Virus record (IMG/VR): IMGVR_UViG_3300030110_000215
Location: 1 to 43,280 of that record
DNA from: a virus
Reading direction: 5' to 3' (one strand)
Length of the DNA stretch: 43,280 nucleotides
The translations under genes were made by a program, and so were the position numbers. This document shows positions 1-43,280 of the stretch, piece by piece. Position 1 is the stretch's first letter; each line of letters starts with the position of its first letter. Below the pieces are notes generated by a model. The model saw only the letters and a list, made by a program, of their open reading frames with translations. It was not told where the DNA came from and did not search any database.

Positions 1-32
1 AGGATGTAGCACAAGTACAAACTAAAAATTAA
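1..32 (+). CDS. C-terminal tail of an upstream gene, truncated by window edge
   Basis: The first bases read as DVAQVQTKN followed by TAA at 30-32 in frame 3. The other two frames stop at 7-9 and 23-25, so the frame is not certain. The fragment is too short to identify. It is on the same strand as the virion genes and ends 13 bases before the next start, so it is probably the last codons of another structural gene. Confidence 0.3.
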   Translation, partial: DVAQVQTKN

Positions 33-45
33 ATAATTAAATAAA

Positions 46-609
46 ATGAGCAAAGGAACACATAAAACAAAAGACGGTAGAACAGCCAAAAAAGGTTTAT
101 ACTACTATATGAATCGTGCTAAAAAAAGAGGCACGTCAAAACCTGGTAAAGGTACAGTAACTGACGAAGCTTTAGCAAGATCTAAGAAGACTGCTAAAAA
201 AGCAATGATGGGAGGTAAAAAAGAAATGATGTATAAAGAAGGAGGTAAGTTTCCTGATATGAATAATGATGACAAAATTACTCAGGCAGATATATATCTA
301 AGAAAAAAAGAAAAAGGTACTATAGCAAAGAAAGGAGGTGCTAAGAAAAAGAAAGCAATGATGTACAAGAAAGGAGGAATGAAGCAACAAGCTGCTATTG
401 CAATCAAAATGAAAGAAGAAGGTAAAATGCCTAAAGATAAAATGGGTATGGGAGGTAAGAAGAAAATGATGAAAGATGGCGGTAAGAAAAAAATGTACGG
501 AGGTATGATGAAAAAGAAAAAGATGATGGGAGGTAAGAAAAAGATGATGTACGAAACAGGAGGATTTCTTGAGCCAGGTATTCCAAATCTTGACGATTGT
601 TGTAACTAG
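46..609 (+). CDS. Lys/Met/Gly-rich basic phage protein with a dockerin-like calcium loop
   Basis: 187 aa, strongly basic. Residues 1-50 (KDGRTAKKGLYYYMNRAKKR, then KPGKGTVTDEA) look like a short conserved domain that I remember from many phages, without a known function. Residues 71-82 read DMNNDDKITQAD, which fits the 12-residue EF-hand/dockerin calcium loop with acidic or amide residues at positions 1, 3, 5 and 12 and Ile at 8. Residues from about 100 to 175 are repeats of the kind MGGKKKMM. The C-terminus is ETGGFLEPG and ends in CCN. The TAG stop overlaps the GTG start of the next gene. A DNA-condensing internal head protein or a short-lived host-takeover protein are both possible; the position next to tail genes favours a virion role. 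I do not know its function. Confidence 0.75.
   Translation: MSKGTHKTKDGRTAKKGLYYYMNRAKKRGTSKPGKGTVTDEALARSKKTAKKAMMGGKKEMMYKEGGKFPDMNNDDKITQADIYLRKKEKGTIAKKGGAKKKKAMMYKKGGMKQQAAIAIKMKEEGKMPKDKMGMGGKKKMMKDGGKKKMYGGMMKKKKMMGGKKKMMYETGGFLEPGIPNLDDCCN
256..291 (+). other. Codons for a single EF-hand/dockerin-type loop
   Basis: Codons for residues 71-82 of the 187-aa protein (DMNNDDKITQAD). Positions 1, 3, 5 and 12 carry D, N, D and D, and position 8 is Ile, as in dockerin loops. The flanks lack a clear pair of EF-hand helices, so calcium binding is an inference. Confidence 0.45.
439..567 (+). repeat. Low-complexity GGTAAGAAGAAAATGATG-type tandem repeat inside the coding sequence
   Basis: Purine-rich degenerate repeats of about 20-35 bases, each starting near GGAGGTAAGAAGAAAATGATG or a close variant and coding for MGGKKKMM units. 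The copies differ at third positions and in spacing, which points to selection on the peptide repeat as well as slippage. The array ends at the ETGGFLEPG tail. Confidence 0.6.
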
Positions 610-1085
610 TGAGTTATACTCTTAAACATATTTACAAAGACTATCAAGATTGTTATACCGATGATCTTGATAAGTCTTTACATACAAATATTATACAAGA
701 GTTTAATATTATGATTATGGATTATATTCTAGAAGGAAAGGAATTTAATATGGGTAATAACCTTTCTACACTGTCTATTATAAGACGAGATAGAGATCCT
801 AGATCACCAAGATTAGATTGGGGGGAAAGTAACAAGTATAAAAAAGAACTCCTAGAAGAAGGTCAATTGTTATATAACTCGGAAACGGGTGAAGGAGTAA
901 AGTGGCATATCTATCATACTGATGAATATTACTGCAAGTACTATTGGAGGAAAGGTAAGTGCAAGGTACCAAACAAATCAGTATATAGATTTGACACTAC
1001 ACGAGGAGTAAAAGGAAATAAAGAAAAGCTAATACGTTTATTAAAAGAAGACGATTTAGCATACTTAAAATTTAAAAAACATTAG
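609..1085 (+). CDS. Conserved phage hypothetical protein, 158 aa
   Basis: The start is a GTG whose G is the last base of the preceding TAG stop (TAGTG), so translation is probably coupled to the upstream gene. The centre has EFNMGNNLSTLSIIRR, and the second half has a run of aromatic residues and Cys (EYYCKYYWRKGKCKVPNKSV) followed by a basic C-terminus. The layout, a hydrophobic N-terminal segment, then Tyr/Trp/Cys-rich strands, then Lys-rich, resembles small proteins found beside structural genes in Bacteroidetes phages, but I cannot name a family with certainty. There is no signal peptide or membrane segment. It sits between two small basic proteins and may work with them, possibly in DNA packaging or head completion; that is inference only. 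Confidence 0.7.
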   Translation: MSYTLKHIYKDYQDCYTDDLDKSLHTNIIQEFNIMIMDYILEGKEFNMGNNLSTLSIIRRDRDPRSPRLDWGESNKYKKELLEEGQLLYNSETGEGVKWHIYHTDEYYCKYYWRKGKCKVPNKSVYRFDTTRGVKGNKEKLIRLLKEDDLAYLKFKKH

Positions 1086-1087
1086 AT

Positions 1088-1405
1088 ATGGCAACACCAT
1101 TATGGCAGAGAAAAGCAGGTAAGAGCCCTACAGGTGGTTTGACTCCAGCAGGTTCTAAGAGCGCTGGTGTAAAGAGACCTGTTACATCTAAGAATCCTAA
1201 AGGTAAAGCAAAGAAAAGAAAGAAGTCTTTTTGTGCTAGAATGAGAGGTATGCGTAAAAGACAAAAGCCTAGTAACAATACAGGTAAAGATAGATTAAGC
1301 TTATCACTAAAGAAGTGGAGATGTAGAGATGGAGGTGTTTGTGGACCTACAAGATATGACACAGGAGGATTTTTACAACCACCTATACAAGATATATTTG
1401 AATAA
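1088..1405 (+). CDS. Small basic phage protein with FCARM and KWRC motifs (DUF6321-like)
   Basis: 105 aa. The order of motifs is WQRKAGKSPTGGLTPAGSKS, KRPVTSKNPKGKAKKRKKSF, CARMRGMRKR and LKKWRC. This is the pattern of a widespread small phage family that I recall as DUF6321 (conserved SFCARM-x-GM and a terminal K-W-x-C). Its function is unknown. The C-terminal 20 residues, with YDTGGFLQPP, are extra and match the tail of the 187-aa protein two genes upstream (YETGGFLEPG). It starts 2 bases after the previous stop (TAGATATG). The very high Lys/Arg content suggests nucleic acid contact. A 121-codon reading frame on the other strand is a shadow. Confidence 0.75.
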   Translation: MATPLWQRKAGKSPTGGLTPAGSKSAGVKRPVTSKNPKGKAKKRKKSFCARMRGMRKRQKPSNNTGKDRLSLSLKKWRCRDGGVCGPTRYDTGGFLQPPIQDIFE

Positions 1406-1418
1406 ATAAAACAACAAC

Positions 1419-2303
1419 ATGGCAGTATATAAAACAAAGTCTAGTAAGACAATCATAAGAAAAATCTTTAGGGATCTAAAGCCACAAGATGATAATTGGA
1501 TTGATGATGCTATTGAATGGATAGGTGAAGCGTTAGAGCATATAGGTGCAGCTTCTCAACTATTACAAAAACAATGTGTATTAACTGTAGCAAATCATAA
1601 AGTATTACTGCCTACAGATTTATATTACATTAATCAAGTAGCTATAAACAACTCAGTAGATCCAGTATCTTCTAAAGAGTTAGATACATTAATAGATAAA
1701 GTAAAAGAACTAAAAGATGAGATAGCCGATGCACAAGCAAACGGTTTAGAATACTCAAGCACAACATCTGTATTAAATGAAATTAATTCTAGAATTGTTG
1801 TGTTAGAAAATATATATTTTAAAAATAGTAACAACATGCAACCACTACAATATGGAGCAAGTAACTTCCATAGAAGTATGCATTGTGATGACTGTGTAAA
1901 TGAAAATGTACACTATGAAGATACATATATAGTAGACAATGATTACATAAAAACATCATTTGAGAGTGGTAAGATATGTTTAAGTTACATGGCTTTTCCT
2001 ACAGACGAAGACTGCTTTCCTTTAGTACCAGACGATATAAGCTACTCTGAAGCATTATTCTGGTATATATACAAAAAGATTTTATTATCTAAACCAGACT
2101 TTAAAGACAACGGAATAAACTATGTAACTGCAGAACAACAGTGGAAGTACTACTGTACACAAGCTAGGAACGCTGCAAACTATCCTGATATTGATAGGTA
2201 TGAGTCTTACATGAATCAGTGGGTAAGAATGATACCTAACATAAACAGACATGATGTAGGATTTGAACAATTAAATAACAGAGAGGATTTACATAGAAGC
2301 TAA
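1419..2303 (+). CDS. Putative ring protein / tail tubular-type adaptor of crAss-like phage
   Basis: 294 aa, mixed helix and strand, no membrane segment. The N-terminal half has a long helical stretch, then LQKQCVLTVANHKVLLPTDL and YYINQVAINN, a pattern I associate with head-to-tail ring or tail tubular (gp4/gp11-like) adaptors in phages with short tails. A second region around residues 140-165 is rich in His and Cys (SMHCDDCVNENVH) and could bind metal. The gene ends with TAATG, its stop sharing one base with the start of the giant muzzle-type gene, consistent with the ring-then-muzzle order of crAss-like genomes. Function is assigned from pattern and position and needs a profile search. Confidence 0.55.
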   Translation: MAVYKTKSSKTIIRKIFRDLKPQDDNWIDDAIEWIGEALEHIGAASQLLQKQCVLTVANHKVLLPTDLYYINQVAINNSVDPVSSKELDTLIDKVKELKDEIADAQANGLEYSSTTSVLNEINSRIVVLENIYFKNSNNMQPLQYGASNFHRSMHCDDCVNENVHYEDTYIVDNDYIKTSFESGKICLSYMAFPTDEDCFPLVPDDISYSEALFWYIYKKILLSKPDFKDNGINYVTAEQQWKYYCTQARNAANYPDIDRYESYMNQWVRMIPNINRHDVGFEQLNNREDLHRS

Positions 2304-5300
2304 TGGATAAACGATTTATAAAAGGATTATTTAAAGACACTGCGCATATTGACCAACCGGAAGGTACTTGGAGATATGCTAAGAATGCTATTATCAATAA
2401 TAAGAAAGGATCTCTTTCTAATGAAGGAGGTACAGAGCTTGCTGGACATTTAGGGAACAACCCTACAACAGGAGCACAGAATGATAAAGTTATTGGTAAA
2501 ATAGAAGTTAATGATAATAAGGTAGTTCTTTTTGTAATCGATGTTGTTAATACTGTAAACCCTAGAAGTGAAATAGGTATATGGGAAGATAATACTTATA
2601 CTATATTATATAATCCAGATGTAGTAGCTACAGGTATAGATTTAAATTTTAGAGAAACACATCCAATACAAGGTACATTTAAAATAGATTCTAAAGGAGA
2701 TTTAGTCGTATACTTTACAGATGATTTAAATCCACCTAGAGCATTTAATGTAGATAGACAAATACGTGAGAGTGCAGGTGTTGTAGAACATTTGTATGGA
2801 TTTATACCTAACGATATAGAAATATTAAATTTATTTCCACACGCAGGATCTGTACCGCATATAGAACTAGATGATCTTATCACACACCAAGCCTCTATTC
2901 TAGAAGGCGGAGGCTTACTAACAGCTGTATACTACTTAGCATTAGGATATGTTGATGATGATTTTGTATCTACAAACTTTGTAACAGTATCAAATCCTAT
3001 ATCTATTGTAGACGAATTTGATTTTACTATACCAACAACTAAAAAAGATGGAGCTAAAGAAGGTAGTCAGACAACTAAAGCTATTAAATGGCTTGTAAGT
3101 AATTTAAACTCAGATTATAAATTTTTAAAAGCAGTTGTTATTAGAAAAATGGGAGATGCTACTGAGGCATTTAAACTTCCAGACTTAGATATTACAGCAA
3201 GTAGTACTAAGGAAGTAGTGTTTACTGGAATTGAAGGAACTAGCCCTGCATCGGTAGAAGATGTAATTATAGATACTATTTCTTATGCTACAGCTAAAAC
3301 AGTACAACAATTAGATAATGTTCTTTATTTAGGTAATACAACAAGTGATGTAGATTTAGATTATCAAAAGTATGCTAACAATATTAAACTACGTTCTACA
3401 ACTAAACGTATAGAAAATTTTGATGAAATGTATGCTACAGTAGATAATTTAGAAACTGGGTTTTTAAACAAACCTGTAAATAAATTTAATGGAAATGTAC
3501 AAACTGTAGACTCTACAAAATCATACAGATACGCTCCTAATATATTTAAGTATAAAGGATACATGAGAGATGAGGTATATGCTTTTTATATAGCATTTAT
3601 CCTTAAAGATGGTAGCACATCATATGCATATCATATTCCAGGAAGAGAAGTTATAGGTACAGAAAATTCAACAGCATTCAATGGAGCAGGCCCTTTATAT
3701 GGAGATCTACAAGAAATAAATCCTGAGTATGCAAAAGAGTTTCATTTTATAGATAGCTCTTCAGCATTAGGAGCAAAAAAAATGAACTTTTGGCAAAACG
3801 CTACAGAAAAATATCCTAATACAGATGACTACCAAGTATGGGATGAAACAGGAAATACAGGTAATGACTTAAAAGGTAAGAACATTAGACATCATCATTT
3901 TCCTTCAAACAGAAACCCAAGTAGAACAACAATTGTTGATACAAATTGTAGTGCAGCTCAATCAGAAGGTATAGCTTTTAATACAACTACTTACAATAAT
4001 TTAGAACTAATATTTTATAACCGCAGTGAGACTGAATGGGAAGTTAAGGATGGCACTTGGGATTATACTCGTTTTTATACTGACTTAAATACACACCCAG
4101 ACTCTGGTCTTTTATGGGATGGAACACATTTTACAGCTACACAACCTATGGATGTAGAAGTTAGATGGTTTGTGCAATATCATCAAACCGGAGGATTTTG
4201 GAGTGGTGTAGGAGATGTAACTACGCAGTTAAGAAAAATAATAAACGGTACAGATGATTTAGTAAACGAAGATATAATTGAAGATATGGACTTTGAAATT
4301 ACTGGCTGTAGTGGTTGTAGTGATTTAGCTGTTAATAGTCAATTAACTTCAACTGTTGGTAATAGTCCTTCTGATCAAGCAGGTTTAGATTATGATATAA
4401 CTACAGGATCAGATTTAGAATATACAAATGCTATACATTTAGAACCTGGAGATAAGTTATATCTTAGACATCAAAGAGACGAGTCTAATGATAAAGTATA
4501 TCAAGCAAAAGAAAGTCAACAAAAAGTAGATATAACTGATGATGATTGTCCAAATCATGAAACAATGATTCAATTTAGAATTACATCTAGTCAATTACAA
4601 ATGGATCCTACATGGTTACATGATGCTAAAATAAGTCATGATGTAGATGTTTTAGGTTTTGAATTAAGTGATATTAAAATACCTGAAAGTATAAGAGAAA
4701 AAATACAAGGCTTTAGAGTTTATTATGCAAACAGAGATCATGCAGATAAAACAATATTAGGACAAGCTCCTATATTACCTATGAAAAAACTTGTATCTCA
4801 AATAGGTATATGTAAAGAAGCTAGTTCAGGGGGTAATGCAGATAGGATTTTAGAGACTTTACAAAACGCTCCTGAAGAATTTTGGTCAGCAGATCCTTCT
4901 ACAGATACATATTATAATTATGCTAAGTATGATTTGTTTGAAGAAAACAATACAGGAGTTAATCTTAGAACAGATGAGTATGGATATAAAGTATTTAACT
5001 TTCCAGCTTTTGATTTACTTAGAACAAATAAAAGTATCTCTTCAGCTACTCATATTAATATAGAGTATATAACTAGAAACTTAGTATTTAATGGGCCAAC
5101 TATAGAGCAAGATAAAAAAATGATGTCTTTTGTAAAAGAAGATAATAATAGTACTCCGCCTCTTAAAACTGTTGATCAAGAATGGGGATATGATACTGAG
5201 TTTAATTGTTATCCTAAAGATGTAAACAGCTCAATACATATAGGACATGTTTATGATAGACCTCATGCACCTACAATGCCTAGAATGATAGGACAAAAAG

Positions 5301-7543
5301 CAAAAACATATGTTCCAGGTGACACTATATTTGATGCTAGAAGTTTAGGTTTTGGTGGTAAAATATTTAATGAGTTTGGTGAGTCTGGATTAGCTATTGG
5401 ATTAAAAGACAAACATGAATTAAGTGCTTATAAAGCTAGAATGGAACCTCTTAATGATGCTGGTCATCCTAACTGGGTTGGTAATAATTTTGGTTATTTT
5501 AACTACACACACAATGCTACTCCAAGTATATTAGTCAATCCTGTAGATTCTAATGGTGATTGGGATAGTACTTTCTATGATGGTTCTAATAGAAGTAAAT
5601 CATATATAGCTAACTTAAAAGCTTTTAAAACTGATGTGTATAAATCTATTGATAGTCAAGACTTAGTATGGACAGGGTTTGAAGTACTAGGAGATGATTT
5701 AGATTATTTTACAATTGGTAATCAATTAGCTCATTATGATACACAACAATTAGGTACAGTTAATGGTTTTGATCATGAGGGTATATTTGGAGGAGATACA
5801 TACATATGTAGATATGGAATATCTAGTGCTATTACACCTAATGATAGAAACAGAGAGTCTAATCCAGGCAGAGCTATACATTATCATATTGTAGAAAGTC
5901 AAGATAATATTAATTTTAGACACACACAAGATGATGATAGTATTTACTTTCCAAGTACACCAGCTAAAAATGTTTTAAAAACAGTAGGAATAAAAGATAT
6001 AGTTAGCACTGATAATCTAAGATATAATGACAATTATTCTGAATTAAATGGTTTACGATCAGCTTTTCCTTTACCATTAACTGATACTATACAAACTAAT
6101 TTTCCAACAAGAACACACAGAAGTGCTAAGGCAGATACTACTAGCTTAATAGATAACTATAGAATATTTTTAGCAAATCAATTTAAAGACCTGCCTAAGA
6201 ACAGAGGAGATCTTTGGGTATTATCATCTTTTAATAACCTATTATATTTCCATATGCAAGAAAGTTTATTTGCAGCTAAAGGTAAACAGTCTTTACAAAT
6301 GAAAGATGGTAGTGAATCTTTTGTGGGTAGTGGAGATATATTCCAACAAGAGCCAGATGAATTAGTACAAACAGCTGGAGGATATGCAGGTACTAGCTCA
6401 CAATGGGCAGCGCTAACAACACGTTATGGATATTTCTTTATAGATAAAAATTCTCGTAAGGTCTTTTTAATGGGACAACAACTACAAGAGATAAGTGCTA
6501 ATGGTATGGAAACATGGTTTAAAGATAATCTTAAGTTTGAATTAGAAGATTATGGTCTTACAACTGAGTATGATAATCCTATACTAGGATTAGGATTTAG
6601 TTCTATATGGGATCCTAAACAAAGAAGAATACTATTAACTAAAAGAGAGTTTTCTCCTACAACTACATTTACAACTAATTATCCTTCTGCAATATCATAT
6701 GATGATACAGAGGGTAAATATAAAAACACAACAACTAACAGATTTATAGAATGGGATGATGCAACTTATTTTACACCTAGTGGTTGGACTATATCGTATA
6801 CACCAGAAGCAAACACTTGGACTAGTTTCCATGATTATATACCTTATATTTATTTTAATACTTCTACAGATTTTTATTCATTAACTGATAAATATCCTAG
6901 ACCTGTATCTGCTTCTGTTAGCGGTACAGCATTTGGTAATGCAGGTATATGGAAACATAACTCAGAAACAAACAGAGGTATATTATATCAAGACGGAACA
7001 AGAAGTAATATAGATCACTATTTATTTGAGGTAGAGTTTATACATAATGAACTTAAAACTAGTGATACTTTAATTTCTAATTTAAGTTATACATTAGAAA
7101 CATTTAATCAAAATAATATAAGTGTGTTAGAGCATGGATTTACAGATTTCTTTATGTATAATACATTACAGATGTCAGGAACTACAGAGTTAGAATATAT
7201 GATAAATACTAGAAGAGTTGGTAATAGCTGGACTATTAATCAATTTAGAGATATGGCAGCACTATCTACTAATACAAATACATATTACATGTCATCAAAT
7301 ACTAACTTGTTAGGAGGGACTAACACAGGAACTGTAACAAGTTCTTCCACAGAAAACATGTTTAATGTTGATGGAATGAGTGAAACTATAAACGATGCTT
7401 TTATAGATTTAAATAAAACATGGGATAAACAAAAGAAGTTTACAGATAAGTGGGTAGGAATTAGACTAATATGTGACAATAAACAAAATAATTTATTAAA
7501 TTTGTATTCTACGTCTGTAGGTGCAAGAAAGGTACACAGATAA
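2303..7543 (+). CDS. Giant tail protein, crAss-like muzzle / stabilization-type
   Basis: 1746 aa. The N-terminus reads KGLFKDTAHIDQPEGTWRYA followed by KNAIINNKKGSLSNEGGTEL, the signature I recall for proteins annotated as stabilization protein in crAss-like phages and interpreted as the tail muzzle. The rest is rich in beta strands, Asn, Thr, Asp and aromatic residues, with frequent FxxGxxxE blade-like segments, as expected for a large multi-domain tail assembly. It has no enzyme motif that I can see and no transmembrane segment. It starts on a TAATG overlap with the putative ring protein and ends one base before the next start. In the infected cell it would be made late and form the end of the tail. 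Tail-fibre or host-recognition duties in its middle part cannot be excluded. Confidence 0.65.
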   Translation: MDKRFIKGLFKDTAHIDQPEGTWRYAKNAIINNKKGSLSNEGGTELAGHLGNNPTTGAQNDKVIGKIEVNDNKVVLFVIDVVNTVNPRSEIGIWEDNTYTILYNPDVVATGIDLNFRETHPIQGTFKIDSKGDLVVYFTDDLNPPRAFNVDRQIRESAGVVEHLYGFIPNDIEILNLFPHAGSVPHIELDDLITHQASILEGGGLLTAVYYLALGYVDDDFVSTNFVTVSNPISIVDEFDFTIPTTKKDGAKEGSQTTKAIKWLVSNLNSDYKFLKAVVIRKMGDATEAFKLPDLDITASSTKEVVFTGIEGTSPASVEDVIIDTISYATAKTVQQLDNVLYLGNTTSDVDLDYQKYANNIKLRSTTKRIENFDEMYATVDNLETGFLNKPVNKFNGNVQTVDSTKSYRYAPNIFKYKGYMRDEVYAFYIAFILKDGSTSYAYHIPGREVIGTENSTAFNGAGPLYGDLQEINPEYAKEFHFIDSSSALGAKKMNFWQNATEKYPNTDDYQVWDETGNTGNDLKGKNIRHHHFPSNRNPSRTTIVDTNCSAAQSEGIAFNTTTYNNLELIFYNRSETEWEVKDGTWDYTRFYTDLNTHPDSGLLWDGTHFTATQPMDVEVRWFVQYHQTGGFWSGVGDVTTQLRKIINGTDDLVNEDIIEDMDFEITGCSGCSDLAVNSQLTSTVGNSPSDQAGLDYDITTGSDLEYTNAIHLEPGDKLYLRHQRDESNDKVYQAKESQQKVDITDDDCPNHETMIQFRITSSQLQMDPTWLHDAKISHDVDVLGFELSDIKIPESIREKIQGFRVYYANRDHADKTILGQAPILPMKKLVSQIGICKEASSGGNADRILETLQNAPEEFWSADPSTDTYYNYAKYDLFEENNTGVNLRTDEYGYKVFNFPAFDLLRTNKSISSATHINIEYITRNLVFNGPTIEQDKKMMSFVKEDNNSTPPLKTVDQEWGYDTEFNCYPKDVNSSIHIGHVYDRPHAPTMPRMIGQKAKTYVPGDTIFDARSLGFGGKIFNEFGESGLAIGLKDKHELSAYKARMEPLNDAGHPNWVGNNFGYFNYTHNATPSILVNPVDSNGDWDSTFYDGSNRSKSYIANLKAFKTDVYKSIDSQDLVWTGFEVLGDDLDYFTIGNQLAHYDTQQLGTVNGFDHEGIFGGDTYICRYGISSAITPNDRNRESNPGRAIHYHIVESQDNINFRHTQDDDSIYFPSTPAKNVLKTVGIKDIVSTDNLRYNDNYSELNGLRSAFPLPLTDTIQTNFPTRTHRSAKADTTSLIDNYRIFLANQFKDLPKNRGDLWVLSSFNNLLYFHMQESLFAAKGKQSLQMKDGSESFVGSGDIFQQEPDELVQTAGGYAGTSSQWAALTTRYGYFFIDKNSRKVFLMGQQLQEISANGMETWFKDNLKFELEDYGLTTEYDNPILGLGFSSIWDPKQRRILLTKREFSPTTTFTTNYPSAISYDDTEGKYKNTTTNRFIEWDDATYFTPSGWTISYTPEANTWTSFHDYIPYIYFNTSTDFYSLTDKYPRPVSASVSGTAFGNAGIWKHNSETNRGILYQDGTRSNIDHYLFEVEFIHNELKTSDTLISNLSYTLETFNQNNISVLEHGFTDFFMYNTLQMSGTTELEYMINTRRVGNSWTINQFRDMAALSTNTNTYYMSSNTNLLGGTNTGTVTSSSTENMFNVDGMSETINDAFIDLNKTWDKQKKFTDKWVGIRLICDNKQNNLLNLYSTSVGARKVHR

Positions 7544-7544
7544 T

Positions 7545-8606
7545 ATGGCAAAAAAATCAAAGAAAAAGCTTCGTAAAAAAAGTAAATACGTAACAGGTGG
7601 GTCTATGTATAGTACTAATACTATACCTGCTGGTTATGGTCCTGGTAATACAACAAATATAGTAGCAGAAGAAAGTGATCCAAATGCAGTAAAGATAAAA
7701 GAAGAAGCTTTTGCCGCAGAACAAGAAAGATTAAATACTCTTGCTAATACTGCTTCAGAAAAAATTGCACAAGACCAAGAGATGGCAGCGCAAAACATAG
7801 AGATAGCAGCTGCTCAAAGTGAAGGACAAGCAGACGCTGCAGTAGGCCTTGCAAGACAAGTAGGAGATAAATTTGTAAAACCACAAAATAGAACTAACCC
7901 TTTTACACCTGCAGTGCAAGCTTTTAAAGCAACTAAAGCTGTAAACTTAGCAGCAAAAGCTCAACGAGGTGTTACAGCAGGAGTGCAAACAGCCAAACAA
8001 GCAGCACAAGGTGCTAAGGCGTTACAGCTAGCTAGCCAAACTTCTAAAATACCTGTTGGAGTAGCTGCACCACAAACTGTTAGCAGCTTAGCACAAGGAG
8101 CTAAAGGAGCAAGTGCAATAGGAGCAGGATTAAAAAACTTTGCTACATCTGGTGCAGGTATAGGAACGATAGCATCTTTAGCTGGTGCAGGAATTAGTAG
8201 AGCGGCAGATGATAAGGATGCTACTACAATGACCTTTGGTGAAGGAACAGGTAAAGTATTGTCTGGTATTGGAACAGGATTAGGTACCGCAGCATTAGCT
8301 GGTATGGCTTTAGGTAGTGCAGTTCCATTAGTAGGTAATGTAGTAGGAGCTGCAGCAGGAGCAATATATGGATTAACAAAAGGGCTTATAGCAAGAAATA
8401 AAGCAAGGCGAGAAAAAGCAAAAGCAGACAGAGCAGAACAAAAGTTTGTAAAAGAAACAAATAAAGATGTAACAAGTAGATTTGGAGCTCAAGCATCAAA
8501 TGTAAGAGCACAAAGACTAAGGAGTAAAACATTCTCTGGGTATAATCAAGGTGTTAACACAACAGTAAAGATGGGAGGTTTAAGACTAGGAATGCCGAGA
8601 TATTAA
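7545..8606 (+). CDS. Ala/Gly-rich virion protein with hydrophobic glycine-zipper segments
   Basis: 353 aa from the ATG at 7545, one base after the previous stop. An in-frame GTG at 7521 would lengthen it by 8 residues but overlaps the muzzle gene, so I prefer 7545. The N-terminus is very basic (MAKKSKKKLRKKSKYVTGG) and carries the TGG motif seen in neighbouring genes. Residues about 20-160 are Ala/Gln-rich helical. Residues about 205-225 and 238-285 are Gly/Ala-rich hydrophobic stretches (GTGLGTAALAGMALGSAVPL, GNVVGAAAGAIYGLTKGLIA) typical of glycine-zipper membrane insertion. The end is highly charged. This suits an internal virion protein that enters the host envelope during DNA ejection. 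That role is inference. Confidence 0.65.
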   Translation: MAKKSKKKLRKKSKYVTGGSMYSTNTIPAGYGPGNTTNIVAEESDPNAVKIKEEAFAAEQERLNTLANTASEKIAQDQEMAAQNIEIAAAQSEGQADAAVGLARQVGDKFVKPQNRTNPFTPAVQAFKATKAVNLAAKAQRGVTAGVQTAKQAAQGAKALQLASQTSKIPVGVAAPQTVSSLAQGAKGASAIGAGLKNFATSGAGIGTIASLAGAGISRAADDKDATTMTFGEGTGKVLSGIGTGLGTAALAGMALGSAVPLVGNVVGAAAGAIYGLTKGLIARNKARREKAKADRAEQKFVKETNKDVTSRFGAQASNVRAQRLRSKTFSGYNQGVNTTVKMGGLRLGMPRY

Positions 8607-8618
8607 AAATATAATACA

Positions 8619-10592
8619 ATGAAAGAAACTATACTAAAAAGATTAAAAAAATATAACATGGGGGGAATGCCAACTATGCCTGTTCAACCAATGCCAGAAA
8701 TGCTTGAGAACATGACAGGTCCTACCGGTCCTGCGTATCCTACTCTAGAACCTGGAGTTATAGCAGGAAATGCACCTAATCCTATAAGTTCTTTAATGAA
8801 TTTAGGAAAAACTATTTATAATAACAGACAAACTATTTCAAATATTTTTACACCAAAAAAAGGAGTGGATACAAGTATATTCGCAGGTAAACTGCAAATG
8901 GGAGGAGTAGAACCATTACCAGGAGGTGTGGTAGCACCTATACCAGGAAGTGATGCTGTAGAGTTTATGGGTAATAAACATAATGAGTCAGGTATGGGAT
9001 CAGATAGCGGTATTATGGTAGATCAGCAAACAGAAGTAGAGGATGGAGAAACTATGGACCAGGTTAGTATGAAACATGGTGGTAAACGTGATTATTTCTT
9101 TTCTTCTTATCTAAAGAAAGGAGGTAAGTCATATGCTGATATGCATAAAAACATTTTAGCAATGGGCGGTAGTCAAGAAGATATAAATATGCTAGCTAGA
9201 ATGCAAGAGAAAGCTGCAGGTAGAGATCCTAATCAAGTAGCTAAACTAGGAGGTGTAGTACAGTATGATACAGGAGGTGTAAATATTAATTTAGATGCGA
9301 TTATGGATCAGTATCCTACTTACAGTGAAGAGATATATAATCCAAATATCTTAACAGAACAATTACCACAGTATCAAAATCAAATGGAGTTAAGAGAACA
9401 AAGGAGACCTCCTATAGCAGAACAAAGAAGAAGAATGTTTAGAAACTTACAAACTTTTATTGATAGAGGACAAACTCTTTCACCAGAACAACAAGGACAA
9501 TATAATGAATTATCTAGTGATCCTTTTGTTACTTCTCCAGAGCTTGTAAAATTAGAGCCAATAACAATTGATGGATTACAACGTGATAATTATTTTCAAA
9601 GTTCAATAAAACCACCACCTCCACCAGTAACAAGCGTAGAGATGCCTGAAACAGAAATAACTTTACCTAAAATGTCTGAAGAAGAAATAGCTTTAGCAAA
9701 CAGTGATGCAGACACATATGATTCATACTTAGCTAGAATAGAAATGTCAGGAGAACTTCCAAATGATAGAATAGGATTATTTAAAAGAGGTATACTAAGT
9801 GAAGAGCAGTTTAATAAAAGAAAAGAAAGAGAACAAAACAGACTAGCTAGAAAATTAAATCCAGGTATGCCGCTTGAAGCTAAGATAGCAGCTGGAGTGC
9901 AATTGTTACCTGCTATAACTGCTGCATTTACAAAACCAGAAGAACTAACACAGTATGATTATGAGCCAGGTTTTACATCTCCTATAATGGCTGACAGAGT
10001 TAAAGGTCAAAAATTTGATGCTCCTACACAAGATGCAGCTAGAGCGTCGTTAGCTCGTGCTTACCAAGGACAACAAGAAAACATTGATACAGCAGGATTA
10101 GGACCTGGAAGTCAAAGTAATAGACAAGCTTTATTTGCTAAGAAGATAGAAGGTTTAGACAAGATAGGAGCAAGAGAAGCTGCGGATAAACTAAAAGCAG
10201 AGACAATGACTAAACAAAGTCAGTTTAAAGCAGATGCAATGAATGCTGCAAATGAATTAAAAGCTGCAACTATAAATGCACAGATGATACAAAAAGAAGC
10301 AATGAGAAAACAAGCTGTGGATGCTGCTAATACACAAATGGCAAATCAAGCAGAAATTGATAAGATACAAAAAAGACTTAATATTGTTACTAATCTATCA
10401 CAAAGTATTGCAGGAATAGGAGGAGATTTAATGGCATATAAATCACAGGAAAGACTAGCAAAAGCTATGGGATCTGATGGTATATACCAGAGAGATATAA
10501 TGTCTAGATATTTAAAGAGTCAAAATCCTAACATGAGTGATGATGAAATTAATAAACTTACTTTAGAAACACTAAAAAAACTAGCAAGCTAA
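8619..10592 (+). CDS. Gly/Met-rich virion protein, possible cargo protein, 657 aa
   Basis: The first 230 residues contain spaced short blocks ending in GG: YNMGGMPTMP, LQMGGVEPLPGG, MKHGGK, LKKGGK, AMGGS, KLGG and YDTGG. Between them is a conserved-looking core, PIPGSDAVEFMGNKHNESGM then GIMVDQQTEVEDGETMDQVS, which I remember from other Bacteroidetes phage genomes without a known function. Residues about 390-600 are long charged helices rich in Ala and Gln. The gene starts 12 bases after the previous stop, with an AT-rich leader, and ends in a TAATG overlap with the next gene. By position it corresponds to the cargo proteins between muzzle and RNA polymerase in crAss-like phages. I see no catalytic motif. 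Confidence 0.65.
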   Translation: MKETILKRLKKYNMGGMPTMPVQPMPEMLENMTGPTGPAYPTLEPGVIAGNAPNPISSLMNLGKTIYNNRQTISNIFTPKKGVDTSIFAGKLQMGGVEPLPGGVVAPIPGSDAVEFMGNKHNESGMGSDSGIMVDQQTEVEDGETMDQVSMKHGGKRDYFFSSYLKKGGKSYADMHKNILAMGGSQEDINMLARMQEKAAGRDPNQVAKLGGVVQYDTGGVNINLDAIMDQYPTYSEEIYNPNILTEQLPQYQNQMELREQRRPPIAEQRRRMFRNLQTFIDRGQTLSPEQQGQYNELSSDPFVTSPELVKLEPITIDGLQRDNYFQSSIKPPPPPVTSVEMPETEITLPKMSEEEIALANSDADTYDSYLARIEMSGELPNDRIGLFKRGILSEEQFNKRKEREQNRLARKLNPGMPLEAKIAAGVQLLPAITAAFTKPEELTQYDYEPGFTSPIMADRVKGQKFDAPTQDAARASLARAYQGQQENIDTAGLGPGSQSNRQALFAKKIEGLDKIGAREAADKLKAETMTKQSQFKADAMNAANELKAATINAQMIQKEAMRKQAVDAANTQMANQAEIDKIQKRLNIVTNLSQSIAGIGGDLMAYKSQERLAKAMGSDGIYQRDIMSRYLKSQNPNMSDDEINKLTLETLKKLAS

Positions 10593-13162
10593 TGGCAAAA
10601 TATCAACTACCACAATATCAATCAGTATACAGAGACACAGGATCTGTGCAGGTTAATCAGTTAAAGAGACAAATGTTTTTAGAGAACATGAAAGCAGATG
10701 ATGCATTGTCAACTTCTGTTATGAACATGGATGCTTTAGATAAAGACAAAGAACAAATGAATAGTCTTGCAGAAGTTTACAATAATAATATATCAGAGAG
10801 AGCAGCTAGAAAAGACTATGAAAACCTAGGAATGACTATTCATACAGACGCTATGAACTTTATTAAAGACTATACTCCTATTAAAAAGAGTAAAGATTTA
10901 TATACTGCATATGAAAAGATGTTATCAGAAAGAGTAGCTAAAGGTGATATAACTGATTCAATAAAACAAAGAAAGTTAGCGCAGTCTTTATCTAAATATA
11001 AAGGTATACAGAAAAGTGCAACAGGAGTTATTGATGGAGACTCATATTTTAAAGGAGCAAATGTTACTGCATTTGTAGATGTTAATGCTGAGATTCAAAA
11101 AGCAATGAAAGATGTAATACCAAGAGAAAAAGGGATTAAAGGATTTGAATTAAGAGATGGTGATTTTGATGTATTCCTTTCTTCTAGAACTATGACTGGA
11201 GATCCAAAGGCAGATGGAGCTGTTTGGAAAATTAAGCAAGGAGAAAAAATAGTAGAGGTACCAGACTATGTAGTAGAGAGTGTAACTAAGGATATTTTAC
11301 GTAGACAAGATGTAGCAGGTTTTATAAATCAAGAAGCAGATCTTAATACTTATATGTTTAGTCAAGAAGAAGCTACAGAAAAAATAAATGAATCTATTGT
11401 AAAAATAGATGAGATGATTGCTAAAATACCTAGTTTAGAAAAACTTACGGCTGACGAGAAAAAAGAAGCAATTAAATCTCAAAAAGAACTAAAAGAAAGT
11501 ATTTTAGAAAAACAAAAGACTATGAATAGTGTAGATCTTTTAAAATCTATGACTCGTAATGATTTAAACAATCAGTATATGAAGTCTGCTACAAATAAGT
11601 ATGTATATAGCAATGTATTTGTTGACAAAGATATTTCAGTAATAGATAAAGAGGGAGTTGGATCATCACAAAATAATGATCAAGTAATTCTATCAGGAGA
11701 AGTTAGTGATTCTTTAACTGCTGAAGTATTAGGAGGTAAGACTTTAAAATCTAAGAGAGCATTCCAGCTTGAATCTCAAAACTATTTAGATGAAAGAACT
11801 AGTCAGTTTGGAACTGAATTTAATAATGATATGTTAAATGCTAATACAGAAGCAGATATAAATGCATTAGCTGCAAAGTATAATTTAGTTCCTCAAGATA
11901 TATTAGCTCAATCTAAACAAGTTAAGAGACATCAAGATAATGTAGATTTAATGGAGATTCAACTAGAGGATGCAATAAAAAACGCAACAGGAGGTCAAAG
12001 TAAAGAAGAATATGACGCAGAAGTTAGTGATACTTATGCTACTAAAACAAATCCAAGATATAAGCAAACAGAAAGATTCCCTACAGATGTTGATGGTAAT
12101 ATGTTGCTTAAGGCTTTACAACTTCCTATACATACAATAGGTATGGTGGCTGATTCAAATACTGGGGAAATAATAAATAGAGGTACTGACAATCAAGCTA
12201 TTTTACCAGCTGATGCAACAGTTAAAGATGCAATGGATTGGTTAAGAGATAATGTTTCAGAACAAGATAACATGTCAACTAGTCAAGGTATACTAAAAGG
12301 ACATCCAATGCAAAAAACTTTAATGCAAGCTTTAGTTCAAGCAAATGGAATAGAACTAAAAGGTGAAACAACTGTAGCTATTCGTTATAAAAACAATGCT
12401 TTATCTGCATTAGCAGATGATAACGGTATGGTTTCTAGCGAGTATTTATCTTTAGGTGAAAGTTATTTGAGGTTACTTGAAATGTACAATAAAGACCAAA
12501 ATAAAACTGAAAAGAAAATAGAAGAGCATTTAAATACTCAACAAATTAAATTTGATAATACTATAGCTACAAGCTTTGGAGATAAGACTGAAGAAACTAG
12601 AAAAGAAATAAGAGAAACTATAGCTAAGGGTATTCCTGGAGACTTTATAACTTATACTGATGGAAGTAATGAAGGTATAAAGTGGGATGATGCAATGAAA
12701 GCAGATTATGAAGGAAAAGACTTTGAAATAGTTCCAGAATTATCAGGATTATCAAACATATCTATGATGGATGGAACTCCTCTTATGGCTATAGCTGTTA
12801 AAAGTGAAGGTAAAATTAAAATGTACAATATAAATGCTAAGCAGATTGGTATGCCTTCAGTAGATGAATATACTGCATCAACCGGTTATAAGGTACGAGC
12901 CGTATATGCTAGAGGTGAGTGGGCAAATGTAGATGAATGGTCTCCTAAACTATTTAGCTACGAAGAACAAATTGATCCAGAAGACGCGTCAAAAGGTACA
13001 CAAGAAGTTCAAGGTGTAATGTTTAAATACAATAGTGATCCAGAATTTCCTGTACACATAAGACAAAAAGATGGCACATATAAACGTATGAGTGAAAAAG
13101 CAGGATTAGAATACATTGAAAAATTTGTAGAAGAGAAAGGAATACAAAACTATATATATTAA
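10592..13162 (+). CDS. Helical virion protein, possible ejected cargo, 856 aa
   Basis: Mostly helical and charged. Residues 1-130 look like coiled coil (many Lys/Glu/Asp with regular Leu/Met). Residues 250-320 hold a second coiled-coil stretch (KEAIKSQKELKESILEKQKT). The C-terminal third appears more globular, with Gly, Trp and Tyr (VRAVYARGEWANVDEW). There is no signal peptide or membrane segment, and I recognise no catalytic motif. It is joined to both neighbours by TAATG overlaps, so the three proteins are probably made in fixed ratio. The place between the Gly/Met-rich protein and the membrane-active 1503-aa protein suggests an internal or ejected protein. Confidence 0.6.
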   Translation: MAKYQLPQYQSVYRDTGSVQVNQLKRQMFLENMKADDALSTSVMNMDALDKDKEQMNSLAEVYNNNISERAARKDYENLGMTIHTDAMNFIKDYTPIKKSKDLYTAYEKMLSERVAKGDITDSIKQRKLAQSLSKYKGIQKSATGVIDGDSYFKGANVTAFVDVNAEIQKAMKDVIPREKGIKGFELRDGDFDVFLSSRTMTGDPKADGAVWKIKQGEKIVEVPDYVVESVTKDILRRQDVAGFINQEADLNTYMFSQEEATEKINESIVKIDEMIAKIPSLEKLTADEKKEAIKSQKELKESILEKQKTMNSVDLLKSMTRNDLNNQYMKSATNKYVYSNVFVDKDISVIDKEGVGSSQNNDQVILSGEVSDSLTAEVLGGKTLKSKRAFQLESQNYLDERTSQFGTEFNNDMLNANTEADINALAAKYNLVPQDILAQSKQVKRHQDNVDLMEIQLEDAIKNATGGQSKEEYDAEVSDTYATKTNPRYKQTERFPTDVDGNMLLKALQLPIHTIGMVADSNTGEIINRGTDNQAILPADATVKDAMDWLRDNVSEQDNMSTSQGILKGHPMQKTLMQALVQANGIELKGETTVAIRYKNNALSALADDNGMVSSEYLSLGESYLRLLEMYNKDQNKTEKKIEEHLNTQQIKFDNTIATSFGDKTEETRKEIRETIAKGIPGDFITYTDGSNEGIKWDDAMKADYEGKDFEIVPELSGLSNISMMDGTPLMAIAVKSEGKIKMYNINAKQIGMPSVDEYTASTGYKVRAVYARGEWANVDEWSPKLFSYEEQIDPEDASKGTQEVQGVMFKYNSDPEFPVHIRQKDGTYKRMSEKAGLEYIEKFVEEKGIQNYIY

Positions 13163-16100
13163 TGGGCATACCTATAACAATAAATAGCGGAACTAATTTA
13201 CAAGAGCCTACATCTTCTAGTGGAGGTATAAATTTATACTATGATCCAGACATAGCTAAAAAACCTTTAGACAGAATCTCTAGAATAGATCCGTATGATA
13301 CTATAAACTTTACAAATATATACACAGATGATTTGTCTAAGTATGAGAAATACGATGTACCTACAACTAGATTTTTTAATTGGGATGATCAAAGAGCAAA
13401 AAATCAAAGCACAGGAGAAAAGTGGTTAAATGGTTTAAGTAAAGGATTAGTTACAACTGCAGGAGCTGTAGTAGAAAACACACTTGGTGTAATAGCAGGA
13501 TTAGGTGAAATGGCATTTGGCTCTGGGTATTACTATGATAATTTTATAGGGCAAAGTATAGACAAAGCTAATGATTGGATGCGTGATGCTATGCCTAATT
13601 ATAGAACACAAGCAGAGATGGATATGACTACAGGTCAAAAACTAGGTACTGCTAACTTTTGGGCAGATACAGTATTAAATGGTGTAGGATATAGTATAGG
13701 GTCTATTGCTACTATGTGGTTAACAGGAGGCACAGGGCTTATCATGAGAACTGCAGGGGCAGTAGGCAAAGCACAAAGAGCTAAAAATATATATGATGTA
13801 TCAAAAGCTATTACAACTGGTACAAAACTAGCAGACAAAACTTTTAAAGCTAGTAGAGCGCAAGGATTACTTAATTCTGCTAACATGTTAGAAATGGGAT
13901 TATATATGTCATTAGCAGAAGCTTCAGTAGAAGCAAGAGAAGCACAAAAATCAGCGTATGATGCATTAATAGAAAAAGAATTAGAAGACAGAAATCTAGA
14001 AAGAGAGTTTGAATTAGGAGATGAAGTACGTGCTGATATATTAAATGCTTCTTATGCTGCAGGTAATGCAGATTTCCTAGCACAATTACCAGTATTAGCT
14101 GGTACAAACCTATTTATGTTTGGTAAACAAGTAGCAGGATTTAACACTGCAAGAAAACTAAGACCAGACGTAGCTTTTGATAATGCTACTAAAAAAGTTG
14201 TAAATACAATAGGAGAAAGAGGTCTTTTTAGAACAGGTTTGAGCAGATTAAAACCTTTTGCACAAGGATCTTTAACAGAAGCATTTCAAGAAGGATGGCA
14301 GTTTGCGTCTAAAACAGGAGCAATAGATTATCATACAGATAAATATTTTAATGGAGGAGCTGCAGATATGAGTGAATCTATATTACATGGAATTAATGAA
14401 ACGTTTGGAACACAAGAAGGTTTAGAGTCAATGCTAGTTGGAGCAATTGTAGGGGGAGGTGTTTCTGGAGTACAGAGCGCTATACAAAAACCATATGCAC
14501 AAAGACAAAAGAATGCTAAGTATTTAACTGATTTACTAAATGGAGGGTTTTTAAGAAACGCTGCTAATAAAGGAATGACATCAAATGCTATGACACTTGC
14601 TTTAGTGCAAATGGAACAAGCAAGAGAAAGCGGTGATATAAAAGCTTTCAAAGATGCACAAAACAAACTTATAATGTACAATGCATTTGAAGCTTTACAA
14701 AATGGAGGCTTTGATGTATTTATGGAAAAGCTAGACGATGCTGCATCTTTAGAGGACTCAGAATTTGCAAAAGCTTTTGGGTATGATACTGAACAATCTA
14801 TACAAAAACAAACAGGTAAATCAAAACAACAAATAATAGATAATGCTAAAAAGAAGTATCAAAGTTTTAAAGAAACATATGATAGTATAAACGAAGCTTA
14901 TCCGCCAGCAGATAGAAAAACCGGTCTTCCTAGAATGAGAATGACAGAAGAAGAAAGAAAAGCTGAAGAAGCTGTTTATCAAGGAAGAGAAGCACTACGT
15001 GCACAGCTTATACTAGGTATGGGTAGCATAAAGAATAGAAACAGTAGATTAAAAAGCATACATGATAATATGCAAGCTTTGTTAGATAGCACAGTTAATC
15101 TAAATAATGGAAGTGTTCTAAAAGATATTTTAGCTTTACCACAATTTGGTGGAGAAAATATTTTAGAGTATAGTGCTGCAGAAGAGCAAGAAAATACTCG
15201 AAAAAGACTAAATGAAGTACTACAAGTTCTTGTAAAAAATAATGTAGACCCTGTAAAGATAGCAGACTTTAAAAAGCAAGCTCAAGATTATTTATCATTG
15301 CTAAGAGAAAATCAAGAAACTGTTGAAGCTCATATAAAACTTAGCTCAGATACTTTTGCTCAAGAACAATTTAAAGATGAAGTAGCAAAGAATGTAGAAG
15401 CTGCAAAGAAAAAAGCAAAAGATTCTAAAGATAAAAAGAATGTTGAGGAAGCTAAAACTAGTGAAGATATAAAAAATAATGTAAAAGATGCTGAAGGAGA
15501 AACAAAAGCAGATGCAGAGCAAAAGTTCCAAGATTTAAAACGTCAAGAAAAAGAAGCAGAAGATAAATACTTATCTAAAGATAAAGACTTACCTGCAAAA
15601 AATAGACTTAGATTACTTAAAGCAATAGACACATCTAATCTTAGTGACACAGAAAGAGTGGGACTAGTCAACGCTATAGAAAAATTAGAAAAGTTAGAAA
15701 AACAACAAGCAGAAAAAGAAACACCTATAGGAGAAGATCCAGATGCTCAAACTATAGCTGACATATTAGAACAAGAAGAAACACAAGAAGAGGAAGAAGT
15801 GGATGCAGTACAGCAAGAACCTGAGCCTGCAAAAAGAGAAGTTGTAATTACAGATACTAGTCAACTAGAAATATTTGACGATGTTAGTGTGGAGAATGAT
15901 AACAACGAAACTCCTGTGTTGGGGCTAGAATTAGCAGTAGATCCTACTATATGGGTAAGTGATAAGAAGGTAGGTGTAAATGAAAACGGTGTGCCTGATG
16001 GTTCTACAGGAGATACTGTAAATGGTAAGCCTATAATTATTAGTCAAGAGCCTTTATTAGGAGAGACAGAAGGAACCGAGGTAGAGTTTGTAATAATAGA

Positions 16101-17673
16101 AAATGATTTCTTTGTAGAAAATCATAAAGGTAAACCAACAGAAATTGAACAAACGCCTATTTATGTAAAGATAGGAGATACAATAGTAGGTAAACTACAA
16201 GCTAATAAGAGTGATGAGAGAAAGGCACTAGTACAAAAAATAAGAGAGACTGAAGGACAAGTAGAGATTGAACGTATACAAAACGAGGAATTACGGGGAA
16301 TGACAGATAGGTATAATAGTGAAACAGAAAGTAAAGGATCTCCTTTCTATGGAAAAGAAAAGGTTACTTACGAAGAAATGGAAAAATTATATGCAGATGT
16401 TCTTGATAGAATTAGAAAAAAAGCTAATGCTAATAAAATACTTCGTAGTAAAGGTAGAAAGACAATAACAGCTCAAGAAGTAATAGATGATATAGTGCAA
16501 AACTATATTAATAATACTCCTTTACAATCTATGCCTATAGGAAATCCTGGATTATTCTTACTAAAAGAATATATTAGAGAACAAATTGACGGAACAGCAT
16601 TATTAGGAAAAAAAGTAACTACAAAAATATCAAAAGTAGTTGCTAATAATTATAATAATGCTGTGCTTTCAGAAGCATCAAACACTAGTTACTTTTTTAA
16701 TATAAAAGATGTAATAGGTAATGGTAAGACTGAGAATGTATTATTAGCATTTACTGCAGGTACTCCTGGAGAAACAGATGTTGTACAATGGGAAGTATCA
16801 CCTGTTAGTGATGAAAAGAATCAATCAGATTTACCTAAGATACAAAGAGAAGCGCAACGTGAACAAGCAGAAGGAAGAATAGATCAAGTAGCTGTAGTTG
16901 TAAGACCGGAGAATGTGCCTGGAGGAAAAGCAAGAATATATATAACAAGTACAGCTAACTTATCTGAAGACGCACAACAAAAAGTAATTGATTTAGTATT
17001 AGAAAAAAACTATGATGCAGCTAAAGAAATTGTAGCAGCTAGTCAACAAAGAAGAGGTAATGATAATCCTAGCTTTTTAGAGTTTAACACTTTTGAAAAT
17101 GGCGATAAATACATAGTATACTACAGTCCTAAACTTAGAAAGCTTATACGTATTAATGAAACAGAAATGACAAAAGCTCTAAGTAATCCTGAGAATAAAG
17201 CTTTCTTTGATATTGTTAGTATACAAGATGAGATGTATACAAATAAAGGTAAAAGAAATACTACAGATTTAAAATTTAACTTAGGAGAAGATTTTAATTT
17301 GTTTTTAAGTAATAAAAAATATCATGTAGATAAACAACTTGCTAATAGTACAGAAGAATACTTTAGTCCTGTAGATCCTCAAAGAAGATATGATAACTAC
17401 CAAGAGTATTTATTTAGTCCTGCAGAGGTTGGAGACAGGGTAGAAGGTACGGGACATTATTCTATACTTAGTATTGACGCTGTTAAGATAGGTGAAAGTT
17501 TATTTAACAATCCTAAAGTTACATTTGAAAGAGGTAATGTAATAGGAGAAACAAAACAAGAAGTTGTAGATAAAACAGATTTAACATCTATGAAAAAACA
17601 AGTAGAAGTAAGTGCTGTAGACAAAGCTCCAAAAGGTTTTAAAGATAAATTTAACAAAAAGAATTGTAAATAA
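13162..17673 (+). CDS. Large virion protein with membrane-like segments, probable ejection/cargo protein, 1503 aa
   Basis: Residues about 93-120 (TTAGAVVENTLGVIAGLGEM), 174-204 (GVGYSIGSIATMWLTGGTGL) and 420-442 (MLVGAIVGGGVSGVQSAI) are Gly/Ala-rich hydrophobic segments that could insert in a membrane. Residues about 725-885 are a charged, almost uninterrupted Lys/Glu coiled coil, partly low in complexity (EEETQEEEEVDAVQQE type). The C-terminal part is mixed alpha/beta. It has no recognisable enzyme motif. TAATG overlaps tie it to the 856-aa protein and to the RNA polymerase gene downstream. A protein that must pass through the tail and help the polymerase into the cell would look like this, comparable in role to T7 internal core proteins. 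The function is inferred. Confidence 0.6.
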   Translation: MGIPITINSGTNLQEPTSSSGGINLYYDPDIAKKPLDRISRIDPYDTINFTNIYTDDLSKYEKYDVPTTRFFNWDDQRAKNQSTGEKWLNGLSKGLVTTAGAVVENTLGVIAGLGEMAFGSGYYYDNFIGQSIDKANDWMRDAMPNYRTQAEMDMTTGQKLGTANFWADTVLNGVGYSIGSIATMWLTGGTGLIMRTAGAVGKAQRAKNIYDVSKAITTGTKLADKTFKASRAQGLLNSANMLEMGLYMSLAEASVEAREAQKSAYDALIEKELEDRNLEREFELGDEVRADILNASYAAGNADFLAQLPVLAGTNLFMFGKQVAGFNTARKLRPDVAFDNATKKVVNTIGERGLFRTGLSRLKPFAQGSLTEAFQEGWQFASKTGAIDYHTDKYFNGGAADMSESILHGINETFGTQEGLESMLVGAIVGGGVSGVQSAIQKPYAQRQKNAKYLTDLLNGGFLRNAANKGMTSNAMTLALVQMEQARESGDIKAFKDAQNKLIMYNAFEALQNGGFDVFMEKLDDAASLEDSEFAKAFGYDTEQSIQKQTGKSKQQIIDNAKKKYQSFKETYDSINEAYPPADRKTGLPRMRMTEEERKAEEAVYQGREALRAQLILGMGSIKNRNSRLKSIHDNMQALLDSTVNLNNGSVLKDILALPQFGGENILEYSAAEEQENTRKRLNEVLQVLVKNNVDPVKIADFKKQAQDYLSLLRENQETVEAHIKLSSDTFAQEQFKDEVAKNVEAAKKKAKDSKDKKNVEEAKTSEDIKNNVKDAEGETKADAEQKFQDLKRQEKEAEDKYLSKDKDLPAKNRLRLLKAIDTSNLSDTERVGLVNAIEKLEKLEKQQAEKETPIGEDPDAQTIADILEQEETQEEEEVDAVQQEPEPAKREVVITDTSQLEIFDDVSVENDNNETPVLGLELAVDPTIWVSDKKVGVNENGVPDGSTGDTVNGKPIIISQEPLLGETEGTEVEFVIIENDFFVENHKGKPTEIEQTPIYVKIGDTIVGKLQANKSDERKALVQKIRETEGQVEIERIQNEELRGMTDRYNSETESKGSPFYGKEKVTYEEMEKLYADVLDRIRKKANANKILRSKGRKTITAQEVIDDIVQNYINNTPLQSMPIGNPGLFLLKEYIREQIDGTALLGKKVTTKISKVVANNYNNAVLSEASNTSYFFNIKDVIGNGKTENVLLAFTAGTPGETDVVQWEVSPVSDEKNQSDLPKIQREAQREQAEGRIDQVAVVVRPENVPGGKARIYITSTANLSEDAQQKVIDLVLEKNYDAAKEIVAASQQRRGNDNPSFLEFNTFENGDKYIVYYSPKLRKLIRINETEMTKALSNPENKAFFDIVSIQDEMYTNKGKRNTTDLKFNLGEDFNLFLSNKKYHVDKQLANSTEEYFSPVDPQRRYDNYQEYLFSPAEVGDRVEGTGHYSILSIDAVKIGESLFNNPKVTFERGNVIGETKQEVVDKTDLTSMKKQVEVSAVDKAPKGFKDKFNKKNCK

Positions 17674-20600
17674 TGAGTTGTAGAATAGAAAATGGTAGAG
17701 CCATATTACCTAATGGTAAAGATTCAAAACTTTTAAAAGGCCTAAGAGACGCTGTAGGTTCTAGAGCGCAAGCAGATGCTATATATGAAAGTGTGTATGG
17801 AGAAGAGTTTAAAAAATTCTATGGGTTTGATTTTGAAAAAGAAGGCATAACACAAGTAGAAAGATTTGCTAATAACCTAGATGAAAACAATGAGCCTAGA
17901 CTGTTTGCTGGTATAGGTATATATGAGTTTATAAATAACAAATTAAAAAGTTTTCCTGTTGCTCTATCAGATAAACAACAAAACAAAATACTAGATTTAA
18001 ATAGAACAGAGGCAGAAAATGCAGAGATACAATCAGAACTTATAAATACTCTTATAGGATTTACAAACAACTTAAAAATAAAAGCAGGTGTTGATAATGC
18101 TGATATTATATTTAATACACTAAAAGATAAAACTTTATTAGCAGCATTTAACAATACTATAGATATTGAAAAAGCTAAAGAGTTATTTAGAACTCTTAAC
18201 ATGGGTGAGAATGGTTATGATAACTTTGTAAAAAAGATAGAAGAAGAAAACATAAGTTTAGCACCTATGTTTGATGTGTTTATTAGTGCTTATGATCAAT
18301 GGGAATCTACACAAGATGCGCTAGGTAATATACAAACTATAGGCGTTAGAGATATACTAAAAGACAGCTTCTCTAGATATAACATGAGGCTAAGAGACGG
18401 CTATTCTTTACTAGAGGAGATAGATGATGAGTATATAAGAATATATAATAACTCTAGGCTAGAAGACAATCCGCAAAATAAACTATCATCAAAAGCAAAA
18501 GCTATTATAAGTAACATTGTAGTAGGTGAAAATAGTTTAGGGTATCCTGAGACATTACCTACAGATAGAGTCTATGCTATTATAGCAGAAGCAGCTGTAG
18601 GTCAACCAGACTTTGATGCAATGATTTCTAAACTAGATTATTACTCAGAGTATAAACCTGAAGTAAAAGAGATTGTAAATAAATTACTAGCATTAAAGCC
18701 TGGAGAGAAAGCAGCTATCTTCTCTGCTTTTAAAAATACATATAAAAAGTTTTTACTATTTAAACAAGAAGCAACTGATGGTGGATTTAGAAATGTAATT
18801 ATAAATTCTAATCAAAGCAATGTAGCTATAAAAACTAGAAGAGACTTTAGAGATAATGCTGTACAATACACAATTGAGAATCCTAGAGCTGTGTATATAT
18901 CAGATAAAGATAAAATATCTGTAAAACCTGAAAAAGTAAAACGTATTAGAAAAGCATGGGATATTGTAAAAAAAGCGCAAGGGCAAGCAGAATGGACTGA
19001 TCAACAATTAGATGCTTTAGGTGTATATCTATGGGAACTAGGTATGAATTATGGTCCTACACTAGAAAGCACACAAGAAAACATAAAAAAGTACTATACA
19101 AAGGGTAATGAATCTAGAATAAAAGAAGGAGATTTATTATCAAGGTTTGTATTTGAGCCTAATAAGAACTTTGAAAAACTAATACTAAGTTTAGAAAATA
19201 ACCCTAGTGATAATTTTCATGACGCAGAAGGAAGTATAGTACAAAAGATTGCAGACATTGCTATACTATTTGATAGTAAGCCTTTTGGAACTTTTATTAG
19301 CGGTACAAATAAACAGTACTATCCTGTAAATTTACCAACAGCACTAGATGAACTAACAGAACTATTTAATGACCCTAATCAAGTCTTTGAATTAAAACAG
19401 TTTGTAAAAAGCTTAGGAGAAGATCCGTTGTTTAACCCTGGACAAACTAAATACAAGTCTATATTGTTAAGAGCACTTACTAGTAGTAAAGGTAATGCAA
19501 GAGAAAACTTTATAGCATACATATTAGATTCTTATAAATCTGCTACCCAAGATGCTGTAGATTACAATTCTCAAAACGATAAGACATCTCTAAAAGAAAG
19601 ATTAATAGGTTATATAAACAGAGATAGTAAGTACTCTTTATCTGCAATACATATTCAAGCAGATCGTAGACAAATGGGATTTGTGCAAGTGCCTAAAATG
19701 TCTGAACTGTCTTCTTTTGGTATTACATTAAGTAGACAAGAAATAATAGAAGGGTTAATAATACAAGACTTATCTAGAATAAATCAAGCAAGAAAACTTA
19801 TAAGAAGTAAAGATGAGTCTAAGTTTATAGAAGGCTATCATTACAAGCCAGGGTCTAGTAAATATGCAATGGACGGATCAGTATTTACAATGACACAAAT
19901 CTATGGACTTGAAGATACAGATTTAGGAGGAGAGTATATGTCTGATTTAGTAGAAGACTTTGTAGCAGGAGTACCAAATGATTTATTTACTAAACTATTA
20001 GGAGAAAAAGTATCACAAGTAGAACAAATGCTAGAAAAGTTTGAAGAAGAATTACAAACTGAGTTAGTACAGTTTGATATAAAATTAATTAAAGATGTAA
20101 GTTCTAATTTAGATACTGATGCTAAAAAATTAAAGTTTGTTAAAGACTTTGTTTTTAATGAATTTGTAAATAGAATAGAAGTTACAAAGCTATTACGTAG
20201 TGGATACTCTTTTGCAAAGGACTCTGCAGATTTTTACAAACGTATGGGACTTGTAAATACACCTGGAACTAAATTAGCTATACAAGGATTTGATCAAAAC
20301 GATACGCAATATGGTATGATGCCACAGTATAATGGATTAGTAATAAAAGATTTTGATTATTCCGATAAAGATAGATCAGACCAAGTTGTAAAAAATCTAA
20401 TAGCTAACGGACTAGATCCAAAAATAGCTGGTTTATATTTAACTACAAACAAATCAGATGCACAATCTTTTATTAGTGTAGATATGTACCGCGGGATCAT
20501 GCAAGGTATGGGTAACTGGACACAAGAAGATGAAAATGCATATAAAGTATATTTACAAGGAGGTGGTTATAATAGACCGGTTGTTCCTCTAAAGCCATAT

Positions 20601-23600
20601 CATGAACAAACAAATGTAAAGAATGGACTTAGTACTATGCATATGGACAAGAACTCCTATACTGTAGTTACACCAGAGCTAGCTGCAGACTTTCCGTATT
20701 TACAAAACATGCTTGATGCAATGCGTAATGACAATATACATGTAGTGCACACAGAAAGCGCAACAAAAGGAGCTAGGTCTAATGTGCAAGACTTTCAAGC
20801 TACAGGTGTTCTTGATGTTAGTAATCCTACAGTATATGATTCTACTAAACTTAGGTTTCCACAGATGATACCTGTAGATGAAAAAAATACTATAACATTT
20901 AATAGACAACTTAGAAAGAACATAACTACAAATGTTATAAGAGACGGTCAGTATACTATTGATGGTAAAACAATGTCTGGCGCTGAGGTACAAAAACTAC
21001 ATGATGAATCTATAGCAGGAAATATAAAACAAGACACAGAAAGAATAGAAAAAGAGTTAGGAATAACTAAAGTAAACAGAATAAAAAATAAAGAATCTGT
21101 AGAACATAAAGAAGCTAAGTTAGCGCATTTAAAAGCTCTTAGATCTAGAATAGAAAAAGAAATTGCTGAGAGAGACCTACCGCAAAACTATTTAGATGGA
21201 TTAGATATTATACCTAATGGTCCATTTGATTACAAATTTAGAGTACCACTAAGTTTCCCAAACTTTGCAGCTAGATTTGAAACAATTGTAGCAGGTATAT
21301 TTAACAAAGAAATATATAAACAAAAACTAAAAGGACAAGAAGCGGTACAGATAGCAGAACTAGGAGGCCATAGTGTTAGTGGAGAGTTAAGAATGTATGA
21401 TGGACAAAATGGAGGAGCAGAAGTTAGAATAAAAGCTAGTACTCTTGGATTTACAGCAGAAGAAATAGAAGGTAAAACCGCTGCAGACTTTGCAGGAGAT
21501 CCTAGATTAGAGTTTATAGGTTATCGTATACCGCAACAAGGTAAGAGTTCTTCTATGGTGTTTAGAGTTGTTGACTTTTTACCTGAGTCTCATGAAAAAG
21601 CTATTATGGTTCCTGGGGCTCTAACAATACAACAAGGTAGTGACTTTGATATAGATAAGTTAAATCTTATATTCAAAGAAGTAGGTGAACTTAATGAAAG
21701 ACAAAAAAGAAATAATAATATATATGAAGTATATAAAGGAATTATACTAGATCCAAAACACTTGACAGAAGTTATGACCCCTGTTGCTAACGAAGAGTTA
21801 AAAGACTTAGCTAGAATTGTTGGTGATGTAGATGCTAGTGTAAATTATAACAACCCGCTGACTGAACTTAAGATGGAAAATAGACAGAAGATGGGTATAG
21901 CTGGTAGAGGATTGCATTCTAATATTATTAAAGGTAGAAACACAGCAGAAAAACTAGGAATTTTATCAGTAAGATCTGACTTTGCTCCTGTTATAGAAGG
22001 AAATCCTATGATGTTTATACAAACAAATGATTTAAAAGGTAACTTTACAGACGCTAATATATCACAATACCTATCAGCTGCAGTAGATGCGGCAAAAGCT
22101 CCTATACAAATAGATATAAACGATAATAAATACACTATACCTGTAACCGGTCTTTTATTAAGTGTAGGTGTTCCAATAGAAACCGTGGTATACTTTTTAT
22201 CACAGCCTAGTATTAAACAGTTAATAAAAGAAGCAGAGCTAAATGATGTAGGAGAAAATAAATTAGTAGAAAAAATTGATACAAAAGAAGGTGTAAAAAA
22301 TATGACTCTTGCACAATTAAAAGAGGGATCTATACCACAAGAAGAGATACTAAGAAACTTTGCTATATTCCATAGAGCTGGTAAACAAATGCAAAGAGTA
22401 TATAAGATAATTACTCCAGGTGATATAGATAATGTAAATGAATTATCTGCTATAAATGCATGGATAGATGAAGAAACTTTCTTTTTATATAATCAAGACA
22501 GTGTAATACTAGGGGCTAAAGATTATATAACACATCAGCAAGGTAGTAATAAACCTTTAAATGCAATGGGCATCGCTTATAGAGGAGTACTAGATACTAT
22601 AATAGATAATACTAATCAGTTAGGATTTTTACAGAACACTAATGCATTTAAACAAGCAAAAGAAAACTTAAAAACATCTTTAGGTATAAATATTCTTACT
22701 GCTGCACAACATAAATTTATCGATAGAGCATTATATGGGGCGTTAATGACACAGCCTAATAGTCCTTTAATGATAAATATAGGAGATAATGTAGGATTAC
22801 TATCTAGAAGAGTAATTAGTGCTTTATACAACCCTCAAAGCAAAGATAATATAGTAGTTAAAACTAGAGAGATAGCTCTTAAACATCCTAAATTAAATGA
22901 CAATCCATTCTATAGACTATTAAGAGAAGATCCTAGTAACAAAGAAACCGGTATAGCTAGAATACAATTTGATACTGGTATAAATTTATCTGTAGCAGAT
23001 AAGAATGATTTAAGTAATGCTTTGTTACGTATAATAAAAGACCCAAACCCAGAGATAAGATCTTATGGTAAACTTTTAGTAGCAAATCAATTTTTAACTA
23101 GCGGATTCTTTCCTACATATGGTAGTTATATAGACTTAATACCAACAGAAGTTCTTACAACAGACCTAATAAACCCAGGTAATGGAAGTCCTGTAGAGTT
23201 TTTTGAGCAAGAAATAACACAACTAGTTGCTCCTGATTACTTAGGTTTTAGTAACTTTACACACGAGTTTGTAAGAAACTATGGTACAAGAAGACCTGGC
23301 GGACAAAATTTATTAAGAGTTGTAAAAGTGCCTGTAAAAAATCTAGACTATGGGCAAATTACTTTTTCTGATTTTGACTCACAAGTATACGATGAACAAA
23401 ATGGATATGTACAGTACTTTAAGTCTAGAGCAGGTACAATGTATGTGTACATAGGAGGATCTACTTACCAACAACTAGAAGCATTAGGTGTAGAAAATAA
23501 AGTTGCAGAAATAGGAACTTCTAATTTAGTAACAGATAGTGTGTTTCAGCAAAATAGAAGCAAAGTTAAAACAACAGATAAACCTGTAGATGGATATATA

Positions 23601-23666
23601 CAAATGACTCCAGATGTAATAAAAGAAGATAACGAAAATGATGACCCAATAAAAGTTTGTAAATAA
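17673..23666 (+). CDS. crAss-like virion RNA polymerase (single-chain, two-barrel type)
   Basis: 1997 aa. Residues 1324-1328 are DFDID inside TIQQGSDFDIDKLNLIF, preceded by a conserved stretch YRIPQQGKSSSMVFRVVDFL. This is the Mg-binding aspartate motif of the double-psi beta-barrel RNA polymerases related to YonO and to Cellulophaga phage phi14:2 gp66, the structurally solved crAss-like polymerase; the usual cellular form is DFDGD. The length and the motif at about two thirds of the chain agree with a single-chain enzyme. Such polymerases are packed in the virion, ejected, and transcribe early phage genes. The gene starts on a TAATG overlap and ends directly before the ATG of the zincin-containing gene. 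I could not pick out by eye the lysine of the second barrel. Family assignment is fairly sure; specificity is unknown. Confidence 0.85.
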   Translation: MSCRIENGRAILPNGKDSKLLKGLRDAVGSRAQADAIYESVYGEEFKKFYGFDFEKEGITQVERFANNLDENNEPRLFAGIGIYEFINNKLKSFPVALSDKQQNKILDLNRTEAENAEIQSELINTLIGFTNNLKIKAGVDNADIIFNTLKDKTLLAAFNNTIDIEKAKELFRTLNMGENGYDNFVKKIEEENISLAPMFDVFISAYDQWESTQDALGNIQTIGVRDILKDSFSRYNMRLRDGYSLLEEIDDEYIRIYNNSRLEDNPQNKLSSKAKAIISNIVVGENSLGYPETLPTDRVYAIIAEAAVGQPDFDAMISKLDYYSEYKPEVKEIVNKLLALKPGEKAAIFSAFKNTYKKFLLFKQEATDGGFRNVIINSNQSNVAIKTRRDFRDNAVQYTIENPRAVYISDKDKISVKPEKVKRIRKAWDIVKKAQGQAEWTDQQLDALGVYLWELGMNYGPTLESTQENIKKYYTKGNESRIKEGDLLSRFVFEPNKNFEKLILSLENNPSDNFHDAEGSIVQKIADIAILFDSKPFGTFISGTNKQYYPVNLPTALDELTELFNDPNQVFELKQFVKSLGEDPLFNPGQTKYKSILLRALTSSKGNARENFIAYILDSYKSATQDAVDYNSQNDKTSLKERLIGYINRDSKYSLSAIHIQADRRQMGFVQVPKMSELSSFGITLSRQEIIEGLIIQDLSRINQARKLIRSKDESKFIEGYHYKPGSSKYAMDGSVFTMTQIYGLEDTDLGGEYMSDLVEDFVAGVPNDLFTKLLGEKVSQVEQMLEKFEEELQTELVQFDIKLIKDVSSNLDTDAKKLKFVKDFVFNEFVNRIEVTKLLRSGYSFAKDSADFYKRMGLVNTPGTKLAIQGFDQNDTQYGMMPQYNGLVIKDFDYSDKDRSDQVVKNLIANGLDPKIAGLYLTTNKSDAQSFISVDMYRGIMQGMGNWTQEDENAYKVYLQGGGYNRPVVPLKPYHEQTNVKNGLSTMHMDKNSYTVVTPELAADFPYLQNMLDAMRNDNIHVVHTESATKGARSNVQDFQATGVLDVSNPTVYDSTKLRFPQMIPVDEKNTITFNRQLRKNITTNVIRDGQYTIDGKTMSGAEVQKLHDESIAGNIKQDTERIEKELGITKVNRIKNKESVEHKEAKLAHLKALRSRIEKEIAERDLPQNYLDGLDIIPNGPFDYKFRVPLSFPNFAARFETIVAGIFNKEIYKQKLKGQEAVQIAELGGHSVSGELRMYDGQNGGAEVRIKASTLGFTAEEIEGKTAADFAGDPRLEFIGYRIPQQGKSSSMVFRVVDFLPESHEKAIMVPGALTIQQGSDFDIDKLNLIFKEVGELNERQKRNNNIYEVYKGIILDPKHLTEVMTPVANEELKDLARIVGDVDASVNYNNPLTELKMENRQKMGIAGRGLHSNIIKGRNTAEKLGILSVRSDFAPVIEGNPMMFIQTNDLKGNFTDANISQYLSAAVDAAKAPIQIDINDNKYTIPVTGLLLSVGVPIETVVYFLSQPSIKQLIKEAELNDVGENKLVEKIDTKEGVKNMTLAQLKEGSIPQEEILRNFAIFHRAGKQMQRVYKIITPGDIDNVNELSAINAWIDEETFFLYNQDSVILGAKDYITHQQGSNKPLNAMGIAYRGVLDTIIDNTNQLGFLQNTNAFKQAKENLKTSLGINILTAAQHKFIDRALYGALMTQPNSPLMINIGDNVGLLSRRVISALYNPQSKDNIVVKTREIALKHPKLNDNPFYRLLREDPSNKETGIARIQFDTGINLSVADKNDLSNALLRIIKDPNPEIRSYGKLLVANQFLTSGFFPTYGSYIDLIPTEVLTTDLINPGNGSPVEFFEQEITQLVAPDYLGFSNFTHEFVRNYGTRRPGGQNLLRVVKVPVKNLDYGQITFSDFDSQVYDEQNGYVQYFKSRAGTMYVYIGGSTYQQLEALGVENKVAEIGTSNLVTDSVFQQNRSKVKTTDKPVDGYIQMTPDVIKEDNENDDPIKVCK

Positions 23667-26600
23667 ATGGCGTGTAAATATTATGATAAAAAAACCGGAT
23701 TAGTAAATGAGTTACTTACTGATCTATATGGTTATATGGATACAGTACAAAACAAAAATGTAGACTCTGTATATAAAATATTAAAAAAACATCGTATAGC
23801 TACAAAACGTAATGACATTATGTATTTAACATTACCTAATGTTAATTATAGCCTAAGAGAGTTTAAAAGAATAGAAAGAAAACATCCAGGACTTTTTTCT
23901 ACTGAGTATATAAAAATGACTCCTAGAAGCATATATTCTGAAGCTGCTCCCCTATACTCACTAACTATAAATAAAAATGTTTTAGAAAACATAAATCCTG
24001 AAGGTACAGCTAATGCAGATATTAGCACAACAGACCCGGTTGACATAGATCAATATGTTAGATTTATTGCAGGTGCTGAAAGAAATACAAGAGATTATTA
24101 TCTAGATGAAATAGCTAGAAGAGAAAATACTAGTAATAGTAAGTTTTCTGCTATGGAAAAAGAGGATATGGAGAATGTATATAGAGTTAGTAATGAACTT
24201 AAAAACTCTTTTGCAAAAGCTGGAGTAACTGTAGATGTTATATTTGATACTAGCATAGATAATATAGGACAGGTAGATCCTGCAGAGCTTGGTATGAATC
24301 CTACAATAAGGATAAATCCTCTAAAGGTTAGAAAAGATACAACATATCATGAGTTTGGGCATATATACATAGACTTATTAGGTGTAAATCATCCTATTGT
24401 TGCACAAGCTATAGCAGAACTAAGAGATACAGATTTATACTATCAGGTAAAAGAAGCCTATCCAGAATTATATGGTGAGTTATTAGATAAAGAAGTACTA
24501 GCTACAGCAATTGGATTAGAAGGAGCAAAAATAGTTAGAAAAAATCCAAACAAATTACAAAGAATACTTAATAGATTGTTTAGAGCTATTGGCAAATTGT
24601 TTGGCATAACTCCAAATACTGCAGCAAGACTTGCAGAAGAAATGTTTGCAGGTAAATTAAGGAGAGATAGCATGATCAATCCTCTAAGCTCTTATATACA
24701 GGCAAGTAAAGAAGAAGTTAAATTAAAAGAACTTGTAGATGAAGCAAGAGTTAGAATAAACTCTGAGATATATGAGCTAAATCAATTGCCAGAAGACCAG
24801 GTAAGTCCAGAAGAAAAAACTACTTTATTAAGATTAGAAAATAGTTTACAAAGAGTAAGAAAAGTAGAAGACTTATTTAAACTTGTAGATGCTATGGGTG
24901 GTGCATTAGCTAGAGCTAAAAGTAATTATAGAAATATAATGGAACTACCAGAAGCAGAAAGAGGGACTACAGCTAACTTAAATAAAATGTGGGCTCTAAA
25001 AAAGACACTAGATGGATTAGAAATGTTTTCTAGTATTAAAAGCTTATTGTTAGCTACTAAAGATAAAGGTAAAATACAAGACTTAGATGCATTTGATAAA
25101 TTAGAAGATAGAGTAAATGAAATTATAGATCAAGCTACAGTGCTAGATAATGATTTTAAAGATGATATTATACCAGTATGGGCACAATCTGTAATAGGTT
25201 TATCTAATAAAAATTTACCAGCTGAAATACAAAAACTTATAGATAATATAGAGAAGAATAAAAGACTAGTAGGCCCTGATACAACAGACATTGCATGGGT
25301 ACAACTTACTGAAAGATATAATAAAGGTCAGATTACAAAAGAAGAGTTAACAGAAAAGAGACTTAAATTAAATGTAGAACAGTTAAAACAAAAGCAATTA
25401 CTAAATTATGGTGATCTTGTAAAAGAACTAACAACTGCACATAAAGATAAAAGTGGTTATTCTTTTTACTTTGACCCTATTGTTTATTCTAGTGATAGAG
25501 GTATACAACTATTAGTTAAAGCAGTACAACAAGCTAATTTAGAAAAGAATGACCTAACACTAGATCTTAAGTCTAAGCTAGCACCTGTCTATGATGAGTT
25601 TGCAGCTGGTCAAAGTGAATCTAATGTAGAAAAATTAAATGATGACTTATTAGAAGAGGTAACTATAAACGGTGTAAAAAGATTAGCGCTTGTTAATCCA
25701 ATTGACCAAGAGAGGTACTATGGTGATCTTAGAGATTATAAAAAACAACTAGACGAAAAGTATAGTAAACCTAAGCCAGCTGATTTTAATGATGACATGG
25801 AATTATATAAAATAGAATATGGTAAATGGATAGAAAGCAGTAAAGGTAGAAACTATCAAAGAGACATAGTTACATGGAATACTGACAATAGTACTCCTAT
25901 AGAGGGATGGGAAAAAGAATTAAAAAGAGTAAGAGATGAATTAAAGGTACAGCAGTCAATACTTAAACAACTTAAAGCAAATGGTTTTGAAAATACAGAC
26001 TCATATCTAAACGCACAAATAAATAGAGACCAGCTAAATAAATTTTTAAATAAAAATTATATAAACGGTAAACCTGCAGGTGATTGGGTGCAACCAGACC
26101 CTAAAGTATATACTAATGCTAAGTATACAGCTATACAAAATGATCCTAGATTAAAAAAATACTATGATTTTGTATTACAAGAGTTTCAAACAGCACAAAG
26201 AATGATAGGTGTAAATCGTATGGATAAAAATACATGGGATAAATACTCATATTTAATGCCAACTTACAGAAAAGAAGACTATGACAGAGCAAAAGAAAAT
26301 GGTACTTATAACACTATAAAGGATATGCTGCAAGACGGGTTTACTATACAAGAAACTAATCATGATTATTATACCTATAATCAAAACAACAAAGACATAG
26401 AAAAAAGAGTCCCTGTTTACGCTACCAACAGGGTTCCTGCTAGAGAAGTCTCAAAGGATATAGCTAGTAGTTTATATAGATTTAGACACATGGCACATAA
26501 CTTTAAAACTAAAAGTGAAATATTAGGACAAGTTATGATATTTCAAGAAATATTAAAGAATGCAAAAACTTTAGAGACCAACTCAGCAGGTATACAGCTA

Positions 26601-28055
26601 ATACAAAAAGCTGCAGAAAGTATGGGTATAAATATGCCTAAACTAAAAGAAGGTGAAACCTATAACTTTAGACATGTAAACGAATGGATAGACTCTGTAA
26701 TGTTTGGACAGTCTAATTTACAAAAAGACTTTACAGTATTTGGTAAAACATTTTCTGCTAATGAAGCAGTAGGGACAATAAATGCATTTACAGCAATGAG
26801 CACGTTATCGTTTAACTTACTACAAGGGGCTAACCAGTCTATATTAGATAATATGATGATGCTACAAGAATCATTTGCTGGACAGTTTTTAAGTAAATCT
26901 GATATGGCATGGGCAAAAGGAAAGTACTGGGGATCCGGTATGGCTATGACAGATATAGGTAGATTTGACCCAAAGAGTAAAATAGCAAAGGCAGTAGAGT
27001 ATTTTGATGCGCTTACAGAATTTACAGATACAGAAGGAAATCAAATAGTAGGAGGTAAAAGAAGAAAAGCAGCAAGAACCGGTAATCTATTGTTTTTACA
27101 ACAAGCAGCTGAACACGAACTATCCGCTACTAGAATGCTAGGACTAATGAAAAACCTTGAAGGCACACTAAAAGACAGTGATGGTAATGTAATACTAAAT
27201 GAAGAGGGTAAACCAGCTAACTTATATGATTTACTAATAGTAGATGAAAAAACCGGTAAGATGTCAATAGATCCTAGACTCGATGAGAAGCAGTCAGGAT
27301 TTAATAGGTTAGATTTTATAACAAAATTACAAGGATTAAGTAGAAGGACTAACCAGATAAAAGGTAAGATGCATACTAATATGCTACAAAGAAGATGGTG
27401 GGGTAAACTGTTTATGTTATTCCGTAATTGGATGCCGCCTGGAATTAGAAGAAGATATGGACACGGTGGTGGATCTACAGTGCATGTAGATGAAGAGTTA
27501 GGTGCTGTTACACAAGGTATGTATGTATCGTTTTGGAATTTTGTTGCAGAAAGTATATCAACTAAATCTTTTGCATATACTAATATGACTGAAATGGAAC
27601 AACAAAATGTTAAAAGAACATCTGTAGAACTAGCATCTTTAATGGGAGCTATGGCATTAGTAGCAGCGTTATCTAATTTAGATGATGAAGAAGAGTCATG
27701 GGTAAGTAACTTTGCTTTATATCAAGCTAAACGATACCAAACAGAGATCCTACAATGGACACCGCTAGTAGGTGGAAAAGAAGCATTTAGAATACTACAG
27801 TCTCCTACAGCAACAGCTAGACCAATACTAAAAGGTGGTGAGTTGTTAGGACAAATGATAAGCGAAGTTAGATATGTATTAGGAGACCCATTCATTGATG
27901 ACTCTGCTATTTTTTATCAAAGAAGAACAGGTAGATTCCAAAAGGGAGACCGTAAAATAAGAAAAGATTTCGAAGATTTATTACCAATATTTAGAGGCTT
28001 ACAAAAATCAAGAACACCCGAAGAAGCTTATAAATGGTTCACTACCTTAGAGTAA
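23667..28055 (+). CDS. Giant virion protein with N-terminal zincin metalloprotease motif
   Basis: 1462 aa, starting right after the stop of the polymerase gene. Residues 228-232 are HEFGH (in TTYHEFGHIYIDLL), an HExxH zinc site, and E276 in LLDKEVLATAIG is a good third ligand, so it looks like a gluzincin-type peptidase. Residues about 340-720 are long charged helices. Residues about 1040-1080 are hydrophobic/amphipathic (INAFTAMSTLSFNLLQGANQ). Residues near 1240-1275 contain the unusual segment LFMLFRNWMPPGIRRRYG, and residues about 1325-1345 are a possible membrane segment. No signal peptide. The gene lies at the end of the virion block and overlaps the lipoprotein gene by 22 bases. A virion-borne protease could mature cargo, open the host envelope, or act on host proteins; the sequence does not say which. 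Confidence 0.7.
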   Translation: MACKYYDKKTGLVNELLTDLYGYMDTVQNKNVDSVYKILKKHRIATKRNDIMYLTLPNVNYSLREFKRIERKHPGLFSTEYIKMTPRSIYSEAAPLYSLTINKNVLENINPEGTANADISTTDPVDIDQYVRFIAGAERNTRDYYLDEIARRENTSNSKFSAMEKEDMENVYRVSNELKNSFAKAGVTVDVIFDTSIDNIGQVDPAELGMNPTIRINPLKVRKDTTYHEFGHIYIDLLGVNHPIVAQAIAELRDTDLYYQVKEAYPELYGELLDKEVLATAIGLEGAKIVRKNPNKLQRILNRLFRAIGKLFGITPNTAARLAEEMFAGKLRRDSMINPLSSYIQASKEEVKLKELVDEARVRINSEIYELNQLPEDQVSPEEKTTLLRLENSLQRVRKVEDLFKLVDAMGGALARAKSNYRNIMELPEAERGTTANLNKMWALKKTLDGLEMFSSIKSLLLATKDKGKIQDLDAFDKLEDRVNEIIDQATVLDNDFKDDIIPVWAQSVIGLSNKNLPAEIQKLIDNIEKNKRLVGPDTTDIAWVQLTERYNKGQITKEELTEKRLKLNVEQLKQKQLLNYGDLVKELTTAHKDKSGYSFYFDPIVYSSDRGIQLLVKAVQQANLEKNDLTLDLKSKLAPVYDEFAAGQSESNVEKLNDDLLEEVTINGVKRLALVNPIDQERYYGDLRDYKKQLDEKYSKPKPADFNDDMELYKIEYGKWIESSKGRNYQRDIVTWNTDNSTPIEGWEKELKRVRDELKVQQSILKQLKANGFENTDSYLNAQINRDQLNKFLNKNYINGKPAGDWVQPDPKVYTNAKYTAIQNDPRLKKYYDFVLQEFQTAQRMIGVNRMDKNTWDKYSYLMPTYRKEDYDRAKENGTYNTIKDMLQDGFTIQETNHDYYTYNQNNKDIEKRVPVYATNRVPAREVSKDIASSLYRFRHMAHNFKTKSEILGQVMIFQEILKNAKTLETNSAGIQLIQKAAESMGINMPKLKEGETYNFRHVNEWIDSVMFGQSNLQKDFTVFGKTFSANEAVGTINAFTAMSTLSFNLLQGANQSILDNMMMLQESFAGQFLSKSDMAWAKGKYWGSGMAMTDIGRFDPKSKIAKAVEYFDALTEFTDTEGNQIVGGKRRKAARTGNLLFLQQAAEHELSATRMLGLMKNLEGTLKDSDGNVILNEEGKPANLYDLLIVDEKTGKMSIDPRLDEKQSGFNRLDFITKLQGLSRRTNQIKGKMHTNMLQRRWWGKLFMLFRNWMPPGIRRRYGHGGGSTVHVDEELGAVTQGMYVSFWNFVAESISTKSFAYTNMTEMEQQNVKRTSVELASLMGAMALVAALSNLDDEEESWVSNFALYQAKRYQTEILQWTPLVGGKEAFRILQSPTATARPILKGGELLGQMISEVRYVLGDPFIDDSAIFYQRRTGRFQKGDRKIRKDFEDLLPIFRGLQKSRTPEEAYKWFTTLE

Positions 28056-28594
28056 TATTAATATTTGTATTTATATTAGCTTGTAGTAAAGAGGTTGATG
28101 ATTTAGGATTTAGAACGTATGTTATACCAGCTGGTGAACATAGTTCTGGTAATTTTATTAATCATCCCGATAACTCCAGGCTAGTATTTGATTTTATATT
28201 AGACGAGTCAGCAAAATACTATACAGAAGTACCAGAAAACCAACACGATGTAAACAAGATCTATGGTATGAGTGACTTTGGTAAGTTACATCAAAAATAT
28301 TCCATACGTCTTGGATGGCGCTACTTAGATGGAAATATAGAATTATGTTGGTTACGTCATGAACAAGGCAGGCATAGCTCTGCTACAATAAAGGTTATAG
28401 AACCCAACGTAATTTATAATGCTGTAATAGATATTACAACATTTTACTATGTTATAGTTATAGATGGTGATACTACAATGGTTAGACGTAGACCAGAAGG
28501 TTATTGGGGACTAGTTAGAAGGTATTATTTATACCCATACTTTGGTGGCAATGAATATGCACCACATGACATAACTATTAAAATAAAAGAATAA
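28034..28594 (+). CDS. Predicted lipoprotein, 186 aa
   Basis: The N-terminus MVHYLRVILIFVFILACSKE has a short hydrophobic core and a lipobox ILAC, so Cys17 should be lipidated by host signal peptidase II. The ATG at 28034 lies inside the end of the giant zincin gene (22-base overlap, other frame), and no later in-frame ATG keeps the signal. The mature part is beta-rich: YSIRLGWRYLDGNIELCWLR, then YNAVIDITTFYYVIVID, and a conserved-looking ending YYLYPYFGGNEYAPHDITIK. I recall this PYFGG-APHDI ending from Bacteroidetes proteins of unknown function. A phage lipoprotein at the end of the late operon could block superinfection, help lysis, or decorate the envelope. It is the last gene before the shared terminator. 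Confidence 0.7.
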   Translation: MVHYLRVILIFVFILACSKEVDDLGFRTYVIPAGEHSSGNFINHPDNSRLVFDFILDESAKYYTEVPENQHDVNKIYGMSDFGKLHQKYSIRLGWRYLDGNIELCWLRHEQGRHSSATIKVIEPNVIYNAVIDITTFYYVIVIDGDTTMVRRRPEGYWGLVRRYYLYPYFGGNEYAPHDITIKIKE

Positions 28595-28604
28595 TTAATT
28601 TCTT

Positions 28605-28635
28605 GGGGGTAGCAAAAAGGGGGCAATACCCCCTT
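28605..28635. terminator. Bidirectional G5/C5 hairpin between convergent blocks
   Basis: The 47-base gap between convergent genes holds two G5 runs and one C5 run. AAGGGGG (28617-28623) pairs with CCCCCTT (28629-28635) over the loop CAATA. On the minus strand this hairpin is followed by a run of Ts (CCCCCTTTTTG), a good intrinsic terminator for the replication block; on the plus strand it is followed by AATTT, weaker. Alternatively GGGGGTA (28605-28611) pairs with TACCCCC (28627-28633). Confidence 0.75.
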
Positions 28636-28641
28636 AATTTA

Positions 28642-29157
28642 TTACATACTCATTTTTAACAAAAGTAAATAACCTATAAGGTCATCAACTGTATCTTCAG
28701 TTTGATCATTTATACCTTTATTTTTTATACGCATGATTTTATCATCAATACGCGCACATAGCGCCTCTGTAGCATCTAATCTGCTAAATATCTTAACAGG
28801 TGATAATGCAGTGTTACCGTAAGCTTTATTCTTGCTTTTTAATAAATCTACAATAGCACTAGCTGCAGTGTCTAGTTTATTTGCAAAGTCTTCAAAAGCA
28901 ACCTCAGTTCTTGTTTCTACCCATTTAGGATCTATCGCATGTTCAGCATTTAACTGGTCTTCGTAAGAAGGAATAGTACATTGCACTAATGGTTCTACAT
29001 TATCAGGACTTGTATAGAAACAAAGATCATTAGACTCTTCAGCGCATAGCTTAAGCTCTGTCTTTTTAATCTCCGTAACTATATATCTATTCCCAATAAC
29101 TCCTCGATGATGGTATTGATCATGTTTTCTTAATATTACAATATCATTTATATTCAT
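28642..29157 (-). CDS. DUF1599-like protein (nucleotide-modification-associated)
   Basis: 171 aa. Residues 1-65 form a small beta-rich region (NDIVILRKHDQYHHRGVIGN) resembling an SH3/KOW-like barrel. Residues about 85-171 read LLKSKNKAYGNTALSPVKIF then RIDDKIMRIKNKG and EDTVDDLIGYLLLLKM, the pattern of DUF1599, which Pfam, as I recall, links to nucleotide modification; the DK and ED..D pattern resembles an all-alpha NTP pyrophosphatase fold. It may hydrolyse or handle a modified dNTP or control nucleotide pools. ATGA overlap with the upstream 251-aa gene; last gene of the minus-strand block, 8 bases before the hairpin terminator. Fold is fairly clear, substrate unknown. Confidence 0.7.
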   Translation of the reverse strand: MNINDIVILRKHDQYHHRGVIGNRYIVTEIKKTELKLCAEESNDLCFYTSPDNVEPLVQCTIPSYEDQLNAEHAIDPKWVETRTEVAFEDFANKLDTAASAIVDLLKSKNKAYGNTALSPVKIFSRLDATEALCARIDDKIMRIKNKGINDQTEDTVDDLIGYLLLLKMSM

Positions 29158-29909
29158 AGTAATTTTTTTAATTTATAAATATCTGGATTATATGTTTCCG
29201 CTTCTATATCTATTATACTTAAGAGCTCTGACTCTTCTGGCAAGTCTGCATTAAGCCGTTTTTCTAACAGCTCTCTACGTTTATCACTCTTAAATATAAT
29301 CTGACCCACTTCGTCATTAATATCAGCATTATGAAAATCTAAAATGTCTAGCTTGTATTCTCTAGTAAATTTAGAATACTTACCTAACATAAACGCCCTG
29401 TATTCTCTTCTAAATCCTTTAGGAATGTCAAAAACAAACATTACATAGTTAGGACTAGGATCATACCTACGTTTAAAATATTTAACCTCTTTTAGTATTT
29501 TCTCAAACTTAATATATCTTGTATCAGCAGACCATCTAAATAGTAATGCTATACAATCTTTGTCTTCTGGTGTAGCTATAAAACAATTTACAAAGAAAGT
29601 GCTCCAAAAATATAATTTTCTAGTACCAGGTAACATAGGCATTATAAAAGTTGTAGCTTTTGTTCGCTTAGCTATTGATATGTCATAATATAATTTGTAG
29701 TTACCAACTTTCTCTATAATATTAATTTTATATTTTGTCTTCTTAACAGGAACTGTTAGACCCAGTGTTATATTAAGATCATTTGGCCCTTCTAGTGCTA
29801 CAATAACACCATCTTTCTCTACGGGTTTTAGACACTCTGTATTACCGCTAATTCTAAACGTTAGAGCATTTATTGGAGTGTATACTAAATTGTCACATTG
29901 TACTACCAT
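29154..29909 (-). CDS. Hypothetical protein, 251 aa
   Basis: I do not recognise this family. The N-terminal 110 residues look beta-rich (LTFRISGNTECLKPV, DLNITLGLTVPVKKTKYKIN). The middle, FIMPMLPGTRKLYFWSTFFV then LLFRWSADTRYIKFEKILKE, has aromatic and basic residues, followed by YVMFVFDIPKGFRREYRAFM, and the C-terminus is charged helix. No signal peptide or definite membrane segment. Its ATGGTAG start overlaps the exonuclease stop by 7 bases, and its TGA overlaps the next ATG, so it is translationally coupled between a FEN-type nuclease and a DUF1599-like protein. A helper in DNA metabolism is likely from context only. Confidence 0.6.
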   Translation of the reverse strand: MVVQCDNLVYTPINALTFRISGNTECLKPVEKDGVIVALEGPNDLNITLGLTVPVKKTKYKINIIEKVGNYKLYYDISIAKRTKATTFIMPMLPGTRKLYFWSTFFVNCFIATPEDKDCIALLFRWSADTRYIKFEKILKEVKYFKRRYDPSPNYVMFVFDIPKGFRREYRAFMLGKYSKFTREYKLDILDFHNADINDEVGQIIFKSDKRRELLEKRLNADLPEESELLSIIDIEAETYNPDIYKLKKLL

Positions 29910-30655
29910 AATTCTTCTTGATTTGAAAATTCAACTTTATGTGTTACTAGATCTGGTAACTCTATACCGGTTTCTCTTAACACATCTTCTTTAGTTTTAA
30001 GTATGTATATTAACTTAAACGTCTCTGTAAATCTATGAATTCCCTCTGAGTTTCCAAACTTTTCTATATATTTATTTAGTACAAAAGTTGGCATATCAGA
30101 TGGAGGCATATCTTTTAACCACCCCTCAGCTGTCTTAGGACCTACCTTTGGTATACCCATAATACCATCTGTAGAGTCACCCATTAGCACCTGTTTCCAT
30201 AAGAATCTTAGCGCATCATTTTCATCTACCTCAACAAACTCACCCTTACCATAATTGTAATTATGTACTCTGTTTTGATATAACACATCCTTGTCAGGAC
30301 TACATATAATAGTCTTTAGAGGATCATGATACACTGATACTAAATCATCTGCTTCTAGCTCTGGTATGTATGTAAACTTCCATTGCTGTTGTAGATACTC
30401 TTTCAATGCAGGAAATATAATTGGTAAATCATCTCGTTTTCTATTGTATTTATATGGTCTGGTAGTTGCTACATTGTATCTAAAGCATTTACCCTTGGTT
30501 AGAAAACCGGCATAATATTTACACCCAGTTATATTTAGCATTTGATTAATTCTCATATCAATACCTGCTAGTGCTTCTTCTAAAGTATTCTTTTTCATCT
30601 CATAATAGATTAGACTATCGCCATCTATTAGAGCTATCTTATCTTCTCTTTTCAT
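29903..30655 (-). CDS. FEN-type 5'-3' exonuclease / flap endonuclease
   Basis: 250 aa with the full set of metal-binding motifs of the T4 RNase H / T5 exonuclease superfamily: D11 and D13 in LIDGDSL, LEADDLVS, CSPDKDVLY and MGDSTDGI, directly followed by the helix-hairpin-helix GIPKVGPKTAEGWL. It would remove RNA primers and 5' flaps during lagging-strand synthesis in the cytoplasm. The length is normal for the phage family. It is separated from RIIB by a 71-base gap with a hairpin and has the leader CCATTAAAAC ahead of its ATG. Assignment is firm. Confidence 0.9.
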   Translation of the reverse strand: MKREDKIALIDGDSLIYYEMKKNTLEEALAGIDMRINQMLNITGCKYYAGFLTKGKCFRYNVATTRPYKYNRKRDDLPIIFPALKEYLQQQWKFTYIPELEADDLVSVYHDPLKTIICSPDKDVLYQNRVHNYNYGKGEFVEVDENDALRFLWKQVLMGDSTDGIMGIPKVGPKTAEGWLKDMPPSDMPTFVLNKYIEKFGNSEGIHRFTETFKLIYILKTKEDVLRETGIELPDLVTHKVEFSNQEELW

Positions 30656-30726
30656 ATTTTAAGTTTTAATGGATTCAGGGGGCTACTCAGTACTTCACCC
30701 CCTTTATCCTACCAATTAAACACTAG
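30656..30726 (-). promoter_or_regulatory. Leader region with long hairpin ahead of exonuclease gene
   Basis: In coding direction the gap contains GGAT AA AGGGGG, a 15-base loop, then CCCCCT GA ATCC (30709 to 30671): a 6-bp GC-rich stem, a 2x2 internal loop and a further 4 bp. No T-run follows, so it is not a good intrinsic terminator. It is followed by CCATTAAAAC and an A-rich run up to the ATG. It may set mRNA stability, mark a processing site, or slow polymerase. Confidence 0.55.
30711..30724 (-). repeat. Copy of the AGTGTTTAATTGGT motif in inverted orientation
   Basis: Reading on the minus strand gives AGTGTTTAATTGGT, identical to plus-strand bases 35747-35759 apart from the first base context. 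The other copies have the opposite orientation relative to transcription. It lies immediately after the RIIB stop codon. Confidence 0.45.
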
Positions 30727-31896
30727 CTACAGAGCATTGAGCTCAGCAACTTCCTTGTCACTTTGAGCTTTCTTCTCTGCGCGCTCTTGTACAGCCTTAG
30801 ACCTCATCTCATCCCACTCCGCATCTGTCATAGCTGCATAGCTAGAACTATGGTAAATAGATCCATTGACACCTACTAGAGATGAATGGACAAAGTATTG
30901 CTTACATCTAATAGCGCCGTCTACATCACAAGGCACAGCACCAATATGCATTGGGTCTACGAATATGTTATGTATCTCACCGCTGTAGAAAGCAATATAC
31001 TTAAGGCCGCCAACGTGAAGCCCTTTAACGCATGATACTGTATCATTAACGTTAACTTGGCTCCAGTCAGCTAGTCTGTGGGTACAACCCACTCTGATAA
31101 AGTGTTGTGGACTACCATAACCATTTGGGCCCTCACAGAAGAATGCGTCCCCACTGTTACCCATAACCGCGGGTTCAAATAGTCTATCTTCTACGTGTTC
31201 TGGTAATCCATCTCCCTCTATCTCACCGGTATCAACGTTGAACGTTCTTTTATAACGATCCTCTTGTTCACCGGTTTCTGCGTTAAACTTATGCAGCACC
31301 TCTCTAGAGACCTTGTAACCATTTAACAATCCCTCATGGGTGATCTTCATTTGGTACATCGTTGCTCTTTTCTCGGCTGCTTCTTCGCTTAACCCATGGT
31401 TTTCCATAAGATCCTCTTTATGTTTAGGATGCACATATTGCATATTAACAAAGTTAAAGAATCTATTACAGAAATCTTCTCCATGACCTTGCTTCATCTT
31501 TCTCCACAAGATTGGATTTCTTAGCCACCTTGTCCACATCTTTACCAAAGGCATAAAGTCTATCTCTTTATCTAGAGACTCAAAGATTCTATCTACAAGC
31601 GCCTCTGGCATAGGTATACTAGATACCACACCATTGTGCTTAAGAAAGAACTCTCCTGTGCCTTTATTAATATGTATGTAAGGACATTGTGTTTCAATTG
31701 TTTTTGTGTAATCTACAACAGTCAGCTGTGCAAAAGCCTCTAGTATATCATTATACTGTTCCATTGTATTTACATTGTTTGCCTGATCTGCTAGACCTTG
31801 CATTTCATCATACAGCTCTTTGCTGTAATCCACTGTGAATGGATTCTCTCCATAATTACCACAGATTTTGTTTTCTATAACATTAATTGTAATCAT
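30727..31896 (-). CDS. rIIB: RIIB-like protein
   Basis: 389 aa. The C-terminal part has CVKGLHVGGLKYIAFYSGEI (Cys289 onward) then PMHIGAVPCDVDGAIRCKQY, the pattern of the phage RIIB family (C-x-GLHV near a V-P-x-D and an R-C-x-Y block). Residues 40-215 are more divergent and carry a Trp-rich segment. It is two genes downstream of RIIA, the usual partner; in T4 the pair protects infected cells from the lambda Rex exclusion system and influences lysis timing, and homologues are widespread though their biochemistry is unclear. The leader CCAATTAAA starts at the preceding stop codon. Local base composition is less AT-rich than in the neighbours, worth noting. Confidence 0.75.
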   Translation of the reverse strand: MITINVIENKICGNYGENPFTVDYSKELYDEMQGLADQANNVNTMEQYNDILEAFAQLTVVDYTKTIETQCPYIHINKGTGEFFLKHNGVVSSIPMPEALVDRIFESLDKEIDFMPLVKMWTRWLRNPILWRKMKQGHGEDFCNRFFNFVNMQYVHPKHKEDLMENHGLSEEAAEKRATMYQMKITHEGLLNGYKVSREVLHKFNAETGEQEDRYKRTFNVDTGEIEGDGLPEHVEDRLFEPAVMGNSGDAFFCEGPNGYGSPQHFIRVGCTHRLADWSQVNVNDTVSCVKGLHVGGLKYIAFYSGEIHNIFVDPMHIGAVPCDVDGAIRCKQYFVHSSLVGVNGSIYHSSSYAAMTDAEWDEMRSKAVQERAEKKAQSDKEVAELNAL

Positions 31897-31916
31897 ATTT
31901 TATATTTAATTGGTTA
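31897..31916 (-). promoter_or_regulatory. TAACCAATTAAA leader ahead of RIIB-like gene
   Basis: The stop codon of the radical-SAM gene is part of the motif TAACCAATTAAA, followed by an A/T-rich run and the ATG. The same core stands before the zinc ribbon, RIIA and, slightly changed, exonuclease genes. It may be an A-rich translation enhancer or a phage promoter element. Confidence 0.5.
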
Positions 31917-32777
31917 AAAAATGTACCTTATAGTATTCCAAGGCACTTTGCTTTCATGTATCTGTCTAAACTGTTTAATATATTTAGACTTCTCTCCAAG
32001 TTTGTAGCGTACGTTTTCTCCACCATACTGTGATTTTTTTATCTCTTGCTTATCAATAACCCATAGATCTACTTCTGTCTCTGGATGTCTATCTAAGTTT
32101 ACAGTATGCTTTTTAAAGTTGTGTGTCAAAAATATACACTCTGCTAAAACTTGATTTTTGTAACTTACATAATCATTCATCATATCAAATATATACTCAT
32201 AGTCTTGTAACCAACCATCGTATACAATAATAGGACTGTAGTTTACATGTACATCATAACCGGCTTCTATAAATGCATCGATAGCTTTTATTCTGTCAAT
32301 GATCTTAGATGTACCAGGCTCATGTAAATCTGACTTATGTTGTGGCATTAGACTAAATCTAATACGTATTTTACCTTTAGGGTCAAAGTTTATTAACTCT
32401 GGGTTTACAAATTTAGTTGCAAAGCTACCCATAGCTACAGGATGATCTCTAAAGAACTCGAATATCCTTTGCCAATCATGATATTTAGCATGCAACGCAA
32501 AATCTTCGTTACAGCTAATATCATAAGTGGTATATTCTGCATGGGTCTGATTAGGTTTATCTACTGGTGTAAAATACGCATGATTATTAATCTCTGTTAA
32601 TATATCACCGGTGTTTACAGCAATAGACAAACCTTTATCTTTATGACGTTTCATATAACAGTAAGAACAATTATACAAACAGCCATACCCAAAACTAGGA
32701 GATATAAAATCCGTAGATCTACCCGAAGGCCTTATCGTGAACGTTTTTCGTACATCCTTAGTTATTAGTTTTCCCAT
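31914..32777 (-). CDS. Radical-SAM protein of the spore photoproduct lyase type
   Basis: 287 aa. C33, C37 and C40 in GYGCLYNCSYCYMKR form the CxxxCxxC site for a [4Fe-4S] cluster that cleaves S-adenosylmethionine. Further blocks fit the SPL group: KIRIRFSLMPQ, then EPGTSKIIDRIKAIDAFIEA and GYDVHVNYSPIIVYDGWLQD. Spore photoproduct lyase reverses a UV thymine lesion; SPL-like relatives outside spore formers have mostly unknown substrates, so repair of phage DNA or a base modification are options. Its start lies within the end of the RIIA gene (13-base overlap), and its stop opens the RIIB leader, so it is embedded in the RIIA-RIIB cassette. Superfamily is certain, substrate unknown. Confidence 0.82.
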   Translation of the reverse strand: MGKLITKDVRKTFTIRPSGRSTDFISPSFGYGCLYNCSYCYMKRHKDKGLSIAVNTGDILTEINNHAYFTPVDKPNQTHAEYTTYDISCNEDFALHAKYHDWQRIFEFFRDHPVAMGSFATKFVNPELINFDPKGKIRIRFSLMPQHKSDLHEPGTSKIIDRIKAIDAFIEAGYDVHVNYSPIIVYDGWLQDYEYIFDMMNDYVSYKNQVLAECIFLTHNFKKHTVNLDRHPETEVDLWVIDKQEIKKSQYGGENVRYKLGEKSKYIKQFRQIHESKVPWNTIRYIF

Positions 32778-35506
32778 ATTTCTCTAGATTTAGCTCTTAG
32801 ATAAACTCTAATCTCTTTCTCGAGTTCAGGAGACATATCACATTCTCTCTCCTCAAGACAAGACAGTTCATCTAGTAGCGGTTTAACTTCTTCTGCAAAT
32901 TCTACAATATTATTATACTTAGCTAATATAGTCAAATCTGCGGCTTTAGCCTCACCAATATCTGACAAAACAAACAGTTCTTTAGACTTTTCTTGTATCA
33001 AATCTGGATCATCACACTGTTGTATAAACTGTTGAAACTCAAACAGTTTGTCCATGTGTTTAATTAGATCTGGTGCCATATCATGAGCTGTTCTGTACTC
33101 CCATTCAGAGTAATTATCATTCCGTAAATCTAGCAGTTCACAATAGTCTTTTTGTAGCTCAGGATGTATACATCCAAGACCCTGCATAAATCTAAATAGG
33201 TTTATCTTTTCTAGTTTATGCGCAGTGTAATATTTAACAAGTGAATTATCCATAGTATATCCGTTTTTATCTGTTAGTTGTAAAAATAGCTCGTCGATGT
33301 GTTTGACATTAGGGTTTTGTGTAATAAACTTAACCTTGTTTTGACTAACACGTATAAGTTGAGGCGTATCCCATCCTTGTTTAGGATCAGCAGCCCAGTC
33401 CTCATACTCACCTTTCTTATTCCACTTCATAAATCTAACAGGCGGATGCTCGTACCAGTAAATAGGATAACTTTCAGAACCTCTAGATGATCCGTTAGCA
33501 TACCAAGAGGCTTGTGGATAAACTTGTTTGAAATGTGGTGCAGTATTTTTTAGTAACATTGCAGCAACTTTCATTTTATCCTCATCTTCTTTAGTACAAT
33601 AATAGATACGATTAGAACTAGCCATAAGATCTTTTGCTTTAGGCTCTATCTTCTCTAATGTAAGTCTATCATCTTTACGATGATCCCACCTAAGAGTATA
33701 TGCAACCATTCTTTTCTCTATCTCACGACGCTCTGCAGCGGTTAGATTAGAATACTTAGACTTTTCTTCTTCTTCTAGCTCTTGTTCTTTACAGTCTGCA
33801 ATAAACTCATCAGGAACTACAACACTATCATAGTCTTTGTACCACTCTGATTGTTTAATAAAGTTAAATACAGCTGTACGTTTAGCAAGAACTCTATTCT
33901 TCTCTTTTATAACAAAAGATTTATCTGTAGCTTTTATCAAATCATCTTTAAAATGCTCATCTAAATCTATTCTACTAAACGTTACAACACTGTTAAGAGA
34001 GAATCTATCCTCTGTGTCTTTTTGCATAAGATACAGATCTTTGTATTTACTAAACTGCTCTTTTCTAAAGTATAAATGTTTAGCATCAACACCGTGCCAT
34101 TCTTTAACAGGCTCTCTATCTATCTTACCATTTAGTCTTAGAGGTTTCATTAGTTTAAAACCTTCAAACAGTTTATTAGCTGGTCCATACTTAATCCTAG
34201 GATCAGGCCCAAAGACAGGCTTAATTAGATCTCTGTCAATGATACGAGCAATTTTATTTAGAACTTTATTGTCATCACTATCACCTGATATAATAGACCT
34301 ACACTTATCAACCCACTTAAGAAAGTCTGTTTCTGTAAGCTGTTCTTGAACCATGTCACTAGCTTCTTTTGCAGCAGCCATAATAACACTTTTGATGTAT
34401 TTCTTAGTAGTCTCGTTCCATATAACTTTCTCACGAGATGGAGTAACATCTACACCCTCTTGTAATACAGTCTCTGTGCCATCTTCGTTAGTGATCACCT
34501 GTCTAGCAGGACACTTGAAGGCAATAGAACCATACATCTGTTGCATTTCTAGCTCTTTGAAGTCAATATAACCATAGTTAATACCTGTGCTAGCATTCTT
34601 ATCTTTTACAAGAACAATATGCGGCTTACTAAAATAGTAACTATCTGAAACTATAAGATTCTCAGAGTTATGTAATACCTCAGCTTTAAAATGCATGTCT
34701 CTAGACTCACCATCTTCGTATTTAATAGTAAAATTAACGTTATCAAAATACAACAGCTGCTCTTCTACCGCATCTCTAAACTTGCTACGGTTGTGTTTCT
34801 TTACACCAAAAGATATTGTAGTTTGATTTATGTCATCAGAATGCTCATAGTATACTTTAGTGCCATCACTAAACGTTATGAATTTATTCTGCATACCTGT
34901 CTTTACATTAAATGCTGGTATAATAAAATCAGTTTTGTAGTTGTAACAGTTACATTTAAAACGCATACCATTGTATATAGTTTCTATAGTATAGAAATCT
35001 ACACCTGTAGATAGTGCAGCTTTTGCACCTAGGCCAAAGGCACCGAAGTTCTCGCTTGTGTTACGCTTTGTAGAGTAACCTAGCTCTAGTATACCTTCTA
35101 GTCTTCTACCACCTATACCTACACCATAGTCAGTAACTGAAAATGTATCACAATATCCAACACCTTGGTTCTCTGTATATAATAAGTCTACCTTGTGTTT
35201 ATTATGATGTAAATGTGTTAGACTATAATAGTTTATATCAAAATTACTATCCTCATACTGCGCACCATGACGCTCTATGTAATAGTCTTCTACTTGTCTC
35301 TTACCTGTTATAATCTCCAGTGCTACCTCTTTCTCACGTTGAGAGTCACATGCATTTGTTACAAGCTCTCTAATAGTAGACTGTATTGGCATAGAATACT
35401 GTGTTGACTGCAAAATGTCAAACACCATCTTCTCAGCGCCTTTGTTAATTTTCTTTGCTATGCCGGCGCTACCTTGCATAGGCTTATCAATAGTTTTAAT
35501 ACTCAT
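32765..35506 (-). CDS. rIIA: RIIA-like protein with GHKL ATPase domain
   Basis: 913 aa. The N-terminal 200 residues hold the Bergerat (GHKL) ATP site: IRELVTNACDSQRE (N-box, Glu and Asn), VTDYGVGIGG (DxGxG) and NFGAFGLGAKAALS (GxxGxG), as in Hsp90/MutL/topoisomerase VI. The remaining 700 residues are charged and helical, with Trp/Tyr-rich patches, as in phage RIIA proteins. T4 RIIA is membrane-associated and needed to resist Rex exclusion; no membrane segment is visible here. It lies in a block with a zinc ribbon protein upstream and radical-SAM and RIIB genes downstream. Its leader is CCAATTAAACAC, nearly identical to that of the zinc ribbon gene. Small plus-strand reading frames inside it are shadows. 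Confidence 0.82.
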   Translation of the reverse strand: MSIKTIDKPMQGSAGIAKKINKGAEKMVFDILQSTQYSMPIQSTIRELVTNACDSQREKEVALEIITGKRQVEDYYIERHGAQYEDSNFDINYYSLTHLHHNKHKVDLLYTENQGVGYCDTFSVTDYGVGIGGRRLEGILELGYSTKRNTSENFGAFGLGAKAALSTGVDFYTIETIYNGMRFKCNCYNYKTDFIIPAFNVKTGMQNKFITFSDGTKVYYEHSDDINQTTISFGVKKHNRSKFRDAVEEQLLYFDNVNFTIKYEDGESRDMHFKAEVLHNSENLIVSDSYYFSKPHIVLVKDKNASTGINYGYIDFKELEMQQMYGSIAFKCPARQVITNEDGTETVLQEGVDVTPSREKVIWNETTKKYIKSVIMAAAKEASDMVQEQLTETDFLKWVDKCRSIISGDSDDNKVLNKIARIIDRDLIKPVFGPDPRIKYGPANKLFEGFKLMKPLRLNGKIDREPVKEWHGVDAKHLYFRKEQFSKYKDLYLMQKDTEDRFSLNSVVTFSRIDLDEHFKDDLIKATDKSFVIKEKNRVLAKRTAVFNFIKQSEWYKDYDSVVVPDEFIADCKEQELEEEEKSKYSNLTAAERREIEKRMVAYTLRWDHRKDDRLTLEKIEPKAKDLMASSNRIYYCTKEDEDKMKVAAMLLKNTAPHFKQVYPQASWYANGSSRGSESYPIYWYEHPPVRFMKWNKKGEYEDWAADPKQGWDTPQLIRVSQNKVKFITQNPNVKHIDELFLQLTDKNGYTMDNSLVKYYTAHKLEKINLFRFMQGLGCIHPELQKDYCELLDLRNDNYSEWEYRTAHDMAPDLIKHMDKLFEFQQFIQQCDDPDLIQEKSKELFVLSDIGEAKAADLTILAKYNNIVEFAEEVKPLLDELSCLEERECDMSPELEKEIRVYLRAKSREIWEN

Positions 35507-35528
35507 ATTATTTGTGTTTAATTGGTTT
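35507..35528 (-). promoter_or_regulatory. AACCAATTAAACAC leader ahead of RIIA-like gene
   Basis: The short gap reads, in coding direction, AACCAATTAAACAC and then an A/T-rich run to the ATG. The 14 bases are identical to those before the zinc ribbon gene 230 bases away. No Shine-Dalgarno sequence is present. Confidence 0.55.
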
Positions 35529-35739
35529 ATAATCCTAGACGTCTGTCTTCCATCATTGCTTCTGCTCTATCATCTTCAATACGAGCTCTGTACTCATAAT
35601 CTACAATAGGCTCATCAAACTCTTCTTTACAAGAGTCACATTCATAGCTTTCGTCTGTTTCTGTGTAAGTGCAGCCACAACAAGGGCTTAGTAGCTCATC
35701 CCCGTCTGGAGGGGACAGCTTCCAGTCATCATAATTCAT
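35527..35739 (-). CDS. Small acidic zinc-ribbon protein, 70 aa
   Basis: The middle reads SPCCGCTYTETDESYECDSC, with CCxC and CxxC pairs separated by about 12 residues, the usual spacing for a small zinc ribbon. The rest is rich in Asp and Glu, and the C-terminus EDRRLGL is helical. Phages often carry such one-ribbon proteins; known roles elsewhere include binding of nucleic acid, primase or RNA polymerase, but nothing here decides between them. It is first of the cassette that shares the CCAATTAAACAC leader, ahead of RIIA. Confidence 0.65.
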   Translation of the reverse strand: MNYDDWKLSPPDGDELLSPCCGCTYTETDESYECDSCKEEFDEPIVDYEYRARIEDDRAEAMMEDRRLGL

Positions 35740-35763
35740 ATTTAAAGTGTTTAATTGGTTAAA
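35740..35763 (-). promoter_or_regulatory. TAACCAATTAAACAC leader ahead of zinc-ribbon gene
   Basis: In coding direction the gap reads TTTAACCAATTAAACAC followed by an A/T-rich run and the ATG. This is the copy farthest upstream of the shared leader motif. Confidence 0.55.
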
Positions 35764-36213
35764 TTATAGTTGCTTAATAAGCTCTATAACCTCATCTACT
35801 TGTGTTTTATTTCTTGGCATAAATAATACATAGTGATGATTATTATCTTTTAGATGTTTTTTAAATAGTTTCCATCTCAACGGAAAAGACTCATTGGCAT
35901 AGCCTTTTGTTTCAATGATAAACTTACCATTAGGATCAACAAAATCTGGGGTATAAGTTATAGCCCGTATTTTACTGCCTTTATTATACAGTTTCTTAGC
36001 TGTACCTTCATAGCATGCTTGAGGATATACTAAAGGATCAAAGATTGTAAATGTGTGCTGTTCATATTCAACGTCAACTTCAGCCTTTTTTAGTCCTTTA
36101 TAACAATAAAGTTCTAGATTAGACTGAAAAGTCTTACCGTCATACGTACTTTTTTTAGCATTTTTTACTTTCTTACGTCCTGGTTTACTTCTAGCTTTTC
36201 TCTTCCAGGCCAT
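35764..36213 (-). CDS. PD-(D/E)XK endonuclease, T7 endonuclease I / DUF1064-like
   Basis: 149 aa. After a basic N-terminus (KRKARSKPGRKK) come E34 in SNLELYCYKGLKK, D90 in YTPDFVDPNGK, and E101 and K103 in FIIETKGY. This E, D, ExK series with PDF is the active site of phage PD-(D/E)XK nucleases that cut branched DNA (Holliday junction resolvase-like) or act in packaging. Length is normal. The gene overlaps the metallophosphoesterase gene by 23 bases. Its likely substrate is recombination or replication intermediates, together with the FEN nuclease and Sak4-like ATPase; the substrate is inferred. Confidence 0.8.
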   Translation of the reverse strand: MAWKRKARSKPGRKKVKNAKKSTYDGKTFQSNLELYCYKGLKKAEVDVEYEQHTFTIFDPLVYPQACYEGTAKKLYNKGSKIRAITYTPDFVDPNGKFIIETKGYANESFPLRWKLFKKHLKDNNHHYVLFMPRNKTQVDEVIELIKQL

Positions 36214-37360
36214 AGCTCATTACATTTGTTTGGAGGTACCCTTCCAGTCCTCTGTTCTTATTCCATATAAAAGCTTGACCACATCTAAGTGTTCCTACAT
36301 AGCCTTGAGTTTTGTGCCAAGTGTCATTAGCACAAATACTAGGAATAAATCTAACCTTAGTTCCCATGTATTCATTAAGCATTTCTTTATGCTTATGTCC
36401 ACAATGTACTTCCCTAACTTTACATCTACTCCACATCTCAGGTTGTTCTGTAGCAATCAACAGCGGTAATTCTTGCGCTTTCTCCTTGTCTCCATGTGTA
36501 AACATGATCATATTTATACCATACTCATAATATTTACGTGACTCTAGACTATTATCTACAGTTACATTTTTATTATTATGATATAAAGCATCTAAAACCT
36601 CTCCTACATAAAACATGCGCTCGAAGTCATGATTACCTTGTATTACAACTACATCTACCGGGGCATACTGTGATAAATAATCAATAGCTTTTGTAACTAA
36701 GTGCCAGTATCCTCTAAAAGATTGACGCCAACGCATACTATCTTGCTGAGGTGTCCCTTTTGTTGTAGCTCTACTCATACCTTCTGAGTTTAGACCATCA
36801 TTACCTACCGGTAATAAAAATCTATCTATCTCAAGACCATCAGCTTTTCTATGTAAATCTACTATAGCTTTCATATAGTTTCTTTCTAGCGCTTCTGGTC
36901 CCTCATCAGTAATTTTACCATAATGTATATCTGGTAATGATATTTCATACAGCACAGGATCTTTTGGCTTTGTATATTTAATCTTAGCTACTTTAGCAGA
37001 TCTATTCTTTATATAGTTTAGTAACTCATCCTTAACTTGCGGCTGTTCATGCCACTGATTATGTGTTACTATACTATAACGTTGTTCACCATTAAAGTTT
37101 TGCCAAAATTTAACAGACTTTACATCTGCCATTGTTAATCCATTATCTAATAAATGTTTTGAAAATGCTTGGCTTTCGCTAAGCTCATGACCATTATCAT
37201 TATTCATGCGCTCTTGCACCCACTCTTCTGAGTTTACAAGTTTTTTACAATCTCTAATAATAGCTATGTCTACATCCCATTTATCAGCTAGGAACTGTGC
37301 TCCTTTTTTTAAGTATCCTTTTCGTGTTCTTAATTTTTCAATAATTTCATCTCGTGTCAT
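36191..37360 (-). CDS. Calcineurin-like metallophosphoesterase, SbcD/Mre11-like
   Basis: 389 aa. The five metal motifs are all present: LPDIHYGK (D144, H146), VGNDGLN, IQGNHDFERMF, FTHGDKEK and CGHKHKEML. The first 110 residues are a helical, possibly DNA-binding region (EIIEKLRTRKGYLKKGAQFL, helix-turn-helix-like). Enzymes of this form in phages are DNA nucleases or phosphodiesterases, sometimes paired with an SbcC/gp46-like ATPase, which is absent from the window. The gene overlaps the primase gene by 14 bases and the endonuclease gene by 23, so it belongs to the replication operon. A DNA repair or recombination role is likely. Confidence 0.8.
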   Translation of the reverse strand: MTRDEIIEKLRTRKGYLKKGAQFLADKWDVDIAIIRDCKKLVNSEEWVQERMNNDNGHELSESQAFSKHLLDNGLTMADVKSVKFWQNFNGEQRYSIVTHNQWHEQPQVKDELLNYIKNRSAKVAKIKYTKPKDPVLYEISLPDIHYGKITDEGPEALERNYMKAIVDLHRKADGLEIDRFLLPVGNDGLNSEGMSRATTKGTPQQDSMRWRQSFRGYWHLVTKAIDYLSQYAPVDVVVIQGNHDFERMFYVGEVLDALYHNNKNVTVDNSLESRKYYEYGINMIMFTHGDKEKAQELPLLIATEQPEMWSRCKVREVHCGHKHKEMLNEYMGTKVRFIPSICANDTWHKTQGYVGTLRCGQAFIWNKNRGLEGYLQTNVMSYGLEEKS

Positions 37361-38348
37361 TTAATATGTTTTTAAGTTCAATGAACCCGCATGTCTTACT
37401 TACTAAGTCTGATGGATCTTTAGACTGATAGTAATCAGGTATGCATATGTTCGTAAAACCATATAAATCACAAATCTTTTTAGCCATAGCTTGGCCAGGA
37501 TTTGTCACTTTGTCGAAATCATTGTCGTATAAAATATCTATCTGGCTAAATCTTTCTTTTAGCTCAGTTACCAATTTAGCTGAAGGTATTTGCATTTCGC
37601 TTTGTAGTGCAATTGCATGATAACCTGCAGCATACAAACACATAACATCTTTAAGCGATGAAGTAATGATAAGTCTCTCACCTTTATACGGGAGTTGGTT
37701 ATAGCCTTGGACATCTGTCTTTTTTGTATTGCTTAACCACTTATTTTGTTCTTCATAAGGAGAATAAATTTTATATCGATTCTTGAATCTAAAAGCGTAA
37801 GTAATTGATTTACAACTAAATCTGTTACTATTTACCCAGAAGTGACTTATAGGTTCGACCCCAAACATAGTCAATATTTTTTTACTAACAAAATATTTCT
37901 TCCAAAAGTTTGCGTCGTCCCTAGTCCACTGCCTACGGCGCTTCCTAAGTAAAACTTCAGGTTTAGTGTAATCTGGTGTTTTATTTTGTCTATAAGCCAT
38001 TAGACCCATAGTAAATTTTATACCAGCTTTTTTAGAACTTAGATTAAGATTGAAATCAGAATCGATAATGTTTAACGCAGAGTAAAAATCACAATTATAT
38101 TTAAACTTTACATAATTAAAGCAATCAAATGTGTGATCAGGAGAACCAAAGTCCTTATATAGTAACTTACCATTATACGGTATTATAGAAACTGTAGGTG
38201 AATTATCTTGTCGAAGGTCACTCTTAAATTTCTTACCAAGTATTTTAAAGTTTGGGCAATAATACCTAAAAATGTCATACTCAGTAATTTTACTAAGTAT
38301 GACATCGGTATGTAGGTGATCGTTACTATCTCTACGATCAACGGCCAT
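37347..38348 (-). CDS. DnaG-type primase with degenerate zinc finger and TOPRIM domain
   Basis: 333 aa. The N-terminus (FRYYCPNFKILGKKFKSDLR, then QDNSPTVSIIP and LLYKDFG) has the layout of the primase zinc-binding domain, but with few of the usual cysteines, so it may not bind zinc. The TOPRIM domain follows: GERLIITSSLKDVMCLYAAG, DILYDNDFDK (D275, D277) and SKDPSDLV. The catalytic Glu expected in the first TOPRIM motif is not in its usual place (TSSLKD), as I recall for some other phage primases. It would make RNA primers for the DnaB-type helicase encoded upstream. The start shares a base with the SSB stop (TAATG). Confidence 0.78.
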   Translation of the reverse strand: MAVDRRDSNDHLHTDVILSKITEYDIFRYYCPNFKILGKKFKSDLRQDNSPTVSIIPYNGKLLYKDFGSPDHTFDCFNYVKFKYNCDFYSALNIIDSDFNLNLSSKKAGIKFTMGLMAYRQNKTPDYTKPEVLLRKRRRQWTRDDANFWKKYFVSKKILTMFGVEPISHFWVNSNRFSCKSITYAFRFKNRYKIYSPYEEQNKWLSNTKKTDVQGYNQLPYKGERLIITSSLKDVMCLYAAGYHAIALQSEMQIPSAKLVTELKERFSQIDILYDNDFDKVTNPGQAMAKKICDLYGFTNICIPDYYQSKDPSDLVSKTCGFIELKNILNDTR

Positions 38349-39118
38349 TAGAAAGGAGCGCTCTCTGCTGGCTGTGCGGTAGTCCAGTCTTCTTCCTCAC
38401 TAATAGTGTCAGGAGTAACTAGGCTAACTGTAGATACATGCTTACCCCACTTGAGGTCTGCATTGAAATCATGATTTTTGAACTGAGTATACTCATCATT
38501 AAGAGCTTTCATAAATAAATCATCTCTTTGTGGTCTAACTCTGCCAAAATAACCAGTGTAAATACCTTGATATTTATCATCTTTTACACCGATCAATACT
38601 CTAAGTTGATTAGTCTTAAGCACTTTTGCTAGGTTCTTGATCTCTGCAACGTTACCGTTAACAATATCAGCCATGGTATCATAATACACATTAGCACCTG
38701 CTGCAACATTTGCCCAAGCTTTTGTAAACTCAATTAGTTCTCTCTCGCCGTCATAAGCTTTTCTCTCACCGTCTTTCTTCCACCAGTCATAAGTTGGTGC
38801 ATCAGTTGACCATGTAGATTGACCTACATTGTTTAGCCATAGAGACTTTCCAGTTTGAGATAGTTTATGATTATTCTTTAGAAACAAATCTAGTTTAAAT
38901 TTACCATCTTCATTTGCAAGCCAGAACGTTACTTTGTTCCAGTCTTGATCATTGCTAGTACCTGAGTATGCAGGTTCTTGTTTTACATTTATGTCTAGCG
39001 CATGTAGTTCTGCCATTGTAGGGTTAACTGCAACAACATTTACATTTGTTAGACCGGAGTAGAATTCTCTACCACCTCCTGATACCTCTTCGGTACTTGC
39101 ATTACTTTGTATTGCCAT
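38348..39118 (-). CDS. Single-stranded DNA-binding protein, phage type
   Basis: 256 aa. The N-terminal 190 residues are beta-rich with aromatic residues (DWNKVTFWLANEDGKFKLDL, TGYFGRVRPQRDDLF), fitting an OB-fold. The C-terminus EEEDWTTAQPAESAPF is acidic and ends in Pro-Phe, the usual protein-docking tail of SSBs. Placement between the Sak4-like ATPase and the primase supports the assignment. It would coat ssDNA at forks and recombination sites and recruit partners by the tail. The family is divergent from bacterial Ssb, so the call rests on tail, size and context. Confidence 0.65.
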   Translation of the reverse strand: MAIQSNASTEEVSGGGREFYSGLTNVNVVAVNPTMAELHALDINVKQEPAYSGTSNDQDWNKVTFWLANEDGKFKLDLFLKNNHKLSQTGKSLWLNNVGQSTWSTDAPTYDWWKKDGERKAYDGERELIEFTKAWANVAAGANVYYDTMADIVNGNVAEIKNLAKVLKTNQLRVLIGVKDDKYQGIYTGYFGRVRPQRDDLFMKALNDEYTQFKNHDFNADLKWGKHVSTVSLVTPDTISEEEDWTTAQPAESAPF

Positions 39119-39137
39119 ATCTATATATATTTAATTA

Positions 39138-39527
39138 TTAAAATTGTGTTAATTGATTATCGTCTGTAGATTCTATAGTATTTATTGTATTAGCTATAGA
39201 GTCCATAGCTACTTCTTCGTTTACTTCAGTTTCTACCGTAGGTACAGGAATACTAGTTTGATTTGTATCATCTACATCTACTTCTGCAAATGTAGTATCA
39301 TCTACAAAAGTAAACGACAGTTTTCTAATCTTTTTAGCTTTCTTACCTTTTAGTGCAGGGTGCTCAAACATTTGTTTTACTTCCCATGCCTGTAAACTAT
39401 ACTTATCTCTGATCCCATTACGGTCTACACCGTTATCTAGGTCAGCTATAATCATACTAGTAGTTATTCTTGCTGGTGTCTCTTGTTTTACAACCCCACC
39501 AGGAGTTGGTTCATTCGCGTCTATCAT
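39138..39527 (-). CDS. Hypothetical replication-block protein, possible helix-turn-helix, 129 aa
   Basis: Residues 20-60 (ITTSMIIADLDNGVDRNGIR then DKYSLQAWEVKQMFEHP) look like a helix-turn-helix in which a resolvase-like recognition helix follows a short turn. A basic patch KGKKAKKIRKLSF follows. The C-terminal half is acidic and disordered (TFAEVDVDDTNQTSIPV). Small proteins of this plan occur beside the SSB and Sak4-like ATPase in other phages. It may bind DNA or bridge the two neighbours. Spacing is 16 bases to the upstream gene and 19 to the SSB gene. Confidence 0.55.
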   Translation of the reverse strand: MIDANEPTPGGVVKQETPARITTSMIIADLDNGVDRNGIRDKYSLQAWEVKQMFEHPALKGKKAKKIRKLSFTFVDDTTFAEVDVDDTNQTSIPVPTVETEVNEEVAMDSIANTINTIESTDDNQLTQF

Positions 39528-39543
39528 AGTTTTCGTGATTTAA

Positions 39544-40251
39544 TTAGTCTATAAAAATTTGATCCCAAGCTAAAGGCATGGTTGCGCCTTTTAAATGTGC
39601 ACATCTAGAACCTGCAGTTACATCGTCTAGAGAGTTAAAACTAATCATAGTCTCATCTTCTTCTCTATATACATAACCTACAGCATCTGCATTAGCACAT
39701 GTAATTTGTTTAATCTTACCTGTAAGGTCAAGGTCTTTTACTGCTACCTCTTTACCTTTCTTCTCTAGCATTTTATCTTTTAGATGACCTACAAGAATAA
39801 TATGATCTGCTAGTTTATTTAGCTTGTCAATCCATTCTTTGTATGCCATACGCAAATACAAATAACCAGCACCGTTAGGCAATGACAATACAGATAATCC
39901 TTCTTTCTTAACGTCAAAGTTCTTACCCATAGGTGTCTTTTGATATATTGCTTTTGCATGTAATTCACACCATTCTTCTAGTTTAGATATAGTGTCGATA
40001 GCTACATATTTGTACGGTCTGCCCTGCTTCATGATCTCACTACCAATAGCCTGCAAGTCTGCAAGACTATTTGCTTTTACTTTTAGTGCATCAACCATAT
40101 CAGAACCATCCTCTAGATCTATAATCAAACAGTTGTCAAGCTGTGACAATACTGTAGTCTTACCGATCTTTGGTGGACCATATATAACCATATTCTTAGG
40201 CGATTTACGGCTCGCCATAACCTTAACTTTAGGTAATTCCATAGTTTCCAT
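39544..40251 (-). CDS. Sak4-like RecA-fold ATPase (AAA_24 type)
   Basis: 235 aa from the ATG at 40251 (METMELPKVK). A longer start at 40293 is possible but would overlap the 46-aa ORF and adds an unconvincing N-terminus. Walker A is GPPKIGKTT (residues 25-33, K31), followed by CLIIDLEDGSD and the Walker B-like YVAIDTISKLEEW, then HIILVGHLKDKML. This is the pattern of phage Sak4 single-strand annealing ATPases, which act with SSB in recombination. The neighbour is an SSB-like gene, in keeping. It follows the small ORF by 4 bases. Confidence 0.78.
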   Translation of the reverse strand: METMELPKVKVMASRKSPKNMVIYGPPKIGKTTVLSQLDNCLIIDLEDGSDMVDALKVKANSLADLQAIGSEIMKQGRPYKYVAIDTISKLEEWCELHAKAIYQKTPMGKNFDVKKEGLSVLSLPNGAGYLYLRMAYKEWIDKLNKLADHIILVGHLKDKMLEKKGKEVAVKDLDLTGKIKQITCANADAVGYVYREEDETMISFNSLDDVTAGSRCAHLKGATMPLAWDQIFID

Positions 40252-40255
40252 ATAA

Positions 40256-40396
40256 TTAGTTTTCATACCACACGCCCCAGATTTTACATCCATGACTAGT
40301 AGTGTTTATTAATACTCTTTTTATTACTTTCTTTTCTTTAGTTTCGCTAGCATCCATATACTTAGGATTCTTGCTATTTAATTTTCTTTTCTTCAT
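40256..40396 (-). CDS. Small basic ORF, 46 aa, coupled to the helicase gene
   Basis: Starts on an ATGA overlap with the helicase stop (TGA at 40393-40395) and ends 4 bases before the preferred start of the Sak4-like gene. The peptide begins MKKRKLNSKNPKYMDASETK, is Lys-rich for 30 residues, and ends HGCKIWGVWYEN. It fills what would otherwise be a 141-base gap in a tightly packed operon. No family is recognised. The alternative is that the Sak4-like gene starts at 40293 and this stretch is leader. Confidence 0.5.
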   Translation of the reverse strand: MKKRKLNSKNPKYMDASETKEKKVIKRVLINTTSHGCKIWGVWYEN

Positions 40397-41349
40397 TCTT
40401 TTACTCTCTCTTTAATTGTAAATGTTGACATCTCCGCTTCGTACGGTATCATACCTAGCAAACCATCACGGTTTTTCTCCATGTGTACTGCTAGCAGACC
40501 AACAGGATTCTCATTACAGTATGTATCTGTAATCCCATATAGATCATGTGGTCTTTGTAACATCATAACAACATGTGCATCCTGACCAATAGAGTCACCG
40601 CCAAACAAATCTGTTAGCAGCGGCTGATACTGTGCCTTAGCACGATGTTCTTGTTCTATGTTACGGTTTAACTGAGATAACAGAATGTTTATAGTCCCCA
40701 TTTTAGCTTGCAACCACATACATCCTTTTGATACCTCATTTAGTTTTTGTAATTCTTGTTCTCTACTACTTAAGATCAGTCTAGAGTGATCGAATACATT
40801 AATAATGGTGTAATCAGGCCTTTTGTTAGTTATATCTACATTAGCCTCTTTGATAAACTCCATATCTCTAGGTACATTGTTAAAGTATACAGGATAGTTC
40901 CCATACTTTAGTACCTCTTCCTTAAATTTTTGATAAGCACTCTGTTCTAGTTTCTTTTCTACAGATAACAGCTCACCTACCTGTTTGTTTACGCCTTTTG
41001 AGCCTGCACGCAGTATCTGCTGATAACCGGGCATCTCGAAAGTCCAATACAATACAAGCAAATTCTTACCTATATTGTTATCCAATAAATCAAAGATCAA
41101 TTGGTTACTAAACGCTGATTTACCTACACCTGGACGACCTGCAATTACATACATCTTACCTGGTTGCAAACCACCTAGTAAGTTTTTGTTTAGTCTTGCC
41201 CATTTGGTAGGATACACCATACGTCTACCATTCATACCATCAGCTACCTGGTGCAATGATGCACTAATAGCTTTTCTTATGCTCTTAAATCCCTTATCCT
41301 TAAAGGGATCTTGTAATTCTGTTGGTTTCTTGTCTTGTGTCATTTTCAT
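40393..41349 (-). CDS. DnaB-type replicative helicase (RecA-fold, hexameric)
   Basis: 318 aa, corresponding to the helicase domain only; the N-terminal primase-binding domain of full DnaB is missing or very short. Walker A is AGRPGVGKSAF (K77, S78). YWTFEMPG is motif H1a, INVFDHSRLI lies at the Walker B position, NILLSQLNRNIEQEHRAKAQ is H3, and SIGQDAHVVMMLQRP is the H4-like block. It would unwind DNA at the fork, with the downstream primase. The start overlaps the preceding 183-aa gene by 50 bases, unusually long; no later ATG before Walker A is better placed apart from M40/M44. Assignment is firm. Confidence 0.85.
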   Translation of the reverse strand: MKMTQDKKPTELQDPFKDKGFKSIRKAISASLHQVADGMNGRRMVYPTKWARLNKNLLGGLQPGKMYVIAGRPGVGKSAFSNQLIFDLLDNNIGKNLLVLYWTFEMPGYQQILRAGSKGVNKQVGELLSVEKKLEQSAYQKFKEEVLKYGNYPVYFNNVPRDMEFIKEANVDITNKRPDYTIINVFDHSRLILSSREQELQKLNEVSKGCMWLQAKMGTINILLSQLNRNIEQEHRAKAQYQPLLTDLFGGDSIGQDAHVVMMLQRPHDLYGITDTYCNENPVGLLAVHMEKNRDGLLGMIPYEAEMSTFTIKERVKE

Positions 41350-41851
41350 CTAAGTTTTCATACTTCTCCCAAGTATGGTTATTAATCCATGTTTCTAAGT
41401 TTTGCATATATGCAAGATTGTGCCTTTCTATTGTAAGTTGTGTATCTAAACACTTTATTATGTGTTTGTGTTTATATAGCTTATCCCCTACTATTTTTTT
41501 ATATTTTGCTTTGCTCTTTGCATTAGCCTTAGAATCTGGATCCTTAGCATGTAACACTCTGACACCACGATCTGTAGTCATTACTTTCATAGGATAATTA
41601 CCTATAAGCTCAGCAAACATCTGATCAAAATTCGAAGAGAAAAGATCTATGAACTCTTGTCTTATAAAATGTTGATCAGGTGTTTCGCCTAGCTTAATAT
41701 ATCCATCTTCTTGTAACTTCTCTAGATTTGGTTTTAGATTAAGATTGTTTAAATATGCATAACTTTCCTTGTAGATAACATATAGGTATAGATAATCGTC
41801 AGCAGACATACCTGTCTGTTCTAACACTTCAAAATCTATATCTACATTCAT
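41300..41851 (-). CDS. Hypothetical protein upstream of DnaB-type helicase, possible loader, 183 aa
   Basis: The N-terminal 60 residues (EVLEQTGMSADDYLYLYVIY, then LNLKPNLEKLQEDGYIKLGE) have a winged-helix-like ending typical of replication initiator and DnaB-loader N-termini. The rest is helical and basic (KSKAKYKKIVGDKLYKHKHI). No P-loop. It is the first gene after the only good promoter in the window and overlaps the helicase gene by 50 bases, so it is translationally linked to it. I suggest a helicase loader or adaptor; the support is position and fold guess. Confidence 0.5.
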   Translation of the reverse strand: MNVDIDFEVLEQTGMSADDYLYLYVIYKESYAYLNNLNLKPNLEKLQEDGYIKLGETPDQHFIRQEFIDLFSSNFDQMFAELIGNYPMKVMTTDRGVRVLHAKDPDSKANAKSKAKYKKIVGDKLYKHKHIIKCLDTQLTIERHNLAYMQNLETWINNHTWEKYENLDENDTRQETNRITRSL

Positions 41852-41902
41852 ATGGCAGTAATGGTTATAAAAAGTTTTGTTATACTAATTTTAAATCTAA
41901 AA

Positions 41903-41935
41903 GCAAATATAATAAATTTTGTTATCATCTACAAA
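41903..41935 (-). promoter_or_regulatory. Bacteroidetes-type promoter ahead of the replication genes
   Basis: On the minus strand TTTG (41935-41932), a 20-base spacer and TATATTTGC (41911-41903) match the Bacteroidetes primary sigma consensus TTTG, 19-21 bases, TAnnTTTGC. The next start codon is at 41851, which leaves an untranslated leader of about 45 bases. The 96-base gap (41852-41947) is the largest real spacer in the minus-strand block. Confidence 0.75.
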
Positions 41936-41947
41936 TAATTTGTATAA

Positions 41948-43117
41948 TTATTCCCAAACAACATTCTTAAGACTTTTTGTAGCCTTCTTAAGCCACTTTT
42001 CTTCCTGAGAATCAGCAACATAGATAATTACTATCTTACCAATTTTATCCTCCTGGAAACGTATTAATCGTCCCACACGCTGTATCATAGACAAAGCTTT
42101 GCTTGTGATACCACACATAATACCCATATTTGCGTTGGGAACATCAAAGCCCTGATTAAGAGCTTTTGTAGAAAATAGCACATTTATATCATCATTTTTG
42201 AATGATTCTAGTGCTAATTCTTTCTGCTTTTTTGTTTTGTTAGAGTGATAAGCCATACCGCCTGGTATAGAATCACACAATTGATCTGTAAATGCATTTG
42301 CACCACCAAATACTAGTATTTTCTTGTCTGTATTTGATGCATATATTTGCTGAAACTTATTTATCTTGTTTTCTGCAAAATCTACAATCTGTTTACGAGC
42401 TCTAATACATCTATAAAACTGTACCGCTGCTTGTATTTGCACACCACTAGCATTTCTTTTAGCCAAAATTCTTCTAGCCTCGTTAAATGCATCAAAGTTA
42501 CCTAGTTGCAGCTTCCAATAAACATATTTATTATTTATCTTTTTGTATGTTGCTTTCTCTTCTTCTGTAAGCTCTACAGGTACACATGTAATCTCATAAG
42601 GACTAACAATACCTAGTTTTACACATCTATCTAGTGTAATTTTGTATGCAGTTGGTGCTATTTCTTGCAATAACTCTTTGTATTCCATTTCTTCTGGTAA
42701 TGTTGCAGTCATACACAACAATCTATCAAAATGATTATTCTCAAAGAACATACGATACTGTGGTGACAAACCTAAATGTATCTCGTCACACACAACAATA
42801 TCATAATGATGTCCTTGTAATTTATATGCACTTTGATAACACATAACTGTCACATTATCAGACGATACACCCCATTTATCAAATTCTTCTACAAACTGAT
42901 CTTGCAATTGTACAGTAGGCACAAGTATCAATGCATCACCACCATTTTTTAGTGCATGTTCCACTGCTAATACACCAACTCTAGATTTACCGAAGCCTGT
43001 ACCTGCAATAACAGAACCAACAAAGTTTTGAGAAGCCCATGCATTTAGGGCCTTTCTTTGTTCTTTATCTCTTATTTTATTTATTTTACTCACAATATCA
43101 TCATTTTTATTTACCAT
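41948..43117 (-). CDS. SF2 DNA helicase (UvsW/DEAD-like)
   Basis: 389 aa. Walker A is AGTGFGKSRVG (residues 38-48, K44), motif II VVCDEIHLG (DEIH), motif III CMTATLP, motif V LFSTKALNQGFDVPNANMGI and motif VI IQRVGRLIRF. Such phage helicases remodel forks and branched DNA, or help initiate repair, like T4 UvsW. A short insertion between the two RecA folds (VELTEEEKATYKKINNKYVY) is typical. The start overlaps the stop of the upstream gene by 7 bases (ATGGTAA). The gene lies upstream of the Bacteroidetes-type promoter, so it is also read from a promoter beyond the window. Confidence 0.87.
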   Translation of the reverse strand: MVNKNDDIVSKINKIRDKEQRKALNAWASQNFVGSVIAGTGFGKSRVGVLAVEHALKNGGDALILVPTVQLQDQFVEEFDKWGVSSDNVTVMCYQSAYKLQGHHYDIVVCDEIHLGLSPQYRMFFENNHFDRLLCMTATLPEEMEYKELLQEIAPTAYKITLDRCVKLGIVSPYEITCVPVELTEEEKATYKKINNKYVYWKLQLGNFDAFNEARRILAKRNASGVQIQAAVQFYRCIRARKQIVDFAENKINKFQQIYASNTDKKILVFGGANAFTDQLCDSIPGGMAYHSNKTKKQKELALESFKNDDINVLFSTKALNQGFDVPNANMGIMCGITSKALSMIQRVGRLIRFQEDKIGKIVIIYVADSQEEKWLKKATKSLKNVVWE

Positions 43118-43280
43118 TTTTTAGTGCCTTTTAATTTAATAATTTTATCTATTCTATTTTTCTCTAGTTTATATTTACTCATATCATTATACACCGCTAG
43201 CTGCTTTGCTGTTGGCAGAGGTTTATAATCTTCTGGCGCAGCTACAAATTGACTATAGTTTGTACCTTCATACCTATACT
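43111..43280 (-). CDS. C-terminal fragment of a gene running out of the window
   Basis: Open frame of 55 codons from the right edge to a TAA at 43113-43111. It reads YEGTNYSQFVAAPEDYKPLP, then TAKQLAVYNDMSKYKLEKNR and IDKIIKLKGTKKW. Basic helical end, no recognised family. The stop overlaps the helicase start by 7 bases, as at the exonuclease/251-aa junction. Confidence 0.6.
   Translation of the reverse strand, partial: YRYEGTNYSQFVAAPEDYKPLPTAKQLAVYNDMSKYKLEKNRIDKIIKLKGTKKW

Follow-up and report, generated by a model that had tools for sequence, protein, structure and literature searches.

The RNA polymerase (RNAP) of phage phi14:2, gp66, is translocated and transcribes the early genes of the phage (PMC7886860), and gp47, gp49 and gp50 of crAss001 have been described as RNAP-associated cargo proteins that are found in virions (PMC10172136). 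In phi14:2, the annotation of the gene run g067-g066-g065 is based on MS/MS proteomics. The stretch of DNA analysed here (the window) is a virus record of 43,280 bp, and its plus strand carries, at 17673-23666, an ORF that starts with ATG, stays open for 1997 codons and encodes a product of 1997 aa. This product is almost certainly the large single-chain virion RNAP of crAss-like phages, a divergent but ordinary member of a family whose structure is already known. An identical polymerase (100%) is encoded on a 69,489 bp contig (IMGVR_UViG_3300030109_001534, G001), which reaches further upstream than the window.

An earlier note on this DNA had located a DFDID motif at residues 1324-1328, within GSDFDIDK and after YRIPQQGKSS, and had proposed a crAss-like single-chain RNAP. 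Both statements hold. The motif, in QGSDFDIDKLNLIF, is encoded at 21642-21656 (+) and begins 31 residues beyond YRIPQQGKSS (residues 1284-1293; 21522-21551, +), which is conserved in the family, with R1285, P1287 and S1293 invariant in the alignment of 24 crAss-like RNAPs. When the protein was compared with solved structures by phmmer, by far the best match was phi14:2 gp66 (6vr4; E=4.5e-32), in an alignment containing the same GSDFDIDK. Profile comparison with hhalign, in which the window protein and four close relatives were set against six Steigviridae-type RNAPs, aligned 1523 columns covering residues 265-1887 (E=2.3e-50); no counterpart was detected for the N-terminal 264 residues (1-264) or the C-terminal 110 (1888-1997). 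Pairwise identity to the characterised enzymes is about 23%, and no Pfam or PHROG family matched the protein. A tblastn search against named phages returned 118 records, and the matches listed were to crAss-like or related phages such as the Flavobacterium Fpv phages; identity was under 60% in every one of them and 21-32% in most. Relatives are common in public virus contigs, being encoded in 455 of 600 pattern-matched stretches.

The reading frame is kept in relatives at 62-79% protein identity, with one exception, L006 (IMGVR_UViG_3300001450_000045), in which the frame breaks at 15349, near the 3' end, and the remainder continues in another frame, either through a sequencing error or as a real change. 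Among 24 aligned crAss-like RNAPs, the three aspartates D1324, D1326 and D1328 (gp66 D1361, D1363 and D1365) never vary, and the same holds for K974, K993 and K1032 (gp66 K1012, K1027 and K1065). The triad and these lysines are also invariant in a 63-row alignment of diverse sequences, down to about 20% identity. The earlier note had called for a search for the lysine of the second barrel, and the three lysines, with K993 encoded at 20649-20651 (+) and K1032 at 20766-20768 (+), are the candidates for it that the alignments provide. A further lysine, K1475 (22095-22097, +), is invariant in all 23 RNAP rows covering the position and aligns with gp66 Lys1615, which is the trigger-loop lysine and matches the catalytic His of cellular RNAPs (PMC8713982).

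The core of the protein (residues 724-1664) was modelled with AlphaFold2 without templates, from 63 sequences in an alignment of crAss-like RNAPs only, giving a pLDDT of 88.7 and a pTM of 0.86. When this model was searched against the PDB with Foldseek, it matched 6vr4_A (E=4.5e-32, TM 0.74, rmsd 4.8 Å) and nothing else at E=0.001; the weaker matches were cellular and phage two-barrel RNAPs, including the phage enzymes P74 gp62 (8f5m) and gp64 (8f72) at E of about 0.04-0.05. In a search of predicted viral structures, the top-scoring hits that carry a name were crAss-like phage proteins. The model is rich in strands around DFDID, whose loop immediately precedes one of them, and again in an earlier part of the chain, where the lysines are found. 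On the basis of secondary structure and of the overall match, rather than of residue superposition, the DxDxD triad is predicted to sit in a beta'-like barrel (DPBB-A, approximately residues 1218-1334; 21324-21674, +), and a second, beta-like barrel with the conserved lysines is predicted in the same chain (DPBB-B, approximately residues 974-1102, opening with K974; 20592-20978, +). The comparison with gp66 that the earlier note had proposed therefore came out in its favour: it had named a fold lacking double-psi barrels, or a DFDID in a non-barrel loop, as fatal to the idea, and the strands around the motif and the match to 6vr4 point the other way.

The earlier note had also taken Ile in place of Gly within the motif as the mark of the crAss-like branch. 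This is only roughly right, in that 19 reference crAss-like RNAPs have Ile (12) or Val (7), and never Gly, directly behind the second Asp, with the Gly side of the comparison resting on one outgroup, P23-45 gp96, which carries DFDGD (PMC10770324). Ile itself is not diagnostic. It was considered as a special mark of the window RNAP and rejected: gp66 has DFDID too and the references have Ile or Val, which makes Ile a trait held in common. In L037 (IMGVR_UViG_3300030419_003799), a relative with 51% identity, the motif is DFDFD. The count of 107 out of 108 for DFDID was left out of this question, since DFDID was part of the pattern used for that search.

The ATG of the RNAP gene overlaps the stop codon of the upstream gene (13162-17673, +), which encodes a 1503-aa putative cargo protein similar to crAss001 gp47 (blastp E=4e-18) and phi14:2 g067 (E=1e-4). 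Downstream, at 23667-28055 (+), is the gene for a 1462-aa RNAP-associated protein similar to crAss001 gp49 (E=1e-30) and phi14:2 g065 (E=7e-28). The three genes are collinear with phi14:2 g067-g066-g065 and correspond to crAss001 gp47, gp50 and gp49, an indication that this set of three RNAP cargo proteins is conserved outside the three families under comparison as well. Further upstream are genes for a tail tubular protein similar to phi14:2 g072 (1419-2303, +; E=5e-17) and a large virion structural protein in the position of phi14:2 g071 (2303-7543, +; phrog_15100 E=2e-64, with a weak match to g071 at E=0.005). The cassette ends at a hairpin (28617-28635, +; AAGGGGGCAATACCCCCTT), a possible terminator between converging cassettes, facing a replication module on the minus strand. 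Within the window, a gene at 31914-32777 (-), located between a RIIB-like gene (30727-31896) and a RIIA-like gene (32765-35506), matches spore photoproduct lyase (PF20903, E=9e-29), and its product could possibly serve phage-borne repair of UV-damaged DNA.

A search for an early-promoter motif common to the intergenic regions of three contigs (the window, G001 and a further contig, G002) turned up no convincing candidate; the highest-ranking word, AAACCAATTAA, occurred in three upstream regions and was only weakly enriched compared to shuffles. Sigma-70-like sites were at chance level, and an Rfam search of the window gave no match.

Taken together, we put at roughly 90% the probability that the window protein is a crAss-like two-barrel RNAP that is packed in the virion, ejected with the DNA and used as the early-gene transcriptase. 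The homology, the active-site residues, the predicted fold and the gene order were computed here. Activity, packaging, injection and early timing are inferred from relatives, packaging and early transcription from the orthologues in phi14:2 and crAss001 and the synteny with these phages, whose proteins have been detected in virions. The two double-psi barrels would meet at the active site, where the three aspartates of DFDID would bind the catalytic Mg ions. Lysines would come from barrel B, with K974, K993 and K1032 as candidates, and K1475 could act as the trigger-loop lysine contacting the incoming NTP. The RNAP would most likely be made late and packed into the capsid with its two flanking cargo proteins, and then be ejected with the DNA and used for the transcription of early genes.

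An active two-barrel RNAP could instead be made after infection for the middle or late genes and never enter the virion, as with P23-45 gp64. Non-virion phage enzymes of the same fold do exist (PMC10770324). However, the gene lies inside a cassette collinear with phi14:2 virion proteins, its orthologue is present in crAss001 virions, and in structure it comes closest to the virion enzyme gp66, whereas 8f5m and 8f72 reach only E of about 0.04-0.05; we therefore consider this improbable. Another possibility, given how fast this family evolves (PMC7886860), is that the protein keeps the RNAP fold as structural cargo and has lost catalysis. It is very improbable, since the Asp triad, the barrel-B lysines and the trigger-loop lysine, that is, every active-site residue tested, are kept, and the frame is intact in several relatives.

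A motif of five residues such as DFDID could also arise by chance in an unrelated large phage protein, and the lack of a Pfam or PHROG match could be read in this way. This is contradicted by the homology over most of the length of the RNAP and by the predicted fold. The conservation of the frame in relatives and the invariance of the aspartates in both alignments likewise show that DFDID is not there by chance, leaving this explanation with a negligible probability.

The virion RNAP reading fits a crAss-type genome. G001 encodes a TerL (phrog_6681, E=2e-134) and a portal (phrog_6547, E=8e-67), both of crAss type, and its TerL matches are mostly records of crAss-like and related Bacteroidota phages; with both proteins in the same genome, the phage would, on sequence, belong to the Crassvirales, although no major capsid protein was recognised in the stretches covered. 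The portal of G001 is present as two ORFs of 397 and 323 aa (10649-12864, L139), which match successive parts of phrog_6547. In the RNAP tree and in a reduced TerL tree, the window clade lies outside Steigviridae, Intestiviridae and Suoliviridae. Its deep position is uncertain, because the RNAP tree, whose deep branches are weak, splits phi14:2 from its own family, Steigviridae, and several references are missing from the TerL tree; both trees compare the clade with these three families and not with Crevaviridae, epsilon and zeta. The window, L003-L006 and L029, and more distantly L037 and L039, may tentatively be regarded as an undescribed family-level crAss-like lineage with a compact, unfused RNAP, at somewhat under even odds. 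If so, it could offer a simpler model for the packing, unfolding and injection of a two-barrel RNAP.

Other contigs gave further observations. In bajarodcaudo virus 1 (PQ006092.1, L027), the RNAP gene is interrupted within the catalytic motif (GSDFD / VDKMY) at 8171-9066; the insert resembles a group I intron and carries a LAGLIDADG endonuclease. Disruption of the RNAP inside the DxDxD motif is known to occur in zeta crAss-like phages (PMC7886860). A 1.05 Mb contig of an Aenigmatarchaeota MAG, labelled as an archaeal chromosome (CP070801.1, L121), contains a crAss-like RNAP fragment at about 920-938 kb, a location that could reflect an assembly or binning error. Three contigs from MAGs binned as Neisseriaceae (L131, L132 and L133) have ORFs of 3,956-5,163 aa with GSDFDID or GADFDID.

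Compared to the known systems, the window RNAP shares with P23-45 gp96 and gp64 and with YonO-like RNAPs the single chain, the two barrels and the DxDxD motif, but it differs from gp96 in having DFDID instead of DFDGD, and its only significant structural match in the PDB is of the crAss type. The fused crAss RNAPs of Intestiviridae and Suoliviridae have the same catalytic core but carry it within chains of about 3,500-5,800 aa, whereas the window RNAP is unfused. All three crAss001 cargo proteins have counterparts in the window, but crAss001 has DFDVD and encodes gp47 on the strand opposite gp49 and gp50, in contrast to the three tandem genes found here. With phi14:2, the window shares the gene order and, in gp66, the single chain with two barrels, the identical GSDFDIDK, the barrel-B lysines and the trigger-loop lysine; the two enzymes nevertheless have only about 23% identity and fall into separate lineages in the tree, and the distance from the catalytic loop to the next invariant Asn is 20 residues in the window RNAP (N1348) compared to 113 in gp66 (N1478). 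The novelty is modest, consisting of this shorter spacing, the unfused three-gene cassette and a lineage unplaced among the three crAss-like families. The picture of how crAss-like RNAPs work is unchanged; the family of virion polymerases is extended to a divergent lineage, in which the residue-level map of the Asp triad, the three invariant lysines and the trigger-loop lysine still holds.
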